From positions 930,001 through 994,000 of the forward strand of contig BQWY01000001.1 of NCBI GenBank assembly GCA_036984305.1: a DNA stretch of 64,000 bases. The letters run 5' to 3'. Source of the DNA: Nitrospira sp. Its GTDB lineage: Bacteria; Nitrospirota; Nitrospiria; Nitrospirales; Nitrospiraceae. Within the stretch, counting starts at the first letter, position 1. Every line of letters starts with the position of its first letter. The notes under the pieces are model-generated. The model was not told the origin of the DNA. It ran no database searches and saw nothing but the letters and a program-made list of their open reading frames with translations. Shown here one piece after another: positions 1 to 64,000 of this stretch. Position numbers and translations under genes: made by a program.

Positions 1-38
1 CCTAGCGGACCGCGCTGTCGATGGGCAGGTCCAAATCG

Positions 39-482
39 TTATCCCACACGGAAGCCCGTGAGGGTTCGTCCCAGAGCTTCACGGAGTGTGGTCAGCTGTA
101 TCGCCAATGCGTCCGATGCGAGCGAGACGGGTAGATGAGGCACTCGCCACACCGGTTCGGCCGGTGCGGGGTCGTCTTGTCCACGCGGGACCACATGCCA
201 GTGGATGTGGGGGAGTTGGTTTCCAAGCAACTCATAGTTAATCTTGCGGGCTCGATACGTCTCGGCCAACACGAGGGCGACTGCGGAGACCTCTTCCATC
301 AGGCGAGCCCGTTCCGCTGCTGATAGCTGAAAGAGCTCCGTGGCGTGCTGCTTCAGTACGAGAACGGTCCAACCTTCGAAATATTGATCGTCGAAAAGAT
401 AGGCTCGAGTCAGCCCGCAATCGCCGAGGCGATATTCGGGGGCCGGCCACGCTCCCTGACACGCTTTGCAGATCGGGCTCAT
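39..482 (-). CDS. HIT-family (histidine triad) nucleotide-binding protein
   Basis: A 147-residue histidine-triad protein, probably a nucleotide hydrolase or transferase of the HIT superfamily; the substrate is unknown. The catalytic HxHxH triad is visible at residues 92-96 (HIHWH), after a helix-rich middle. CxxC (CKAC, residues 5-8) near the N-terminus resembles a structural metal site found in some HIT proteins. The reading frame opens further upstream, but the ATG at 482 removes an overlap with the neighbouring minus-strand gene and gives a normal HIT N-terminus. A second, shorter HIT protein lies at 34818-35162. Family assignment is firm; the biological role is not. Confidence 0.85.
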   Translation of the reverse strand: MSPICKACQGAWPAPEYRLGDCGLTRAYLFDDQYFEGWTVLVLKQHATELFQLSAAERARLMEEVSAVALVLAETYRARKINYELLGNQLPHIHWHVVPRGQDDPAPAEPVWRVPHLPVSLASDALAIQLTTLREALGRTLTGFRVG

Positions 483-516
483 GGAGCAAGCGAAATTGTC
501 GATACTGTTTGAAGGG

Positions 517-1158
517 TCACGGCGTCGGTGTATTGGCCGCACGCCACTCCTCTTCGGTCAGCACGCCCTTCTTGATGAGCAATTGAATGAGGGTGTCGAT
601 GGGTTGTTGTTGCGTGGCTCTGGGCGCTTTTGGACCCGGTGTCGTCAGCAGCGGCTCGCGAAGGCGCGCTGGCGGGGGAGGGGGGCGCCGGCTCCCCATG
701 ACCCGGAATGCGGGTGTGAAGACCTGCACATAATCGCGGTTCCGCAGGACAACCCTGACCGGACGGCTGTCGGTTTGTGGCAGCAGATCTTGACCGCCCT
801 CTACGGTGAGACGAAAAAACGGCTTGCCCTCCGCAGTCTCGCCGTCGGCTCCAAGCACCTCCATGCGGTTGAGGAGCGGTTCGTGCTTGAGCGGTTCCCG
901 ATCCTCCCCGGCCACGTTCATGACGCGATCCACGACCAAGAGTAGGGAATCTCCGGCTATCACATCGGTACCGACGTTTCTAACCGACACTTCGTACTGG
1001 TACTCGCTCGTAAAAATGTCTCTGGAGATGTAGGTGGCAATGACGGCCACCGTCCCCGTGAGATCGATGGGAGGTCCTGTCGCAGCCGGCGAGATGTGAA
1101 CAAGAACTGCCAAAGCGAGCGTGGCAAACAGGATTGGTCCCCGTGTGCAACTCTTCAC
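517..1158 (-). CDS. Exported protein of unknown function
   Basis: A 213-residue protein that I do not recognise. The N-terminus is a typical signal peptide: basic residues, then a hydrophobic run, ending near ISPAATG. The mature part looks beta-rich and ends in a proline-rich linker (RRPPPPPAR) followed by a short helical tail (IDTLIQLLIKKGVLTEEEW) resembling the SHOCT-like or oligomerisation tails of some envelope proteins. The GTG at 1158 is preferred over the upstream ATG at 1212 because a GAGGAGAG ribosome-binding site precedes it and the signal peptide then begins MKSC. It sits directly upstream of the HIT gene on the same strand. It is probably periplasmic or envelope-associated. Confidence 0.6.
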   Translation of the reverse strand: MKSCTRGPILFATLALAVLVHISPAATGPPIDLTGTVAVIATYISRDIFTSEYQYEVSVRNVGTDVIAGDSLLLVVDRVMNVAGEDREPLKHEPLLNRMEVLGADGETAEGKPFFRLTVEGGQDLLPQTDSRPVRVVLRNRDYVQVFTPAFRVMGSRRPPPPPARLREPLLTTPGPKAPRATQQQPIDTLIQLLIKKGVLTEEEWRAANTPTP

Positions 1159-1340
1159 AATCGGGATCTCTCCTCTATGGACGTATACCGTGCCACTCGT
1201 GCCGGGGAGCATAGCAAAGAATGACGGAAGGGGCTACCCGCCTTGCCTTGACACCCCTTCAGCGCGGCGATATTCTGCCGACCCATCATGGGCCGCCTCC
1301 ACGGCGATGGCCCCCTATCCAGTCATGATGACGACGGACC

Positions 1341-2210
1341 ATGCCGGTTGAGCAAGCGCCGCTCCTTGTGACACAAGGGTTGGCGCGGACGCTCTTGAAG
1401 CTATACGCCTACCCCGATCCGCGACGGCCAGGCCGATTGATTCGCGGTTATGACTGCCCACACGCCTTGCGGACCGCCCGTATGTGTGCGGCGCTGGCCC
1501 TGCGGCTTGGGTATACGCCCAGGCACGTCCGACAATTTCAAATCGCGTGCCTTTTGCACGACCTGGGGCGGGCCGGACTCGATTGGCGGTTGTTTGGGTC
1601 GATCTGGTCCTGGGCCCGGCGTCACGGTATCCCTACCAGGCCAGCGGAGTGGCGAGCGGTGTATCCCCGGACTCCAGAGGGGCGGGAAACCGAGGCTTTT
1701 TTGGCGCAATTTCGTCATCGCCTGGAGACGGATGGCATTGCAATGGATGCGTGGGCCTGCGAGCAGGTCGAGATGCGCCTCGGCTATGCGAGGCGGTTGA
1801 CTCGCCGCCTCCGCGTGCTTCGCCCCAGGTTGCGCAAACTCCGTCTCGACTGGAGCGGATGGATGGAGCGCATCATGCTGTATTACTACTACCCGGATCG
1901 ATTGAATGATGCGCCGGGCTGGGTCCGCCAACTAGCTGAAATTCTCGTAGCGTGCGAACAGTTCGAGGCGCATAGCAACCGCCGGCGCGGTCGGGACTAC
2001 TATGCGCGCGCGACGGAATCTTTGTCGGAGGCCTTCGCGTATTTGAGCAAGCTCGAGCAGAAGGGCACGGTCAGCCGGTCCGTCGTGACTACGGTTCGCG
2101 AGTTGGTGGTTGAAGGAGCCTTTGACACGGTCATTCACCAAGCCAGGGGACGGTCGGTGTCGTCTCGGGAACGCGCCGTACTCCGAGCCGGAATGGAACA
2201 GGAGACGTGA
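1341..2210 (+). CDS. HD-domain protein
   Basis: A 289-residue protein with an N-terminal HD-type metal-dependent phosphohydrolase signature: His41 in the DCPHALR segment, then His73-Asp74 in LLHDLGR. Spacing and surrounding residues resemble HD-GYP and related nucleotide phosphohydrolases, but a GYP motif is not evident, so cyclic-di-GMP hydrolysis cannot be claimed. The C-terminal half is basic and helical. No signal peptide or membrane segment is seen, so it is probably cytosolic. Its stop overlaps the start of the next gene (ATGA at 2207-2213 region), so it is co-translated with the YjbQ protein and the HtrA-like protease. Confidence 0.75.
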   Translation: MPVEQAPLLVTQGLARTLLKLYAYPDPRRPGRLIRGYDCPHALRTARMCAALALRLGYTPRHVRQFQIACLLHDLGRAGLDWRLFGSIWSWARRHGIPTRPAEWRAVYPRTPEGRETEAFLAQFRHRLETDGIAMDAWACEQVEMRLGYARRLTRRLRVLRPRLRKLRLDWSGWMERIMLYYYYPDRLNDAPGWVRQLAEILVACEQFEAHSNRRRGRDYYARATESLSEAFAYLSKLEQKGTVSRSVVTTVRELVVEGAFDTVIHQARGRSVSSRERAVLRAGMEQET

Positions 2211-2632
2211 TGTCGGTCAAGACAGTGCCGCTCCACGTGCGCATGGAAGGGCAAACCCGGTTTGAAAACATCACCGCGTCGGTCGAGGCGGCGGTATCAG
2301 GTTCGGGTCTGCACAACGGGCTCGTCACCGTGTTTGCCAAGCACACCACCGCATCTGTTCTGATCGTCGAAGATGAGCCGGGGGTACGCGCCGATACGAA
2401 GGCCCTATGGGAACAACTTGTTCCAGCCCATCCTCACTGGCAGCATAATCAGCGGAATCCGGGCGAAGACAATGCCCACAGCCATCTCCGGGGGCAGCTC
2501 CAGGGTCCCTCGACTATCATCCCGTTTTCAGGCGGCAAGCTGCTGCTCGGGACTTGGCAGCAAATCGTGCTGCTCGACTTTGACACAAGGGCTCGGCAGC
2601 GCGAGCTCGTGATCCAGATTCTGGGTGAATAA
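2210..2632 (+). CDS. YjbQ/UPF0047 family protein (secondary thiamine-phosphate synthase type)
   Basis: A 140-residue protein of the YjbQ (UPF0047) family. Family hallmarks visible are the VFAKHTTASVLIVEDEPGV region and the conserved His/Asn-rich stretch before HSHLRGQLQGPS. Members have weak thiamine-phosphate synthase activity in vitro, but their physiological role is unsettled. GGAG at 2201-2204 supports the ATG at 2210; a GTG lies one codon earlier. The stop overlaps the GTG of the protease gene by 8 bases, so the three genes from 1341 to 3770 form one transcription unit. Confidence 0.85.
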   Translation: MSVKTVPLHVRMEGQTRFENITASVEAAVSGSGLHNGLVTVFAKHTTASVLIVEDEPGVRADTKALWEQLVPAHPHWQHNQRNPGEDNAHSHLRGQLQGPSTIIPFSGGKLLLGTWQQIVLLDFDTRARQRELVIQILGE

Positions 2633-3770
2633 GGTGCGCGGATGTAGCTTGCGGACCGCGGGACTCGTTTCATTGGGCATGGGCCTCGGACTACTGTGCG
2701 GGTCAGTTGTGTCTGAGGCCAAAGATGAGTGGGGTCGTCCACTGGGCGCTGCCCATGTGGGTCCGGAAATTCACCCTCGTCCGGTCAAGCCCTCATCCGA
2801 ACTCGGTGCAGACGAAAAGGAGACGATTGCGATCTTCGACCGGGCCGCGAGGTCTGTCGTCTTTATTACGAACACGTCGATTCGGAGCGATCCTTGGTCG
2901 TTCAACGAATTCGAGGTTCCTCAGGGGTCCGGATCCGGTTTCGTCTGGAACAAACAGGGTCATGTCGTTACGAACTTCCATGTCGTATATGGAGCGGATA
3001 CGATCACGGTCATCCTGTCGGAACGGGCGAAGTACCGGGCGCGCGTGGTGGGTGTCGACCCAGACCACGATCTGGCCGTGCTTCAGATTCAAGCGCCGGA
3101 AGAACAGCTAGACCCGCTTCCGATCGGGACGTCGCAAGACGTACGGGTCGGACAAAAAGTTTTGGCGATCGGTAATCCGTTTGGGCTGGATCATACCCTT
3201 ACGACCGGCATCGTGAGTGCGCTTGGTCGCACGATCAAATCGTTGACGCAGCGTACGATCGAGGGCGTCATCCAAACAGACGCGGCAATTAATCCAGGGA
3301 ACTCCGGGGGGCCACTCCTGGACAGCGGGGGACGGTTGATCGGCATCAACACGCAAATCGTGAGCCCCAGCGGGACCTATGCGGGGATCGGGTTTGCTGT
3401 GCCGGTCGACACCGTGAACCGGATCGTGCCGGAGCTGATTAAGTATGGAAAGGTCATTCGTCCCGGGCTCGGCGTATCCCTCATCCCCGATCAAATCGCT
3501 CGGCGGTGGGGTATCAAAGGGGTCATTATCGGGCGAGTGACCAGCGGAAGTGCGGCGGAGCGTGCCGGTCTCCACGGGACCAAGGAAACCTTCACGGGAC
3601 GTATTGAGTTGGGCGATATTGTCGTGGCCATCGATGGCAAACCGGTGGTCGTCTTGGACGATTTCATGGGAGCGCTAGAGCGGCATGAGGTTGGCGATCG
3701 CGTCACGCTGGATGTGATACGCGGGAATAATCAGCATCGCATCGCCGTCACTCTTCAAGCGGTGAATTAG
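2625..3770 (+). CDS. HtrA/DegP-type serine protease with one PDZ domain
   Basis: A 381-residue exported trypsin-like protease of the HtrA family, expected to act in periplasmic protein quality control. A signal peptide covers about residues 1-32. The catalytic triad is visible as His119 (VVTNFHV), Asp149 (DPDHDLAVL) and Ser227 (GNSGGPLL). A single C-terminal PDZ domain spans about residues 275-380, containing the substrate-loop region and LGDIVVAIDG. With one PDZ it resembles DegS or short HtrA proteins rather than two-PDZ DegP, but it has a cleavable-looking signal rather than an obvious permanent anchor. The start is GTG at 2625 inside the end of the yjbQ-like gene, implying translational coupling. 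Confidence 0.9.
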   Translation: MNKVRGCSLRTAGLVSLGMGLGLLCGSVVSEAKDEWGRPLGAAHVGPEIHPRPVKPSSELGADEKETIAIFDRAARSVVFITNTSIRSDPWSFNEFEVPQGSGSGFVWNKQGHVVTNFHVVYGADTITVILSERAKYRARVVGVDPDHDLAVLQIQAPEEQLDPLPIGTSQDVRVGQKVLAIGNPFGLDHTLTTGIVSALGRTIKSLTQRTIEGVIQTDAAINPGNSGGPLLDSGGRLIGINTQIVSPSGTYAGIGFAVPVDTVNRIVPELIKYGKVIRPGLGVSLIPDQIARRWGIKGVIIGRVTSGSAAERAGLHGTKETFTGRIELGDIVVAIDGKPVVVLDDFMGALERHEVGDRVTLDVIRGNNQHRIAVTLQAVN

Positions 3771-4052
3771 CGCCGTTCTCACACTGCGAGCGTGGGTGAC
3801 AATTTTGACATTCAGTCGCGGCTCCCCCGACACTTTCTTTGTTGGCCGCAAGAATAGATTCAGTCTTTCCATTGGCCGATTTCGGCAGGCGCTTCGTGCG
3901 ATAAACCAATGAGTCCAATGACAGGGTTCTACACGACGCCGGAACGACCCCGGAGGTCTCGAAGTCCGGTCATTGGCTCAAGAGTGCACGCGTTCTCCCA
4001 CGTTGCTATAGGGGCGGATGGCCGAGTAAGATCAGCGTAAGGAGCACATCCG

Positions 4053-5834
4053 ATGGGGGATCACCACCAGCCTAATGACAAGAAAGACCGAAGAGCGGAC
4101 CGTGATAACCCGCAAGGGTTTGAGGGGGACCGGTCCCCTGGAGAGTCCGATCGAACACGCCATGAGCGCGGTGCCTTTACCGATCCTGTAGCGCTCCTGG
4201 ACGAATGCCTCGCCGAGTTTTCAGACGACGATCCTCGCCGTCGCATCCTGTATAAATTACGCCACGCGGTGTTGCAAGGTTCTGTGCGTCTGCAAGAACG
4301 CGAGGCAGAGCTCAATAAACTTCAGAGCGTAGTCGAGAAACTCACCGCTCCGGCCAATCGAATCGGGATCCTGCTGGAGCTTCCGGAGGAAGGGTTGGCA
4401 CGTATTGCCGTCGGAGGCGCCGAATATTTCACCAATGTCGATCCGCGTGTCGGCGTGGCGGACCTCAAGCTCGGCACGCAAGTCTTGGTCAACGAGGCCT
4501 TCGCGGTCATCCGAACGATCGGGTTCGATCGAAACGGGCCGGTCTTTCGCGTGGCAGAAGCCATGCCCGATGGGAGGTTACGATTTGAGTCTGAGCCTGG
4601 CCGTCAGGCCCTCATCGTGTTGCGTGCGACCGATTTGGCCGAAGTGGAACTGAAGCCGGGCGACGAAGTTCGGGTCGATCCCTCGCATCGCTTTGCGATC
4701 GAACGGATGGATGAGCGGAAGTCGAAACGTCATGTGTTGGACGACGTGCCATCGGTCACATGGGAACAGATCGGCGGGCAGAGGGAGGCCATCGACGCCA
4801 TCAGAAAAGCCATCGAATATCCGCTGGTGCATGCTGAGACGTTTGCCAAATACCAGTTCACCCAGCCAAAGGGGTTCTTGCTCTATGGGCCGCCCGGGTG
4901 CGGCAAAACGCTCATCGGGCAGGCGGCAGCCTCGAGTCTCTCCAAACTCGTTGCTGAGGCCGGCCTGTGGGAAGGAGAGCGCACGCCGATTACCTCGGGC
5001 GCATTTCTCCACGTCAAGGGCCCGGAGATTCTCAACATGTGGCTGGGAGAATCCGAGCGGATCGTCCGGGATTTGTTCGCGCAAGCGCGTGCTCGCCGGA
5101 GCGAAGGTGCCTTGCCGTTCATCTTTATCGACGAAGCGGAGTCAATACTGGGCACCCGTCGGGCCATGCGCGCATTCAACATTACGAATACTCTGGTTCC
5201 GATGTTTTGTTCGGAGATGGATGGGATCGAGTCGTTGCGGGACGTCGTGATCATTCTGGCGTCGAATCGTCCGGACTTGATCGATCCTGCCGTTCTGCGG
5301 CCTGGTCGCATCGATCGCAAAATCAAGGTGCAGCGGCCGAGCCGGGATGGGGCTGAGGAGATCTTGAAGGTGTATCTGACGGAGGAGCTGCCCTACGACG
5401 GGACGTTGCTCTCGGCGCATGGAGGCGATCCATCGCGTGTCAGACATTTTCTGGTCGAACGGCTCCTTCACGCCCTTTTCCGTCGAAACGACGAAAGCCG
5501 GATTCTTGGGGTCCGATTGCGGAATGGACAGACCAAGACGCTCTATCGAGGAGATTTGTTGAGTGGGGCCATTCTTGCCTCGATCGTCCAACGGGCAAAA
5601 GAACAGGCTATCGATCGGGTCATTCGGGGAGGAGACCGCTCCGCAGGGCTCCGGGAAGAGGATCTGATCGAAGCCCTCGAGGCAGAATTTCGGGAGGGTG
5701 AGGTCCTGCCACCGGATGATGCGGCTGAGGAATGGCTCAAGTTACTCGATCATCATCCTGAACAAGTCGTCGGCGTGTCGTCGTATCGTAGTGGGCGACT
5801 ACACGCGGAGCGGTCGATCACTCAGATCATTTGA
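4053..5834 (+). CDS. arc: Proteasome-associated AAA ATPase ARC/Mpa
   Basis: A 593-residue ring-forming ATPase that recognises and unfolds tagged substrates and feeds them to the 20S-type proteasome. An acidic, charged N-terminal tail precedes a coiled coil at about residues 65-95, followed by OB-type beta domains (about 100-230) and an AAA module. Walker A is GPPGCGKT at residues 279-286, and Walker B ends in Asp360-Glu361 (FIFIDEAES). An arginine-finger region follows (RPGRIDRKI). The C-terminus ends in Ile-Ile and lacks the GQYL-type tail with which actinobacterial Mpa docks on the core particle. An AAGGAG site precedes the ATG. It is the first gene of the proteasome locus, 84 bp before dop. 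Confidence 0.95.
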   Translation: MGDHHQPNDKKDRRADRDNPQGFEGDRSPGESDRTRHERGAFTDPVALLDECLAEFSDDDPRRRILYKLRHAVLQGSVRLQEREAELNKLQSVVEKLTAPANRIGILLELPEEGLARIAVGGAEYFTNVDPRVGVADLKLGTQVLVNEAFAVIRTIGFDRNGPVFRVAEAMPDGRLRFESEPGRQALIVLRATDLAEVELKPGDEVRVDPSHRFAIERMDERKSKRHVLDDVPSVTWEQIGGQREAIDAIRKAIEYPLVHAETFAKYQFTQPKGFLLYGPPGCGKTLIGQAAASSLSKLVAEAGLWEGERTPITSGAFLHVKGPEILNMWLGESERIVRDLFAQARARRSEGALPFIFIDEAESILGTRRAMRAFNITNTLVPMFCSEMDGIESLRDVVIILASNRPDLIDPAVLRPGRIDRKIKVQRPSRDGAEEILKVYLTEELPYDGTLLSAHGGDPSRVRHFLVERLLHALFRRNDESRILGVRLRNGQTKTLYRGDLLSGAILASIVQRAKEQAIDRVIRGGDRSAGLREEDLIEALEAEFREGEVLPPDDAAEEWLKLLDHHPEQVVGVSSYRSGRLHAERSITQII

Positions 5835-5918
5835 TACTAATAAGGGGGCCAGCGGCGAAAAGTAGCCCTGCTTGCTGCTGCCCTTCGCGCTGCACCGCTC
5901 AGTCCCACTATTCACGAT

Positions 5919-7442
5919 ATGCGTCTATTTGGAATAGAGACAGAGTACGGTATCACCCGAGAGGATTTGGACACCGTGGATCCCGTCGTCGAGTCTATGG
6001 AGTTGGTGCGCGCCCACCTGACAGCCTCGTTCGAACGTCGGTGGGACTATGGCGGCGAGGATCCTCACGAAGACGCCCGAGGGTTCAGGGTCTCCGGGCT
6101 ACAGCAAGACAGGGAAGAAGACGAATTTGCTAAACAGGACGCCCATCGGCCATTTTCGTTTCACGAGATGAAGAGCGACCTCGTCTTGCCCAATGGCGCC
6201 CGTTTTTATAACGACCATACGCATCCTGAATATTCGACCCCTGAGTGTCGCACGCTCAGAGATCTGGTGGCACACGACCGGGCCGGCGAGCGTATTGTCC
6301 AGGCCGCGGCTTCGCGCCGGAATCTGGCGCTGGGCGGCAAGGCTGTGCAGCTCTATAAGAACAACACCGATTTCCACGGGCATAGCTATGGTTGCCACGA
6401 CAATTATCTCGTTTCGCGGGCCGTTCCCTTTACGTCACTGGTCAACGGATTGTTGCCCTTTCTTGTGTCGCGACAGGTGATCGCGGGCGCAGGCAAGGTT
6501 GGAGTCGAAGGCGCAGTGTCGGCACGTGGTGTCACGTATCAACTCTCGCAACGAGCCGATTTTATGGAGACGGAATTGAGCGTCGACACCATGCACAATC
6601 GCCCGATCCTGAACACGCGGGACGAGCCGCATGCAGACGGGTCACGGTATCGTCGCCTCCACCTGATCATCGGCGATGCCAATATGTGCGAATATGCCAC
6701 TGCGCTGAAGGTAGGTACCACCAGACTCGTGCTCGATTTGATTGCTCGGGGGCAGGCGCCGACTCTGGAGCTCAGCCGGCCGGTTGAGGCAGTCAAGCAG
6801 CTCTCACGGGATCCGGATCTCAAGGCGTGTGTGCGATGTCAGGATGGCAGGCTTCTCAGTGGCTTAGACCTGCAAGAGCACTATCTGGACGCGGCCGTGC
6901 AGTCATTGGCTGGACAGGATGACGAGACCGATTGGGTGTTGCGCGAGTGGCGGGAGACGCTCACGCAGTTGACACAGGATCGAGGCCGACTCGTCGGCAA
7001 GCTGGACTGGGTGACCAAGCTCTGGCTACTAGATACGTTTGTGGAGGACGAACGCATCGGCTGGGACGATTCGTGGCTGGCTAGTCTCGATCTCGAGTAT
7101 CACAATGTGGATGCGGCGCGTGGTCTCTTTTTGGCGCTTGAGCAGGAAGGCAAGACCGCACGGGTGGTCGAGGAAGCCGACATTCGTGCGGCCGTCACCG
7201 GCGGTCCCCCAGATACGCGTGGGGGCATTCGGGGGCTTTGTGTGAGGCGGTTCCCTGAGCAGATCCAATCGATTCAGTGGGAGCGGGTTCGGTTTGGTAC
7301 ACGGTCGCCTGACTGCACGCTGGAGATGGGAGACCTATTCGATCCTTCGAGTGTCGCGACCTTGACCGGGATTATTGAGCGGGCCACCTCCCCCGCCGAT
7401 ATCGTGGCTCGATGGTCTATCGTAAAGGAGATACATTCATGA
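5919..7442 (+). CDS. dop: Dop: deamidase/depupylase of the Pup-like modifier
   Basis: A 507-residue carboxylate-amine-ligase-fold enzyme of the Dop/PafA family. The N-terminus carries FGIETEYGI, and the active-site region reads NGARFYNDHTHPEYSTPEC. The HPEYS/PEC form, and the long loop before it (about residues 45-85, including EDPHEDARGF), match Dop rather than PafA. In known systems Dop converts a C-terminal Gln of Pup to Glu and removes Pup from substrates. That fits the Gln-ending modifier encoded immediately downstream, whose ATG overlaps the dop stop (ATGA at 7439-7442). Assignment as Dop rather than PafA is by motif comparison from memory. Confidence 0.92.
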   Translation: MRLFGIETEYGITREDLDTVDPVVESMELVRAHLTASFERRWDYGGEDPHEDARGFRVSGLQQDREEDEFAKQDAHRPFSFHEMKSDLVLPNGARFYNDHTHPEYSTPECRTLRDLVAHDRAGERIVQAAASRRNLALGGKAVQLYKNNTDFHGHSYGCHDNYLVSRAVPFTSLVNGLLPFLVSRQVIAGAGKVGVEGAVSARGVTYQLSQRADFMETELSVDTMHNRPILNTRDEPHADGSRYRRLHLIIGDANMCEYATALKVGTTRLVLDLIARGQAPTLELSRPVEAVKQLSRDPDLKACVRCQDGRLLSGLDLQEHYLDAAVQSLAGQDDETDWVLREWRETLTQLTQDRGRLVGKLDWVTKLWLLDTFVEDERIGWDDSWLASLDLEYHNVDAARGLFLALEQEGKTARVVEEADIRAAVTGGPPDTRGGIRGLCVRRFPEQIQSIQWERVRFGTRSPDCTLEMGDLFDPSSVATLTGIIERATSPADIVARWSIVKEIHS

Positions 7443-7633
7443 ACGTCACGCGCCTTCCAGAACGACGCGAGCGCCCATTTGACCCGATCCCGCGGCCCAC
7501 CAGTCCGTCCGAGGACGGTAGCGGACCGTCTCGACCCGATACCGGGTCGCCTGACAAGGATAGTCTCTTGAAGCGCATGCGCAAAGTGGATCCAAAACAA
7601 GCGGAACGGTACCGGCAACGGACAGGACAGTGA
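7439..7633 (+). CDS. ubact: UBact: Pup-like prokaryotic ubiquitin-like modifier
   Basis: A 64-residue, Pro/Arg/Asp-rich, probably disordered protein ending DPKQAERYRQRTGQ. Small size, disorder and a C-terminal Gly-Gln are features of Pup-type modifiers; the RTGQ ending and overall sequence match UBact, the Pup-like protein reported from Nitrospirae and some other Gram-negative phyla. The Gln terminus implies that Dop must deamidate it to Glu before PafA can ligate it to lysines. The ATG at 7439 overlaps the dop stop and is preceded by AAAGGAG at 7424-7430. An in-frame upstream GTG or ATG-like start would add nine residues inside dop and is less likely. Lysines at residues about 47, 52 and 56 could carry chains. 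Confidence 0.92.
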   Translation: MNVTRLPERRERPFDPIPRPTSPSEDGSGPSRPDTGSPDKDSLLKRMRKVDPKQAERYRQRTGQ

Positions 7634-7724
7634 AAGGCAAAGAGTAGCCAGGTAACGGCAGAGGAGTGCGCGTTGACCATCCGGTTGCCCTTTACTGTCT
7701 ACTGATCATGAAGTGGAGCGACTT

Positions 7725-8501
7725 ATGGGAATGCAGGGCGATTTCTTCCAGCTCCTGAAGGAGAAGGGCTACCAATTGACGGCGCCCGCTACGCCTCCGG
7801 CCGTCGAGGAGTTACCCAAGGCCACGACCATCCTGGCCATGAAGTACCGCGACGGCGTGCTTGTGGCCGGTGATCGGAGGGCGACCGCCGGCAACATGGT
7901 GATGTACGATCGCACCGATAAGGTGCTGGAAATCGACCGCCACTGTGTCATGGCAATCGCCGGGGTGCCAGCCACTGCCTATGAGATGGTGCGGGTGCTG
8001 GAACATTCGTTTAAGTATTACCGCCGAACTCAGTTGCAAGACTTGAGTTTCGATGGAAAGCTGCGGGCGGTTTCGAAGCTGCTGAAGGACAATGTCGCGG
8101 CTGCCTTGTCCGGGACCGGTGCGGTAGCGCCGGTATTTGCTGGGTATGATCATGACGCGGGAACTGCCAAGATTTATTTTTACGACATATTGGGGGCAGA
8201 ATTTGAAGGTGTGGAATATGCCGTTTCGGGATCAGGTTCGCCGACGATCCGCGGGACGTTGCATTACCTGAACCTCTGGGGCGAACGGCCATTGTGCGAA
8301 TTGACCGGTACCCAGGCAACGATGCAAGCGCTTCGACTTCTGACGTGTGCGGCTGAATTTGATTCGGCTACCGGGGGGGTCAATCGCGACGCGAACCTGT
8401 ATCCCGTCGTCAAGCTCATTACGCAACGAGGGATCGAAACGGTACCGGATATTCAGCTGCAGCAGTCGTTTCAGGAACATGTCGTTCGGAGGCTCGCATG
8501 A
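7725..8501 (+). CDS. prcB: 20S proteasome beta subunit (catalytic)
   Basis: A 258-residue N-terminal-nucleophile hydrolase forming the catalytic inner rings of the bacterial 20S proteasome. A propeptide of about 33 residues ends at EELPKA, and self-cleavage would expose Thr34 of the TTILAMKY segment as the nucleophile. Conserved AGDRRAT and a Lys in RTDKVLEI follow at proteasome-beta positions, and SGSGSP lies late in the fold. The ATG at 7725 has GGAG seven bases upstream; an in-frame GTG at 7713 is a weaker alternative. It is separated from prcA by an unusually long 229-bp gap. Confidence 0.93.
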   Translation: MGMQGDFFQLLKEKGYQLTAPATPPAVEELPKATTILAMKYRDGVLVAGDRRATAGNMVMYDRTDKVLEIDRHCVMAIAGVPATAYEMVRVLEHSFKYYRRTQLQDLSFDGKLRAVSKLLKDNVAAALSGTGAVAPVFAGYDHDAGTAKIYFYDILGAEFEGVEYAVSGSGSPTIRGTLHYLNLWGERPLCELTGTQATMQALRLLTCAAEFDSATGGVNRDANLYPVVKLITQRGIETVPDIQLQQSFQEHVVRRLA

Positions 8502-8730
8502 TGGGCAGGTGTTCGTTCAAGACCGAATGTGGAGACTCCGAGAACCCAACGAATCAAGAGATGCAATACTCATGTAGCCTGGCTCGATTCCCGGGGCGGT
8601 GCACTTTCTGGTGGGAAATGGGGAGTAAGTAACGGGCTGTGGATCGGAGCACTGGTACCGCCGTCGAGTGGCGGTGCGATGCGACCACGAGACCACGACC
8701 CGTTTTTAACCGGTGCTGAGGTGGTGCGTT

Positions 8731-9540
8731 ATGTATGAGGAACCATATCGTTGGGTCGAGGCCGTGGGGAACCGACGGCAGTATCTCGACGAACAGTTCC
8801 GTCAGGGGAGCCCTGTGGTCGCGCTCTCATTCGGTGAGGGTGTGTTGTTCATGACAGTGAGCAAGGGCACCCCCAAGCTGTACGAAATCTACGATCGAAT
8901 CGGTCTTGGGGGAATGGGCCACCCGGCCGATTTGGAGAAACTCAGATTTTCACTCCTTGAAATGGCGCATCTCGAGGGCTTCAATCGTTCTCCTTCTGAT
9001 GTCACCGGTTCCCGGCTGATGAAATATGGGCTCGCGCCGGCCATCAAACAGGCCTTTGAAGAAATCTATAAGGCGCCCTACATCGTAAAGATGCTCCTGG
9101 CGGAACTGGGAAGTAAGTCCGGACGGGATGCGTTCCTGACGGTGAATTACGATGGAACGTTCGAGGAGGTCGGCGGAGGGGCGGTATTGGCCGCTACTCC
9201 GGCCATTCAGCGGGAGATGATGGATGTCTTGTCGACACAGGGATCGCTTGCCGACGCGGAACTTTCCCAAGCATTCGAAGCCGCTCTACTGCTGTGGGCG
9301 GTTGGGTCCCTTCGGCAGCGGCGAGAAGACCATATCGGGGTTTCGGAGAGTCCCGAGGCGGGAGCAGCCTCTTCCGCTTTCGACCGGCGGACGCTGCTCG
9401 CTCACCTTCGAGAAGTATTGAACGATCGCACGAACGTCGAATGTGCCGTGCTCGAGCGAAAGCTTCCGGGCTCGTCCAAGTATAGGTCCGTGAAGCCTGA
9501 TGAAGCCGCATCTCTGTTGCCGTTGGATCTGAAAGATTGA
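8731..9540 (+). CDS. prcA: 20S proteasome alpha subunit
   Basis: A 269-residue alpha subunit that forms the outer gating rings of the core particle and docks the ARC ATPase. It shows the bacterial PrcA pattern, with VVALSFGEGVLFM near the N-terminus, YDRIGLGGMG, and a VTGSRL segment. The N-terminal extension that gates the pore is short (about 25 residues). The chosen ATG at 8731 begins MYEEPYRW; an in-frame TTG/ATG-type start 18 bases earlier has no better binding site. It lacks a catalytic Thr, as expected. It lies between prcB and pafA, on the same strand. Confidence 0.9.
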   Translation: MYEEPYRWVEAVGNRRQYLDEQFRQGSPVVALSFGEGVLFMTVSKGTPKLYEIYDRIGLGGMGHPADLEKLRFSLLEMAHLEGFNRSPSDVTGSRLMKYGLAPAIKQAFEEIYKAPYIVKMLLAELGSKSGRDAFLTVNYDGTFEEVGGGAVLAATPAIQREMMDVLSTQGSLADAELSQAFEAALLLWAVGSLRQRREDHIGVSESPEAGAASSAFDRRTLLAHLREVLNDRTNVECAVLERKLPGSSKYRSVKPDEAASLLPLDLKD

Positions 9541-9607
9541 GGTTGCAGTCGCATCCTCAATGATTGTCGCGGCCACGCCACCTCATACGTAGCCTGAATT
9601 TCGATCC

Positions 9608-11098
9608 ATGTTAAACAAGATCTTCGGCTTAGAAACAGAGTATGGGCTGTTAATCAACGAAGAGCACCCAGAGCACTCGCCTACCTGGTATGCCCATCGT
9701 ATTCGCGACCACCTCTTCCACAGCCAGCGCCGCGGCGTATTGGATGTGCATCATCGTGGTCATGACGAACCGCCGGGAAACGGGGGCTTTCTGACTAATG
9801 CGGGCCGTGTCTACCTCGACATGGGCCACATTGAATACGCTTCTCCCGAGTGTGGGACACTCGCCGACCTGGTGGCGTCGGATCGAGCCGGCGATCAACT
9901 AATTCAGGAGGTCATTCAGGAACTGGGTTTGACGGATTCCGTTTCACTGATCAAGAACAATATCGATCACGAGACGGATGCAACATTTGGTTGCCATGAA
10001 AACTATCTTGTGTCTCGTCGATTTCCATTTTCACGCCGTGGTTTAGGCAAACTGCTCCCCTTTCTCGTGACTCGCCAAATCTTCACAGGCGCGGGTCGGA
10101 TCGGAGCGGCGGCGGTACAGGACATCTGGGTGCAGCGTGGACAGATTCTGATGCCGCGTGCCGTCGGACGCGATCCATTTGGGCACATTGACGTACCCTT
10201 TCAGCTGTCTCAGCGCGCCGATCATATCGTCAATGATTTCTTCGAATGGGTGCAGGGGAACCGTGCAATCGTCAATACGCGCGACGAGCCGTTGTCGGAT
10301 CCCAATGAATTTCGCCGAATTCATCTGCTCGTTGGTGACACGAATGTGGCAGAGTACGCGACGGCGCTCAAAATCGGCACAACGGCGCTTGTACTGCAGT
10401 TGATTGAGAACAATCAAGCACCCTCCGAGCTAGAATTGTCCGATCCAGTCGAAGTGTTGCAGGAACTTTCCCAGGATCAGGATCGGGCCTGGATTGTCAC
10501 GTTGGCATCGGGACGAAGTATATCCGCCATCGACATTCAAGAGCAGTATCTGGCTGCGGCGGTGAAACATTGCCGCGGGCAGGATGAAGAAACGGATTGG
10601 GTGTTGGAAGCTTGGGACGGTGTGTTGCAGGATCTCCGTGGAGAGTACACCAAGTTGGTCGGTCGTATCGATTGGGCGAGTAAGCTCTGGTTGTTCGAGA
10701 CCTTCCGTGAGGCTGAACGATGCGGATGGGACGATCCGATGCTCAAGAGTCTCGACCTGGAATACCACAATTTACACCGAGATCGAGGGCTCTTTTGGGG
10801 CCTCCTGGAGGAGGGGAAGGCACCCCGGTTCACGACGGAGCAGGCTATCAGATTGGCGATGGATCGGCCACCGAGAGATACCCGCGCGTTCGGTCGCGCA
10901 GAGGTGGTGCGACATCTTCTGGCATGCGGACCTCCGGCGGTCGGTCCAGATGATCGCCCGGTACGCGAGCGCATCGTCCCATCCTATGTCATTAACTGGT
11001 CGGCTTTTCAACTGCGTGGTCGAGAACCTTTTCTCATGTCCAACCCGTTTAAAACGTATGTGCAGGAAGTTCGAGCTCATCTTGCCAAAGGAGATTGA
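9608..11098 (+). CDS. pafA: PafA-type ligase for the Pup-like modifier
   Basis: A 496-residue carboxylate-amine ligase homologous to Dop but with PafA-type features. It would activate the deamidated C-terminal Glu of the modifier with ATP and attach it to substrate lysines. The N-terminal FGLETEYG supplies the Glu/ATP-site motif; GRVYLDMGHIEYASPEC corresponds to the PafA segment that in actinobacteria reads YLDVGSHPEYAT. The Dop loop is absent. A segment at about residues 35-60 (RGVLDVHHRGHDEPPGNGG) is His-rich and longer than in Mycobacterium PafA. The family is certain; ligase rather than depupylase is inferred from the motifs and from the better Dop candidate upstream. Confidence 0.88.
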   Translation: MLNKIFGLETEYGLLINEEHPEHSPTWYAHRIRDHLFHSQRRGVLDVHHRGHDEPPGNGGFLTNAGRVYLDMGHIEYASPECGTLADLVASDRAGDQLIQEVIQELGLTDSVSLIKNNIDHETDATFGCHENYLVSRRFPFSRRGLGKLLPFLVTRQIFTGAGRIGAAAVQDIWVQRGQILMPRAVGRDPFGHIDVPFQLSQRADHIVNDFFEWVQGNRAIVNTRDEPLSDPNEFRRIHLLVGDTNVAEYATALKIGTTALVLQLIENNQAPSELELSDPVEVLQELSQDQDRAWIVTLASGRSISAIDIQEQYLAAAVKHCRGQDEETDWVLEAWDGVLQDLRGEYTKLVGRIDWASKLWLFETFREAERCGWDDPMLKSLDLEYHNLHRDRGLFWGLLEEGKAPRFTTEQAIRLAMDRPPRDTRAFGRAEVVRHLLACGPPAVGPDDRPVRERIVPSYVINWSAFQLRGREPFLMSNPFKTYVQEVRAHLAKGD

Positions 11099-11408
11099 TT
11101 CTTTTTCGATTGCCCACCTCCTGACCGGCGCGTTCTTCCAAGAACCATGATCGGACGTGGCCGCAGGGTGTTCTCTATCACCGCGGAGATCAGTATCAGG
11201 TGAACACGTGCTACCGATCGCGGCGTCGCTATCGGCAGCGGAAAACTGTATCGTAGTTAATACACTCGAATCGAGGTGTCAGGTCGGTGATAGAGAGATT
11301 GCTTGTGCTTTCATAGGGTTGAAACGGCGAACGACATGGCAGACATTCTGCATGTCGATACAGAGAATGCAGATATCAATCGGCTGCGTGTGGTGACAGA
11401 GGCCTGGG
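11099..11408. other. Intergenic region between convergent pafA and the YheT-type gene
   Basis: About 310 bp with no convincing gene. The only item seen is a 27-codon frame at 11336-11419 (+) beginning MADILHVD, which slightly resembles the N-terminus of Sua5/YrdC-type proteins but stops at once and runs into the opposite-strand gene. No strong terminator hairpin was found. Confidence 0.5.
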
Positions 11409-12437
11409 CTAGACGTTAACGGTGTTTGACTGATGCGTGCTCTGCCAAACGTATCGACCGTTCATCACCTCGATCAGGCGATTTTCGGCCCAATAGACAT
11501 CTTCTATGGGAGAGGCTCGCTGGACAAAGGCGCAATGCCCGCCATGCGTCGGTGCCCAGACACGAATCTGAGGGTTGTTGCGGATGGCTGGCGTAGCAAA
11601 TATTGAATAGGGTACAAATGGGTCGTCTTGGGAGGTCAGAATAAGGCAGGGAACTCGGATTCCAGACATGACGTGCCGGGCTCCTGCGCCATCGTAGTAC
11701 TCTTCGGCAGTGCGGTAACCAGCATCGGGCGCCGTATAGACCTGGTCGATGTCTCGGAGCCGCCGGATGTGACTCAGAGGTCTGACGGAGTAACGATCCG
11801 GGTAGAGTCGGGCTTTTTTTCGGATCCGGGTCTTGAGTCGGGCGACGAAATGGTGCTCGTAGATTCTGTTCGTGCAGCGCTCTAGGGCCTGTACGCAGAC
11901 CTCCGGATCAATGACCGGGCAGATACCCACCACGCCGTGCAAGCTTGGGAGCGATGAGCCGATCTCGCCTGCCATTTTAAGGACGAGGTTGCCTCCCATC
12001 GACCAACCGACTGCCCACAGTGTCGGCAAGCGGTCCGTTGTCGACAGCTCAGTCATGACTGCCTGGACATCCGCACTGAGCCCACTATTGTACAGCGTGG
12101 GTGTCAGATGTTCCGTATCTCCGCAATTGCGCTGGTTGAGTCGGATGACGTTGAAACCGGCACGGTAGGCCTTGGCCGCGGTTCCTTGCATGTATTGCGA
12201 GTCGCAACACCCTTCGAGTCCATGCACAAGAACCACTGTTGGCGCAGAGGTCGCAGATGGCTGCCAGTGACAGCACCCTTGGATCCAGCTGTCTGACGAG
12301 ACACGAAATGTCCGTAACTGCCTGGGGATTTGAACCAGGAGGCCCTTTCTGGGAAACAGACGTGGGAAGAGGGTCATAAGATGGGCATTCCACAGAAACC
12401 GCGAGGGAACGAAAGGGGGAATTCTATCGGGTTCCAT
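11409..12437 (-). CDS. YheT-family alpha/beta hydrolase
   Basis: A 342-residue alpha/beta-fold hydrolase of the YheT family, probably a cytosolic esterase of unknown substrate. The N-terminus (PPFVPSRFLWNAHLMTL) matches the family's FxP..NxHLxT pattern. LVHGLEG forms the oxyanion-hole region, GWSMGGN carries the nucleophilic Ser at about residue 146, and the THGGHCAF segment holds the catalytic His; the acid is likely in SQDDPFVP. The ATG at 12437 (MEPDR) is preferred to a TTG 11 codons upstream because family members start near this point. It stands alone on the minus strand and is convergent with pafA. Confidence 0.88.
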   Translation of the reverse strand: MEPDRIPPFVPSRFLWNAHLMTLFPRLFPRKGLLVQIPRQLRTFRVSSDSWIQGCCHWQPSATSAPTVVLVHGLEGCCDSQYMQGTAAKAYRAGFNVIRLNQRNCGDTEHLTPTLYNSGLSADVQAVMTELSTTDRLPTLWAVGWSMGGNLVLKMAGEIGSSLPSLHGVVGICPVIDPEVCVQALERCTNRIYEHHFVARLKTRIRKKARLYPDRYSVRPLSHIRRLRDIDQVYTAPDAGYRTAEEYYDGAGARHVMSGIRVPCLILTSQDDPFVPYSIFATPAIRNNPQIRVWAPTHGGHCAFVQRASPIEDVYWAENRLIEVMNGRYVWQSTHQSNTVNV

Positions 12438-12770
12438 CCGATCAAACCTTGGCACTGTGTGTCGGTTCAAGCCTGCATAGACGTACGAAGGAGATCATGA
12501 GCGACTGTGCCAAAACAAACAGGGGTAATTCCTCGTACCAGTAAAAACGGTTCTGTGGTCCACTGCTGACACCGTGACGAAGAACCTTCTATAGTTGAAA
12601 ATACGCCCACGTTGACGTGACATGCCAAGCGAAGCGGAGACATCCTTGCGCAGAGGCCGTCTCATGCGGCATGAAGTCGCTCCTTTTTTTCGGTAGTCCT
12701 GGGCTGATCGGATTTTGCTCATCATCACTGCTGGTTCGGGATGTGTTCGATTCGACAAGGAGACCTTACC
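12438..12770. other. Intergenic region between divergent genes
   Basis: About 330 bp between the YheT-type gene (minus) and the small membrane protein gene (plus). It should contain promoters for both directions, but I could not identify convincing -35/-10 pairs. A 193-codon minus-strand frame running through here into the methyltransferase gene is judged a chance frame. Confidence 0.45.
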
Positions 12771-12980
12771 ATGGTTGGACGCCGGGTTGCAGCGATGGGA
12801 TTCATGGTGTTGTTGTTCTCGGTAGCGACCGTGCAGCCAGCGTCGGCATATGTCGATCCTGGTAGTGGAAGCATTCTCCTCCAACTTATTCTGGGCGGTA
12901 TCGCAGGGATAGGGGTCGTCGCCAAGCTGTACTGGCAACGACTCAAACATGGTGTGAGCCATTTCTTGCGCAAGCCGTAA
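12771..12980 (+). CDS. Small membrane protein with YVDPGSGS motif
   Basis: A 69-residue protein with an N-terminal signal or membrane segment (about residues 5-27), the motif AYVDPGSGSILLQL at about residues 26-40, and a second hydrophobic stretch (ILGGIAGIGVVAKLYW), ending basic. Similar tiny AYVDPGSGS proteins recur beside surface-polysaccharide and sulfatase or methyltransferase genes in many bacteria; their function is unknown. The ATG at 12771 follows AAGGAG at 12757-12762. It lies 13 bp upstream of the NoeA-like methyltransferase and is probably in one operon with it and the sulfatase-fold protein. Confidence 0.75.
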   Translation: MVGRRVAAMGFMVLLFSVATVQPASAYVDPGSGSILLQLILGGIAGIGVVAKLYWQRLKHGVSHFLRKP

Positions 12981-12993
12981 TCCGTTTGACTCA

Positions 12994-14394
12994 ATGCCCA
13001 TTACCGGTGTGAAGGGTTCCTTTCGCGACCCGAGCGGACGCGTGTATGAGGTCGACGGGCGCATCGTCCGAACCATTAGACCCTCCTTCCTTCAACAGTT
13101 TGAATTCGTGAAGTCGACGGGCCTCTTCGATCGGCTCGAATCGGAAGGGCATCTTCTTCCGGTTCGAGTCATCAATGAGGAAATACCTCGCCATTTTCCA
13201 GAAGGTGGCGTCTCCGCCTTATTGGAGGCTCCGCGAGTGCCGTTTATTTCCCATCCCTACGAATGGCCGTTCTCCGCGCTCAAGGCGGCCGCGCTTCTCC
13301 ATCTCGACATCCATTTGACTGCCTTGGAACGGGACGTCACCTTGAGCGATGCGTCCGCGTATAACGTTCAATTTCAAGGTTGTCATCCCGTTTTCATCGA
13401 TCATCTATCCTTTCGGCGATACCAGCCCGGCGAACTGTGGCAGGCCCATCGGCAATTCTGTGAGGCCTTCTTGCTTCCACTGTTGTTACGCGCGCTGTTC
13501 GGATGTCCCCATAACGCATGGTACCGGGGGCACGTGGAAGGGATTTCATTGGAAGAGTTCAGCCGTCTGCTCCGGTGGCATCACTACTTCAATAGGAACC
13601 TCTTGACCCACGTCATCCTCCAATCCTGGCTGCAGCATACAGGGCGCTCTACGGCATATAATCTCCCGAAGACGGGCGCCATACCGACCGCGCTGCCACG
13701 CGAAAGATTTCAACGGCTGCTTCGTGACCTTCGCGACTGGATCGCCGGGATGTCACCGGCTGATCGCCAGCCGTCGACCTGGCAGGAGTATGTCAATCAA
13801 AACTCCTACGATCAGGCGGAGAGGGGGGTGAAGAAGCGCTTCATTACCGACTTTGTGGCCATGACGTCCACTGTCGAGGTCTGGGATTTTGGATGCAATG
13901 CGGGTGAGTATTCCAAGGCGGCGCTCGAGGGGGGAGCGTCACGGGTCGTGGGCTTCGACTTCGACCAGGGCGCGCTGGAAGCCTGTTTCAAGAGGTCTGT
14001 CGACGAGGGGCTGGCGATCCAGACTGTGTTTCTTGACGTCGCCAATCCAAGCCCCAGTCAGGGCTGGGGACAGATGGAGCGATTGGGGCTGCGTGAACGG
14101 GCTTCCGGCGGTGCGGTACTTGCGTTGGCGTTCATGCATCATCTGGTCATTTCCAAGAATATCCCATTCGGCGAACTGCTCGACTGGTTGATGGAGTTGG
14201 CGCCGAGAGGGGTGATCGAGTTCGTGCCGAAATCCGACCCCATGGTGCAACGTTTATTACACCTGCGAGAGGACATTTTCCCGGATTACACATGGGAGTA
14301 TTGGCATGCACATGTCCAGCGGATGGCCAGGATTCTCAAGACGAAGCGGGTGTCATCGACCGGCCGGACGCTCATCGCCTATGAACGAAACTGA
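12994..14394 (+). CDS. NoeA-like SAM-dependent methyltransferase
   Basis: A 466-residue protein with a long N-terminal domain (to about residue 280) and a class I SAM-methyltransferase domain. Motif I is visible as VWDFGCNAGEYS, with GFDFD as the acidic ribose-binding segment after it. The N-terminal segment DASAYNVQFQGCHPVFIDH resembles the nodulation protein NoeA family, which modifies surface or signalling glycans in rhizobia. The target here is unknown. It is sandwiched between the YVDPGSGS protein and a membrane sulfatase-fold protein, which suggests envelope glycan or lipid decoration. No signal peptide is seen, so it acts in the cytosol. Confidence 0.75.
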   Translation: MPITGVKGSFRDPSGRVYEVDGRIVRTIRPSFLQQFEFVKSTGLFDRLESEGHLLPVRVINEEIPRHFPEGGVSALLEAPRVPFISHPYEWPFSALKAAALLHLDIHLTALERDVTLSDASAYNVQFQGCHPVFIDHLSFRRYQPGELWQAHRQFCEAFLLPLLLRALFGCPHNAWYRGHVEGISLEEFSRLLRWHHYFNRNLLTHVILQSWLQHTGRSTAYNLPKTGAIPTALPRERFQRLLRDLRDWIAGMSPADRQPSTWQEYVNQNSYDQAERGVKKRFITDFVAMTSTVEVWDFGCNAGEYSKAALEGGASRVVGFDFDQGALEACFKRSVDEGLAIQTVFLDVANPSPSQGWGQMERLGLRERASGGAVLALAFMHHLVISKNIPFGELLDWLMELAPRGVIEFVPKSDPMVQRLLHLREDIFPDYTWEYWHAHVQRMARILKTKRVSSTGRTLIAYERN

Positions 14395-14409
14395 GGTACG
14401 CGTCGACTG

Positions 14410-16068
14410 ATGGGGGCTCGCTCACACATACGGGATCGCGTGATCCGTTGGAGACCAGCCTGGATCCTTCCCTCGGTTGTGATAGTCGGGCCGTTTGTCG
14501 CCTATCTGGTAGTCGACCACACCTATCCACTTGCCAGTCCAGAGTCGTTGATGGCCCTGGGGATGGTCGGCGTCATCGCCGGCGTCGTGACCTTACTTGC
14601 GATGTTGCCTGCACGATTGCCGTATGCCTTGGCCGTTGCGGCGCTCCTGACAGTGTTCATCGATCGCGAATTGGCCTGGATGGAGTCCACGGGCAAGATG
14701 GTTCTGGTCTCCCTGTTTCTACTCCTCGCTGTCATTGCGCATAAGGGGGGGCAGAGGTTCGACTTGGTCGTCATAACCTTCTTTGCAGTGTTCCTGGGAA
14801 CCACGCTGGTCCAGGCCCTATGGTCTCGTCCGATCTCCGTCGAGATGGCTCGTCCCTCACTTAGTGCGGAAGGCCGCAGCGCACTGCGGCTCATCCATCT
14901 CGTGCTTGACGAACATGTCGGGTATGAGGCGATCCCGGTGGATACGCATGCCGGGTTGGCCCTCAAGCAGACGATGAAGAGGTTTTATGAACGGTATGGA
15001 CTTATGCTCTATGGGCGGGTGCATAGCCACTACTATGAAACCTATGATTCCATCCCCAACATGCTGAATTTTTCCTATGAGGCCCTACCACGAGCCCTCG
15101 TGGAGGGGGAAAAGCCGCCACACGTCCTGACCCGCAACGCGTATTTTTCATGGTTACAAGACAATGGGTTGTCGGTTGAAGTGATCTCGGCGGGGTACCT
15201 GGGACTGTGCCGACACGCGAGCATTTCCGCAGAGCGCTGCAAGAGCTACGAGTTCGGTTCCTTGCAGAGCCTCCACGCTTTGAATGTTCCCGCAACCAGC
15301 AAGGTGCCCGTGCTGCTTGGTTCTTATGTGACGCGCTATCATCGGTACCATCGCGCACTAGAAGCCTACGATTCTCTGCTGCAGCCGGCACTGGAGCGGT
15401 ACGGTCTTCCTGCGCCTCGCGTGCCGCAGGATTCGCTGTGGACTTGGAATCACCTGATTCCTCTGTCCATCAGTGCGATGGCTGTCTTGGACCAAATCTG
15501 GGCTGATATCGTCAGTCTCCCCCGAGGCCATGCACTGTATGTACATTTGGTGCTTCCGCACTCTCCTTTTGTATACCGTGAAGATTGCACGCCCCGGCTT
15601 ATTCAGCATGCGAAGGGTCTGTCGCTGGACCGGGTGGACCAGTTTTGGAGTGCGGGAAAACGGCTTGGCTTGTATGAGAACTACCTGACGCAGGCAGGAT
15701 GTCTATATCGTAAACTGGATGAACTGTTCGAGAGGCTCCGAAGTGCCGATGTGCTGGATGATGCCGTCATTATCCTGCACGGCGATCATGGGTCTCGCTT
15801 AGGCTTGGTTACCCCGTTTGAATGGAATGCGGTCAGGATGACGGAGCGCGACTACCGGGATGGATACGAGACGCTATTCGCAATTCGAATTCCTGGAGAA
15901 GCCGGCGGGTACCGGTCCCAACTCTATTCGCTTCATCGCTTGTTTAGCGATAATCTCGGGAGGAGTTTCAAAAAGGATCCGCCTTACCTTCCTCCAGACG
16001 GAGATTCGTTCGTGTATCTGTTTGCGGGGCCTGACAAGCCGATGGTTCGTACGCCGTATCCTCAATAA
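14410..16068 (+). CDS. Membrane-anchored sulfatase-fold hydrolase/transferase
   Basis: A 552-residue protein with about four to five transmembrane helices in the first 145 residues and a large periplasmic alkaline-phosphatase/sulfatase-type domain after them. Metal-site-like segments are visible: LIHLVLDEHVG early in the domain, VHLVLPHSPFVY in the middle and VIILHGDHGSR late (the HGDHG of this superfamily). A canonical sulfatase CxPSR motif is not seen, so a phosphoglycerol- or phosphoethanolamine-transferase or phosphatase role is as likely as sulfate ester cleavage. It is co-directional with, and 15 bp after, the methyltransferase. Confidence 0.75.
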   Translation: MGARSHIRDRVIRWRPAWILPSVVIVGPFVAYLVVDHTYPLASPESLMALGMVGVIAGVVTLLAMLPARLPYALAVAALLTVFIDRELAWMESTGKMVLVSLFLLLAVIAHKGGQRFDLVVITFFAVFLGTTLVQALWSRPISVEMARPSLSAEGRSALRLIHLVLDEHVGYEAIPVDTHAGLALKQTMKRFYERYGLMLYGRVHSHYYETYDSIPNMLNFSYEALPRALVEGEKPPHVLTRNAYFSWLQDNGLSVEVISAGYLGLCRHASISAERCKSYEFGSLQSLHALNVPATSKVPVLLGSYVTRYHRYHRALEAYDSLLQPALERYGLPAPRVPQDSLWTWNHLIPLSISAMAVLDQIWADIVSLPRGHALYVHLVLPHSPFVYREDCTPRLIQHAKGLSLDRVDQFWSAGKRLGLYENYLTQAGCLYRKLDELFERLRSADVLDDAVIILHGDHGSRLGLVTPFEWNAVRMTERDYRDGYETLFAIRIPGEAGGYRSQLYSLHRLFSDNLGRSFKKDPPYLPPDGDSFVYLFAGPDKPMVRTPYPQ

Positions 16069-16150
16069 GGCCAGCGCGGCCATTGACGAAGCCGAATCTG
16101 AAAAGACGTCCACGTTGATTCGTGAAATGCCCGGATGACAATGCTGAGGA

Positions 16151-16226
16151 TGGCTCCCCGGGCAGGACTCGAACCTGCGACCAGCCGGTTAACAGCCGGC
16201 TGCTCTACCAACTGAGCTACCGGGGA
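16151..16226 (-). tRNA. tRNA-Asn (GTT)
   Basis: A complete 76-nt tRNA read on the minus strand, with the 3' CCA encoded. The acceptor stem pairs TCCCCGG with CCGGGGA, the D-arm contains AGCTCAGTTGGTAGAGC, the anticodon loop reads CTGTTAACC giving anticodon GTT, and the T-arm contains GGTTCGAGTCC. The anticodon specifies asparagine. Confidence 0.95.
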
Positions 16227-16317
16227 ACGCCGTAGCGGAGTGTCTGGATTGAGCGCCCAACGATCGGACGGCGAATGTTAACATAAACCACGATGAGTTC
16301 AATACTCTCGTTTTGCC

Positions 16318-16587
16318 CTACACATCAAAGTCGTCGGTTTCATCCTCCTCCATCCCGGCGTCCGTATTCCCTTCTGCCAGGGCAGCATAGTGCCGGGCCC
16401 AAGTGAGGTAGAGATTGCCGCTGTCCCGCATAGTGTCCGCCGCCTTGACGAGTTTTTCAACGAGTTCAGGGTCTTTCCCGGTCGCCTGTATTGACGCCGC
16501 CCGACGCTCGATCGCCTTGGGATATTCGGTCAGTAGCCCGGTAATTTCAAACAGGAGTGAGTCCAGTACATTGTCTTCGTTTTCCAT
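16318..16587 (-). CDS. Small acidic helical protein of unknown function
   Basis: An 89-residue protein, mostly helical (residues 1-70), with a strongly acidic tail (MEEDETDDFDV). It has no signal peptide or recognised domain. It follows the terminator of the 2-oxoacid:ferredoxin oxidoreductase operon on the same strand, so it may be expressed by read-through or from its own promoter. A purine-rich GAGAGGGAC segment just upstream of the ATG can serve as ribosome-binding site. Reality is supported by position, start signal and codon use; function is unknown. Confidence 0.65.
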   Translation of the reverse strand: MENEDNVLDSLLFEITGLLTEYPKAIERRAASIQATGKDPELVEKLVKAADTMRDSGNLYLTWARHYAALAEGNTDAGMEEDETDDFDV

Positions 16588-16620
16588 AGCGTCCCTCTCC
16601 GTCCGGCTTCACTCGTCAAC

Positions 16621-16652
16621 AAAAAACCCCATAGCGCGAGGACGCTATGGGG
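16621..16652 (-). terminator. Rho-independent terminator of the oxidoreductase operon
   Basis: A perfect 10-bp inverted repeat (CCCCATAGCG / CGCTATGGGG) with a 6-nt loop. On the minus strand it is followed by a run of Ts (the A-run at 16621-16626). It begins 25 bp after the ferredoxin-like subunit's stop codon. Confidence 0.9.
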
Positions 16653-16676
16653 TTCCCTCTCGACGCTATTCGTCGA

Positions 16677-16955
16677 CTAGCCTTGGTAGGCTTGGCCCAA
16701 GGCGGCCGATTCGCCTTTTCGGTTCATCAGTTCTCCCTTGGCACTGACGGCTTGCATCACGATCGCCTGATGCTTGGCCGCATTGCAGACGACCACGCAC
16801 AGTTCGCATCCTTTGCAGCGGTCAATATTGACCTCGGCTACCATTTTGCTGCTGTTCAAGTCCAGACAGTTGGCCTCAGGGCAGTACATGATGCAGAGAC
16901 GACAGCCTTTCTTAGCCGTACACTTTTCATCGATGACTTGCGCGATGTTATACAT
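16677..16955 (-). CDS. Ferredoxin-type subunit of 2-oxoacid:ferredoxin oxidoreductase (PorD/ForD-like)
   Basis: A 92-residue protein expected to carry two [4Fe-4S] clusters and relay electrons between the catalytic subunits and a soluble ferredoxin. The second cluster motif is canonical (Cys47, 50, 53, 57). The first is unusual: Cys12 is followed by five rather than two residues before Cys18, then Cys21 and Cys25-Pro. The C-terminal 30 residues are free of cysteines. It is the last gene of a five-gene operon running E-A-B-G-D on the minus strand, just before a strong terminator. Confidence 0.85.
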   Translation of the reverse strand: MYNIAQVIDEKCTAKKGCRLCIMYCPEANCLDLNSSKMVAEVNIDRCKGCELCVVVCNAAKHQAIVMQAVSAKGELMNRKGESAALGQAYQG

Positions 16956-16975
16956 GCAAGGTAATTCCTTCTCAG

Positions 16976-17683
16976 TTACGCGGCGACGGCCGGATTACCG
17001 ACTCGCAACTCGACCTTATTCTTTTCCGCCCACTCCGAGGCGATCTCGTAGGCACGCTTCACGGTTGCCAGGTTCTTCTGAAGCAACATCTCTTTCTTGG
17101 CGAACTTCTTCTTGATGGCTTCGTCGAGCGAAGCCGTCCCGCCAGAGGCAACGAATTTCTTACCGAAGCGCTCCTGCAAGGCACCGTCCAGCGCCTCCAT
17201 CGAGACGCATTTGGTGATCCCAGCGACCGAGCCGATCATGGTCATATTGGTGGACAACTCTGTTCCGGCAATCTCTATAGCCAGTTCCGTACCGGCAATG
17301 TAAAAGACGGCCACGTTCAGGTCCTGAAGTCGTTCGATGTCCTCTTGCGACAAAAGAGACTCGCCGGAGTTGATGACGACCACGCCGCCTTCCTTAATGC
17401 CGGAATAGAACGGCATCGTATAGCTTTTCCCCATCGTGATGACCTGCGGATGAAACACTTCAATGACGTCGGGGAACACCAGTTCGCCGCGGTCGTAGAT
17501 GCGTTCAATCCCGATGCGACAGTAGCTTTCCGCCGGAGCCATGCGCTTTTCAGCGCCAAAGAACGGATTGGAAATGGAAAACTTACCATCACGATTGGCG
17601 GCCATTGCCATGACGTGAGCGGCGGTCACGGCTCCTTGACCTCCAAGTCCCGACATTCTGATATTCAATCGTTTCTTAATCAT
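16976..17683 (-). CDS. 2-oxoacid:ferredoxin oxidoreductase gamma subunit (PorG/ForG-like)
   Basis: A 235-residue gamma subunit of a pyruvate/2-oxoglutarate:ferredoxin oxidoreductase. It opens with the family's GLGGQGAVTAAHVMA motif, which helps bind coenzyme A, followed by PFFGAEKRMAPAESYCRIG. It acts in the cytosol as part of a five-subunit complex that, in the reductive TCA cycle, carboxylates acetyl-CoA or succinyl-CoA using reduced ferredoxin. Which 2-oxoacid is used cannot be read from this subunit. It lies 17 bp after the beta-subunit gene. Confidence 0.9.
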   Translation of the reverse strand: MIKKRLNIRMSGLGGQGAVTAAHVMAMAANRDGKFSISNPFFGAEKRMAPAESYCRIGIERIYDRGELVFPDVIEVFHPQVITMGKSYTMPFYSGIKEGGVVVINSGESLLSQEDIERLQDLNVAVFYIAGTELAIEIAGTELSTNMTMIGSVAGITKCVSMEALDGALQERFGKKFVASGGTASLDEAIKKKFAKKEMLLQKNLATVKRAYEIASEWAEKNKVELRVGNPAVAA

Positions 17684-17700
17684 GAGCGGCCTCCAATTCC

Positions 17701-18603
17701 TTAGGCTTTCGCGGTTAACTGCTTTGCGGCGGCCTTTCGTTCCTTGTCCTTGGCCGCCATTTCGGCCAGGAACTGCTTGGCAGGCTCACTGATATATTCC
17801 TTGTAGGCAAACCGCTCAGTTGGTTTCTCAGAATCGCGCATCTCCTGCAATCCTTCCATGCTATTCTTCCCAATCTCGAGAATGCACGGAGTGTAGAGCT
17901 GCAAGTAGGTCGGGCCGATTTCGCGTGCAACCATGACAGCGTTGCGGATGACCTTTTCGACCAGCGACGGTTTGCTCACGGTGCAATTGACCACGTAATG
18001 GCAGCCGGATTCACGTGCGATTTCTGGTAACCGCACTTTATCGAATAACTTTCCGACCGGAGCCATTTTCGCCACGAATCCACGCTGCATCAGACCGCTC
18101 TCCTGGCCTCCTGTATTCGCATACAGCTCGTTATCGAAACAAATGGTGGTGAACTTTTCCTGCCGAAACCACGCCTGGAGGGTCATGTCCAGGCCGATAT
18201 CGACCGTGGCGCCGTCGCCGGCTAGCACCACAACGTCCTTAGTCCGGTCCGGGAAGCGCACGGTCAATGCGCGCTTGAGCCCGGAAGCAATGGCGTTCTG
18301 ATTGCCGAACAACGAGTGAATGTTATGGACTGCCACCATCGGGAAAACGAGGCTCGTACATCCCGTGGAGCCCACCATGACCGTGTCTTCAGGATTTGGA
18401 AGTGAGGCAAGGATGTATCGAAACGCCATGGATTCCGGACAGCCGGCACAGAGAGAGTGTTGTTCGATCAGCTCTTTTGACGAGCCGATATCTTTCCAGC
18501 CGCGGTCTTCCTTGCCGTAAGTCGCACTTTTCACCAGGTCCTGGTAATCAGACGGCATGATATCGAATAGATCCTCAGAAATCTTGATTCGCTCTTTGCT
18601 CAT
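17701..18603 (-). CDS. 2-oxoacid:ferredoxin oxidoreductase beta subunit, TPP-binding (PorB/ForB-like)
   Basis: A 300-residue beta subunit that binds thiamine pyrophosphate. HSLCAGCPES near residue 50 supplies cysteines typical of the subunit. VVLAGDGATVDIG followed about 30 residues later by FDNELYANTGGQ is the TPP/Mg motif (GDG...N). The C-terminal helix is Lys/Ala-rich. Assignment to the pyruvate versus 2-oxoglutarate enzyme is left open. It is the third gene of the operon. Confidence 0.92.
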   Translation of the reverse strand: MSKERIKISEDLFDIMPSDYQDLVKSATYGKEDRGWKDIGSSKELIEQHSLCAGCPESMAFRYILASLPNPEDTVMVGSTGCTSLVFPMVAVHNIHSLFGNQNAIASGLKRALTVRFPDRTKDVVVLAGDGATVDIGLDMTLQAWFRQEKFTTICFDNELYANTGGQESGLMQRGFVAKMAPVGKLFDKVRLPEIARESGCHYVVNCTVSKPSLVEKVIRNAVMVAREIGPTYLQLYTPCILEIGKNSMEGLQEMRDSEKPTERFAYKEYISEPAKQFLAEMAAKDKERKAAAKQLTAKA

Positions 18604-18656
18604 ATATGCCTCCTCACATTCGTGCCAGCCACGAGCTGGTTTTCAATGTTTACTGC

Positions 18657-19871
18657 TCAGCTCCCACGACCGGCCATGACGAACGACTTTTTCAGGCCCA
18701 ACGCGGTCTTGATTTCGTTCACAATAATCTCGGGCGGCATCGTCATGCCTCCGCACACGTGCGGACCGGCGTGCACGCGCTGGTGGTTCGGCACGGTAGC
18801 CCGGATTTCCTTCGCCAGCCAACCGGTCACGTTGAACTCTGGCACGAAGATGTGCTTGGCATTCTTCGTCGCCTCTCGGATTTCCTCATCCGGCCACGGA
18901 CGGAGGGTCTTGACCTTGACCAAGCCGCAACGCACCCCTTCGTCTTCGAGCAGGCGAATCGCCTCTCGGCCCTGCGAAACCGCGGTGCCGGACGCCACGA
19001 TCATGATATCCGTGTCGGTATTCTCTGCATCAATCAATCCATTTAACCAGTGGATGCTGTGCTTACGCGAACGTTCCACTGCAGCCCAAATCTCTTGTTG
19101 CCAGCTGGCGTGGGTCGCGTAGCTGATGTAGTTGCTCTTCATCACGAAAGGATCGCGCATCATCCGGACCGGCGGACATTCCATATCCATACACGGAACC
19201 GGGGACCGGTAGGGGTCGTACGGCGGCAAGCACATGTCCGGCGGCGTGAGATTCACGACGTCTTTCGTGTGCGTGACGAAGAATCCGTCGCAACACAGCG
19301 CCAACGGAAGGTGCACATCCGGCTCCTCGCTAACCATATAACCCATCAGGATCCAGTCAAAGAAGTCTTGGGCAGTCTCGGCATGCCAGACGAGCATGCC
19401 TGTGTTCAACAGATAGGCGATCTCCAAGGTGTCCGGCTGAATTGAGAGCGGCGAATTAATGCCTCGGCACGTGACGATCATCTGGATCGGCAATCGGGCG
19501 CCGGCCCACATGGGGAAGTTTTCCATGGCACGCATCGTACCGGGACCCGCAGTCGTCGTGAATACGCGTGCGCCTCCAAAAGCTGCGCCGGCGCATTGCG
19601 ACATGACGGCAAACTCGCTTTCCCCGCGGAAATAATCGCCGATGTATCCTTCAGCAAAAAGTTCGCCGATCAAAGCGGCCGCTTCGGATTGCGGGGTGAT
19701 GGGATAGGCAATCATGACGTCGCAGCTAGCTCGCCGAATCGCTTCCTTGATAACCTCGCTCCCCGTGAAGAATGACGGGGTCCGTGGCGCTTCGTGCATG
19801 AGCTTCCAAGGATCGGTGAATGTTTGCCCCTTTTTATTTTGTGTCCCGATAAGGGATTTCGTATCCGCCAT
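18657..19871 (-). CDS. 2-oxoacid:ferredoxin oxidoreductase alpha subunit (PorA/ForA-like)
   Basis: A 404-residue alpha subunit containing the pyrimidine-binding domain (about residues 35-230: GSEVIKEAIRRA, AYPITPQSEAA, TTAGPGTMRAMEN) and a transketolase-C-like domain (about 265-380: ASGTAVSQGREAIR, VKTLRPWP). The YPITP segment is typical of the acceptor oxidoreductase alpha chains. Together with the beta chain it forms the active site for reversible oxidative decarboxylation of a 2-oxoacid. It is the second gene of the operon, 53 bp after the small E subunit. Confidence 0.92.
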   Translation of the reverse strand: MADTKSLIGTQNKKGQTFTDPWKLMHEAPRTPSFFTGSEVIKEAIRRASCDVMIAYPITPQSEAAALIGELFAEGYIGDYFRGESEFAVMSQCAGAAFGGARVFTTTAGPGTMRAMENFPMWAGARLPIQMIVTCRGINSPLSIQPDTLEIAYLLNTGMLVWHAETAQDFFDWILMGYMVSEEPDVHLPLALCCDGFFVTHTKDVVNLTPPDMCLPPYDPYRSPVPCMDMECPPVRMMRDPFVMKSNYISYATHASWQQEIWAAVERSRKHSIHWLNGLIDAENTDTDIMIVASGTAVSQGREAIRLLEDEGVRCGLVKVKTLRPWPDEEIREATKNAKHIFVPEFNVTGWLAKEIRATVPNHQRVHAGPHVCGGMTMPPEIIVNEIKTALGLKKSFVMAGRGS

Positions 19872-19924
19872 GGATCTAGCCTCCTTTCAGCAGACCAGGT
19901 GGTCTCTGAATGCCTGTATGCCGA

Positions 19925-20560
19925 TTAGTTCGACGATCCGTTCCGCGACCCGCGGGTACGGACCTGCACGGTTCCTTTGAGTTTCTTCACCCAGTCGGCT
20001 AAGCGCATGATTTTGTCGACGGATGCGTCGCGAAACGACAGCATGGCGTCCTCGTGGCCTGCCTGCGCGCACATAGCGATCGTATAACAGGAAGTGCCGC
20101 CACGGATAATTTTGAGGGACAAATTCGCTTGATGACAATGCACCCCGACAAACATGCAACAGTCGATCTTGTTGTGCCAGATAGTCAGATTGGGATGATT
20201 TGGATTGATTTCCATTTCGGGATTGATCTTCGGATACTTCGGCCGATAGTCGGGCATTGGGATCAGCATCGGGATCTGGTCTGGTCCCACACACTCCTTC
20301 AGGGTGTTATAAAGATGGCGAATCGCGGTCGCCTTCTTCGCGGCCTTTTCATTCCATGCCCAGAGTACCAGCGGCCCAGGGAAGATGGTGGGGACTTTAG
20401 CCATCAGAAACTGCCGAGCCGCCTCTTCCATGGCCTTCTCTTCCGGGACAATAACCCCGTTGACATGGGCTTCACCCGGGTTAGGGAGATAAATTCCCAT
20501 CGAAGCGGCGGCAGGAGGGAGGAAGTGTTCGGGTCCGGGCATCACGCGATATTCAGTCAT
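19925..20560 (-). CDS. Additional (epsilon-type) subunit of five-subunit 2-oxoacid:ferredoxin oxidoreductase (PorE/ForE-like)
   Basis: A 211-residue protein without cofactor motifs other than a Cys/His-rich stretch (DCCMFVGVHCHQANLS). Its position as first gene of the A-B-G-D operon, its size, and the central domain with ILVG-type beta strands match the extra subunit of the five-subunit oxidoreductases known from Hydrogenobacter and Nitrospira. Its exact role is not established; it may stabilise the complex or bind an acceptor. The last 15 residues are basic and divergent. Confidence 0.75.
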   Translation of the reverse strand: MTEYRVMPGPEHFLPPAAASMGIYLPNPGEAHVNGVIVPEEKAMEEAARQFLMAKVPTIFPGPLVLWAWNEKAAKKATAIRHLYNTLKECVGPDQIPMLIPMPDYRPKYPKINPEMEINPNHPNLTIWHNKIDCCMFVGVHCHQANLSLKIIRGGTSCYTIAMCAQAGHEDAMLSFRDASVDKIMRLADWVKKLKGTVQVRTRGSRNGSSN

Positions 20561-20880
20561 TGCGGTCCTACTCCACGGTTCGAAATTGGCCTTGAAAGTA
20601 AGGGATCCAGAAATTCGCCAAGCTGCCTACACTGTAAGCTTTTACATGGTGTTATGCAAGTTCGCAGAAGGCCCACAATCTGAAAATTTTGGGCCTTCGG
20701 AAGTAATACGGTTAGGTCTTTAGGGCCAAATGAAGCGGGAAGGGGGCTATGCCATGACCTCTGACAGCAGTGCGACCGATCCACGTCATTTAACCCTTTG
20801 TACTAATAGCGAATTTATTCGTTACAGTTCGCAATAATACATGCTGCGCCGCGATCCGAAAGATCCCTATTCCCCGCCAC
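20561..20880. other. Intergenic region upstream of the oxidoreductase operon
   Basis: 320 bp between the start of the five-gene oxidoreductase operon and the end of the TPR gene (both minus strand). It presumably holds the operon promoter. It is more AT-rich than its surroundings near 20630-20720 and 20795-20840, but I could not pick a convincing promoter or hairpin. Confidence 0.4.
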
Positions 20881-22122
20881 TCAACATGCTTTGCGAATGC
20901 CCAGCCTACAAGCCCTTGCCAGGTCCTGTTGGGCAGAATCCTCGGCGCCAACCTGTTGATACAATCGACCTCGCCGGTACAGCGCGTCTCCATGATCTGG
21001 TACGTGCTCCAGCAGGGTCGTCAAGTCTTTTGCAGCGAGGTCTGGTTGTCGAAGGGCCGTGTGGACTAGGCTCCGCATGAGGTAGGCTTCAGCCTGTTGC
21101 GGAACCCAAGTCGGGCGCGGCTCCTCCCCTAGGAGCAGGTCCAAAGGAGGAAGGGCGAGCGGCCATCGAGCCTGATCGATCCTGGCACGAGCCAGCGCGA
21201 CGGCGGCGGCAAGCATCCGCTGTCTGCCCAAGTCAAATAGAGGATCAACTTGGAGAAGACGCCAATATGCGTCGACCGCGGCTTCGTACTGGTCCATCTC
21301 AACGAACATTTCGCCCAAACCAAACAGCGCCCATGTGTTTGTTGCATTCACAGACAGTGACATGGAGAAATCCGAACGTGCGAGGTTCAGGAACCGAAGC
21401 CGATCTGCCTGGGTGATCGATCCGTCCGTTCGTGCCAGGCCTAAGAAGGAGTGGCCACGCATCGCATAAGCGACGTGATCACGCGGGTTAGCCGCGATTG
21501 CGCGAGTAGTCAAGTCGATCTTGCTGGGCCACGTCGACGACAGTCGTGCGGCTTCCCGGAGTTTCTCTGGTGTTTCGATTTGGATGAAATTCTCCCTGGG
21601 GTTGGGATGACTGCTCCGCCGCAACTGAGCGACTTCGTTTCTGAGTTGAGTATTCTCGCTACGAAGTTGGAGTGCACGAGATGTCTGGAGGTCCTTGTGA
21701 TAGAGGTGTCGGATAGCATCGTTCAGTCGGTCCATCTCAACAAGAGCCCGAATTCGTACGTAGAACGTCGGCCTATTCTGGTCGATGTAAACCTGACGAT
21801 CGAGGACAGTAGTCTGTAAAATGGCGGCGGCCAGAGTCCGAATGGCTAGCGAACTTCGCTGCTCGCCAGCCTTCTGCCCACTAGTGTGTTCGATGTCGTA
21901 GAACGTGCTTTCCACATAGATGCCCGCCTGTTCAATAGCGTTGCGCTGGGCGCGTTCCAGAACGAACCGTTCGGCATCAGACAAGGTATCCTTATCAGCC
22001 ATGACATACGTGGCCTCGCTCAGGATGACCCGTTGGGCAGCGAGCACAGGAGAAATAACTATCAAAGGCAGGAGCAGAATCGCGAGCCGGACCACGATGG
22101 CGAGACGATTTATGGTGCTCAT
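20881..22122 (-). CDS. Exported TPR-repeat protein
   Basis: A 413-residue protein with a signal peptide (about residues 1-30, ending SPVLAAQ). A domain of about 120 residues (VILSEATYVMADKDT...) resembles the N-terminal region of some periplasmic lipoprotein or flagellar-type assembly proteins. A short coiled coil follows (RSENTQLRNEVAQLRR), then several tetratricopeptide repeats from about residue 190 to the end (for example YAMRGHSFLGLAR, ALFGLGEMFVEM, ALYRRGRLYQQVG). It probably acts as a periplasmic protein-interaction scaffold; partner unknown. The ATG at 22122 is chosen for its GAGGTG binding site and because the signal peptide starts there. Confidence 0.8.
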   Translation of the reverse strand: MSTINRLAIVVRLAILLLPLIVISPVLAAQRVILSEATYVMADKDTLSDAERFVLERAQRNAIEQAGIYVESTFYDIEHTSGQKAGEQRSSLAIRTLAAAILQTTVLDRQVYIDQNRPTFYVRIRALVEMDRLNDAIRHLYHKDLQTSRALQLRSENTQLRNEVAQLRRSSHPNPRENFIQIETPEKLREAARLSSTWPSKIDLTTRAIAANPRDHVAYAMRGHSFLGLARTDGSITQADRLRFLNLARSDFSMSLSVNATNTWALFGLGEMFVEMDQYEAAVDAYWRLLQVDPLFDLGRQRMLAAAVALARARIDQARWPLALPPLDLLLGEEPRPTWVPQQAEAYLMRSLVHTALRQPDLAAKDLTTLLEHVPDHGDALYRRGRLYQQVGAEDSAQQDLARACRLGIRKAC

Positions 22123-22248
22123 CGCGACACCTCGACCAACCTTACTTCCGGCTGGTGCGATTTCGCAACCGGCGCAGATGTGCCACACGAGAAAATGAGA
22201 GTCGGACTCCTTTTCCGGGCAGAGGGTGAAGGCCGGTGAGCTTGGGCG

Positions 22249-22524
22249 TCAAACTTTGGGGAGGACCTGGAGAAATGGATGAATTTCAACGCGATCAAAC
22301 ACGCCAAATTTTACATAGGGATCCGCCTGGACAAGGGCCTGGACTTCTTCTAAGTTCTGGGCCTCGACGACAATAAGACTTCCGGTCTTATCGGTCAGAG
22401 GCCCTGCCAGGATCACCCTTCCTTGAGAATCCAACGGTTCCAGATGCGCCAAATGAGCCGGCCTGTGCACTCTTCGTTTGGCTTCAGCCTCCGGTCCATC
22501 GAATCCGAAGATCACGTACTTCAT
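22249..22524 (-). CDS. YciI-like protein
   Basis: A 91-residue protein of the YCII-related family, a ferredoxin-like dimeric alpha+beta fold. The family's RPAHLAHLEPLDSQGRVILAGPL segment contains the His and the Gly-Pro loop, and DPYVKFGVFDRVEIHPF matches the conserved DP(F/Y)...G(L)(F/V) end. Some members are dehydrochlorinase-like, but most have no known function. It lies 29 bp downstream of the DUF2203 gene on the same strand, so the two are probably co-transcribed. Confidence 0.88.
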   Translation of the reverse strand: MKYVIFGFDGPEAEAKRRVHRPAHLAHLEPLDSQGRVILAGPLTDKTGSLIVVEAQNLEEVQALVQADPYVKFGVFDRVEIHPFLQVLPKV

Positions 22525-22553
22525 TGTTCATTCCGCATGGGCTGCTCGGCTTC

Positions 22554-22967
22554 CTACCCTAGTCGGGTGATGGATTGACGTCCCTGGAAGCCAGCGTGGA
22601 TCTCGTGCCACCAAGCCACTTCGTCCTCGCCTAATTTCCAACACAGATAGACGATGCGTCCCTCATACCGATGTGGGAAATCGCACAGCCCGGTTTCAAC
22701 GTCCTTGAGGAGGACTCCAGTCTCCTCAAGAGCTTGGAGGTTGCGACTGACCTGCTCAAGCGCTTGAAGATACAGCACTCCATATCGGCTGCCACCACCG
22801 TATTCCGCCCGGAGGCTCGCACGATGAATATCGTCTTGAATAACTTCAAGAGTCCTGCGAGCATGCCGGATGCGGGTGAGGTGAAGATGGAGCGTGGGGA
22901 TCAGTTCGTTGGCTTCCGTCAACGAAAAGGTGCGCTCGGATGAGTCCTCGGAATCGTGCCAGTCCAT
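22554..22967 (-). CDS. DUF2203 family protein
   Basis: A 137-residue protein matching the DUF2203 family: an N-terminal FSLTEANELIPTL segment, a helical middle that is probably coiled coil, and a C-terminal FPHRYEGRIVYLCWKLGEDEVAWWHE segment, which is the most conserved part of the family. Function is unknown. The open frame extends 55 codons upstream, but the family starts near the ATG at 22967 and the extra residues are low-quality. Confidence 0.85.
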   Translation of the reverse strand: MDWHDSEDSSERTFSLTEANELIPTLHLHLTRIRHARRTLEVIQDDIHRASLRAEYGGGSRYGVLYLQALEQVSRNLQALEETGVLLKDVETGLCDFPHRYEGRIVYLCWKLGEDEVAWWHEIHAGFQGRQSITRLG

Positions 22968-23571
22968 AGGAAGAATTTCGCGGCAGGCTCGTTCACCGTG
23001 TGTAACACAGGTGTCAGCCAGGTGTAAACGTGATCCGGTTCCCGACGAAGCGCTCAGCGAGAAGCGGCCCCAAGGAAAGCCTGGGGCATTCCACAGGCTG
23101 TACCGCGAATGACTCCATTCGGTTCTGTCCAATGCTTGACAAGCGGAGGCATTGGCGTTACCCTAAGACCGTTACACTTGCCGAGTAAAGCCAATATCCC
23201 AACCTGCTTATTGAAACTTCCTGGAACCAAAGGCACGGTCCGTTGCAAGACGGCATTCAGCTAAATACGAAGATGAGTCATCCCTCGGACGGCACCCGCT
23301 CGAGCCTGGCATAGTCCAAGACTTCAGAGAAAAGGACACACAATCGGCGTTGATGCAATTCTTTGTCGGAATTCGTTGCCCTCGTCACTTGTCCTCTCCG
23401 GTCTGTCGTTAGGATAGTCGCACGACAAATTCGACAGGACGCTCGACCACTAAGTCAACTATCTGAACGTCATGCGGCATCAATAGGATGTGTAAAGAAG
23501 GATATCGTCATCTGCACCTGCCATTTATTGTCTGTCAGACATAATTTCAGACCTGCCGAAGGGGGAACCAC
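22968..23571. other. Intergenic region upstream of rho
   Basis: About 600 bp between the divergent DUF2203 gene and rho. Rho mRNAs often have long leaders used for autoregulation, so part of this may be transcribed. No known riboswitch motif, tRNA or credible small gene was recognised. The open frames here overlap each other and look random. Confidence 0.4.
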
Positions 23572-24819
23572 ATGCATCTGGCCGAGCTGAAGCAGAAGTC
23601 CATCGCCGATTTGAACGAGGTAGCGCGCGAACTGAAGATAGAAAATGCCGCCAATCTCCGTAAGCAGGAGTTGATTTTCGCGATTCTTCAGGCGCAGACG
23701 GAGAAGAACGGGGTGGTTTTCGGGGAGGGGGTGCTTGAAACGCTGCCGGACGGATTCGGTTTTCTCCGGGCGCCTGATTCCAACTATCTCCCTGGGCCTG
23801 ACGACATCTACATTTCTCCCTCGCAAATCCGGCGTTTCAATCTGCGGACAGGGGATATCGTTTCCGGGCAGATCAGACCTCCTAAAGAAAGCGAGCGCTA
23901 TTTTGCCTTGCTGAAAGTCGAGAAGGTCAATCTCGAGGACCCCGATGTGGCCCGAGATAAGATCCTCTTCGACAACCTCACGCCTTTGTACCCCGAAGAG
24001 CGTCTCAAGTTGGAGCATCACCAGGAGGAACATTGCACCCGGGTCATGGATCTGATTACCCCGATCGGAAAGGGCCAACGAGGACTGATTGTTGCTGCTC
24101 CCCGGACTGGGAAGACCATGCTCTTGCAGGCGATCGCCCGTGCGATAATCAAAAATCATCCCGAGGTCGTTCTCATTGTGTTGCTAATCGACGAGCGTCC
24201 GGAAGAAGTCACGGATTGGCAGCGCCAAGTCAAAGCCGAGGTGATCAGCTCGACCTTCGACGAACCCGCGCAGCGCCATGCGCAAGTAGCTGAAATGGTG
24301 TTGGAAAAGGCCAAGCGGTTGGTCGAGCACAAACGGGATGTCGTGATTCTTTTAGACAGCATCACACGGCTCGCGCGGGCCTACAATACGATTGCGCCGC
24401 CCAGTGGTAAGGTCCTATCGGGAGGGTTGGACTCAAATGCACTTCAGCGGCCGAAACGGTTCTTTGGGGCGGCCCGTAATATTGAAAACGGGGGAAGCCT
24501 CACCATTATGGCGACTGCACTAGTCGACACCGGTAGCCGCATGGATGATGTGATCTTTGAAGAGTTCAAGGGAACTGGTAATATGGAAGTCCATCTCGAT
24601 CGCCGTCTGGCCGATAAGCGTATCTTCCCGGCTATTGACATCGCGCAGTCCGGCACGAGAAAAGAAGAGTTGCTGGTCGACAAGGATCGGCTCAATAAGA
24701 TGTGGATTCTCCGCAAGGTATTGAGTCCGTTGGGAACGGTCGAAGCGATGGAATTCCTGATGGACAAGATGCAGGGTACCAAGACCAATCAGGACTTCCT
24801 GCTTTCGATGAATCGGTAA
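23572..24819 (+). CDS. rho: Transcription termination factor Rho
   Basis: A 415-residue hexameric RNA helicase that terminates transcription. An N-terminal helical Rho-N domain (about residues 1-45) is followed by the RNA-binding cold-shock-like domain containing [35 protein letters not shown]. The ATPase domain follows: Walker [11 protein letters not shown], then [18 protein letters not shown], the Q-loop region [14 protein letters not shown] and the R-loop. Length is that of compact Rho proteins without an insertion. GGGGGA precedes the ATG. rpmE and prfA follow immediately. Confidence 0.98.
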
Positions 24820-24849
24820 CGTGTGCGTGATCTCCGAGGAGTCGTGTGT

Positions 24850-25056
24850 ATGAAAGACGGTATTCATCCAGCCTATCGTAATGCCTGGGTCAGTTGCGCC
24901 TGCGGGTCACGCTTTAAGACTCGCACCACGGTGGGCGACCTCAAGGTGGACATTTGCTCCAGCTGCCACCCATTCTTCACCGGCATGCAGAAAATCGTCG
25001 ACACGGAAGGGCGCGTGGAGCGGTTCAAGAAGAAGTACGCGAAGAAATCGAAGTAG
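24850..25056 (+). CDS. rpmE: 50S ribosomal protein L31
   Basis: A 68-residue ribosomal protein L31 of the zinc-binding (C+) type: Cys16 and Cys18 (CACG) and the CSSC pair later coordinate zinc. The conserved HPFFTG and the basic C-terminus are present. The frame opens at 24823, but the ATG at 24850 (MKDGIHPAY) is the family start. It lies 30 bp after rho. Confidence 0.95.
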
Positions 25057-25116
25057 CCCGCCAAGTTGCCCCCATGTGTGAGCACCGTCCCCGACGCGTA
25101 GGAGCGAGAATATCCT

Positions 25117-26223
25117 GTGGCCAATGTCCAAGCGGCAGACGGCAAGGAAGCCGTCCTTCTCTCCAGATGGGAGTCCGTCAAGGCTCGGCATGACGAAGTC
25201 GTGCGTCAGCTTCAGGACGAGTCCGTTCTCAGCCAACCCGATCAGATCCGAAAATTAAACAAAGAGCGTGTGGAGATCGAGGAACTGGCCCAGCTCTTCG
25301 ACGTCCGCCAAAGCCTTCTTCGCCAACAGAGTGATGCTGTGCAGTTGCTGAATGACCCCTCTGCAGATGCGGAATTCCACACACTGGCCGAGCAGGAGGA
25401 TGAGCAGCTTCGGGTGCAACTGAAGGCGTTGGAACAGAGGGCATTCGAGCTGCTGGTCCCGAAGGACCCGCGCGATGAGAAAAACATCGTTTTGGAGATT
25501 CGGGCGGGGACGGGCGGGGAAGAGGCGGGTTTGTTCGCCGGGGACCTCTTCCGGATGTACCAACGCTTTGCCGAGCGTAAGAGGCTGCGGACCGAGCTGG
25601 TTGATGCGTCCGAGACGGGCATCGGCGGCTATAAGGAGGTGATCGTCCTGGTCGAAGGAAAGGGGGCCTTCGGACTGTTCAAGCATGAGTCCGGTGTGCA
25701 TCGCGTCCAGCGTGTCCCGGTCACCGAGGCCAGCGGTCGAATCCACACGTCCGCCGTAACCGTCGCGGTCATGCCGGAGGTGGATGAAGTCGATGTACAG
25801 ATAGACCCGAAGGATCTTCGCATCGATACGTTCTGCTCTTCTGGCGCCGGCGGTCAGAGCGTCAATACCACTTACTCGGCCGTGCGCATTACTCACATCC
25901 CGACCGGCGTGGTCGTCAGTTGCCAGGACGAACGGTCCCAGTTGAAAAATCGCACCAAGGCGATGCGGACCCTTCGGGCCAGGATTGTGGATGCTGAACG
26001 AGCCAAGCAAGAGGCCGAGCTTGCGCACCATCGAAAGACGCAGGTCGGGTCCGGCGACAGGAGCGAAAAAATCCGCACCTACAACTTCCCGCAGAATCGT
26101 GTCACGGATCATCGGATTGGCCTGACCCTGCACCGATTGGACCAAGTCATGGATGGCGACCTGGATGAGATCATTGAGGGCCTGAGGGCGGCCCATGCAC
26201 AGGCCGCCGTAGAGGCCTTATGA
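25117..26223 (+). CDS. prfA: Peptide chain release factor 1
   Basis: A 368-residue release factor recognising UAA and UAG. The codon-recognition tripeptide region reads PVT in [14 protein letters not shown] (P-x-T type, as in RF1, not the SPF of RF2). The catalytic GGQ is in SGAGGQSVN, the Gln being the methylation target of PrmC, which is encoded next. The start is GTG at 25117 with a GTAGGAG site 12-15 bases upstream. The prmC ATG overlaps its stop. Confidence 0.97.
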
Positions 26224-27128
26224 GAATCGATGGCGTGACTGAAGAGTTACTCGCGGGTCCGACGGTGGGTACCCTCCTGTCATACGGGACCCGTCTGTTG
26301 TGCGATGCAGGTATCGAGGCCGCTGCGCGAGAAGCGGCCTGGATTCTTGAATCGGCGCTGGGGCGATCCGCGCTTACCTTGCGCTTGAACGCGTGTGATC
26401 TGGTCCATGAACGCGATCGGGCGCGGGCCGTCGAGCTCTTGACTCGTCGGGCGACGCGAGAGCCGCTTCAATACGTGCTCGGTACTCAGGAATTCTGCGG
26501 CCGATTGTTTCGAGTCATGTCGAATGTTTTAATTCCCCGTCCGGAGACGGAACTGCTCATTGATGAGGTCGTCCGCCGAGTCCCGACCGACCAATCCGGG
26601 ATCATGATCGATATTGGAACAGGATCAGGGTGTCTGGCCATCACGCTGGCAGGACGCTTCGAGAACGCACGTATCGTGGCGATCGATATGTCGCGAGGTG
26701 CCCTCGATGTGGCTCGATGCAATGCGGCGGAACACGAACTATCCGACCGGGTCGATTGGGTGCAGGGGGATGTCCTGAGCGCGTTGCGGCAGGAACGGCT
26801 TATGGGCAAAGTCTGCGTAATTGTCGCTAACCCCCCCTATATTCCACAGGGTGAATTGGATAGACTGCAGCCGGAAGTCGCGCACTATGAGCCCAGACTG
26901 GCATTGAATGGTGGGCCCGATGGGTTGGGTGTGCACAGACGGATCATCGCCGAGGCCAAGGATTATCTTGTCTCGGGGGGGGTGCTCGCCTTGGAGGTAG
27001 GAATGGGGCAAGCGCAAGCCGTCCAGAGTGAATTAGAGCGAGTCGGTTATATCCCTGGTGGTATCAGAGCCGACGAGGCGGGAATTGGACGGATCGTGAC
27101 CGCGCTACGCGGGGCGAAGCAGGAATAG
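26220..27128 (+). CDS. prmC: Release factor glutamine N5-methyltransferase PrmC
   Basis: A 302-residue methyltransferase that modifies the Gln of the release factor GGQ motif. Helical N-terminal domain, then class I SAM fold with [11 protein letters not shown] (motif I) and the catalytic NPPY motif (VANPPYIP). Start overlaps the prfA stop by four bases (ATGA), the usual translationally coupled arrangement. The late VGMGQ and IARIG-like end is replaced by [10 protein letters not shown]. Confidence 0.96.
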
Positions 27129-27135
27129 GAATCGA

Positions 27136-28410
27136 ATGGATCGAATGGTCATTAGCGGCGGGATCCCTCTGAAGGGATCGGTGAGGGCGAGCGGTGCGAA
27201 GAATGCGGCCCTTCCGATCCTTGCGTCTGCGATTTTGAGTTCCGATGATCTGGTGTTGACCAATCTCCCCTCAGTGGTCGACGTCGCCACCATGCGCAAA
27301 TTGCTCGTCATGCTGGGTTGTTCCGTGAGAACCGACGGGGATCATGTCATCGCTCGGTGCCAGCACGTGCAGTCGACGGAGGCGCCTTACGATCTGGTTC
27401 GCACCATGCGCGCGTCAATTCTGGTATTGGGACCGCTCCTCGCTCGGTGGGGGGAGGCAACCGTATCGCTTCCGGGCGGGTGCGCCATCGGCTCCAGACC
27501 GGTGAACCTGCATTTGGCAGGGCTCGCGAAGATGGGAGCGGACGTCTCGATCGAACGCGGCTACATTCAAGCCAGAGCACGCCGTTTGACGGGGGCACGC
27601 ATCTACTTCGATGTTGCCACTGTCACCGGGACTGAAAACCTGATGATGGCCGGCTGCTTGGCGGACGGGGTCACGGTCATTGAAAACGCCGCGAAGGAAC
27701 CGGAGATCGTCGATCTGGCCGCCTGCCTCGTGAAGCGAGGCGCACGTATTCAGGGCGCTGGTACGGATGTCATGACCATAGAAGGTGTGGCGTCGCTTCA
27801 CGCTGCCGATCATGAAGTCATCCCGGACCGTATTGAGGTGGGTACCTATCTGGCGGCGGGAGCGATTTCTGGCGGCGACGTCGTCGTCGAGGCGTGTCGT
27901 CCTGCGCATTTGGAGGCGGTCATCGAAAAGCTCCGTGAGAGCGGCTGCCAGATCGATGAGGGGAAGGAAACGCTTCGAGTTCGTTCCCGGCAACGCCCAA
28001 CGGCCACCGACATCAAGACAGGGATTCATCCGGCGTTTCCTACCGACATGCAGGCGCAGATGGTGGCGTTGATGTCCGTGGCACAAGGGACCAGCGTCAT
28101 TTCTGAAACGATATTTGAGAGCCGCTTTATGCACGTTCAAGAGCTGCAACGCATGGGGGCTCAGATCAAAGTGGAAGGGCATAATGCCGTCGTCATTGGT
28201 GCAGACCGGCTGACGGGCGCACCCGTCATGGCATCTGACCTCCGTGCGAGTGCAGGACTGGTGCTGGCGGGTCTTGCCGCGGACGGAACAACCGAAATCT
28301 CCCGCATCTACCATCTCGATCGGGGGTATGAGCGTTTGGAACACAAGTTGAGAGGGTTGGGGGCAAGTATTTGGCGAAAGCCGGGCGGTGCAGGTATTGC
28401 GGCGGTGTAG
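27136..28410 (+). CDS. murA: UDP-N-acetylglucosamine 1-carboxyvinyltransferase MurA
   Basis: A 424-residue enzyme of the first committed step of peptidoglycan synthesis, transferring enolpyruvate from PEP to UDP-GlcNAc. The N-terminal [22 protein letters not shown] is diagnostic. The PEP/fosfomycin-reactive Cys is in [13 protein letters not shown], so the enzyme should be fosfomycin-sensitive by this residue. An AGGA site precedes the ATG. hisG starts 3 bp after its stop, so murA probably shares a transcript with the his genes. Confidence 0.98.
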
Positions 28411-28413
28411 GCG

Positions 28414-29118
28414 ATGTTGACGATTGCGCTCTCAAAAGGAAAACTTCTCGGCCAAACGATACCGCTCCTCCAGCAGGCCGGGTATCCGACGGAGGGCCTG
28501 AAAGAGGAGACGCGGCGCCTCGTCTTCGGCTATCCGGAAAAGGGCGTCACCTTTCTCATCGTACGACCCAGCGACGTGCCGACCTATGTCGAGTATGGTG
28601 CCGCCGATGCCGGCGTGGTCGGCAAGGATGTGCTGATGGAGCAGCACGTTGACGTCTACGAACCGGTCGACCTGCACGTCGGCGCGTGTCGAATCTCCGT
28701 GGCTGCGCTGAAAGGGCGGGAGATCGGCAGCCGGTTGTCGTCCAAGGTCCGAGTGGCGACTAAGTATCCTCGCATCACGGAGCGGTATTTCAATCAACAG
28801 GGGATTCCGGTTGAAATTATCAAGCTCTATGGCTCCATAGAATTGGCGCCCGTCACGGGGCTGGCCGATCGCATTGTAGATTTGGTGGAAACAGGGAATA
28901 CGTTGAAAGCACACGATCTGAGCGAGGTGGAAGTCATCGCGTATTCGACGGCTCGACTGATCGTCAATCGCGCGAGCTTGCGCTTGAAGCATCAGGCCGT
29001 CACGGCGTTGATCCAATCGATGCGTCAACTTGCCATATCCGAACGCGCGCGACCGACCGTACGGAGGCCATCGAGGGCGCATCGCGCGCCTAATCGGCCG
29101 CAGGAGACGGCGCGATGA
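28414..29118 (+). CDS. hisG: ATP phosphoribosyltransferase HisG, short form
   Basis: A 234-residue HisG catalysing the first step of histidine synthesis. Start LTIALSKGKLL and the late PRPP-binding ITGLADRIVDLVETGNTLKA-type segment are diagnostic. At about 210 residues of core it is the short form, which lacks the C-terminal histidine-binding domain and normally needs HisZ as regulatory partner. No hisZ is in the window. A basic Arg/Pro-rich tail of about 25 residues (ERARPTVRRPSRAHR...) is unusual and may be disordered. It overlaps hisD by 4 bp. Confidence 0.95.
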   Translation: MLTIALSKGKLLGQTIPLLQQAGYPTEGLKEETRRLVFGYPEKGVTFLIVRPSDVPTYVEYGAADAGVVGKDVLMEQHVDVYEPVDLHVGACRISVAALKGREIGSRLSSKVRVATKYPRITERYFNQQGIPVEIIKLYGSIELAPVTGLADRIVDLVETGNTLKAHDLSEVEVIAYSTARLIVNRASLRLKHQAVTALIQSMRQLAISERARPTVRRPSRAHRAPNRPQETAR

Positions 29119-30398
29119 AAATCATCCATTACACCGATCGCGGCTTCAAGCCAGCCATGCACAAAGTAACCCGGCGCGGCCGTTCCGATGCCGGCAAAGT
29201 CGAAGCGGTGGTGCGCTCCATTCTGAAATCCGTCGAGCGAGGCGGAGATCAGGCGGTGTTGCGTTACGTGAAGAAGTTCGACCGAGTGAGCCTCCGTCCC
29301 GAGCAGATGCGCGTGAGCGTCGAAGAAATCAAGGAGGCCTATTACCGGATTCGCAAAGATGATGGGGATGCTCTCCGGCTTGCAGCCCAACGCGTGGCCA
29401 GTTTCCACGAGCGCCAGCGCGTGAAGACCTGGATGTACCAGGACGGTGGCGCGACGTTGGGCCAAGTGGTGCTACCACTGGATGCCGTCGGGCTATACGT
29501 GCCGGGCGGCAAAGCGGTCTATCCGTCATCAGTCCTCATGGCGGCCATTCCAGCCAGGGTAGCCGGGGTGCGTCGAGTGATCATGTGCACTCCATCGGGA
29601 AAGGCCGGGATCAATCCCTATTTGCTGGTTGCAGCGGACATCGCCGGGGTGGATGAGGTCTACCGCATTGGTGGTGTGCAGGCGGTGGGAGCCATGGCGT
29701 TCGGCACGAAAACCGTGGCGGCCGTGGACAAGATTCTCGGTCCCGGCAATATCTATGTTGCGACCGCGAAGCGATTACTCTACGGCACCGTCGGTATCGA
29801 TATGGTCGCGGGACCGAGCGAGTTGTTGGTGGTGGCGGACGATGCCGCGGATCCCGATCTGGTGGCGGCTGATCTGCTCTGCGAGGCCGAGCATGACGAG
29901 GACGCCAAGGTGTGGCTGGTGACGCCGTCCGACAAGTTGGCCACCGATGTGGGGCGTGCCGTGAAAGCCCGCGTGAAAGCTTCGTCCCGGGAGGCCATTC
30001 TGTCGAAGTCAATCGCGCGCCACGCCGCGGCGTTCGTCGTCGAGTCCATGGATCAAGCCGTCGTCGTGGCCAACCAGATCGCCGCGGAGCACGTGGCCCT
30101 TGCGGTGGAGCGGCCCTTCGACTATCTTGAAAAGATTCGCCATGCGGGAGCATTGTTTCTCGGCCGGTATACGCCACCGGCAGTGGCTGATTATCTGGCC
30201 GGCCCCAACCACGTGCTGCCGACGGGTGGATCGGCTCGTTTTTTCTCGGCGCTCTCGGTGAACGATTACGTCAAAATCGGCAACATCGTGTGTTACGACA
30301 AAGAAGAGTTGCAACGCGTGAAGGAACCATTGTTGCGCCTGGCTCACATGGAGGGATTGGAGGCGCACGCCAAATCCGCAGAAAGCAGGTTCTCATGA
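29115..30398 (+). CDS. hisD: Histidinol dehydrogenase
   Basis: A 427-residue NAD- and zinc-dependent enzyme for the last two oxidation steps of histidine synthesis. Diagnostic segments include [52 protein letters not shown] (active-site Glu-His region) and [18 protein letters not shown] overlaps link it to hisG upstream and hisB downstream. Confidence 0.98.
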
Positions 30399-31012
30399 AA
30401 AAAAATGGTGTTGCCTCGCGGCACGCGGAAATTCACCGCGCGACGAAAGAAACCGACATTCGCGTCGAGTGGTCGCTGGATGGACGCGGGCAAGGTAAGA
30501 TCGACACCGGCATTCGGTTTCTGGATCACATGCTGGAACTATTGGCCAAGCACGGCTTCTTCGATCTGGACGTGAAGGCACAGGGCGATCTCGACATCGA
30601 CGAGCACCACACGGTCGAAGACGTCGGCATTGTCATGGGAAAGGCGCTCCACCAAGCCCTCGGCGAAAAAGCCGGCATCAAGCGGTTCGGCTTCGCATCG
30701 GCGCCGCTGGACGAATCATTGGCACAGGTCACGGTCGACCTGAGCGGGCGGCCGTTCCTCGTCTACAACGTCGCGTTACCGGATCGAAAGATCAAGGCAT
30801 TCGACTTGGGCTTGTTCGAGGACTTCTTTCAGGCCTTCGTCACGCATGGGGGTCTCAACTTGCATGTCAATCTCCTATACGGCCGGAATCCCCATCACAT
30901 CATGGAGGCCATTTTCAAGGCGTTGGCGAAAGCACTTGATCAGGCAACTCTACCGGAAGAACGTCTGGCCGGGAAGGTATTATCGACCAAAGGGACGTTG
31001 CAGATCGGCTAG
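30395..31012 (+). CDS. hisB: Imidazoleglycerol-phosphate dehydratase
   Basis: A 205-residue monofunctional HisB. The two metal-binding His-rich segments are [13 protein letters not shown] and [11 protein letters not shown], with a second pair late in the protein ([23 protein letters not shown]). The open frame extends into hisD, but the ATG at 30395 overlapping the hisD stop is the family start. An apparent terminator follows at 31040, before hisH. Confidence 0.97.
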
Positions 31013-31039
31013 GGTACTGCGAGGCCTTCGCATTGCATT

Positions 31040-31077
31040 GGGGGTAGGCTTGACATGAGCCTGCCCCCGTTTCGTTT
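31040..31077 (+). terminator. Rho-independent terminator-like hairpin between hisB and hisH
   Basis: An 11-bp stem (GGGGGTAGGCT pairing with AGCCTGCCCCC, one G-T pair) with a 7-nt loop, followed by GTTTCGTTT. It points along the his transcription direction and lies 28 bp after hisB. The T-run is interrupted, so termination may be partial. Confidence 0.7.
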
Positions 31078-31168
31078 GGGCCGTGCCCTACGCGAACTCG
31101 AATCGGGCAGGAGTGGCAGGACGAAAGCCGTTACGGTAAGGTAGCCTCCTCGCTGGATCTGAAATGAC

Positions 31169-31813
31169 ATGATCGCGATCATCGACTATGGTATGGGCAA
31201 TCTGCGGAGTGTGCAGAAGGCCTTCGAAACGGTCGGCCATCAGGCGGAGGTGACGCGATCGCCCCAAGTCATTCGCGATGCCAGCCACGTCGTGCTCCCG
31301 GGCGTCGGCGCATTCCCGGATTGCATGCGCAATCTTGAGCAGTACGAATTGGTCCAGCCGGTGCGACAAGCTGTTCAAACGGGAAAACCGTTCCTGGGAA
31401 TTTGCCTGGGGCTTCAGCTCTTGTTTGCGGAGAGCGAGGAGTTTGGGGTCCATAAGGGGTTGGGAGTCTTGCCGGGGCGCGTGGTGCGGTTTCCATTCGC
31501 AGGAGCCCATTCCAGCACAGCGCAACAACCGCAGCAGCAAGCCCTCAAGGTCCCACACATGGGGTGGAACGATATCGAAGTCATGAGGGCGGCGCCGCCG
31601 TTGAAGGGAATCGCAACGGGAACGTGCGTGTATTTTGTTCATTCCTACTATGTTGCGCCGAGCGATCCGGCACTGGTCGCGACCAGGACCACGTATGGGG
31701 TGTCGTTCGCCTCCAGTGTCTGGCACGACAACATTTTTGCATGCCAGTTTCACCCTGAGAAAAGCCAATCCGTCGGTCTGCAGATCATCAAGAATTTTGG
31801 AGATTGGCAATGA
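31169..31813 (+). CDS. hisH: Imidazole glycerol phosphate synthase, glutaminase subunit HisH
   Basis: A 214-residue class I glutamine amidotransferase that supplies ammonia to HisF. IIDYGMGNLRSV is the family start; the nucleophile Cys is in FLGICLGLQLLF and the His-Glu pair in CQFHPEKS. Its stop overlaps the ATG of the lipoprotein gene at 31810 (ATGA). It is separated from its partner hisF by that gene and hisA. Confidence 0.97.
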   Translation: MIAIIDYGMGNLRSVQKAFETVGHQAEVTRSPQVIRDASHVVLPGVGAFPDCMRNLEQYELVQPVRQAVQTGKPFLGICLGLQLLFAESEEFGVHKGLGVLPGRVVRFPFAGAHSSTAQQPQQQALKVPHMGWNDIEVMRAAPPLKGIATGTCVYFVHSYYVAPSDPALVATRTTYGVSFASSVWHDNIFACQFHPEKSQSVGLQIIKNFGDWQ

Positions 31814-32535
31814 TCCGTGCCATTGTTCTGAGCCTTGCTTTGACAGGCGGCCTCCTCATCGCACACGGGTGTGGGCCGACTAAAGTGACGACCCAAACCT
31901 CCCCTTATGTCAGCCGGTATCCGATTCGATCGCTCGCGGTTCTGCCGTTTGAGACGCTGGACACACCGCAGTCTCTCGGGGACGAAACGGACTCATTCCA
32001 TGTACCGGAAAGTGTCAAAAAATCGGATATTGCCATTACCATTCCATCCAACGTGGAAATGAGGGAGCAACGAACCGCGACCGTGCAGCCAAACGCTGGA
32101 GAGACGGTGACACGCCTGATATGGAATCGGCTCGGGGCCAGGGCGGGACTCACCGTCAGGCCGCTCGACGAAAGCCTGGTCGCGCTCCACCAAGTGGCGG
32201 GACAGGCCGGGAGTGAGCGCAAGGGACTGGTGGCCGCAGAAGTCGGCAAGAAATTGGGGGTCGACGGGGTCGTGATCGGAAAGGTACTGGTGTACAAGGA
32301 GCGAGTCGGAAGTCGGATTGGGGCCGAGTCGGCCGCTGTGGGCTATGAGGTCAGACTGTTTGGGCTCGACGGGGAATTGCTCTGGGAGGGCAATTACTAC
32401 GAAAAACAACGTCCGATGATCGAAGACATGTGGGGATTTCTTGAGCGGAAGGGGGCCTTTGTCACTGCTGCCGAATTGGCATCATACGGGGCTGACAAAA
32501 TGTTGAAGGATTTTCCATACGGGCGAACCGAATAA
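31810..32535 (+). CDS. Lipoprotein of unknown function inserted in the his cluster
   Basis: A 241-residue predicted lipoprotein. Signal peptide with lipobox LIAHGC places the lipidated Cys near residue 21. The mature part has SLAVLPFETL and a LGVDGVVIGKVLVYKERVG region like the CsgG/LpoB-type and GNA1162-type (DUF799) outer-membrane lipoprotein folds, with ELLWEGNYYEKQRP near the end. It is therefore probably periplasmic or outer-membrane attached, and has no evident link to histidine synthesis despite an ATGA overlap with hisH and 19 bp to hisA. Fold assignment is tentative. Confidence 0.75.
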   Translation: MIRAIVLSLALTGGLLIAHGCGPTKVTTQTSPYVSRYPIRSLAVLPFETLDTPQSLGDETDSFHVPESVKKSDIAITIPSNVEMREQRTATVQPNAGETVTRLIWNRLGARAGLTVRPLDESLVALHQVAGQAGSERKGLVAAEVGKKLGVDGVVIGKVLVYKERVGSRIGAESAAVGYEVRLFGLDGELLWEGNYYEKQRPMIEDMWGFLERKGAFVTAAELASYGADKMLKDFPYGRTE

Positions 32536-32554
32536 CACGAGAGGACCGCCGACC

Positions 32555-33274
32555 GTGATCGTCATACCAGCCATCGACCTCAAGGACGGCCGTTGCGTCC
32601 GACTGCGCCAAGGCGACTTGTCGGCCGAGACGGTGTATTCCGACGATCCGGCGGCGATGGCCCGATCATGGGAGAGCCAAGGCGCACCGTGGCTGCACGT
32701 CGTGGACCTGAACGGGGCGGTGGATGGCCGTCCATCCAATCTCGCAGCCATCGAGGGCATTCTCAAGGCCGTCCGAATGAAGGTGCAGGTCGGTGGCGGG
32801 ATCCGTTCAATCGAGACCGTGCGCATGTTTCTGAACGCAGGTGTCACGCGGGTGGTGCTGGGCACGGCCGCACTTATGGATCGGGCGTTTCTGGACGCGG
32901 CGTGCGCGGAGTTCCCAGGGCGAATTGTGGTGGGTGTCGATGCGCGTAACGGGTTGGTGGCGATCAAAGGGTGGACGGCCGTCTCAGACGTGCGAGCGGT
33001 CGACCTCGTGACGCAATTCAACGGGATGCCGCTTGCGGCCGTGGTGTACACGGACATTGCGCGCGACGGCATGCTCAATGGGCCGAATATTGACGCACTT
33101 CGAGAGATTGTCGCGCATACGCATTGTTCGATCATCGCCTCCGGCGGCGTCACGAAAATGGACGATCTGGCGGCGATCAGGGCAGTGGGAGATCGAGTGG
33201 AGGGCGCGATTGTCGGGAAGGCCTTGTATGACGGGAAGCTGGACTATCGCACTGCGGTCACGGCATTAGGTTAG
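32555..33274 (+). CDS. hisA: HisA isomerase (ProFAR isomerase)
   Basis: A 239-residue (beta/alpha)8-barrel isomerase of histidine synthesis. The N-terminal catalytic Asp is in AIDLKDGRCVRLRQGD and the second in YTDIARDGMLNGPN; phosphate-binding glycines are seen in QVGGGIR and ASGGV. The start is GTG at 32555 with a GAGAGGA site upstream. A 114-bp gap separates it from hisF. Confidence 0.97.
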   Translation: MIVIPAIDLKDGRCVRLRQGDLSAETVYSDDPAAMARSWESQGAPWLHVVDLNGAVDGRPSNLAAIEGILKAVRMKVQVGGGIRSIETVRMFLNAGVTRVVLGTAALMDRAFLDAACAEFPGRIVVGVDARNGLVAIKGWTAVSDVRAVDLVTQFNGMPLAAVVYTDIARDGMLNGPNIDALREIVAHTHCSIIASGGVTKMDDLAAIRAVGDRVEGAIVGKALYDGKLDYRTAVTALG

Positions 33275-33388
33275 GGGTGACGAGCGAGGAGCAAGCGTGG
33301 GAAGAGAAGGGTGGGGGGCAAACAATGGAAACCGTCGTGCGCTCGATGACTTCACACCCCCTCAGTTCTACATCCACACCGGTTCAAG

Positions 33389-34159
33389 ATGTTGACTAAA
33401 CGAATCATTCCCTGTTTGGACGTGAAGGGCGGTCGCGTCGTCAAAGGGGTCAGTTTTGTCAACTTGCGTGACGCCGGTGACCCTGTGGAGGTTGCGCGGG
33501 CGTACGACCGTGAAGGTGCGGACGAACTGTGCTTTCTCGATATTACGGCCTCGCACGAGCAGCGAACAATTATCCTTGATGTCGTCGCTCGTACCGCCGA
33601 ACAGGTATTCATGCCGCTGACCGTTGGGGGCGGGATTCGGACACTCGACGATATTCGTGGCCTGTTGTCTGCGGGGGCGGATAAGGTGAGCATCAATACG
33701 GCGGCCGTCGAGAGGTCTGAGTTCGTGCGGGAGGCCGCCGAGCGATTCGGAACACAATGCATCGTGGTGGCGATTGACGCCAAGCGGAAGGTGCCTCCCG
33801 CCGAAGGGTGGGAGGTCTTTACTCACGGTGGGCGGCGACCAACGGGGCTCAACGCAGTCCAATGGGCCATGCAGATGGAAGCCTATGGCGCGGGCGAAAT
33901 ACTGTTGACCAGTATGGATCAGGACGGGCAGCAAACCGGGTATGATGTCGGTCTCACGGCCGCCGTGTCCGGGGCCGTGTCGATTCCGGTGATCGCATCC
34001 GGAGGAGTGGGGACGCTCGACCATTTGTACGAAGGGTTGACCAGAGGGAAGGCGGATGCCGTGTTGGCTGCGTCGATCTTTCACTATCGCACGCATACGA
34101 TCCCGGAGGCCAAGGCGTATCTGCGTGAAAAAGGAGTGGCGATTCGTCCATGGATCTGA
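33389..34159 (+). CDS. hisF: Imidazole glycerol phosphate synthase cyclase subunit HisF
   Basis: A 256-residue barrel enzyme, partner of HisH. Catalytic Asp residues are in [14 protein letters not shown] and in [15 protein letters not shown]. Phosphate-binding TVGGGIRT and ASGGVGT are present. Overlaps hisIE by 10 bp. Confidence 0.98.
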
Positions 34160-34821
34160 AGGGACTGAAATTTGACGACCAGGGTCTGATTCCCGCGGTG
34201 GTGCAGGATTGGCGCGATGGCTCTGTGCTCATGCTTGGTTTCATGAGCCGGGACGCGGTTCAGAAGACTCTGGAATCAAAACGGGTTCATTTCTGGAGTC
34301 GGTCGCGACAAGAGCTCTGGGAAAAAGGGGAAACGTCCGGACATACCTTGCATGTGAAGGATCTGTTTCTTGACTGTGACGGCGACACGGTCCTGGTCAA
34401 AGCCGAGCCGGCAGGGCCGACGTGTCACACCGGGGCGCCAAGCTGCTTCTTTTCGCGGCTGGATTCCGACGGTCTCACGGATACAATGTCCTCCGAGTCG
34501 AAGGGGGGAATCCTCGAGCGCATCGCCGCCACGATCGAAGAACGTCGAGCCCATCCAATGGCTGACTCGTATGTATCCAAGTTATTGCAAGGCGGGTCCG
34601 ATCGGATTCTGAAGAAGATCGTCGAGGAGGCAGGCGAGGTCGTACTGAGCGCCAAGAATCAGAATCGAGAAGAAATCGTGTACGAAACGGCCGACCTGAT
34701 CTTCCATATCTTGGTGGCCTTGGGCGCACACGACATCCGTCTCGACGACGTCTATCGAGAACTAGCCAAGCGCCACGGAAAGTCTGGATTGCGCATCGCT
34801 GGGGAGGACACGAGGTCATGA
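34150..34821 (+). CDS. hisI: Bifunctional phosphoribosyl-AMP cyclohydrolase / phosphoribosyl-ATP pyrophosphatase
   Basis: A 223-residue HisIE fusion catalysing steps 2 and 3 of histidine synthesis. The HisI part (residues 1 to about 115) has [16 protein letters not shown] and the zinc/magnesium site [10 protein letters not shown]...CHTG. The HisE part (about 120-215) has the helical pyrophosphatase motif [16 protein letters not shown] and ETADLIFH. It overlaps hisF upstream and the HIT gene downstream (ATGA). Confidence 0.97.
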
Positions 34822-35162
34822 ACGACTGCTTGTTTTGCCGAATCGTGACCGGAGACATCCCCGCGAAGGTCGTCTACCAAGACGATGAAACCATTGCTTT
34901 CGACGACATTAATCCTCAGGCCCCTACCCATGTGCTCGTGATTCCCCGGGGTCACGTTGCGTCCGTCGAGGCCTGTGGGGAAGATCACGGGCAAATGTTG
35001 GGGTCGATTCTCTTCGCCTGTGCGAAGGTCGCACGATTGAAGGGCCTGCCCGAGAGGGGGTACCGCATAGTGACGAACACCGGCCCCGATGCAGGTCAGT
35101 CCGTGTTTCATTTGCACTTTCATGTGCTTGGAGGCCGTCAATTGGGCTGGCCGCCGGGATAA
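34818..35162 (+). CDS. HIT-family purine nucleoside phosphoramidase (HinT-like)
   Basis: A 114-residue histidine-triad protein. N-terminal CLFCRIVTGDIPAKVVYQDD is typical of HinT, and the catalytic triad is HLHFHVLGG near the C-terminus. HinT-type proteins hydrolyse adenosine phosphoramidates. The overlap with hisIE recurs in several phyla. Confidence 0.93.
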   Translation: MNDCLFCRIVTGDIPAKVVYQDDETIAFDDINPQAPTHVLVIPRGHVASVEACGEDHGQMLGSILFACAKVARLKGLPERGYRIVTNTGPDAGQSVFHLHFHVLGGRQLGWPPG

Positions 35163-35178
35163 TGAGTCGAGCACTGCA

Positions 35179-35207
35179 TTGACAGCGTGCAAATTCATTT
35201 GTTAGTC
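35179..35207 (+). promoter_or_regulatory. Candidate sigma-70 promoter for dnaG-rpoD
   Basis: A perfect TTGACA (35179-35184) followed 18 bp later by TAGTCT (35203-35208), a weak -10. It lies about 95 bp before dnaG. The -35 is strong; the -10 is poor, so the call is tentative. Confidence 0.4.
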
Positions 35208-35302
35208 TGACCGGTCAACTCTTTCCTTCATCAGCACCGAACAACGAGCGGCGCAGACCCGGCATTCAAGTATCCGGCTGGCGTTGAAAGGGTAGCCGTC
35301 CA

Positions 35303-37111
35303 TTGAGCCGTGGCCTCATCTCAGAAACCCTTCTAAATCAAATCAAGGAACGTCTCGAGATTGTGGATCTCGTGTCCGGTCACGTCACGCTCTCTCGAAC
35401 CGGGCAAAACTTCAAAGCCCGCTGCCCATTCCACGATGAGCGAACGCCATCCTTTACCGTGAGTCCCGCCAAACAACTCTTTCACTGTTTTGGGTGCGGG
35501 GTCAGTGGCGATGCAGTCACATTCTTCATGAAAGTATCCGGGCTGACCTTCCCTGATGCGATCCGCGAATTGGGCCGGCGTGTCGGCGTCGAGGTGCCCG
35601 ACACAAGGGACGCCGAAGGTAGCCGAGAGGGGCAGGAACGCCGGCGCCTCGAAGACGTGAATGAGGCGGCGAGGGAGCATTTCACTAATGTGCTGAAGGA
35701 GACGGTCTCTGGAAAGCCGGCTCGGGACTATCTGGCCACCCGAGGAATCGAACCACAGACGGCGGAACGTTTTCACCTTGGATATGCCGTGACGGAGTGG
35801 GAACGATTGGTGCGGGCTCTGAGTGCAAAGGGCTTTACCCCCGCGGAGATGACAAGGGCCGGGCTGGCTGCGCCCCGCAACTCCGGGGCTGGTCACGCTA
35901 CGACGGCGGGCCACTACGATCAATTCCGTGGCCGGGTCATGTTTCCCATTCGCGACCTTCGCCGCCGGGTCATCGGATTTGGTGGCAGAATTATCGGTGA
36001 GGGTGAACCCAAGTACCTCAATTCCCGCGACACCCCGCTCTTTAAGAAAGGCCACGCCCTGTATGCACTGGATCTGGCGTACGAGTCGGCCAGCCGTCTC
36101 GATCAACTGATCATCGTCGAGGGCTACTTTGACGTGATTGCGTTGCACCAAGCCGGGATTTTTAACGTGGTCGCGACGTTGGGCACGGCGCTCACCCAGG
36201 AACATATCCGCGTCATCCGTCGTTATGTGAATCGGGTCGCACTCCTGTTTGACCCCGATGCGGCGGGGGTCCGCGCCGCATTACGCACGCTCGATCTGTT
36301 CGTCGATACCGGATTATCGGTGTCGGTGGTGAGTCTGCCCGCAGGCGACGATCCCGATACATTCGTGCGGAATCGCGGGCCTGAGGCTTTCCGCGCATTG
36401 CAGGAAGAAGCCCCGAGTTTGTGGGATTTTGCGCTCGAACAGAGTCTGCGCCAGGCGAATATGGAGCGGTTGGAAGATAAAATCCGTTGTGCGGACGCCG
36501 TTCTCACCATTATCAATAAGATGAGCCACCCCATCGAGCGCGGTGAGCGGTTACGGATGGTAGGCGAACGATTACACCTCAAGGAAAGCCACCTGAAGCA
36601 GCGATCCGAGGTCCTCAAAACTCCCGGCACCGGAAAAAACAAGGTTGGCGTCCGTCCCTCGGTGGCGGCGTCCATCAAGCCGGAAAACCCTGTGGAGCGG
36701 GAGCTTATCCATCTGCTGTTGCAGGGGCATTTAACCACGGCCGACGCGGATCGGTTGCGGGCAGATGCCTTCGCCGTGCCAATACATCGCGTGATCGTTG
36801 AAGTGGCACTGCGACATCGAGGGACCGATGGGCGGATCATGCTCGGTCCGACTCTGGATGAACTCGTCCATGATCCAGCGGCGGGCGCCCTTGTGACGGA
36901 GTTGTCTCTACTTGATCGCATGGATGAGGACGTCCGTGCATCGGTGCGAGGCTGCTTCGAGACTCTTGAGCGCAGGTGGCGTGAGGCGGAGTTGGCGGAC
37001 GTCATTAGACAATTGAAGCAAGCCAGTCAGGCAGGGCGTACCGAAGAAGTGCACGTGCTCAATGCGCGCGTGAATGCGCTGCGAATCGAAAAGGCGGCCG
37101 GGCGAACATAA
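35303..37111 (+). CDS. dnaG: DNA primase DnaG
   Basis: A 602-residue primase. The N-terminal CHC2 zinc domain shows CPFHDERTPSFTVSP...FHCFGCG, followed by the Toprim core: EGYFDVIALHQAGI carries the catalytic Glu and LLFDPDAAGVRAA the DxD metal site. The C-terminal helicase-interaction domain covers about residues 455-590. The start is TTG at 35303 by family alignment (SRGLISETLLNQIKERL). rpoD follows after 31 bp, as in the macromolecular-synthesis operon of many bacteria. Confidence 0.97.
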   Translation: MSRGLISETLLNQIKERLEIVDLVSGHVTLSRTGQNFKARCPFHDERTPSFTVSPAKQLFHCFGCGVSGDAVTFFMKVSGLTFPDAIRELGRRVGVEVPDTRDAEGSREGQERRRLEDVNEAAREHFTNVLKETVSGKPARDYLATRGIEPQTAERFHLGYAVTEWERLVRALSAKGFTPAEMTRAGLAAPRNSGAGHATTAGHYDQFRGRVMFPIRDLRRRVIGFGGRIIGEGEPKYLNSRDTPLFKKGHALYALDLAYESASRLDQLIIVEGYFDVIALHQAGIFNVVATLGTALTQEHIRVIRRYVNRVALLFDPDAAGVRAALRTLDLFVDTGLSVSVVSLPAGDDPDTFVRNRGPEAFRALQEEAPSLWDFALEQSLRQANMERLEDKIRCADAVLTIINKMSHPIERGERLRMVGERLHLKESHLKQRSEVLKTPGTGKNKVGVRPSVAASIKPENPVERELIHLLLQGHLTTADADRLRADAFAVPIHRVIVEVALRHRGTDGRIMLGPTLDELVHDPAAGALVTELSLLDRMDEDVRASVRGCFETLERRWREAELADVIRQLKQASQAGRTEEVHVLNARVNALRIEKAAGRT

Positions 37112-37142
37112 GGACACGAGAGACGGACGGTAAGGAGCCCCT

Positions 37143-38942
37143 ATGGCGAAACAAGAATTCATGGTCGAGGTCAAGAAACTCATCACCCTAGGGAAGGAAA
37201 AGGGATTTCTGACCTACGAGGACATTAACAATACACTGGCAGCCGAAACGGTCTCGACCGAGCAACTCAACACGCTGGTGAGCATGTTCGGCGAAATGGA
37301 TATCGATATCGTGGAGTCGGCGGAGGCGCAACGCGTGGCGAAACCGACGGACGTCAAAGAGGGTGATGAAGAAGAGGAAGGCGACGGGGGGGAGGAGAAC
37401 GACCGAGAAATCGACCTGACGCCCGGGGCTCTCAGTCGAACCGATGATCCGGTTCGACTCTACTTGAAAGAAATGGGCAGTGTCGCGCTCCTGAGCCGAG
37501 AAGGGGAAATCGAGATTGCCAAGCGCATCGAAGAGGGCAAGCTCGAAATTGCCTCGATCGTCTACGGGCTGCCGATGACAATCGAGTTTATCCTGGCGCT
37601 ACGGGAACAGCTGAAGGCCGACAAGATCAAAGTCCGGGAGATTGTCCCGATTGCCGAGGAAGAGGCGGAAGAGGAAGAGGAGGGGGAACGGGACGACACA
37701 GAGCTACGGAACCGAACCTTGGATGCGCTGAACGAGGTGCGAAAAGTCTCGACGGCCTATCGCATGCACCATGCCAAGTGCCGTCAGATGATGAGCGATC
37801 CCGTCAAACACAAAAAAGCAAAGAAGCAACTCGAGACCGTGCGGGGGCAAATGGTCGAGCGGATCGAGGCCGTCAACCTCCACACCGTGCTCAAAGACCG
37901 TATGGTTCAGCGCGTGCGGGATATTGCCGCGCAAATTCGAATGGCCGAGCGGGAGCTGTCGCATTGCCAGCGTCGGCTCGGCGTGGGGGGGGAGGCCGGC
38001 CAGGAGTTGCTGAAGAAGGCCTGCCGGACACGACCAGAATTTCTGGCGGTACGGCGGAAGACGGGAGTGTCCGAGCAGGCGCTCACTGACATCAAGAAAG
38101 TCTTCATGGCCGCCAAGGGGCGCATCCGCCAGATCGAAACCGAAGAAGCGTTGGTGCCGGCCGAGGAGATCAAGGATGCGGTCAAGCACCTTGATCAGTC
38201 GGAAGAGAAGGTCAAACGGGGCAAAGCAGAGTTGGTGGAGGCCAATCTGCGTTTGGTCGTCAGTATCGCGAAAAAATATACCAATCGCGGGCTGCAATTT
38301 CTCGATCTGATCCAGGAAGGCAATATTGGTCTGATGAAAGCGGTGGACAAATTCGAATATCGCCGGGGGTACAAATTTAGTACCTATGCGACGTGGTGGA
38401 TTCGGCAGGCGATTACCCGGGCCATTGCGGACCAGGCCCGCACCATCCGGATCCCGGTCCACATGATCGAGACCATCAACAAGCTGATCCGTACCTCTCG
38501 GCACCTTGTTCAGAAGTTGGGACGGGAACCGTTGCCGGAGGAAATTGCCGAGCGCATGGACATGCCGTTGGACAAGGTCCGGAAGATTCTCAAGATCGCC
38601 CGTGAACCCATCTCCCTCGAAACGCCGATCGGGGAGGAAGAAGACAGTCACCTGGGGGATTTCATCGAGGACAAGAAAGCGGTGTCTCCCCTTGAAGCGG
38701 CGATCCGTTATGACTTACAACGACAGATCAACAGTGCCTTGGAAACCTTGACGCCCAGAGAAGAAAAGGTCCTGCGCAAGCGGTTTGGAATTGGAGAAGC
38801 GACGGATCATACGCTGGAAGAAGTCGGACAAGATTTCGAGGTGACACGTGAGCGCATCCGGCAGATCGAGGCCAAGGCGCTCCGAAAACTTCGTCACCCC
38901 AGCCGCAGTAAGAAGCTACGCAGTTTCGTGGAAAGTCTGTAG
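37143..38942 (+). CDS. rpoD: RNA polymerase primary sigma factor RpoD
   Basis: A 599-residue primary sigma-70. Region 1.1 at about residues 1-75 ([17 protein letters not shown]), a strongly acidic linker ([15 protein letters not shown]), region 1.2 ([22 protein letters not shown]), a non-conserved domain with a second acidic run, region 2 ([33 protein letters not shown]), region 3 and region 4 with the helix-turn-helix ([20 protein letters not shown]). It recognises housekeeping promoters. Confidence 0.98.
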
Positions 38943-38953
38943 GGACGCGAAGC

Positions 38954-39021
38954 GGTGAAGAGTAAGAGGTGAGGTGTCAGTGTGTCAAAGCTCAAGCCTG
39001 ACGCGTTTCTTACGCTTCACC
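38954..39021. repeat. Imperfect inverted repeat between rpoD and tRNA
   Basis: GGTGAAGAGTAAG at 38954-38966 and CTTACGCTTCACC at 39009-39021 pair at 12 of 13 positions around a 42-nt loop. There is no T-run, so it is not a typical terminator; it may be a small intergenic repeat unit or an RNA hairpin after rpoD. Confidence 0.5.
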
Positions 39022-39042
39022 TTTCACATCCCACGGATAGTA

Positions 39043-39119
39043 GGGCCCATAGCTCAGGCGGTTAGAGCGGCTGACTCATAATCAGCTGGTCCTAGGTTCG
39101 AGTCCTAGTGGGCCCACCA
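39043..39119 (+). tRNA. tRNA with CAT anticodon, probably tRNA-Ile2 (lysidine-modified)
   Basis: A 77-nt tRNA with encoded CCA. Acceptor GGGCCCA pairs with TGGGCCC; anticodon loop CTCATAA gives anticodon CAT; T-arm GGTTCGAGTCC. The GGGCCCATAGCTCAG start resembles tRNA-Ile species rather than elongator Met (which usually starts GGC) or initiator Met (which lacks the first pair), so tRNA-Ile2 read after lysidine modification is favoured. Elongator tRNA-Met cannot be excluded. Confidence 0.85.
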
Positions 39120-39195
39120 CGGGTGCCGTGCTCATGCAGAATGATGTGCAGAGTCCTCATCTGAAATGTCCGGTCACGTCTGAGTTAGGAATGCG

Positions 39196-39972
39196 GTGAA
39201 TCCTCACCTTCCTCGATTGATTGAACTGCAGGCTTTGGACCTGCGCATGGCGGAGATTAAGTCTCAGCGCCGACAGATACCGCAGCGCCTCGAGGCGGCG
39301 GAACGTCCGCTCCAGGCCGCACGGGAAGCCCAAAAGACGGCTGCGGCGACGGTCGAAGCGATGACCAAGGAGCGGCGAGCCTCGGAGCGCGAGCTCGACG
39401 CACAGGAAGCCCAGATCGAAAAGATGCGCGGCCGGACGAGTGAGATCAAGACCAACAAGGAGTACCAGGCACATCTGTTCGAGATCGAACTGGCGAGCAA
39501 GAAGAAAGGTGAGATCGAGGAGCGGGTGCTTGGGCTGATGGAGCAGATCGAGTCCGTCCAGCGGAACCTCACGGAGGCGCATGCGAAGGTTGAGGAAGCG
39601 GAGCGAGCATTTATACAGGGGAAAAAAGGGATCGAAGAATTGGAAACGCGGCTAGTTGCGGAATCGGCGGAGTTGGAATCACGTCATCGCGCCGCCACGG
39701 AGGGGGTGCCGGCGGGCCTCCTCGCCCGCTATGTAAAGCTGAAAAACCAACGCAAGGAACAAGCCTTGGCCGCCTTGCGGGAGGGTATCTGTCAAGGGTG
39801 CCGTCTTCAACTGCCCCCGCAGCTGGTGGCCGAAGTCAAACGTTCAGACGAATTGCAGACGTGCGACTATTGCCATCGAATTCTCTATTGGGAGGGCGAG
39901 TTGCCGGGGGAAGCGTCTGCGGCGACTCGTTCCGCTCATGCTCAGGACGATGAGGCCGGCGAATCGCTTTGA
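39196..39972 (+). CDS. Coiled-coil protein with C-terminal zinc ribbon
   Basis: A 258-residue protein with a long antiparallel coiled coil (about residues 10-185) followed by a C4 zinc ribbon: CQGC (about residue 200) and CDYC (about 225), ending RILYW. This is the CT398/zf-RING_7 type architecture, found in most bacteria with an unsettled role (suggested links to secretion or nucleic acid binding). The start is GTG at 39196, downstream of TTAGGA. The end overlaps the RNase HIII gene by 31 bp, tail to tail. Confidence 0.85.
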   Translation: MNPHLPRLIELQALDLRMAEIKSQRRQIPQRLEAAERPLQAAREAQKTAAATVEAMTKERRASERELDAQEAQIEKMRGRTSEIKTNKEYQAHLFEIELASKKKGEIEERVLGLMEQIESVQRNLTEAHAKVEEAERAFIQGKKGIEELETRLVAESAELESRHRAATEGVPAGLLARYVKLKNQRKEQALAALREGICQGCRLQLPPQLVAEVKRSDELQTCDYCHRILYWEGELPGEASAATRSAHAQDDEAGESL

Positions 39973-40691
39973 GCGGACGTTGCGCCTCGCAGCACCGCTT
40001 GGGTCGTCTTGAAGTGGAGTTTAGCCACCTTTCGTAACCCGTCTTCTCCCTGCTTCTTCATCACCATCCGGGCGACGAGTTCCACCGCTCCGGAAGCGCC
40101 TTTGGGAAGAGCCGTCCCTACCTCCCGGGACAGGCGATCCAATCGAATCAGGAAATCGGCTCGAGCCAGAATTGAGGCGGTGGCGACCGCCACGTCGGCT
40201 TCAGCCCGCGGTTGCTGGACCAACCGAACCGCGCGTCCCTTCTCCATCAGGGCGTGTTGTACGTACCGTTCATCGCCGAATTGGTCGGCGATGGCCAGGT
40301 TACAAGCCACGCGCTCCAGAAGATTTTCCAGCGCGCGAGCGTGCCCCCATGCCAGCAGGCGATTCAGATTTCCGATCTTGCCGTAGAGGCGGTTGTAGCT
40401 TTCTGGGCCGATCGCGACGACGTAGTGCGGGCAGACGGCGCGCACGTCTCGGGCTATCTCGATGACTCGGCTGTCGGAGATTTTCTTGCTGTCTCGGACG
40501 CGCATGAGCCGGAGATCGGATTCGCTTCTCTCGTCGACGTAGGCGGCGGCGATGACCAGCGGTCCGAAATAGTCACCCTTCCCCGATTCGTCGATGCCGA
40601 TTCGCGGGACGGAGGAGAAACTGTGGAGGGTGTTCGCGTGGCTCACTGCTGCAGGCTTGAATAGACTAAAAACATTCACGTACTCTAGCAA
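39942..40691 (-). CDS. rnhC: Ribonuclease HIII-type protein, short form
   Basis: A 249-residue ribonuclease H type 2 superfamily enzyme that cleaves the RNA strand of RNA-DNA hybrids. The DESGKGDYFGPLVIAAAYV motif (Asp-Glu-Ser-Gly-Lys-Gly) distinguishes HIII from HII, and later RDSKKISD and AEADVAVATASILARADF supply the remaining acidic residues and the Ser/Thr-rich region. RNase HIII is usually about 300 residues with an N-terminal TBP-like domain that binds the hybrid; that domain is absent, with only about 30 residues before the catalytic core. The minus-strand orientation is convergent with the zinc-ribbon gene. Confidence 0.88.
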   Translation of the reverse strand: MLEYVNVFSLFKPAAVSHANTLHSFSSVPRIGIDESGKGDYFGPLVIAAAYVDERSESDLRLMRVRDSKKISDSRVIEIARDVRAVCPHYVVAIGPESYNRLYGKIGNLNRLLAWGHARALENLLERVACNLAIADQFGDERYVQHALMEKGRAVRLVQQPRAEADVAVATASILARADFLIRLDRLSREVGTALPKGASGAVELVARMVMKKQGEDGLRKVAKLHFKTTQAVLRGATSAQSDSPASSS

Positions 40692-40751
40692 AGCGCATGG
40701 TGACGGTCAATCTTGTCGGAAGGTCGAGCGATTGCAGGAGGAGTCCAGTCG

Positions 40752-41633
40752 ATGAGAGAGAAAATTCCGGCGTGGTCGATGGTGCGCGCCACTGCGTTGA
40801 GCGGTATGCTGCTGATCGGAATAGGCGTGATCAGCGCCTGCGCGACGAATCCCTACACGGGACGGTCGCAGTTGTTGATGGTGTCCGAGGGGCAGGAAAT
40901 GCAACTCGGTGCGCAGGCCTATCAACAGGTGTTGAGCGATCCCAATAACAAAATTTCGAGCAATCCACGCGAAGTGGAGCCGGTCAAACGCGTTGCTGCC
41001 CGCGTCATTGAGGCGGCCAAGAAATCCAAATACGCCGAACTGGCCAATGAATTTGAATGGGACGTCACGGTCATCAAAGAGGATCAGACCCTCAACGCCT
41101 TCGCGTTGCCCGGCGGAAAGATCGCGGTCTATACCGGCATCTTTCCTGCCGCCAAGAACGAAGCCGGGCTGGCGGCTATCATGGGGCACGAAGTCGTGCA
41201 CGCGTTGGCGCGGCACGGCGGCGAGCGGATGAGCCAGAATGTGCTCACCCAGGGGCTTCTGTTCGTGGCGAACGTGGGCATGGCGATCGTCGGGCTCGAC
41301 CCGATCGCAACACAGGGGGCGATGACCGCCCTGGGGGCTGGCGCGCAGTTTGGAGTGCTCCTACCGTTCAGCCGGAAACATGAATCAGAGGCGGACTACA
41401 TCGGGCTACTCTTAGCCGCGGATGCAGGATATGATCCCCGCGAGGCGGTTCACGTCTGGGAACGGATGACGCAGTTTTCGTCGGGGAGTGGACCTCCTGA
41501 ATTTTTATCTACCCACCCTGGCCATGAAACCCGCATTCAACAATTGCAGGAATGGATGCCGGAAGCCTTGAAACTGTATCCTTCCACCGGACTAGGTCTT
41601 GGGGCAGACCTTCCACCTGTGGCTAGAAAATAG
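40752..41633 (+). CDS. M48-family metalloprotease lipoprotein
   Basis: A 293-residue zinc metalloprotease of the M48 family (LoiP/BepA/YcaL-like). Lipobox VISAC places the lipidated Cys at residue 30. HEVVHALARH is the HExxH zinc site with Glu later in HESEADYIGL as the third ligand. NPYTGRSQLLMVSEGQEMQLG is the typical family N-terminus. Likely tethered to the outer or inner membrane in the periplasm and involved in envelope protein quality control. AGGAGG upstream fixes the ATG at 40752 rather than the earlier in-frame ATG. Confidence 0.93.
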   Translation: MREKIPAWSMVRATALSGMLLIGIGVISACATNPYTGRSQLLMVSEGQEMQLGAQAYQQVLSDPNNKISSNPREVEPVKRVAARVIEAAKKSKYAELANEFEWDVTVIKEDQTLNAFALPGGKIAVYTGIFPAAKNEAGLAAIMGHEVVHALARHGGERMSQNVLTQGLLFVANVGMAIVGLDPIATQGAMTALGAGAQFGVLLPFSRKHESEADYIGLLLAADAGYDPREAVHVWERMTQFSSGSGPPEFLSTHPGHETRIQQLQEWMPEALKLYPSTGLGLGADLPPVARK

Positions 41634-42432
41634 GAACCTCTCACGTTCGGCCGGTGCACTGGTCTCCGTTACCGACCAGCCCTGCATCGCCTCTCCAACC
41701 AGTTTAATACCACGGCTACGGTCGCGCCGCGCCCACGAGGTCCGATCCTTGCCCCCTAGGTATTAAATCCATCCTGTGCTATTCTCCAGACCTGCGGCAC
41801 CCCGGTAACGATTCCTACACAGGGTCACAACGTTCCTGCGGATATTTCATATCGACGACTTACCGCAGTGACAGTTTGAAGGCAGGCCACGAAACGAAGA
41901 AGAATAGTCCGATGGGAGCTTCCGGCGCGTGTTTGGCCTCCAGTTCTGTTTGGTCCGAGCCTCTGGTACACCTGCCGTAGTGCGAATCGCCGGTGAGGAG
42001 CGCCCGGATCAGAACCTGCGGTGACCTGACAGTGGATGTGGCGGTGGAAATCGTCCATTGATGCATTGGCAATCATCGTTTCCGATTCCATGCACGCGCC
42101 TGTATCCTTCCCTGCCTTCGAGTTATCGAATCAGATACGCACGCCTGGTATTCCGTCACGCTCAGAACGATAGAATCTGGGAAAGAGTGGATTTCTAATT
42201 AGGTGTAATCAGGCAAGCCGCTTGCAATCGTCGGTGAGGTCATACTCGATCATCCCCATCTCCGTGTCAGATGTGCGGTGTGGATGGTCACGAGACGGGT
42301 CTCGTGACATTCGGCTCCGAATGCTAGAGGACGCCCATTCGTTCTGGTCGCGGTCGACCTGGGGTCGAAGCGGTATCGTTATCTGACCCTGACACCGTGT
42401 ATAGCAACAGCCTGCATATTAGGGGGCATACC
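41634..42432. other. Long non-coding gap upstream of the cytochrome cluster
   Basis: About 800 bp with no credible gene on either strand; the open frames are short, overlapping and without family resemblance. It precedes a five-gene cytochrome cluster and probably contains its promoter, but I could not identify one. No tRNA, riboswitch or clear repeat was recognised. Confidence 0.5.
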
Positions 42433-44871
42433 ATGAGAGTCCTACGCTCAAGTATCTTCGGTATCGGACTTGGACTGGTGGTGGCGGTTTGGTTTGCCGG
42501 TCCTCAACTCATCACCGCGCTGGCTGCATCGCCGGGCGACACCCCGACGACCTTTCAGTACGGCGTTGGAAATCTCAGCGATGCTGAGCGCGTCGGCGCG
42601 GCCATATGGTTCAATGCCACTGCCGGCAATGCGCGGTTCTTCACCTACGTCTACCCGCAACGGTTGGGCGTCACGGTGGATTGGTATCGGATCCTGGCGA
42701 GCGAGCAGCGAGAGCAGCGGTTTCGTCGATGGGGATTGATGAATGACCCCGATTGCTGTCGGCCCGGCGATCCAAGCTGTCCGGCGAAGAGCTATGAAGA
42801 GACCTACGGGTTCGACTATTGCCCCGGAGACGACGAGTTGCTGAAGTTCGTCGGCAAGGATGGCTATCGAGATCCGGCCTGCAATCTCAAAGACGTGGCG
42901 ATTGCCCCAGACGATCCGCATGGGCCGAAGGAGCAGCGGCAATCGCCGTGCAATCTCGATTTCGGGACGTCGACCGGCGCGCTGGGGTTGCGCAAGTTCC
43001 CCAATCCGAGGTTCGACAAGGCTAAATGGCTGGACATCAACAAGGGCCGCCTCGACAATTGGGACGGCTACACGGCCAAGGTGATCCCGCGGAAAGATCG
43101 CGAGGCGCCGGCCAAGAGCCACCTGTTCGACGCCTCGATCGAGCCGCCATTCCGGATTGGGATGTCGTGCGGGGCCTGTCACATCGCCTTCAACCCCCTG
43201 CGCCCCCCAAAAGACCCGGTTCATCCTAAGTGGGAAAACCTCTCGGGGACCGTCGGGAATCAGTACGCGCGTTTTGCGCAGATTCTCGGATCGGGCATGC
43301 CGCTCAATACGATCGAGTATCAGATATTCGCGCATGCGCGGCCGGGCACCGTGGATACATCAGCGATTCCGAACGACCAGGTCAACAATGCCGGGACGAT
43401 GAACGCCATCATCAATCTGGCAAAGCGTCCGACCTTCGAAGAGGATATCATCAAGTGGCGGAAGACCAAGCAATGTCCGACCGGCGCAGACGAACGTACT
43501 TGCTGGTGCGAACCGGGGCGCTTCAACAAATGCTGGGAGCGCGGTCGAAAGAAGGAAATGGTCCACCATATCCTCAAGGGTGGGGAAGACAGCATCGGAG
43601 TCCTCGAGGCGATTCAGCGCGTGTACTTCAACATTGGGAGCTGTTCCGAGGAGGGATGGGTCAACCATCAGGTCGACATGCGGCAGCTCGACCCGACGCG
43701 CCGCGGGTATGGACAGACGCCGTTCGATATCGGGCAAGTGCGACGGGACTGCGCACAGTTCCGGGCCATCGAAGACCGATTGGGTGAGGTGTTGGCGTTC
43801 TTGATGACAGGCGCTCCGGCCGATCTCTACAAAGCCCGCGGGCTGAAGGATAACCGCGAGCTGGTGAAGCAATTGGACAACGAGTTCGGCAAAGGGGCGG
43901 TCGAACGCGGACGCATGGTGTTTGCCCAGAGCTGCGCCCGTTGTCACTCGAGTCAGACGCCGCCGTTCGAGACCAAGGATTTCCGCGCGGTTTCTACAAG
44001 GCCTGAAGACAAGGGCATGCGCATCGATTGGTTGGGGAACGACCAGGTCGTCCCGGTCACTGAGATCGGTACCAATTACTCTCGTGCGCTGCATTCCAAC
44101 CACATGAAAGGTCGTGTGTGGGAAGAGTACGGATCGGAGTCGTTGCGGGCCAAGCCCGCCGTCGATTTGAAAGAGCCGTCCGATGGTGGGCGTGGATACT
44201 ATCGCAACATCTCACTGTTGAGCCTCTGGGCCTACGCGCCGTTCATGCACAACAACGGGGTCGGGCCAGAGCTATGCGGCGGTGAAATCGACGAGCATTA
44301 TCACTCCCCCTATGTGGGCCAGGACCTGAAGCCGTTGGCGGACCCGCCGTCCTGTTGGGAGTTCGATCCCAGTGTCGAGGGGCGCTTTACGCTGTACAAG
44401 GCCTCGATGGAGGCATTGCTCAATCCCGATCGGCGCATTCCCAAGATTACCCGCTTCAACACCGAGGTCACGATCCGGCTCCTCCCCAAGGTCGTCGGGG
44501 ACAAGGACGATGAGCAATTCGTGCAGACGGCCGTCACCTTCCCGGCCGACACCCCGCCCGCAAGGGTGGGAAATTTCAGATACAAGGAACTGGTACAGGA
44601 TTTCGTCGTGGGGAAGCGAAATCGAAAGGAACTCGAGGCCAAATACGAGAAGAGGTACGGGGCGGCTCAAGCAGCGAAAGTGGTGGATGCGATCATGCAA
44701 GCCGGCGCCGATATCATCAAGAACGCCGGCAAGACGGTAGAGATCGCCGGATCACTACGGGAGATTTATAGCAACAGCTTGGCGTTGATCGAAAACCAAG
44801 GGCACCGCTTCGGCGAAGACCTCTCCGACCAGGACAAGAAGGCCCTCACGGCATTCCTGGCGACGCTGTGA
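42433..44871 (+). CDS. Large exported diheme c-type cytochrome
   Basis: An 812-residue exported protein with a signal peptide (about 1-33, ending TALAAS) and two c-heme sites, CGACH at residues 246-250 and CARCH at 501-505. The C-terminal half looks like a diheme CcpA/MauG-type cytochrome (SLWAYAPFMHNNGVGP resembles the ...APYLHNGS loop of the family). The protein is unusually rich in non-heme Cys (PDCCRPGDPSC, CWCEPGRFNKC), implying disulfides. The ATG at 42433 (MRVLRSS) is preferred to one 12 codons upstream. It is the first of five co-directional genes. Substrate and partner are unknown; peroxidase, oxygenase or electron-transfer roles are all possible. Confidence 0.8.
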   Translation: MRVLRSSIFGIGLGLVVAVWFAGPQLITALAASPGDTPTTFQYGVGNLSDAERVGAAIWFNATAGNARFFTYVYPQRLGVTVDWYRILASEQREQRFRRWGLMNDPDCCRPGDPSCPAKSYEETYGFDYCPGDDELLKFVGKDGYRDPACNLKDVAIAPDDPHGPKEQRQSPCNLDFGTSTGALGLRKFPNPRFDKAKWLDINKGRLDNWDGYTAKVIPRKDREAPAKSHLFDASIEPPFRIGMSCGACHIAFNPLRPPKDPVHPKWENLSGTVGNQYARFAQILGSGMPLNTIEYQIFAHARPGTVDTSAIPNDQVNNAGTMNAIINLAKRPTFEEDIIKWRKTKQCPTGADERTCWCEPGRFNKCWERGRKKEMVHHILKGGEDSIGVLEAIQRVYFNIGSCSEEGWVNHQVDMRQLDPTRRGYGQTPFDIGQVRRDCAQFRAIEDRLGEVLAFLMTGAPADLYKARGLKDNRELVKQLDNEFGKGAVERGRMVFAQSCARCHSSQTPPFETKDFRAVSTRPEDKGMRIDWLGNDQVVPVTEIGTNYSRALHSNHMKGRVWEEYGSESLRAKPAVDLKEPSDGGRGYYRNISLLSLWAYAPFMHNNGVGPELCGGEIDEHYHSPYVGQDLKPLADPPSCWEFDPSVEGRFTLYKASMEALLNPDRRIPKITRFNTEVTIRLLPKVVGDKDDEQFVQTAVTFPADTPPARVGNFRYKELVQDFVVGKRNRKELEAKYEKRYGAAQAAKVVDAIMQAGADIIKNAGKTVEIAGSLREIYSNSLALIENQGHRFGEDLSDQDKKALTAFLATL

Positions 44872-44902
44872 CGGTGAGCACGCAACCCAAAAGGTGACGA
44901 CC

Positions 44903-45784
44903 ATGATGCCACCATACCGATGGATGTTCGTGCCGATGTTGGCTGGGCTGATCGGCCTGATCGCGTGCACGGGCCGCGAGGATCCACCACCGGTGCCTTA
45001 TGCCAAGGAGGAAGAACGGTACGGCGAGAAAATCGATTTTGCGCGCCTGGAACATGAGCTGCCGCTCACCCAGACTGATCTGATGAAGATCACCCCCGAC
45101 AACCTCAAGGGGGCGACGCAAGAGCAAGTCGATCAAATCTATGTGCGCTTGACGGCCGGCCCGATCCCCGACGGGATTTACGACGGGCAAATGTTCTTCC
45201 CAAAGGGAGCCGGCAATCGATCTCGTCTCGCTGAGATCGCCGGAGGGGGCATCAAGGGCCTTGTGGTGAATTGGAAAGAGGCCAAGGTCGAGCGGTTGGC
45301 GGAGTTCGTGTGGAAGGGCAAGGTCTTCGACCGTGGTCAGCGGGTTCTTAGAAATCGGATTCAGGACCTGGCCGTTCTCAAATTGGTGCTCGGGCCGGAT
45401 AGCCAGAACGTCAAGAAGATCGATGTCGATGGCAGCGATGCGTGGCTGCTGTTTCCCGCAAAGCTGTACTGCGGACAAAGTTTAGTCGATGGACGGCGGG
45501 AGTCGATCATCATCGACTATGCGTTTACGGACGATCTTCCAGGATATCGCGAGATGCCCGATATCTTCGCGAGTCGGGAGGGTCTGGAGATTCGGGACGA
45601 AATCCGGATGGTCAGGCCAGGATTCTATCTGGGGCGCGCATATATGAAGAAGGCCTTTGTGCTGAACTTCACGCTATACAACAAGGATGTCGTAGAAAAT
45701 GAGGGTGCAGCTTTTGTCTCATCCGGTATGGTCAACGAGGACTGCTGGATAGGGCCCCAACGGGTCGCCACGATGAAAAAGTAG
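44903..45784 (+). CDS. Lipoprotein in cytochrome cluster
   Basis: A 293-residue lipoprotein, with a signal peptide and lipobox LIACT placing Cys near residue 18-19. The mature chain starts with a short acidic linker and has no heme motif. PIPDGIYDGQMFFPKGAG and GFYLGRAYMKKAFVLNFTLYN look like beta-rich segments. Family unknown to me. It sits 31 bp after the 812-residue cytochrome and about 40 bp before the diheme lipoprotein. AAAGGTG upstream supports the ATG at 44903. Confidence 0.7.
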   Translation: MMPPYRWMFVPMLAGLIGLIACTGREDPPPVPYAKEEERYGEKIDFARLEHELPLTQTDLMKITPDNLKGATQEQVDQIYVRLTAGPIPDGIYDGQMFFPKGAGNRSRLAEIAGGGIKGLVVNWKEAKVERLAEFVWKGKVFDRGQRVLRNRIQDLAVLKLVLGPDSQNVKKIDVDGSDAWLLFPAKLYCGQSLVDGRRESIIIDYAFTDDLPGYREMPDIFASREGLEIRDEIRMVRPGFYLGRAYMKKAFVLNFTLYNKDVVENEGAAFVSSGMVNEDCWIGPQRVATMKK

Positions 45785-45824
45785 TGCGTGTGCAGCATTC
45801 CCGTCCCTGGGGTGCGGACTTTAC

Positions 45825-48242
45825 ATGGAGAAAAGAGTCGAGAACACTCGTCGCATTCCCATTCACGACGGTGCCACCTTCATGTGCGGCGTGCTTGTCA
45901 CGGTCGGTCTCGTCCTCGGATGCGAACGGCTCGCCTCAGAGCCCACAAGAGCGGCCTCGTCGCGTATGAGCTCCACGCCGTGGATCATCAATCCGGCCGA
46001 TCCTGGCCCGAACGTGCCGACGGTCGGGCGGTCACTGTTCGATCACATCGTCGTCGCACAGACGGGCGGCCCGCCAGGCTACGACGTGCCGTTCCCGCTA
46101 TCGGCCCTCATCGAGAAAATAGAGCGAGTCGGTGGTCTGACGGAGAGTCGTACCGGCCTCAAGCGCCTGCTCATTCCCGTGAACCGCTCGCTTCAGCGGC
46201 GAGCCGCTGCGGGCGATTGGTTCGCCTATCCTCGTGCCGTGGTAGCGGTCGATGGCGAGCCGTCGGCCGAGGCTGGAATTACAGGGCCCAACCTGAAAGA
46301 TCGTCTGTTTCTCGGTTACCATGAGAAGGCGAACGTACTCGAGGTCATCAGTTACAACGAGGCAGCGGGTCGATTCGAGTTCCAGGTCGTGCGGGACTAC
46401 CGCGCAGGTGGCCAACCGACTGTGCGCTACGCGAATCGAGCCCTCTGCACAGCCTGTCACCAAAACCAGAGTCCGATTTTTTCGCGTCCGCTGTGGGAGG
46501 AGACGAACGCCAACGTCAAGGTAGCGGCGATGCTGGCCGGGGAACGACGCGATTTTTACGGATTTCCGACCCACGTCGGCGTCGGCGTCCCGCAGGCTTT
46601 TGATGAGGCGACCGACCGCGCGAATCTCTTATCAGTGGCCCAGTGGCTTTGGCGTGAAGGCTGCGAAGGGCCGCTTGAGCTAACGGATGCAATCGGATGC
46701 CGAGCCGATCTTGCCCGACTCATGTTGAGCTATGAGCTAGCTGGGCGCCGTCTCTTCGCCAAGGGCATGCCACGGCAGGCGAGGCAGGTGGGGTCACGCC
46801 TCGCCAAGGACTGGCGCGCTCGGTGGCCCACTGGGGTCGCCCTTCCCAATCCCGATATCCCCAATCGAGATCCATTTACCGTTGTGCCAGTGTCATCATT
46901 CCCTGGGCTCAGCCCAGTCTACACGGGCGTGCTCAGAGGGCGAGAAGAGCGCTCGTCGGGGTATGGGCGATACGAGCCGACAATGCTGCGCGAGCCGCTT
47001 GAGTGGTGGTCGCCGCCCGAAACCGCCGGAGAGGTCGAATGGGCGGTCGCTGGACTCTCTCAATTTCTGACTCTGAATGACGTCACTCGATTGGACGCAC
47101 TGCTTGCCAAGACGGCACAGGAGCAACGGCTGCCGCTGCGTGAGTACGAGGCACCCTGCCAGATAGACGGAGCGATTCGTCCCGGCGACAACCAGCTTCG
47201 CGTGCAATGTAGGGCAGGCAATGGCACCAAATCGTCCTCCGGCCGAGAGGACCTCATGGATGATCAAGAGGTGATAGAACTTGAGGCCATGGTACGGATC
47301 CGAGACGGGCATGTGACGGACGGAGAGGTCGAAGAGCTACGAATACGCGCTCGAGGTCTCGATGAGCATTTGACGAAGCTCCGCGTCGTCAGTGGCCTAC
47401 CGACGACCATATCCTCCACTTCGTCGCTTCGACTCGAATTAGCGATCCAGTCAGATCGAGTGCCCGGAGGCCGGCAACATGCCAGAGTTGGCACAGGGGA
47501 TGCGATCAAAGAGCTCCGTCTCGAATGGTCACGACACAATGACGCAAGGCAGGGTCGGCCGGGTCGACTCCTCATCGCCATCCGGACCGATGGGACACTG
47601 CTCGACTCAGCGTTGGCTCGAATGGTGGAGGCGACGCGGCAGGGCACTTCCGCCGTCTTTGCAAACGCTCCCTTTCGGCGTGTGAGTTTTCTGAACGCCT
47701 TGGACGCGGCGTTGCACGCGGACACCGTTCGGCGGTGCTGTCTTGATGACCGTCATCTTCCACCGCCGATGGACGACGTTGATGGCAGTGCGCACAAGAT
47801 GGACACTGACACGACGATGGCGTTTACCGAGGGGCCGATCGGGCTCTTCCACCGATATTGTGCCGCCTGTCATCACGGCGAGGATGCCTTCCCGCCGAAT
47901 TTCCTCCACGGGTCTGCAGGAAGCGTGGAGCAGAACCTTCGCCACTGTGCGGAACGTATCGCCGTGCGGCTGGCCATGTGGGGTGTGGGCGCGTCGTATC
48001 GTCAGGAGGCGCCTATGCCGCCGGCGACCGAATTGCTGCGCCATCGAGTCGATCTCGGAACGTGGACAGAACAGAACGATTACCGGCTTCTGGTCCAGTA
48101 TGCCCAGCAATGGATCAGCAAGCCACCGGAATCCGGGCGCAAACTGGACGAGTTGCTTCATCGAGACTACGACGCACTCCCGGCATGCATGCCCGAGCGA
48201 GCAACCAACACCCGGGTCGCCGCGGGCGCGGCATCCGATTAA
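45825..48242 (+). CDS. Diheme c-type cytochrome lipoprotein
   Basis: An 805-residue protein with two c-heme sites, CTACH at residues 208-212 and CAACH at 679-683, about 470 residues apart. A hydrophobic segment with lipobox LVLGC (Cys about residue 33) predicts a lipoprotein, probably outer-membrane attached, although the n-region is long (an in-frame ATG at 45882 is an alternative start). The segment LCTACHQNQSPIFSRPLWEETNANV is distinctive; the long intervening region (about 320-640) has no domain I recognise. It lies between the cluster lipoprotein and the two tandem diheme cytochromes. Confidence 0.75.
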   Translation: MEKRVENTRRIPIHDGATFMCGVLVTVGLVLGCERLASEPTRAASSRMSSTPWIINPADPGPNVPTVGRSLFDHIVVAQTGGPPGYDVPFPLSALIEKIERVGGLTESRTGLKRLLIPVNRSLQRRAAAGDWFAYPRAVVAVDGEPSAEAGITGPNLKDRLFLGYHEKANVLEVISYNEAAGRFEFQVVRDYRAGGQPTVRYANRALCTACHQNQSPIFSRPLWEETNANVKVAAMLAGERRDFYGFPTHVGVGVPQAFDEATDRANLLSVAQWLWREGCEGPLELTDAIGCRADLARLMLSYELAGRRLFAKGMPRQARQVGSRLAKDWRARWPTGVALPNPDIPNRDPFTVVPVSSFPGLSPVYTGVLRGREERSSGYGRYEPTMLREPLEWWSPPETAGEVEWAVAGLSQFLTLNDVTRLDALLAKTAQEQRLPLREYEAPCQIDGAIRPGDNQLRVQCRAGNGTKSSSGREDLMDDQEVIELEAMVRIRDGHVTDGEVEELRIRARGLDEHLTKLRVVSGLPTTISSTSSLRLELAIQSDRVPGGRQHARVGTGDAIKELRLEWSRHNDARQGRPGRLLIAIRTDGTLLDSALARMVEATRQGTSAVFANAPFRRVSFLNALDAALHADTVRRCCLDDRHLPPPMDDVDGSAHKMDTDTTMAFTEGPIGLFHRYCAACHHGEDAFPPNFLHGSAGSVEQNLRHCAERIAVRLAMWGVGASYRQEAPMPPATELLRHRVDLGTWTEQNDYRLLVQYAQQWISKPPESGRKLDELLHRDYDALPACMPERATNTRVAAGAASD

Positions 48243-48279
48243 ACGAGGGCGCTCGGTCGTAGGAACCGAAGACTCTAGC

Positions 48280-49806
48280 ATGAACAGGTCAGTCTCATGC
48301 GGCAGATTCTGGAACGGCGTCGCGATCGTCTCGCTTGCGGGAGTGCTGATCGTAGGTGTGTCGCTGGCCTCCCGTTTTCTGCAGGACGAGCCCGTCCGCT
48401 ACGCCGATGATGAAGACCACTTCAAGTACGGCTCACTCGGAGGCGAGCGGGAGGCCGGGCTCCCATATTGGGTCTGGCGCGCCCTGCCGATGGTGTGTGC
48501 CGACCATCTTCCTCGTGGGGAGCGAGTTCCAGGGCAAGAATACAAGGCGCTGGGCTTTGTCTATGAGGGCGACCGAGATCTACCGATCGGAGTATCGAAA
48601 CGTCGGCACTTGGGGATCGACCGCGTCTTCTTGAATTGCGCAGCCTGTCACGCGGGCACGGTGAGAGCGACTCAGTCGAGTCCGCCCCGCATTTATACCG
48701 GCATGCCGGCTCATCGGCTCGATCTCATGGCGTTCGAGCGGTTCCTCTTCGATTGTGCAGCGGATGCGCGATTTACACCGGACCTCATCGTTGCCGCTAT
48801 CCAGGAAGTTGGCGGCCGACTCAGTCTGTTGGATGAATTCGTGGTTTACCCCATGGCGGTGCACCTGATGCGAGCCCGTCTCACGATGCTCCATCGGCGC
48901 TTTGCCTTCATGTTGGATCACGGACCGGAACGCGACTGGGGGCCTGGGCGCGTCGATACGTTTGCGTTTGCCAAGGCCCTTTTGAATTTTCGAATGGATC
49001 AGGCCTCGGAGCGTGATTCGATCGGTGTGGTGGATTTCCCGTCGATTTGGCTCCAGGAACCGCGCAAGGGTATGCAGCTTCATTGGGACGGCAACAATAC
49101 GAGCGTCGAGGAGCGCAATCGCAGCGCCGCATTCGGCGCCGGGGCGACGCCGCCGACGCTCGACCGCGTCGCCATAAAGCGCGTGGAGAATTGGCTGCTC
49201 ATGCATGAACCGCCGGCCTATCCGTTTGGGATCGACAAGACTCTCGCCGCCAAAGGGGCGAAGGTATATGGGACATACTGTGCCGACTGCCATGGAGCGG
49301 GCGGGCGCGACTTCTCGGGTACGTCCGTGGGCGCAGTGGTGCCCATTGATGCCATCAAGACAGATCGCCGTCGTCTTGATTCCTACACCTACGAGTTGGC
49401 GGTAAATCAAAACCTCCTCTATGCGGGAACGGACGATCCAAATGAACGGTTCCGGCATTTTCGAAAGACCAACGGGTACGCCAACATGCCGCTCGACGGC
49501 ATTTGGCTCCGCGCCCCGTACTTGCATAATGGCTCGGTACCGACCTTATGGGACTTGCTGCAACCGCGCGCCGAACGGCCGTCACGATTCTATCGGGGTA
49601 ATGACGTCTACGACCAACGGAAGGTCGGCTTTCTCTCGGATGTCGCCGTGGAAGGCGGCCGGCCGTTTTTTCTGTTCAACACGGCCGACTACAAGGATCG
49701 GTCGTTGCCCGGCAATGGCCGGGAGGGACATGAGGGCCCCGAGTACGGGACGGCGCTTCCGGATGATGAGAAGTGGGCCTTGGTGGAGTACCTCAAGACA
49801 TTTTGA
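48280..49806 (+). CDS. Membrane-anchored diheme c-type cytochrome, tandem paralogue 1
   Basis: A 508-residue protein with one N-terminal membrane segment (about residues 12-30) and two c-heme sites, CAACH at 120-124 and CADCH at 334-338. HFKYGSLGGEREAGLPYWVW near the start and GIWLRAPYLHNGSVPTLWDLL near the end are shared with the next gene. The fold resembles the CcpA/MauG/RoxA-like diheme group, but which oxidised substrate it uses is unknown. The frame is open 179 codons upstream, overlapping the preceding gene; ATG at 48280 starts the signal-anchor. Confidence 0.8.
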   Translation: MNRSVSCGRFWNGVAIVSLAGVLIVGVSLASRFLQDEPVRYADDEDHFKYGSLGGEREAGLPYWVWRALPMVCADHLPRGERVPGQEYKALGFVYEGDRDLPIGVSKRRHLGIDRVFLNCAACHAGTVRATQSSPPRIYTGMPAHRLDLMAFERFLFDCAADARFTPDLIVAAIQEVGGRLSLLDEFVVYPMAVHLMRARLTMLHRRFAFMLDHGPERDWGPGRVDTFAFAKALLNFRMDQASERDSIGVVDFPSIWLQEPRKGMQLHWDGNNTSVEERNRSAAFGAGATPPTLDRVAIKRVENWLLMHEPPAYPFGIDKTLAAKGAKVYGTYCADCHGAGGRDFSGTSVGAVVPIDAIKTDRRRLDSYTYELAVNQNLLYAGTDDPNERFRHFRKTNGYANMPLDGIWLRAPYLHNGSVPTLWDLLQPRAERPSRFYRGNDVYDQRKVGFLSDVAVEGGRPFFLFNTADYKDRSLPGNGREGHEGPEYGTALPDDEKWALVEYLKTF

Positions 49807-49841
49807 TCCCATAGGGCTCGGCAAGCGGGAGGGGACGGAGC

Positions 49842-51362
49842 ATGCGCAATGACGCGGCCCCCAAGAAAAGCAAACTCAAGACGGTCATCCTAGTGATCCT
49901 CGCGCTCGGCCTGGTGGCCGCCTACGTTGGTTGGGACAAATTTTTTCGCGACGAAGGCATTCCGGAATGGATTACCAAGGATCCGGACATGCGCTTCAAG
50001 TACGGCTCAATCGGCGCCGAGCACGAAGCCGGGATCCCTTACTGGATCTGGTACGTCATCCCGCGCGTCTTCCCGGACAAGTTCCCTGGCCCCGGCGGAT
50101 ACACGTCGTTGGGCGTACTCTGGGAAGAGGGGCAGGAAATGCCGATCGGCTTCACCAAACGGACGATCGGATTTCCGCGTGTCGCGAACACCTGTGCGTC
50201 GTGTCACACGTCGAGCTATCGCGCCAAACCCAGCGACAAGCCGACCTTCCTCATCACCGGGCCTAACCATACGCTCGATCTTGAGGCGTTTTTCCGGCTG
50301 TTAGTCGATGTCGCCAAGGATCCGCGGTTCAATCCGGATTTGCTCATGAGCGAAATCCGTCTGGTGGTGGACCTGAGCTGGCTCGACAAGTTGATGTATC
50401 GCTATGTGCTGATACCGATCACCAAGAAGCGGTTGCTCGAGCGTGAAGAACAGTTTGCGTGGATCTATCGAAAGGACTTTCCGCCATGGGGCCGTGGGCG
50501 AGACGATGCGATGAACCTGACGAAATATTTCATGATCAAGGAGCCGATGGACGACAGCATCGGTCCGACGGACATGCCCTCGATCTGGAACCTGCAGAAA
50601 TATAAAGAGGACAAGGGCCACTTCATGAACCTGGCGGGCGATAGCCACAACGCGCGCTCGGTCATCATGGACTCGGCGCTCGGAGTGATCGGGGCGCGGC
50701 CGAAAAGCCAGTCGGAATTTCTGGATCACATCGCGTGGTTCGAGGGCTATCTTGGCAAGTACCCGTCACCCCGATATCCATTTCCGATCGATCAGGCGAA
50801 GGCTTCCGCCGGTAAGGCGGTGTTCGAGCAGAGCTGCGCCCGTTGCCATTCGAGCGACCGAACGGGCACCCGTGTGCCGGTGGCAGAAGTGGGGACCGAT
50901 CGCGAGCGGCTGGACACCTGGAGCAAGGAGGCGGCAGTCAAAGCGAACCAGGTGGTTCGTGATTTCGGCCTTGAGCGGAAGGGGCTGGTCGAAGAGCCAC
51001 TGATCGGCTACGTCGCGTCATTCTTGGACGGCATTTGGCTCCGCGCGCCGTACCTGCATAATGGCTCGGTGCCGACGCTGCGCGATTTGCTCGAACCGGT
51101 CGAGAAGCGGCCGAAAGTGTTCTATCGTGGTTACGACGTCTACAACCCGGTCAAAGTCGGGTTCGTCACGAGTAAAGCTGAGGCGGATCAAATCGGCCTG
51201 TCCAATAACCTGGAGCGCCAACGACTTCGCGAAGACGTTGAGCGCATCGGTACACGGTACGACGTCACGGAACGCGCGAGCGGCAACCACGGCCATTTGT
51301 TCGGGATAGATCTCTCGGACGAGGAGAAAGCTCGACTTGTGGAGTATCTAAAGACACTCTAA
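49842..51362 (+). CDS. Membrane-anchored diheme c-type cytochrome, tandem paralogue 2
   Basis: A 506-residue protein, paralogue of the previous one. N-terminal basic residues are followed by one membrane segment (about 11-28). Heme sites are CASCH at 118-122 and CARCH at 332-336, almost the same positions as in the upstream paralogue. RFKYGSIGAEHEAGIPYWIW and GIWLRAPYLHNGSVPTLRDLL are the shared signatures, and RPKVFYRGYDVYNPVKVGF the shared C-terminal part. Only 35 bp separate it from the upstream copy. This completes the five-gene cytochrome cluster. Confidence 0.8.
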   Translation: MRNDAAPKKSKLKTVILVILALGLVAAYVGWDKFFRDEGIPEWITKDPDMRFKYGSIGAEHEAGIPYWIWYVIPRVFPDKFPGPGGYTSLGVLWEEGQEMPIGFTKRTIGFPRVANTCASCHTSSYRAKPSDKPTFLITGPNHTLDLEAFFRLLVDVAKDPRFNPDLLMSEIRLVVDLSWLDKLMYRYVLIPITKKRLLEREEQFAWIYRKDFPPWGRGRDDAMNLTKYFMIKEPMDDSIGPTDMPSIWNLQKYKEDKGHFMNLAGDSHNARSVIMDSALGVIGARPKSQSEFLDHIAWFEGYLGKYPSPRYPFPIDQAKASAGKAVFEQSCARCHSSDRTGTRVPVAEVGTDRERLDTWSKEAAVKANQVVRDFGLERKGLVEEPLIGYVASFLDGIWLRAPYLHNGSVPTLRDLLEPVEKRPKVFYRGYDVYNPVKVGFVTSKAEADQIGLSNNLERQRLREDVERIGTRYDVTERASGNHGHLFGIDLSDEEKARLVEYLKTL

Positions 51363-51526
51363 GCGTTGCCGATCTGAAAATAAGCACCTAGCCTGATTCC
51401 TCACACCCGTCCTCGATAGGTTCGTTTCTCATCTTCCAAGCCAATGGAGCTCAAGATCATGGCCCCCCATTCCGAGAAGAAGGAGAGGGGGTGTGCCGCC
51501 CTCAAAGGACTCATGGAGGAGACCTG

Positions 51527-52708
51527 GTGAAGAAATTGCTGTTTGTCGACGATGAGCAGTGGGTACTGGACTTTCTTCGGATGTCTCTGCGGACTCTTGC
51601 CAATGAATGGCAGATGGAGTACGTGCTCAGCGCCGAAGAGGGGTTGAGGCTCTTGGCGGAATCGATTTATGACGTGGTCCTGGCCGATATTCACCTGACC
51701 GGGATGAGTGGCATCCAGCTGCTGCACGAGGTCAAGAAAAGGTATCCTCAAACCGTTCGGATTGCTTTCTCGGGCGCCGCCGGGCAGGACTCGGTGGGGC
51801 ATGCCCTCAAGGTGGCCCATCAGGTGCTCCCGAAGCCATTGACACCCGGCATGTTGAGGGCCTCGCTGACGCGCGCTTGCGCTCTTCGTGATCAGGTCAC
51901 GAACGACTCGGTCGAGCGGCTGGTCAGCGGCATCCGTGACCTCCCCACGATTCCTACCTTGTATGAAGAGCTACTGGGTGTTCTGGAGTCTCAGGATTCA
52001 TCGGCTGAGCGGGTCGCCAACGTGATCGCCAGAGATCCCGGCATGACAGCGAATCTGTTGCGTGTAGCCAATTCAGTCTATTTCAATCTGCGTAACTCGA
52101 TTACGAGTCCGACACAGGCGGTGGCGCTCTTGGGCGTGGAAAACGTCAAATCCATGGTCCTCGGCTTCAAGGTCGTCCACGACGTGAAGCGCTCCTCGGG
52201 GAATCAATCGGAGGTCCAGGAGGTGTGGCGGCATGGGTTCGCCGTGGCCACGCATGCGCGCACCATTGCGTCCATGGAGGACGTCGGCAGTGTCGTGATC
52301 GAGAATGCATTCCTTGCAGGCCTCCTGCATGACATCGGCCGCCTGGTACTCCAGACGAATTTGCCCAAGGAATACGCGGCAGTGGCGGCGCTAACCAAGG
52401 AAAAGGGCGTGTCCGTGTCGCAGGCCGAGCGAGACGTCTTTGGCACGACGCATGCCCAGGTTGGCGCCTATCTTCTCGGCAAGTGGGGGCTTCGCGACTG
52501 TATCGTTGAAGCGGTAGCTTTTCATCATGAGCCGATGCTCTGCCTTCAGCCGGGATTCTCGGTCCTTGCGGCCATTCATGTTGCGAACGCATGGGATCAA
52601 GAAGCGACCACCTCCTACTCCGATCCTCCTGCCCTCGATCGCGTCTATATCGAACACGCGGGGCTCATCTCGCAATTGCCACGGTGGCGCGCGGGGTTGG
52701 CAGCTTAG
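51527..52708 (+). CDS. Response regulator with HDOD domain
   Basis: A 393-residue protein with a receiver domain (about residues 1-120) and an HDOD domain (about 135-350). The receiver has the acidic pair DDE, the phospho-acceptor Asp in VVLADIHLTGMSG, and the Lys in VLPKPLTPG. The HDOD domain keeps AGLLHDIGRLVL, an HD-like motif, and FHHEP. HDOD response regulators are signalling proteins with unclear output. GGAGGAG at about 51511-51518 supports the GTG at 51527. It starts about 165 bp after the cytochrome cluster and shares its direction; a functional link is only a suggestion. Confidence 0.85.
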   Translation: MKKLLFVDDEQWVLDFLRMSLRTLANEWQMEYVLSAEEGLRLLAESIYDVVLADIHLTGMSGIQLLHEVKKRYPQTVRIAFSGAAGQDSVGHALKVAHQVLPKPLTPGMLRASLTRACALRDQVTNDSVERLVSGIRDLPTIPTLYEELLGVLESQDSSAERVANVIARDPGMTANLLRVANSVYFNLRNSITSPTQAVALLGVENVKSMVLGFKVVHDVKRSSGNQSEVQEVWRHGFAVATHARTIASMEDVGSVVIENAFLAGLLHDIGRLVLQTNLPKEYAAVAALTKEKGVSVSQAERDVFGTTHAQVGAYLLGKWGLRDCIVEAVAFHHEPMLCLQPGFSVLAAIHVANAWDQEATTSYSDPPALDRVYIEHAGLISQLPRWRAGLAA

Positions 52709-53026
52709 CGTCGGTCCCTTCGCGCTATCGGGCGAAGCGATGTCTTTCCACCCTAACTTGCTTCACTCAAGCCAATGCGTCGACGGTCGTCGAGACAGTC
52801 TGTTTCATAGACATAACATCGAGCTGACGGACGGTGCAGGGGGATTCGATACCTCTTCACTGACCTCGTTCTTTTTTATCGCAATCAATTCTCGGCCGAT
52901 GCATGACTGATACGAGACGGACGGTTCATTGCACTAATTGTCCATTCGATACGTCCAAATTCCGATAGGACAGCGAAAGCGTGGACGAGCAGGGTCCTTC
53001 TGCAGGTCAACTGATCGTGCCGACCC
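52709..53026. other. Intergenic region before rnpB
   Basis: About 320 bp between the HDOD gene and the rnpB promoter. No credible gene on either strand, and no recognised motif. Confidence 0.45.
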
Positions 53027-53056
53027 TTGCACGGCCCCTTGGCCAGCGTCTATGAT
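53027..53056 (+). promoter_or_regulatory. Candidate sigma-70 promoter of rnpB
   Basis: TTGCAC (53027-53032) and TATGAT (53051-53056) with an 18-bp spacer. The -10 matches the consensus at five of six positions and would start transcription about 7-8 nt later, close to the 5' end of the RNase P RNA. Confidence 0.6.
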
Positions 53057-53070
53057 AAAGCCTGCGCGGG

Positions 53071-53464
53071 GGAGATGGTCGGGTGGTTGCCGGTCGGCAC
53101 AAGCCGGCTGGAGGAAAGTCCGGACTCCCAGGGTAGGGTGCTGGGTAACGCCCAGGCGGAGCGATCCGACACAAGCGCCACAGAGAACAGACCGCCGATG
53201 GCTTGCGTATGCGAGCTCAGGCAAGGGTGAAACGGTGGGGTAAGAGCCCACCGCGGAGGTGGCGACATCTCCGGCACGGCAAGCGTCGCCCGGAGCAAGA
53301 TCAAATAGGGGGACGATCGCGCCTCGAACGCGACTAGGCTGGCCCGGCCGAGGTCCTCGGGTAGGTCGCTCGAGCGGCGCGGTAACGCGCCGCCTAGAGA
53401 AATGATCACCCTCGCCCGGGTGAGAAGCCCAGGCGGGACAGAATCCGGCTTATAGACCGTCTCC
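53071..53464 (+). ncRNA. rnpB: RNase P RNA (rnpB), bacterial type A
   Basis: The catalytic RNA that trims tRNA 5' leaders. The 5' GGAGATGGTC (53071-53080) pairs with GACCGTCTCC (53455-53464) to form the P1 helix, giving a gene of about 394 nt. Universal elements are visible: GAGGAAAGTCCGGACTCC (near 53110), ACAGAGAACAGACCGCC, GGTAAGAGCCCACCGC, the conserved AGAGAAATGATCACC near 53396-53409, and ACAGAATCCGGCTTATAGACC at the 3' end. The 3' end overlaps the glutaredoxin-like gene on the opposite strand. Confidence 0.95.
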
Positions 53465-53717
53465 ACCGCGCTTTTCTGCTTAAGCGCTCGATCTGTCGCC
53501 GTAACTCGTTTTCGCTGACCTTTCCGCGACAAGCTTCCATTCCTTCGACCAAGACGACCGGAATGGATTCCCCATATCTGTGTTGCCAGTCTGGACGTGT
53601 GTCGACATCCTGTTTATCGATGAAGAGGTCCAGGTCTCCTTGCAGGCGGCGGGCCATTCTCTCCACCACGGAGCACAGATGGCAATCTGAGCGGGACAAG
53701 ATTGTGACACGTGTCAT
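53406..53717 (-). CDS. Glutaredoxin-like thioredoxin-fold protein
   Basis: A 103-residue protein of the glutaredoxin-like (DUF836) group. The redox motif CHLC lies in LSRSDCHLCSVVERMARRL near residue 10, followed by the cis-Pro loop region ESIPVVLVEG. The C-terminus is basic (Arg-rich) and overlaps the 3' 59 bp of rnpB in antisense; translation may end late because of that constraint. The ATG at 53717 is the family start; an upstream ATG adds ten residues. Function is probably thiol-disulfide exchange, substrate unknown. Confidence 0.8.
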   Translation of the reverse strand: MTRVTILSRSDCHLCSVVERMARRLQGDLDLFIDKQDVDTRPDWQHRYGESIPVVLVEGMEACRGKVSENELRRQIERLSRKARWRRSISRILSRLGFSPGRG

Positions 53718-53948
53718 TTGGCTCAAGGTTGGCATTGGAATAGACAATATGGGACCTTACCATGGCAAAACGACGATTGGGAGTCCAGGTGAGAACGGAA
53801 GGCCATATTGACCCTGGCCTGGATGAATGGTACTATCCACATCCTTAAACTCCCATTATTTCAAAAGGTTTCGAGCCATCGGCAACTCACCAGCCCGACT
53901 GCGTCCCGTTGAGCGTCGGGGTGTCGCGCTGACTGGGGAGGAGTAGCA

Positions 53949-55724
53949 ATGAAACTCACAGGGGCGGAGATCTTCATAGAGTGTTTGAAACGTGAGGGTG
54001 TGAAGACAATTTTCGCATTGCCTGGCGGTGTCGTCCTCAAAATCTTCGACATGTTGCATCAGCAGAAGGATGTCGAGGTGGTGTTGGCTCGGCATGAGCA
54101 GGGAGCCGGGCACATGGCCGAAGGCTACGCCAAGGCCACGGGCAAGGCTGGGGTGTGCCTGGTGACCTCGGGGCCGGGCATGACGAATGTCATTACTGCG
54201 TTGGCGGATGCCTATATGGATTCGGTCCCCGTTGTCTGCTTCAGCGGTCAGGTGCCGACCAGCTTGATCGGGAATGATGCCTTCCAGGAGGCGGACAACG
54301 TCGGGTTGAGCCGCCCCTGCACCAAGTATAACTTCCTGGTCAAGGACGTGAATGACTTGGCCGTCACGATCAAGGAAGCATTTTATATCGCCACCACCGG
54401 ACGTCCAGGGCCGGTCTTGGTCGATATCCCCAAGGACGTATCGATGAACAAGGCCGAGTTCCATTACCCGTCCTCGGTGTCAATCCGCGGCTATAACCCG
54501 ACCTATGACGGGAACAAGTGGCAAATCAAGCAGGCGGCGGAGGCCCTTTCGAAGGCGAGGAAGCCTATTCTCTATGTCGGCGGGGGAGCGGTCTTTTCCG
54601 GGGCGTCCAAGGAACTGATTGAATTGGCAGAATTGACCCAGATCCCAGTAGACATGACGCTGATGGGGCTGGGGGCCTTCCCGGGTGAACATCCGCTCTC
54701 AATGGGAATGCTGGGCATGCACGGGACCTATTGGGCCAACATGGCGATGCACTATTCCGACCTGGTCATTGCCGTCGGCGCCCGGTTCGACGACAGGGTG
54801 ACGGGGAAGGTGTCGGAGTTTTGTCCGGGAGCCAAGATCATCCATATCGACATTGATCCAACGTCGATCCGCAAGAATATCCATGTGGATATTCCCATCG
54901 TGGGAGACTGCAAGCGCGTCTTGCAGGAATTGAATCAGATGCTGCGGGCCACTGTAAATGGGGAACAGAAAGCCCTGAGGAAACCCTGGTGGGAGCAAAT
55001 CAAGGAATGGCAGCGGGCGCACCCGCTGAGCTACGAACAGGATCTCAATGGCAAGATCAAGCCTCAGCACGTGATCAAGCGGCTGTATGAGCTGACCAAA
55101 GACCGCGATCCGATCGTCTCAACCGATGTCGGGCAGCATCAAATGTGGACGGCGCAGTATTTTAAGCTGGCAAAGCCGAATCGGTGGCTTACTTCCGGGG
55201 GCCTCGGCACCATGGGGTTTGGATTTCCTGCTGCCATGGGTGCACAGGCGGCCTTCCGTGACCGGCTCGTCCTGTGCGTGGCCGGCGATGGAAGCGTCCA
55301 AATGAACACGCAAGAATTGGCCACGGCGGTCGCACATCGTTTGCCAGTTAAAATTATCGTGATTAATAATGGCTTTCATGGAATGGTCCGGCAGTGGCAG
55401 GACCTGTTTTATGACGGACGGTATGCGTGTAGCGACCTCGGTACATCGCCTGACTTCGTCAAGTTGGCCGAAGCCTATGGAGCCGTTGGCCTCCGGGCGT
55501 CGAAGGTTTCCGACCTCGATAATGCCATCCGGGAAATGATCTCGATTGATAAACCAGTGATTCTGGATGTGCCCGTCTTTCCGTTCGAGAATTGCTACCC
55601 GATGATTCCAGCGGGCGGGTGCAATCATGAAATGCTGTTGAGCGATACGCCCGAGTTGAAGAAGAAGATGGAGTCGGCGGGGAAGGTTACGCCGGAAGAT
55701 AAGGATACCGTCCTGACGGCCTAG
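53949..55724 (+). CDS. ilvB: Acetolactate synthase, large (catalytic) subunit
   Basis: A 591-residue TPP- and FAD-dependent enzyme making acetolactate or acetohydroxybutyrate for valine, isoleucine and leucine. The catalytic Glu is in VLARHEQGAGHMAEG. The TPP/Mg motif is GDGSVQMNTQELATA with VINNGFHGMVRQWQ downstream. The FAD-binding middle domain is at about 195-340 (VGARFDDRVTG). A GGGGAGGAG site precedes the ATG. It is followed by its regulatory subunit and ilvC. Confidence 0.97.
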   Translation: MKLTGAEIFIECLKREGVKTIFALPGGVVLKIFDMLHQQKDVEVVLARHEQGAGHMAEGYAKATGKAGVCLVTSGPGMTNVITALADAYMDSVPVVCFSGQVPTSLIGNDAFQEADNVGLSRPCTKYNFLVKDVNDLAVTIKEAFYIATTGRPGPVLVDIPKDVSMNKAEFHYPSSVSIRGYNPTYDGNKWQIKQAAEALSKARKPILYVGGGAVFSGASKELIELAELTQIPVDMTLMGLGAFPGEHPLSMGMLGMHGTYWANMAMHYSDLVIAVGARFDDRVTGKVSEFCPGAKIIHIDIDPTSIRKNIHVDIPIVGDCKRVLQELNQMLRATVNGEQKALRKPWWEQIKEWQRAHPLSYEQDLNGKIKPQHVIKRLYELTKDRDPIVSTDVGQHQMWTAQYFKLAKPNRWLTSGGLGTMGFGFPAAMGAQAAFRDRLVLCVAGDGSVQMNTQELATAVAHRLPVKIIVINNGFHGMVRQWQDLFYDGRYACSDLGTSPDFVKLAEAYGAVGLRASKVSDLDNAIREMISIDKPVILDVPVFPFENCYPMIPAGGCNHEMLLSDTPELKKKMESAGKVTPEDKDTVLTA

Positions 55725-55805
55725 GGGGAAAACGCAAGCCCTGAGTGCTCAGTGCCGAGCGCACGGGAATGACCGAGTGAGCACCAGGACCTACTACTGA
55801 CAGCT

Positions 55806-57408
<1,603 letters not shown>

Positions 57409-57412
57409 ACCT

Positions 57413-58063
57413 ATGGCGGATCGTGCCGTCGGTGTGCCCATCGTTAAGGAGGGTGTTCCCTTTGTCGGCGCGGCTGCAGCCGCGACGCTCGCAATGTGGG
57501 CTGTGGGCTGGGCCTTCCCGACCTGCGTCTTCGGAGGGGTTACGGCCTTTACGGCCTGGTTTTTTCGAAACCCGGCCAGGCGGATTCCGACCCAGGCGCA
57601 GGCCGTCGTCGCGCCCGGCGATGGCAAAGTTATTGCCATCGAGCGGGAATTCGAACCCCGATACCTCAAGGATCAAAGCATTCGAATCAGCATTTTCCTG
57701 AACGTATTCGACGTGCATGTCAATCGAATTCCCTGTGCAGGAACCATTCAAAACGTCATTTATCAACCGGGGAAGTTCGTCCCGGCGAATAAACCGGCGG
57801 CGACCGTCCAAAATGAGCAAAATGCTATCTGCTTGCAAACGCAGCAGGGTGCTAAGATTCTATGTGTACAGGTCGCGGGGTTGATCGCGCGCCGTATTGT
57901 CTCGTGGGTCACCCCGGGGGATCGAGTAACGACGGGCGAGCGGTACGGTCTCATTCGATTCGGTTCGCGTATGGACTTGTATGTGCCGATAGGGAGCAAG
58001 ATAGGTGTGGTCGCCGGACAGCGTGTCAAAGGCGGTGAAACCATTGTTGCGGAGTTGATCTGA
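57413..58063 (+). CDS. psd: Phosphatidylserine decarboxylase proenzyme, short form
   Basis: A 216-residue decarboxylase that makes phosphatidylethanolamine in the membrane. Two N-terminal hydrophobic segments (about 15-50). The autocatalytic Gly-Ser cleavage site is in RFGSRMDLY near the C-terminus, where the Ser becomes the pyruvoyl cofactor. The core VNRIPCAGTI and the compact size fit the short (archaeal-type) family. pssA starts 3 bp after its stop, forming a lipid-synthesis pair. Confidence 0.95.
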   Translation: MADRAVGVPIVKEGVPFVGAAAAATLAMWAVGWAFPTCVFGGVTAFTAWFFRNPARRIPTQAQAVVAPGDGKVIAIEREFEPRYLKDQSIRISIFLNVFDVHVNRIPCAGTIQNVIYQPGKFVPANKPAATVQNEQNAICLQTQQGAKILCVQVAGLIARRIVSWVTPGDRVTTGERYGLIRFGSRMDLYVPIGSKIGVVAGQRVKGGETIVAELI

Positions 58064-58065
58064 CT

Positions 58066-58854
58066 ATGGCGATGCGCGGAGTCCTCTCAAAAACCGAACG
58101 CCGGAAAGCCGTCTACCTGATTCCCAACACCCTCACGACTGGCAACCTGTTCTGCGGTCTGTATGCCGTGTTGTCCGTATACGAAAGCAACCATCTGCAT
58201 GCGGCCTATGCAGTCCTTGTGGCACTGATTTTCGACATGCTTGATGGCAAGTCCGCTCGTTGGGTCAAAGGGACAAGTCAGTTCGGTCTGGAATACGACT
58301 CCCTGGCGGATGTGGTTTCGTTTGGCGTCGCGCCGGGATTTTTGATTTATGCGTGGGCGCTCCAAGGCCAGGGGATGTTGGGGGCCGCCGTCATGTTCGC
58401 TTTCGTCGCCTGTGGCGCGCTCCGGCTCGCTCGGTTCAACGTGATCTCCACCGCCTCGGAAAGCCGGTATTTCATGGGCTTGCCGATTCCGGCCGCGGCC
58501 AGCGTGGTCGCGACGATGGTTGTGTTCGACGCCCATATCGCCAACCTCGGCCAAGAGATGAAACCTGTCGTGATCCTGATCATGACGCTGGTCCTGGCCT
58601 TTCTGATGGTGAGCACCCTGAAATATCGAAGCTTCAAGGATCTCAAATTCAAGGGATGGCGCGGGTTTAACTATCTGGTGTGGATCGTCCTTGCTCTCAT
58701 GTTGGTCGCCGCGTGGCCGCAGGTCATGCTCTTTGTCGTGTGTGCCGGCTATGCGCTGTCGGCGGTGGTCGTCCGATTGGCCAAGCTCGCGGCGGGCCCA
58801 TTTGCGAAGCCGGCTGGCAAAGTGCCGCCTACTTTGGTAGATTCGAAGCCGTAA
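58066..58854 (+). CDS. pssA: CDP-diacylglycerol--serine O-phosphatidyltransferase
   Basis: A 262-residue integral membrane enzyme making phosphatidylserine, which Psd then decarboxylates. The CDP-alcohol phosphotransferase motif D-x2-DG-x2-AR-x8-G-x3-D-x3-D is clear in DMLDGKSARWVKGTSQFGLEYDSLAD. Several transmembrane helices follow. The last gene before the T-box leader. Confidence 0.96.
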   Translation: MAMRGVLSKTERRKAVYLIPNTLTTGNLFCGLYAVLSVYESNHLHAAYAVLVALIFDMLDGKSARWVKGTSQFGLEYDSLADVVSFGVAPGFLIYAWALQGQGMLGAAVMFAFVACGALRLARFNVISTASESRYFMGLPIPAAASVVATMVVFDAHIANLGQEMKPVVILIMTLVLAFLMVSTLKYRSFKDLKFKGWRGFNYLVWIVLALMLVAAWPQVMLFVVCAGYALSAVVVRLAKLAAGPFAKPAGKVPPTLVDSKP

Positions 58855-59112
58855 CGGCGTTGACGAGGAGTAGTAGGTCTTCCTGACCTCATCGAGAGAG
58901 CTGGTGGGTGGTGCGAACCAGCGAGGCAGGCCCCGAACTCGCCTCCGAGCCGGATTCGTGAAGTTGAGTAGCGAATCCCGTCTTCCCACGTTACGGGAGC
59001 AATGAAGGATGCTGATGCTCAGCTACGAGCATGGCATCGAAACAGGGTGGTACCACGGAGCGCTCTGAAGATGAGCCTTCGTCCCTGACCGGAGGGGCGA
59101 AGGCTTTTGTGT
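58855..59112 (+). promoter_or_regulatory. Leucine-specifier T-box leader of leuA
   Basis: A tRNA-sensing leader. The conserved T-box core AGGGTGGTACCACGG is at 59044-59058, with the NCCA-binding bulge TGGT at 59048-59051. Stem I contains the AG-bulge and distal loop GGTGCGA at 58910-58916 inside a CTGGT/ACCAG stem, and GAACTCGCC near 58936-58944, in which CTC (58939-58941) is the likely specifier codon (Leu). A hairpin GGATTCG/CGAATCC at 58953-58979 follows. Uncharged tRNA-Leu should stabilise the antiterminator and allow leuA expression. The terminator alternative lies at 59074-59108. Confidence 0.88.
59074..59112 (+). terminator. Intrinsic terminator of the T-box leader
   Basis: AGCCTTCG pairs with CGAAGGCT, extended by CCC/GGG, and is followed by TTTTGTGTTT. 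Its 5' arm is close after the T-box core, so it is expected to be mutually exclusive with the antiterminator. Confidence 0.85.
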
Positions 59113-59130
59113 TTCTAGGGGAGAATGGCC

Positions 59131-60684
59131 ATGGATACTACACGCATGATACGTATTTTCGATACGACGTTACGCGATGGCGAACAGTCGCCGGGGGCCA
59201 GCATGAACGTCGAAGAGAAGCTCATGGTTGCCAAGCAGCTGGCCCGGCTCGGGGTGGACGTGATCGAAGCGGGATTTGCGTTCAGCTCCCCAGGCGACTT
59301 CGAAGCGGTGCGCCGCATCGCGCAGGAGGTGGAAGGGTCCACCATCTGCAGCCTGGCTCGGGCGCGCCCGGAGGACATTGACCGGGCCTGGGAAGCCTTG
59401 AAAGGCGGAGCCAAAGTCCGCATTCACACCTTTTTGTCGACGTCCGACATTCATTTGAAACACCAGTTTAGGATGACGCGCACGGAGGCTCTGAAACGGG
59501 CTGCGGACATGGTCGCGCGCGCGCGCGGGTATGTCGAAGATGTGGAGTTCTCACCGATGGATGCGAGCCGGTCCGACCCGGCGTATCTGTACGAGGTGAT
59601 CGAGGCGGTGATCGCGGCTGGAGCTGGGACCGTCAATATTCCAGATACGGTCGGGTATGCCGTACCATGGGAGTTCGGGCAACTGATCCGAGGGATCAAA
59701 GAGAAGGTGCGAAACAGTGACCAGGCTGTCATCTCGGTCCATTGCCACAATGATCTGGGTTTGGCCGTAGCCAATTCGTTGGCCGCTATTCGAGAGGGTG
59801 CCGGGCAGGTGGAATGTACGATCAACGGGATTGGCGAACGTGCGGGAAACACCTCGCTGGAAGAAGTGGTCATGGGCTTGCGGACACGCAAGGCTTTTTA
59901 CGGGGCGGATACCAGGTTGAATACCGAAGAGATCATGAAGACGAGCCGTTTGGTCAGCAAGATCACCGGCATGATCGTCCAGCCGAACAAAGCCATTGTG
60001 GGCGCCAATGCCTTTGCGCATGCGTCAGGCATTCACCAAGATGGGTTGCTCAAAGACAAGACCACGTATGAAATCATGCGGCCCGAATCAATTGGGCTGG
60101 TGGACAGCAAGATGGTCATGGGCAAGCTGTCGGGGCGCCATGCGTTTCGCCAACGCCTGGAAGAACTTGGGTACCGGTTGACCGACGAGGAGATCAATCA
60201 CGCGTTCGAGCGATTCAAGAAGCTGGCCGATCAGAAGAAAGAATTGTTCGAGGAAGATTTGGAAAGTATCGTCTCAGACGAATTGGCCAAATTATCTGAG
60301 CGCGTGGTGCTTCGCTCCCTGCGGATCGAGAGTGGCACTAGCAAGCTGCCGACCGCCAGTTTGGAATTAGATATCGATGGCGTCGTAGTTGCCCAAACGG
60401 GGCATGGGGATGGTCCTGTGGACGCCGTATTTCGCACGTTGGCCGCGATGACCGGGACGAAAGCCAAACTGCTCATGTACGCCGTGAAGGCGATTACAGG
60501 AGGAACCGACGCGCAAGGAGAGGTATCCGTCCGGCTCGAGGAAAACGGGCGGGTGGTGTCCGGTCACGGGGCCGATACCGACATTATTGTCGCCTCGGCT
60601 CGCGCCTACTTGAACGCCGTCAACAAACTCGCCTATTGGGCGGCTAAGGACGCGGCCGGGCTCCAGAAGGTCAGCTTGATTTAG
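59131..60684 (+). CDS. leuA: 2-isopropylmalate synthase
   Basis: A 517-residue enzyme of the first leucine-specific step, condensing acetyl-CoA with 2-oxoisovalerate. FDTTLRDGEQSPG is the N-terminal metal-binding motif; HCHNDLGLAVANSLAAI and the GIGERAGNTSLEEVVM motif follow. The C-terminal regulatory (LeuA dimerisation) domain spans about 390-515 and would mediate leucine feedback. AGGGGAG at 59117-59123 places ATG 59131 at the right distance; the ATG at 59125 is too close. The T-box adds transcriptional control. Confidence 0.97.
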   Translation: MDTTRMIRIFDTTLRDGEQSPGASMNVEEKLMVAKQLARLGVDVIEAGFAFSSPGDFEAVRRIAQEVEGSTICSLARARPEDIDRAWEALKGGAKVRIHTFLSTSDIHLKHQFRMTRTEALKRAADMVARARGYVEDVEFSPMDASRSDPAYLYEVIEAVIAAGAGTVNIPDTVGYAVPWEFGQLIRGIKEKVRNSDQAVISVHCHNDLGLAVANSLAAIREGAGQVECTINGIGERAGNTSLEEVVMGLRTRKAFYGADTRLNTEEIMKTSRLVSKITGMIVQPNKAIVGANAFAHASGIHQDGLLKDKTTYEIMRPESIGLVDSKMVMGKLSGRHAFRQRLEELGYRLTDEEINHAFERFKKLADQKKELFEEDLESIVSDELAKLSERVVLRSLRIESGTSKLPTASLELDIDGVVVAQTGHGDGPVDAVFRTLAAMTGTKAKLLMYAVKAITGGTDAQGEVSVRLEENGRVVSGHGADTDIIVASARAYLNAVNKLAYWAAKDAAGLQKVSLI

Positions 60685-60729
60685 TCGGGACCCGACGGGT
60701 AGAGTGACCGCCTCCTAGGAGGCACGCGT

Positions 60730-61092
60730 ATGTTGAGGCTCGGTCTTGAGGATCGGCCGGAATTTCTCGCCGGTGACCATACCAAACTGCGAGAACTCCT
60801 CCACCCCGCCAAGCATGACCTCAAACTGGGCTACAGCTTGGCGTACGGCACGCTCGGTCCACAGCAACGCAGCAAGTGGCATCGATTGACGTCGTCGGAG
60901 GTCTACTACTTTATTGCCGGCTCGGGAGAGTTTCTCATCGACAATGATTCCAGTTTCATTGCCGCTGGCTCCGTCGTCTACGTCCCGCCGGGTGCCAAGC
61001 AAAGCGTGGTCAATACGGCTTCGGAGGACCTCCAGTTCCTCTGTCTGGTTGATCCGGCTTGGCGGATCGAGGACGAGGAGGTGCTCGAGTGA
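60730..61092 (+). CDS. Cupin-domain protein
   Basis: A 120-residue single-domain cupin. The first motif reads KWHRLTSSEVYYFIAGSGEFLID (H in KWHRL, E in SEVYY) and the second has GSVVYVPPGAKQSVVN, where the usual His is replaced by Lys or Gln. It is soluble and of unknown function. Placed between leuA and leuB, on the same strand with short gaps (45 and 49 bp), so it is probably co-expressed; any role in leucine synthesis is unproven. Confidence 0.85.
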   Translation: MLRLGLEDRPEFLAGDHTKLRELLHPAKHDLKLGYSLAYGTLGPQQRSKWHRLTSSEVYYFIAGSGEFLIDNDSSFIAAGSVVYVPPGAKQSVVNTASEDLQFLCLVDPAWRIEDEEVLE

Positions 61093-61141
61093 CGACGAAA
61101 AGGGCACGGTACACTGTATCCGATGACGTAGGGAGCGGGAG

Positions 61142-62218
61142 ATGAAGGCAAAGATTGCCGTGCTGGCGGGTGACGGGGTCGGACGCGAGGTTGTGCCCGA
61201 AGCGGTGAAAGTTCTCAGGGCAGTGGGCGAGAAGTTCGGGCATACGTTTGCGTTCTCTTCGGCCGATGTCGGGGGGCAAGCGATCGACAAGATCGGCGTG
61301 CCGCTGCCACAGGAGACGCTGACAATTGCCAAACAAAGCGATGCCGTGTTGCTTGGCGCGGTCGGGGGACCGAAGTGGGAAGGACTGGACTACAGCTTGC
61401 GTCCGGAGCGTGCCTTGCTGGGGCTTCGTGAACATCTTGGGCTGTATGCCAACCTCCGTCCGGCGAAACTCTATAGTGCCCTCGCCGATGCCTCCACCCT
61501 GAAACGAGAGGTCATCGACGGCATCGACATGTTGGTCATACGTGAGCTGATCGGAGGTATTTACTTCGGAAAACCCAAGGGTATCGAGAAAACCGCCACC
61601 GGAGAGCGGGGGGTCAATACGGAGGTGTACACGACCGAGGAGATTCGGCGCATCGCGAAGGTCGCGTTCGAGGCCGCCCGCAAGCGACGGAAGAAGGTCA
61701 TGTCGGTAGACAAAGCGAACGTGCTCGAGTCCTCCGAACTTTGGCGTCGCGTGGTGACGGACGTTCAGCAAGGTTATCCTGACGTCGAACTGAGCCATAT
61801 CTATGTCGACAACTGCGCGATGCAGTTGGTGCGTCAGCCCCGGCAGTTCGATGTGTTGCTGTGCAATAACATGTTCGGGGACATTCTGAGCGATGAGGCC
61901 GCCATGCTGACCGGCTCGATCGGTATGCTCCCGTCGGCCAGCCTTGGGGCGCAGGTCGGACTATTCGAGCCGATTCACGGAAGTGCGCCCGATATTGCCG
62001 GGAAGGGAGTCGCCAATCCGATCGCCACGATCGCATCCGTTGGAATGATGCTGTCGTATAGTTTTCAGCTGGAGAAGGAAGCCGCGGCGATCGAGACAGC
62101 CATCGTTCGAACGCTGGATTTGGGCATCCGCACGAAAGATATCGTGGCGCCGGGTGGACGCGCCGTTGGGACGGTCGAGATGGGCGACGCGATCGTCCGT
62201 AACCTCATGGCCTCGTAG
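61142..62218 (+). CDS. leuB: 3-isopropylmalate dehydrogenase
   Basis: A 358-residue NAD-dependent enzyme, third step of leucine synthesis. [16 protein letters not shown] at the start, the [15 protein letters not shown] segment, and the metal-site [28 protein letters not shown] are diagnostic, with [16 protein letters not shown] near the end. leuC and leuD are not in this window. Confidence 0.98.
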
Positions 62219-62228
62219 CGGGGACACC

Positions 62229-63449
62229 GTGACCTCTTCGGTGCTTCAGTCCGGCTTCATCCTCACGGTCGCAGGAACCGGCGAGCCCGATTATGCCGGC
62301 GATGGCGGCGTCGCTACCGCGGCTTGTCTCAACGAGCCGAAAGGGGTCGCCCTCGATCGAGCCGGGCATCTGTACATTGTCGACTCGGAGAACCACCTCA
62401 TTCGAAAGGTAGAGGCAGAAACGGGACGGATCTCGACCGTCGCCGGAGTGCCACGCAGCGGAAGTAACGGCCCGCACGCCGAACCACAGGGCGCATCGTC
62501 GCACGGTGCGCCGGCGGAGGATGATCCGTTCGGTGAGCCTACGGAACACAAGCCGGACCGGTATGCTCAGGTTTCGGACGTGACCGGGACGGTCCGTTTC
62601 GTGACCGGAAAAATTGCAAAGGGACAGTTTCAGTTTCATGGCGATGGAGGCCCCGCGACCAAGGCGGCGCTCAATTTTCCATCCGCCGTCGTCGTGGCCA
62701 GCGATGGGACGCTCTACATCGCCGACACGATGAACCATCGGGTGCGTCGTGTCGATGGACGGACCGGTGAGATCAGCACGCTGGCGGGCACGGGGTCTCC
62801 CCGTTTCTCCGGCGATGGTGGGCCCGCACGGGCTGCGGCATTGAACGAGCCGAATGCCCTGGCACTCGATGACGCTCGCGGCTGTCTGTACATTGCCGAT
62901 CAGAGCAACAATCGCGTACGCCGTGTGGATCTTGCCTCTGCCGTGATCTCGACCGTTGTGGGAACCGGGGAGGCCCTCTACAATGGGGACGGGCAACCCG
63001 CGGTGGAAGCCACAGTGGCTGGGCCCAGCGGTCTTGCCTGCGGGCCGGCCGGCACGCTCTATATTGCCGATACCTTCAACGGACGAATCCGGGCGGTGGA
63101 TCCGACCAGCGGTCTGATTCGCACGGTGACGGGGGATGGGAGTCAATATCAGTATCAGGGGCTCCCAAATGAGTGGTCGACCAGCGTGTCCCGCCCTTAC
63201 GCGATTGCACTTGATGAGGCCGGTCATCTCTACCTGACCGACTCGGATAGCCATCTGGTCCGACGGTGGGACTGTCGAAGGAAAATCGTCACGCGGATTG
63301 CGGGAACCGGGCGGGCGCAGTATGGTGGAGATGGCGCGGTGGCGCTTGAAGCGAGTCTCAGTTATCCCTTTGGGGTCGCCGTGGATGGACGAGGAAATCT
63401 CTATATCGCCGATACGTTCAACCATCGCATTCGCAAAGTGATGGCCTAA
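62229..63449 (+). CDS. NHL-repeat beta-propeller protein
   Basis: A 406-residue protein made almost wholly of NHL repeats, each about 50-55 residues: LYIVDSENHLIRKV, LYIADTMNHRVRRV, LYIADQSNNRVRRV, LYIADTFNGRIRAV, LYLTDSDSHLVRRW, LYIADTFNHRIRKV. Six blades are visible, each followed by a VAGTG..GDGG-type turn, so a six-bladed propeller is expected. The first half of the first inter-blade linker (about residues 75-125) is extended and low complexity. No signal peptide is visible, so it may be cytosolic. The start is GTG at 62229 with AGCGGGGA upstream, 10 bp after leuB; an open frame reaching back into leuB is ignored. Confidence 0.85.
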   Translation: MTSSVLQSGFILTVAGTGEPDYAGDGGVATAACLNEPKGVALDRAGHLYIVDSENHLIRKVEAETGRISTVAGVPRSGSNGPHAEPQGASSHGAPAEDDPFGEPTEHKPDRYAQVSDVTGTVRFVTGKIAKGQFQFHGDGGPATKAALNFPSAVVVASDGTLYIADTMNHRVRRVDGRTGEISTLAGTGSPRFSGDGGPARAAALNEPNALALDDARGCLYIADQSNNRVRRVDLASAVISTVVGTGEALYNGDGQPAVEATVAGPSGLACGPAGTLYIADTFNGRIRAVDPTSGLIRTVTGDGSQYQYQGLPNEWSTSVSRPYAIALDEAGHLYLTDSDSHLVRRWDCRRKIVTRIAGTGRAQYGGDGAVALEASLSYPFGVAVDGRGNLYIADTFNHRIRKVMA

Positions 63450-63467
63450 TCGGGGGTGGAGCGAGTC

Positions 63468-64000
63468 ATGCTCAAGAAGAAGCCCGCCTATGTGGTGGCC
63501 GTGGTGGGGGCCACGGGTGCGGTGGGTACGGAAATGATCGAGGTATTGGAAGAGCGATCGTTTCCCGTGGGTCGATTGGTGCCGCTGGCCTCCAGCCGCT
63601 CGGCGGGTGGGGCTGTAGGCTTCAGGGGCGCTGACGTGCCAATCGAGGTTTTGAACAGGGGCTCGTTCGACGGGGTCGACATCGTCCTGTTTTCAGCCGG
63701 TAGCGATATCAGCAAAGAATATGCCCCGGTCGCGGTCCGGCAAGGTGCCGTGGTAATCGACAACAGCGCCGCCTGGCGGATGGACCCGGGTGTGCCCTTA
63801 GTGGTTCCCGAAGTCAACCCGCACGATGCGCTCGCGCATCGCGGCATTATCGCCAACCCGAATTGTTCGACGATCCAAATGGTCGTGGCGTTAAAGCCCC
63901 TGCACGACGCCGCCACGATTACTCGCATCGTGGTCACGACGTTTCAGTCCGTGTCAGGGACCGGCAAGGAGGCCATGGATGAGCTGTTGGCCGAATGTAA
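63468..64000 (+). CDS. asd: Aspartate-semialdehyde dehydrogenase (partial, runs off the window)
   Basis: The first 177 codons of aspartate-semialdehyde dehydrogenase, in the lysine/threonine/methionine pathway. The NADP-binding VVGATGAVGTEMIEVL is at the start and the active-site Cys in NPNCSTIQM near residue 135. ATG at 63468 lies 18 bp after the NHL gene. The 3' end is outside the window. Confidence 0.95.
   Translation, partial: MLKKKPAYVVAVVGATGAVGTEMIEVLEERSFPVGRLVPLASSRSAGGAVGFRGADVPIEVLNRGSFDGVDIVLFSAGSDISKEYAPVAVRQGAVVIDNSAAWRMDPGVPLVVPEVNPHDALAHRGIIANPNCSTIQMVVALKPLHDAATITRIVVTTFQSVSGTGKEAMDELLAEC

Follow-up and report, generated by a model that had tools for sequence, protein, structure and literature searches.

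The window, a 64,000-nucleotide stretch of Nitrospira sp. DNA, holds five co-directional genes on the + strand at 42433-51362, here called g1 to g5, with intergenic gaps of 22-40 bp. All five open reading frames were found, and the layout described in the first-pass annotation holds: an 812-aa exported dihaem cytochrome, a haem-free lipoprotein, an 805-aa dihaem lipoprotein and two anchored dihaem cytochromes. The eight CxxCH sites it had located are likewise present, two each in g1, g3, g4 and g5 and none in g2. The features, in window coordinates, are as follows.

42433..44871, + strand: g1, exported dihaem cytochrome, 812 aa (ORF, motifs, family and profile searches)
43168..43182, + strand: g1 haem site 1, CGACH (residues 246-250), invariant in alignment A1
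43933..43947, + strand: g1 haem site 2, CARCH (501-505); C501, C504 and H505 invariant in alignment A1
44236..44256, + strand: g1 loop APFMHNN, counterpart of the PYxHNG loop of RoxA/MauG type
44894..45784, + strand: g2, haem-free lipoprotein, 296 aa, GTG start, predicted calycin-like beta barrel
45825..48242, + strand: g3, lipoprotein with two CxxCH, 805 aa (motifs, family alignment)
46446..46460, + strand: g3 haem site 1, CTACH (208-212), followed by invariant Q213; universal in the g3 family
47859..47873, + strand: g3 haem site 2, CAACH (679-683), lineage-dependent, lost in some relatives
48280..49806, + strand: g4, membrane-anchored RoxA-like dihaem enzyme, 508 aa (family and profile searches)
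48637..48651, + strand: g4 haem site 1, CAACH (120-124)
49081..49098, + strand: g4 H268-W269-D270-G271-N272-N273, invariant (alignment)
49279..49293, + strand: g4 haem site 2, CADCH (334-338)
49513..49536, + strand: g4 loop APYLHNGS
49842..51362, + strand: g5, membrane-anchored RoxA-like dihaem enzyme, 506 aa (family and profile searches)
50193..50207, + strand: g5 haem site 1, CASCH (118-122)
50835..50849, + strand: g5 haem site 2, CARCH (332-336)
51045..51068, + strand: g5 loop APYLHNGS

Reading of the N-termini suggests a Sec-type signal in g1, lipoboxes in g2 (LIAC25) and g3 (LGC33), and uncleaved anchors in g4 and g5. The flanking genes are non-respiratory, in agreement with the earlier remark that respiratory partner genes are missing: upstream lie a probable HExxH peptidase and ribonuclease, downstream an HDOD response regulator and acetolactate synthase. 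Beside the operon we saw no gene for a porin, a multihaem conduit or nitrite oxidoreductase, and no phospholipase, GMC or lipid enzyme adjoins it. Promoter and terminator scans did not rise above shuffled expectation, the Rfam scan around the operon returned nothing upstream of g1, and composition gives no sign of recent import (GC 0.598 for the operon, 0.576-0.585 for the rest).

Family relationships of the five proteins

Both g4 and g5 exceed the cut-offs of PF21419 (64.2 and 63.5 bits; cut-off 26.7) and of NF040606, CytoC_perox (182.9 and 159.5 bits; cut-off 150). Among solved structures, RoxA is by far their closest relative (profile comparison with 4b2n, E 5.1e-23 for g4 and 1.5e-20 for g5). 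The two proteins are paralogues with 38% identity, and their clades are sisters in the tree (support 99/93 for g5, 93/64 for g4). Judged from these sequence comparisons, they are a deep paralogous pair within the RoxA/FadCcp branch of dihaem peroxidases. The high scorers for NF040606 among relatives (about 280-540 bits, spacing 225-253) fall into a clade apart from g4/g5 with full support.

The C-terminal loops had earlier been likened to those of CcpA, MauG and RoxA. The RoxA-type part of this comparison stood, while the CcpA/MauG part did not, with PF03150 below its cut-off in all proteins (13.1 bits against 25.6 for g5, none for the others). Like g4/g5, CcpA/MauG are dihaem proteins with a related loop at the C-terminal end; g4/g5, however, are larger, and their C-terminal ligand is a His of RoxA type. 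With RoxA and RoxB/RoxC they share two CxxCH, an alignable C-terminal region, the APYxHNGSVP loop and a C-terminal Gly-His (His641 in RoxA); the axial H484 of g4 and H485 of g5 are invariant and align with RoxA GGH641. RoxA cleaves polyisoprene oxidatively. A filing as rubber oxygenases was rejected, as the best score of 74.4 bits misses the RoxA/RoxB/RoxC NCBIfam cut-offs of 900-1000 more than tenfold, and the operon context of RoxA differs from that of g1-g5.

The two paralogues differ at the RoxA inter-haem Trp and distal Phe. In g4, W269 aligns with RoxA W302 and F285 with RoxA F317; across 22 aligned sequences W269 is invariant and 18 have Phe at F285. An invariant His, H268, stands for RoxA F301, and Glu278 and Arg279 are invariant as well, indicating a pocket more polar than that of RoxA, which would suit a peroxidase and an oxygenase alike. 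The g5 protein lacks the Phe317 equivalent and, in this genome, also that of Trp302.

A comparable tandem is PA2077/PA2078 (FadCcp) of Pseudomonas aeruginosa, a fatty-acid 10S-dioxygenase and a 7,10-diol synthase (PMC4496055). Both pairs are tandem paralogues of the RoxA branch, exported and with two haems each; both show a PYxHNGSVP loop and an axial His at the C-terminal end, and in each pair one partner keeps the RoxA Trp302 equivalent whereas the other has lost it. By the published values, the Pseudomonas proteins are longer (about 625-635 aa against about 507 aa) and their haem spacing is wider (235-245 against 214 residues) (PMC4496055). Unlike them, g4 and g5 are membrane-anchored and stand beside g1-g2-g3, partners of a kind not reported for the Pseudomonas pair.

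Curated family models match none of g1, g2 and g3. The g1 protein stays below the cut-offs of PF21419 (9.6 bits) and NF040606 (32.3 bits), and profile comparison relates its C-terminal cytochrome domain to g4. For g3 there is no match to PF21419 or NF040606, Pfam searches of all family members gave generic cytochrome matches only, and the CxxCH is its sole link to g1 or g4 by profile. Its predicted structure is good (pLDDT 82.5), yet has no PDB match at E 0.001. Of its two haem sites, only the first is found throughout the family: among homologues longer than 500 aa, 7 of 37 have a single CxxCH. Pfam searches of 36 g2-family members returned no credible match. The AlphaFold model of g2 (pLDDT 85.7) gave weak Foldseek matches, the best to 4mve (probability 1.00, E 1.8e-3; the remainder E > 0.02), followed by FABP/CRABP-type barrels at E 0.04-0.2. 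These weak matches suggest hydrophobic-ligand barrels as the nearest folds.

Conservation and exchange among relatives

Neighbourhood conservation, proposed earlier as a check, is found: loci with the order g1-g2-g3-g4-g5 exist in Nitrospirota, Pseudomonadota, Acidobacteriota and further groups. Carriers include Nitrospira, Candidatus Nitrotoga and Denitromonas, and the family is further seen in Rhizobium, Granulicella, Bdellovibrio, Methylococcaceae and others. At the level of sequence, the five-gene set appears as a cross-phylum module that is not confined to the window genome. Its g2 is kept in 39/39 loci and g3 in 36/39. Of 396 Nitrospirota genomes chosen without regard to g1, 16 carry g2; g1 lies next to it in all 16 and g3 in 15. 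The g1-g2 linkage is near absolute. The CxxCH motifs are far from chance, as both sites are kept in 86/86 homologues of g1 (together with the C-terminal Gly-His), 34/34 of g4 and 31/31 of g5. Both motifs with their proximal His are invariant in the 22 g4 and 23 g5 aligned sequences. Degeneration of the haem ligands, named in the first-pass annotation as grounds for refutation, was looked for and not seen. That annotation also rated the system the best candidate in the window for one not yet described; in the literature searched, we found no description of the module.

In six form-A loci a cassette, c7-c8-c6, occupies the place of g4-g5, and it never occurs alongside them. A g5 remnant of 49-51 aa directly behind c6 in several Nitrospira indicates that the exchange happened in place. 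Of the replacing genes, c8 is DyP-peroxidase-like, c6 has allene oxide synthase as the only PDB match of its profile, and c7 has no PDB relative. DyP peroxidases of the c8 type and catalase-type proteins would fit plain H2O2 chemistry too.

Next to a g4-like cytochrome on a Rhizobium phaseoli plasmid lies a fusion of a c6-like domain with a fatty-acid alpha-dioxygenase match (E 2e-99). On a second plasmid, a g4-like cytochrome stands together with a related haem peroxidase and an alpha/beta hydrolase; the plasmid search gave no match for g3. Allene oxide synthase (catalase-related) and fatty-acid alpha-dioxygenase are not homologous to any window protein; their homologues replace or adjoin g4/g5-like genes (c6; L162 fusion; L161). 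More distant relatives have a GMC flavo-oxidoreductase and no g3. The GMC oxidoreductase is present in 20/23 form-B loci; its best score is against choline dehydrogenase, and there is a trace of cholesterol oxidase as well. A patatin-like phospholipase is encoded at 7/39 form-A loci and 5/23 form-B loci, most loci being without one. All this lipid evidence comes from relatives and not from the window operon.

Proposed function and alternatives

The earlier view that the substrate cannot be inferred was too pessimistic. Neighbour exchange, gene fusion and recurrent phospholipases narrow the choice and point to fatty-acyl lipids or their hydroperoxides. We propose, giving it about an even chance, that the operon encodes a system of the cell envelope for the oxygenation of lipids or the turnover of their hydroperoxides. 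On unsaturated acyl chains, the periplasm-facing g4 and g5 would catalyse two linked reactions, in which a hydroperoxide is formed by oxygenation and then converted. The g4 protein, in which the inter-haem Trp and distal Phe of RoxA are retained, may be the oxygenating or oxidant-activating member, and g5, which has lost both in this genome, the hydroperoxide-converting one. The calycin-like g2 could hold or present the acyl substrate, with g1 and g3 as putative dihaem partners taking up or delivering electrons. Nitrospira are autotrophs, for which it is not evident that lipids from outside would be catabolised.

Periplasmic peroxide defence, in which g4/g5 would reduce H2O2 or organic peroxides with electrons via g1/g3 and the lipid enzymes would be incidental, is in our view unlikely but a serious contender. 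It accords with the NCBIfam name of g4 and g5 (di-heme-cytochrome C peroxidase), with the DyP-type peroxidase and catalase-related protein of the replacing cassette, and with the invariant His, Glu and Arg near the inter-haem Trp of g4. However, the genome already has three true CCP_MauG (PF03150) peroxidases away from the operon, allene oxide synthase is the nearest relative of the catalase-related member, a homologue of which is fused to a fatty-acid dioxygenase, and five subunits, a calycin-like lipoprotein and phospholipases would be superfluous for a plain peroxidase. Oxidative attack on other hydrophobics (isoprenoids, sterols, hopanoids, aromatic or environmental hydrocarbons), as by RoxA on polyisoprene, is rather improbable. 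RoxA is the best solved relative, and the form-B GMC enzymes show the cholesterol oxidase trace, albeit with choline dehydrogenase scoring best; but the RoxA/RoxB/RoxC scores stay below 75 bits against cut-offs of 900-1000, and the recurrent patatin, Tle1-like lipases and alpha-dioxygenase-like enzymes point to acyl lipids.

The near-absolute g1-g2 linkage would also be expected of an enzyme and its substrate protein, and g5 matches the MbnH family (TIGR04039) weakly at 19.1 bits. MauG/MbnH-like post-translational oxidation of g2 or g3 by the dihaem enzymes is nevertheless very improbable: the MbnH score is far under the cut-off of 362.85, the axial position at the C-terminal end holds a His like that of RoxA, and no candidate modification site was identified in g2. 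We give least credence of all to a chain that passes electrons to or from the cell surface, or to a side reaction of the nitrogen cycle in nitrifiers. The presence of the genes in Nitrospira, Candidatus Nitrotoga and Denitromonas would agree with it, but Rhizobium, Granulicella, Bdellovibrio, Methylococcaceae and others in which the family is seen have no shared nitrogen chemistry, and neither a porin, a multihaem conduit nor a nitrite oxidoreductase gene was seen alongside.

Returning to lipid oxygenation, it is quite possible, although short of probable, that these loci represent a widespread, undescribed envelope oxylipin machine. A constant core of g1, g2 and either g3 or a GMC oxidoreductase would be combined with interchangeable haem-enzyme cassettes that make or process fatty-acid hydroperoxides: the RoxA-type dihaem pair, DyP with an allene-oxide-synthase-like enzyme, or an animal-type haem dioxygenase. 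To our knowledge, enzymatic lipid oxygenation in bacteria is limited to few cases, such as the P. aeruginosa diol synthase and some lipoxygenases. If the reading is true, lipid oxygenation would be spread over many groups, autotrophic nitrifiers included, and the same step would have been solved by unrelated haem-enzyme types. The genes g1, g2 and g3 add three protein families to those that lack a curated model, and the in-place exchange within Nitrospira, in effect a complementation experiment done by nature, puts the function within reach of a test.

Layout and distribution of the module

The five plus-strand genes g1-g5 (window 42433-51362) lie exactly where the first-pass annotation had placed them, and all eight of its CxxCH haem sites were located. 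The genes share one direction and tight spacing, and unrelated housekeeping genes border them on both flanks. Sequence reading predicts a cleavable signal for g1, lipoboxes for g2 and g3, and N-terminal anchors for g4 and g5, so that all five products would be extracytoplasmic, in agreement with the earlier placement. The haem sites are kept in all g1, g4 and g5 homologues examined; only the first is universal in the g3 family. The window also holds the following features:

4053-11098: prokaryotic proteasome region, as read from the sequence (ARC-type ATPase, Dop/PafA-like ligases, proteasome subunits)
41634-42396: ~760 bp 5' of g1 with no convincing gene and no match in an Rfam search; possible regulatory region
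51491-52708, same strand as g5 and directly downstream of it: response-regulator/HDOD protein, which may be regulatory or may be unrelated
53071-53468, plus strand: class A RNase P RNA (284 bits); the ORFs that overlap it on either strand are spurious

The genes, here in a genome of 4.35 Mb, are present in only a few of 60 sampled relatives. Scanning the g1 alignment against one genome per species gave at least 430 confirmed relatives, and comparison of the best 80 revealed two locus forms. Among these, form A (g1 identity 37-75%; 39 loci with enough flank) contains g2 in all 39 loci, g3 in 36 and g4 together with g5 in 30, while a replacement set, the c7-c8-c6 cassette, is found in 6 and never shares a locus with g4-g5. 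Form B, from the same best 80 (g1 identity 26-31%; 23 loci), carries a GMC oxidoreductase in 20 loci, g3 in none, g4-g5 in 4, c7/c8 in 2 and c6 in 6. One Bdellovibrio locus with short flank (L094; g1 37%) unites g1, g2, g3 and GMC. Because all these loci had been picked via g1, linkage was retested with a g2 profile search of 396 Nitrospirota genomes, a sample independent of g1: 16 carry g2, with g1 adjacent in all 16 and g3 in 15. On rhizobial plasmids the row reads NADH:flavin oxidoreductase, g4-like, 143-aa protein, g5-like, g1-like, GMC, patatin. Many contigs are MAGs, some with probably mis-binned names, and a phylum count needs care; the locus labelled Candidatus Kuenenia (L062) is probably one such case, since its g4 and g5 closely resemble the copies in a Rhizobium bin and group with them in the tree.

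The dihaem enzymes and their exchange

Both g4 and g5 score above the PF21419 and NF040606 cut-offs. Against solved proteins, their family profiles place the rubber oxygenase RoxA (4b2n) far in front (E 5e-23 for g4, 1.5e-20 for g5), in an alignment that spans the loop APYLHNGSVP as well as a C-terminal Gly-His, which in RoxA supplies the axial His641. Between the g4 haems an invariant HWDGNN places its Trp on RoxA Trp302, the inter-haem bridge; F285 aligns with Phe317 (Phe in 18 of 22 sequences), and His268 takes the Phe301 position, with Glu278 and Arg279 invariant nearby. In g5 the Phe317 position is Leu, and that of Trp302 is Trp, Leu or Phe across the family (Leu in the window). The tree resolves g4 and g5 as two groups, each apart from higher-scoring NF040606 members, which indicates that their duplication predates the spread of the operon.

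Among studied systems, the nearest analogue is the Pseudomonas aeruginosa pair PA2077/PA2078, tandem RoxA-type dihaem proteins that work as a fatty-acid dioxygenase and a diol synthase, the second enzyme guarding against the hydroperoxide made by the first (PMC4496055). There, too, the Trp302 equivalent is present in one protein and missing in the other (PMC4496055). However, haem spacing and length differ, and g4/g5 are therefore not classed as FadCcp. These enzymes fall in a known branch; no description of the module, its three unmodelled families (g1, g2, g3) or its interchangeable cassettes was found in the open-access papers searched.

In several Nitrospira, c7-c8-c6 occupies the place of g4-g5. 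Directly behind c6, a g5 remnant of 49-51 residues persists in the loci L047/L153, L051/L160 and L157, and a further g5 fragment is seen in L155, at a greater distance downstream. The remnants lie at:

L047:9570-9716, g5 remnant
L051:19419-19565, g5 remnant
L157:4519-4665, g5 remnant
L160:4506-4652, g5 remnant

These remnants indicate that g4-g5 was swapped out in place for c7-c8-c6, with g1-g2-g3 retained. c8 is DyP-peroxidase-like, and the only relatives of the c6 profile among solved proteins are allene oxide synthases, enzymes of fatty-acid hydroperoxides. The c7 family (433 aa; L052:15342-16640 and relatives), adjoining the DyP-type peroxidase, has two repeats of an HFAR.V.LDD-like motif and hydrophobic stretches mid-protein; it has no match in Pfam or the PDB.

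Lipid-linked neighbours and a proposed pathway

The C-terminal cytochrome region of g1 is common to g4 (profile comparison, probability 98.5), and g1 reaches no cut-off of curated family models. The g2 model is a barrel (pLDDT 85.7) with 4mve as top fold match (probability 1.00, E 1.8e-3), followed weakly by retinoid- and fatty-acid-binding barrels. The predicted structure of g3 is good (pLDDT 82.5), with no relative found among solved structures.

On the Rhizobium phaseoli plasmid pRetR611c (L162:6024-8852), a fusion protein combines a c6-like, catalase-related domain (probability 99.3) with a haem peroxidase of the fatty-acid alpha-dioxygenase type (E 2e-99), and its gene adjoins that of a g4-like dihaem cytochrome. 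The fusion recalls the coral allene oxide synthase-lipoxygenase, although its oxygenase differs. A Qingshengfaniella plasmid groups a haem peroxidase (38% to that of the fusion), a g4-like cytochrome (42%, HWDG motif shared) and an alpha/beta hydrolase. In one relative from the window's own family (G032, L016), an animal-type haem peroxidase stands beside g1 and GMC. Patatin phospholipases occur in 7 of the 39 form A and 5 of the 23 form B loci from the best 80 of at least 430 relatives, three of them also bearing a Tle1-like phospholipase.

We propose that g2 would hold acyl chains, which g4 would oxygenate; g5 would convert the resulting hydroperoxide, and g1 and g3 would trade electrons with the cytochrome pool. 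The assignment of g4 and g5 to these steps, and O2 or peroxide as the oxidant, are only inferred. The main rival to this lipid reading is plain peroxide defence. Cassette exchange, fusion and neighbours, each weak singly, jointly favour acyl lipids over plain H2O2 as what the module may act on.

Follow-up and report, generated by a model that had tools for sequence, protein, structure and literature searches.

T-boxes upstream of leuA were described in Geobacter sulfurreducens and Pelobacter carbinolicus in 2008 (PMC2494555), and the G. metallireducens genome paper predicted its leuA T-box to sense tRNA-Leu(GAG) (PMC2700814). The ilv-leu leader of Bacillus subtilis is also a leucine T-box with a transcription terminator, but it governs a single ilvBNC-leuABCD operon (PMC12452182), and in Staphylococcus aureus a leucine-rich leader peptide, in a leader that is only loosely T-box-like, stands before ilvD where B. 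subtilis has a T-box (PMC5794164). As for the architecture of these RNAs, the tip of stem I is said to be generally required by transcriptional T-boxes (PMC7583486), most members of classes III and IV are described as controlling translation, and T-boxes without stem II are described as glycine-specific (PMC10482949).

Here we consider the leader of leuA in a Nitrospira sp. genome (GCA_036984305.1), within a window of 64,000 nucleotides, the whole stretch of DNA that was analysed (contig BQWY01000001.1, positions 930,001 to 994,000). Like the leaders of Geobacter and Pelobacter it precedes leuA outside the Gram-positives, in another phylum (PMC2494555, PMC2700814); unlike B. subtilis ilv-leu it is internal, following pssA, and would act solely on leuA onward. 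The S. aureus ilvD attenuator, in contrast, stands at an operon start in a different phylum, and the window keeps its T-box (PMC5794164). We found no description of a Nitrospira T-box in the literature searched, which lacks most subscription journals. The leuA T-box is a known kind of RNA in a known gene pairing, in a phylum for which we found no paper on it. That it lies outside the usual Firmicutes/Actinobacteria range, offered as a surprise in the original prediction, is weak as a novelty, since the Geobacter and Pelobacter leuA T-boxes are published and the standard Rfam model detects the Nitrospira leader above its cut-off.

Results

A full-length class I leucine T-box precedes leuA

When the window was scanned with cmscan for every family of Rfam 15, a T-box (RF00230) was identified ahead of leuA at 104.8 bits (gathering cut-off 93, E 4.5e-22), a match that runs the full length of the model (1-219 of 219) and is the only RF00230 match in the 4.35 Mb genome. 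The gap between the pssA stop and the leuA start is 270 bp, and the T-box core, GGTGCGA loop, CTC specifier and terminator that the original prediction placed there are all present; its boundaries of 58855-59112 are accurate to a few bases, and the covariance-model search that it named as a check bore out that a member of the Nitrospirota carries a leucine T-box on leuA (Table 1). The core AGGGUGGUACCACGG is accompanied by every other expected T-box part, including the long stem I with AG bulge and GGUGCGA loop and the stem II with a GAA/AGUA S-turn that characterise class I.

Table 1. Features of the leuA leader, its genes and related leaders (window positions, unless another locus is named)
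Feature	Position	Strand	Basis
ilvB-ilvN-ilvC-psd-pssA, upstream operon	53949..58854	+	ORFs; pssA stop 58852-58854
Complete leucine T-box leader with terminator	58851..59115	+	Rfam RF00230 58851-59089; terminator scan 59073-59106
Stem I	58857..58950	+	Rfam alignment, sequence
AGUAGUA of stem I	58869-58875	+	Rfam alignment, sequence
AG bulge region GAGAGAG, stem I	58894-58900	+	Rfam alignment, sequence
Distal loop GGUGCGA, stem I	58910-58916	+	Rfam alignment, sequence
Specifier CUC (Leu), GAA before, purine (G) after	58938..58940	+	sequence
Stem II	58953..58977	+	Rfam alignment
S-turn motifs of stem II	GAA 58960-58962, AGUA 58967-58970	+	Rfam alignment
Possible stem IIA/B pseudoknot-like element, CGU/ACG and UUCCC/GGGAG	58979..58999	+	IIA: Rfam alignment; IIB: complementarity from sequence alone
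Stem III, GATGC/GCATC, inner ATGCTC/GAGCAT	59008..59038	+	complementarity in sequence
T-box core AGGGTGGTACCACGG	59044-59058	+	sequence
Antiterminator: AGGG, UGGU bulge, ACGGAG paired with CCTTCGT, then CCCT	59044..59086	+	Rfam alignment; fold
UGGU bulge matching tRNA ACCA end	59048-59051	+	Rfam alignment
Intrinsic terminator and T-rich tract	59073..59115 (stem about 59073-59106)	+	terminator scan; fold
leuA, 2-isopropylmalate synthase, controlled gene	59125..60684	+	ORFs
Cupin-like ORF after leuA	60730-61092	+	ORFs
leuB, followed by an NHL-repeat-like ORF and asd	61142-62218	+	ORFs
f14 leucine T-box without stem II, L121	about 3000-3226	+	
f14 leucine T-box without stem II, L124	about 2151-2373	-	

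The specifier is a leucine codon, in agreement with the leuA gene downstream (gene names at leuA and beyond were read off the translations). Among the five leucine tRNAs located in the genome with RF00005 and ARAGORN, one carries the anticodon GAG (G000:C1, about 153225-153305); its 3' end, ...GGCACCA with discriminator A, fits the UGGU bulge. Conservation of the specifier in relatives, the point on which the prediction had staked itself, held up: CUC is kept in the listed Nitrospiraceae leuA loci with the exceptions of L013 and L017, where CUG implies tRNA-Leu(CAG) and leucine identity is kept. A count of three CTG specifiers was rejected as an artefact of the search pattern, which had caught a later GAACTGACC in the linker.

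A probable attenuator within the operon

Stem I begins 2 bases past the pssA stop, and a scan of 58000-59200 with the sigma-70 consensus found no promoter-like site on the + strand, although Nitrospira promoters may differ from that consensus; a promoter-like site does lie ahead of ilvB, at 53808-53836. From this spacing and the missing promoter match we infer that the leader is best read as an attenuator inside one operon, not as the start of a separate leuA transcript. The statement that the T-box splits ilvBNC-psd-pssA from leuA is correct as anatomy, but on this reading it would not mean a division into separate transcripts. The alternative, that the T-box has its own promoter within the end of pssA, which would make leuA a transcription unit of its own, draws on the f8 relatives, where the sequence directly upstream of the T-box reads as a sigma-70-like promoter (TTGACA, 17-18 bases, CATAAT or TATCAT) in 6/6 genomes; against it stand the same 2-base spacing and empty scan in the window, and we consider it unlikely here.

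Wherever a fetched T-box locus kept its flanking genes, the T-box has pssA on one side and leuA on the other, across several families of the phylum; leuA itself is 80-85% conserved within Nitrospira. No psd was detected in locus L122, and in L131 (about 3287-4452, - strand) three similar small ORFs with repeated IRARYN C-termini separate pssA from the T-box. In the window, a bacterial RNase P RNA of class A (284 bits) is found at 53071-53468, upstream of ilvB.

The leader is conserved and its two folds are mutually exclusive

Across the phylum, 94/295 Nitrospirota genomes have a T-box match at E up to 0.001. Every one of the 79 sampled Nitrospiraceae genomes has exactly one, so that no member of the family is without it among the matches listed, and the UGGU bulge is present in 80/80 leuA loci of Nitrospira-type genomes, gathered by a separate protein search. 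N. moscoviensis (L035) shares this leader. In L125 (about 3000-3180) a large insertion within stem I separates the AGUA motif from the AG bulge/distal loop.

The 5' arm of the terminator is the 3' arm of the antiterminator, with the strand 59076-59085 common to both, and folds and covariation alike indicate that the two structures are mutually exclusive. The terminator segment has a folding energy of -30.9 kcal/mol (z = -3.7 relative to dinucleotide shuffles), and the antiterminator folds 2.7 standard deviations better than shuffles. Over 33 sequences, 97.2% of terminator cells are paired and four pairs show double, compensatory changes, a number matched in 7/500 shuffles and 0 slid controls; the covariation score of the terminator is higher than in any of the 500 shuffles or any slid control. 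The antiterminator, at 99.7% of cells paired, is too conserved for much pair covariation. The apical arm of stem I also covaries in relatives (for example GCUGGU/ACCAGC, GCCGGC/GCCGGU and GUUGGC/GCCAAU).

These observations leave little room for two further readings. That the T-box is a non-functional relic, the terminator alone acting, might be suggested by its absence from families f2, f3 and f40, but with all motifs intact, compensatory changes in the terminator and the stem I arm, a specifier change that is synonymous and retention in all of the sampled Nitrospiraceae, we regard it as very improbable; and translational control through an antisequestrator, known from actinobacterial T-boxes (PMC1262725, PMC7583486), is scarcely credible for a leader in which a T-rich tract follows the competing hairpin and the ribosome site of leuA is not part of that hairpin. 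We are highly confident that the leuA leader is a canonical T-box of class I, specific for leucine, which works by terminating transcription within the ilvBNC-psd-pssA-leuA operon and controls leuA and the genes that follow.

Variant T-boxes in relatives

In the order that contains f8 (L160-L165), 6/6 T-boxes have only 19-29 bases from the start of the AGUAG motif to the specifier GAA. Their stem I closes as a short hairpin without the GGUGNRA loop of the elbow-binding tip, while stem II and the terminator are kept. They score 68-86 bits, below the Rfam cut-off, and would thus be missed by annotation at that cut-off. In architecture these elements, unlike the leader of the window, resemble class IV T-boxes such as that of Actinomyces ileS (PMC10482949); their specifier is nonetheless one for leucine and they finish with a transcription terminator, whereas classes III and IV are reported to act mostly on translation.

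A different change is seen in two f14 genomes, L121 and L124, where stem I is complete, only 57-58 bases separate specifier and core, and the motifs of stem II are absent; other f14 genomes retain the longer form.

Probable loss of the T-box and a candidate replacement in f2

Three sister families within the order of the Nitrospiraceae, f2, f3 and f40, have the same operon without the T-box: a search of their pssA-leuA regions against the Rfam families found none. A single weak hit to a snoRNA model in these gaps, below its cut-off, was rejected as chance. In the IlvC tree, the three families are placed around the Nitrospiraceae, and T-box carriers are found within that set as well as beyond it (midpoint root; support for the Nitrospiraceae modest, 82/83), and on that topology loss of the T-box in f2, f3 and f40 appears to be the simpler reading.

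In many f2 gaps a terminator is still present, for example AGCCTTCGTCCC...GGGAGGAAGGCTTTTTT. Against a model made from the 3' part of the T-box, most of these gaps score 22-33 bits (E about 1e-6 to 1e-3), L158 and L172 more weakly, and in the 64 kb of the window this model matches the T-box alone. As judged from sequence, the f2 terminator is likely homologous to that of the T-box, with the proviso that terminators can converge. Other members of f2 have gaps of about 40-70 bases, in which both the T-box and the terminator are missing.

Ahead of the terminator, many f2 genomes have an ORF of about 31 codons, MDQWQGKGRGTLLLGDAVLTLADLLKTAVSP being one example, that starts 1-6 bases after pssA and usually contains 7 or more leucines; dN is below dS in nearly all pairs, which are of related genomes and not independent. 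The leucines are clustered, the maximum count per 6 codons averaging 2.8 versus 1.25 in shuffles; shuffled locus by locus, few leaders are individually significant, and it is the conservation across genomes that carries weight. In one f2 group (L146, L147, L150, L182, L183) an ATCGGG directly after the leucine-containing ORF could base-pair with CCCGAT of the terminator arm, the kind of pairing that leader-peptide attenuation requires; in the larger f2 group no clear antiterminator pairing was seen. The combination of leucine-rich short ORF and T-box-like terminator, with the T-box missing, is observed at L140, L144, L146, L147, L150, L152, L168, L169, L172-L174, L177, L178, L182 and L183.

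Together the ORF and terminator suggest that the f2 leaders are candidate leader-peptide attenuators that may have replaced the T-box, and in this they resemble the leader of S. aureus ilvD (PMC5794164).

Discussion

For the class I leader of the window, a general pathway for the control of leuA can be proposed. Consider RNA polymerase coming from the ilvB side, which would read through from upstream and transcribe the leader. Where tRNA-Leu(GAG) is uncharged, base pairs would form between its anticodon and the CUC specifier, and between its free ACCA end and the UGGU bulge; the tRNA so bound would stabilise the antiterminator, allowing the polymerase to proceed into leuA. Where tRNA-Leu is charged, its free end would be blocked, the terminator would form and transcription would end after pssA. 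The leucine-only step would in this way be set by the supply of leucine, and the upstream genes for the shared branched-chain steps and for phospholipids would not be stopped.

Taken across the phylum, the leuA leader of Nitrospirota may represent a series in which a riboswitch has been remodelled and replaced in place: class I in the Nitrospiraceae, without the tip in one order, without stem II in two genomes, and in f2 leucine-rich leader-peptide attenuation, with the terminator arm of the former T-box retained. Each form would occupy the same site between pssA and leuA. We judge the case for such a series to be evenly balanced. If our readings of the f8-order and f14 relatives are true, these are exceptions to the rule that transcriptional T-boxes generally need the stem I tip and to the rule that only glycine T-boxes lack stem II; and if that of f2 is true, a sensor of tRNA has been swapped for a sensor of the ribosome, with the terminator retained. 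The leader in the window gives a confident regulatory annotation of leucine synthesis in an environmentally important family of nitrifiers.
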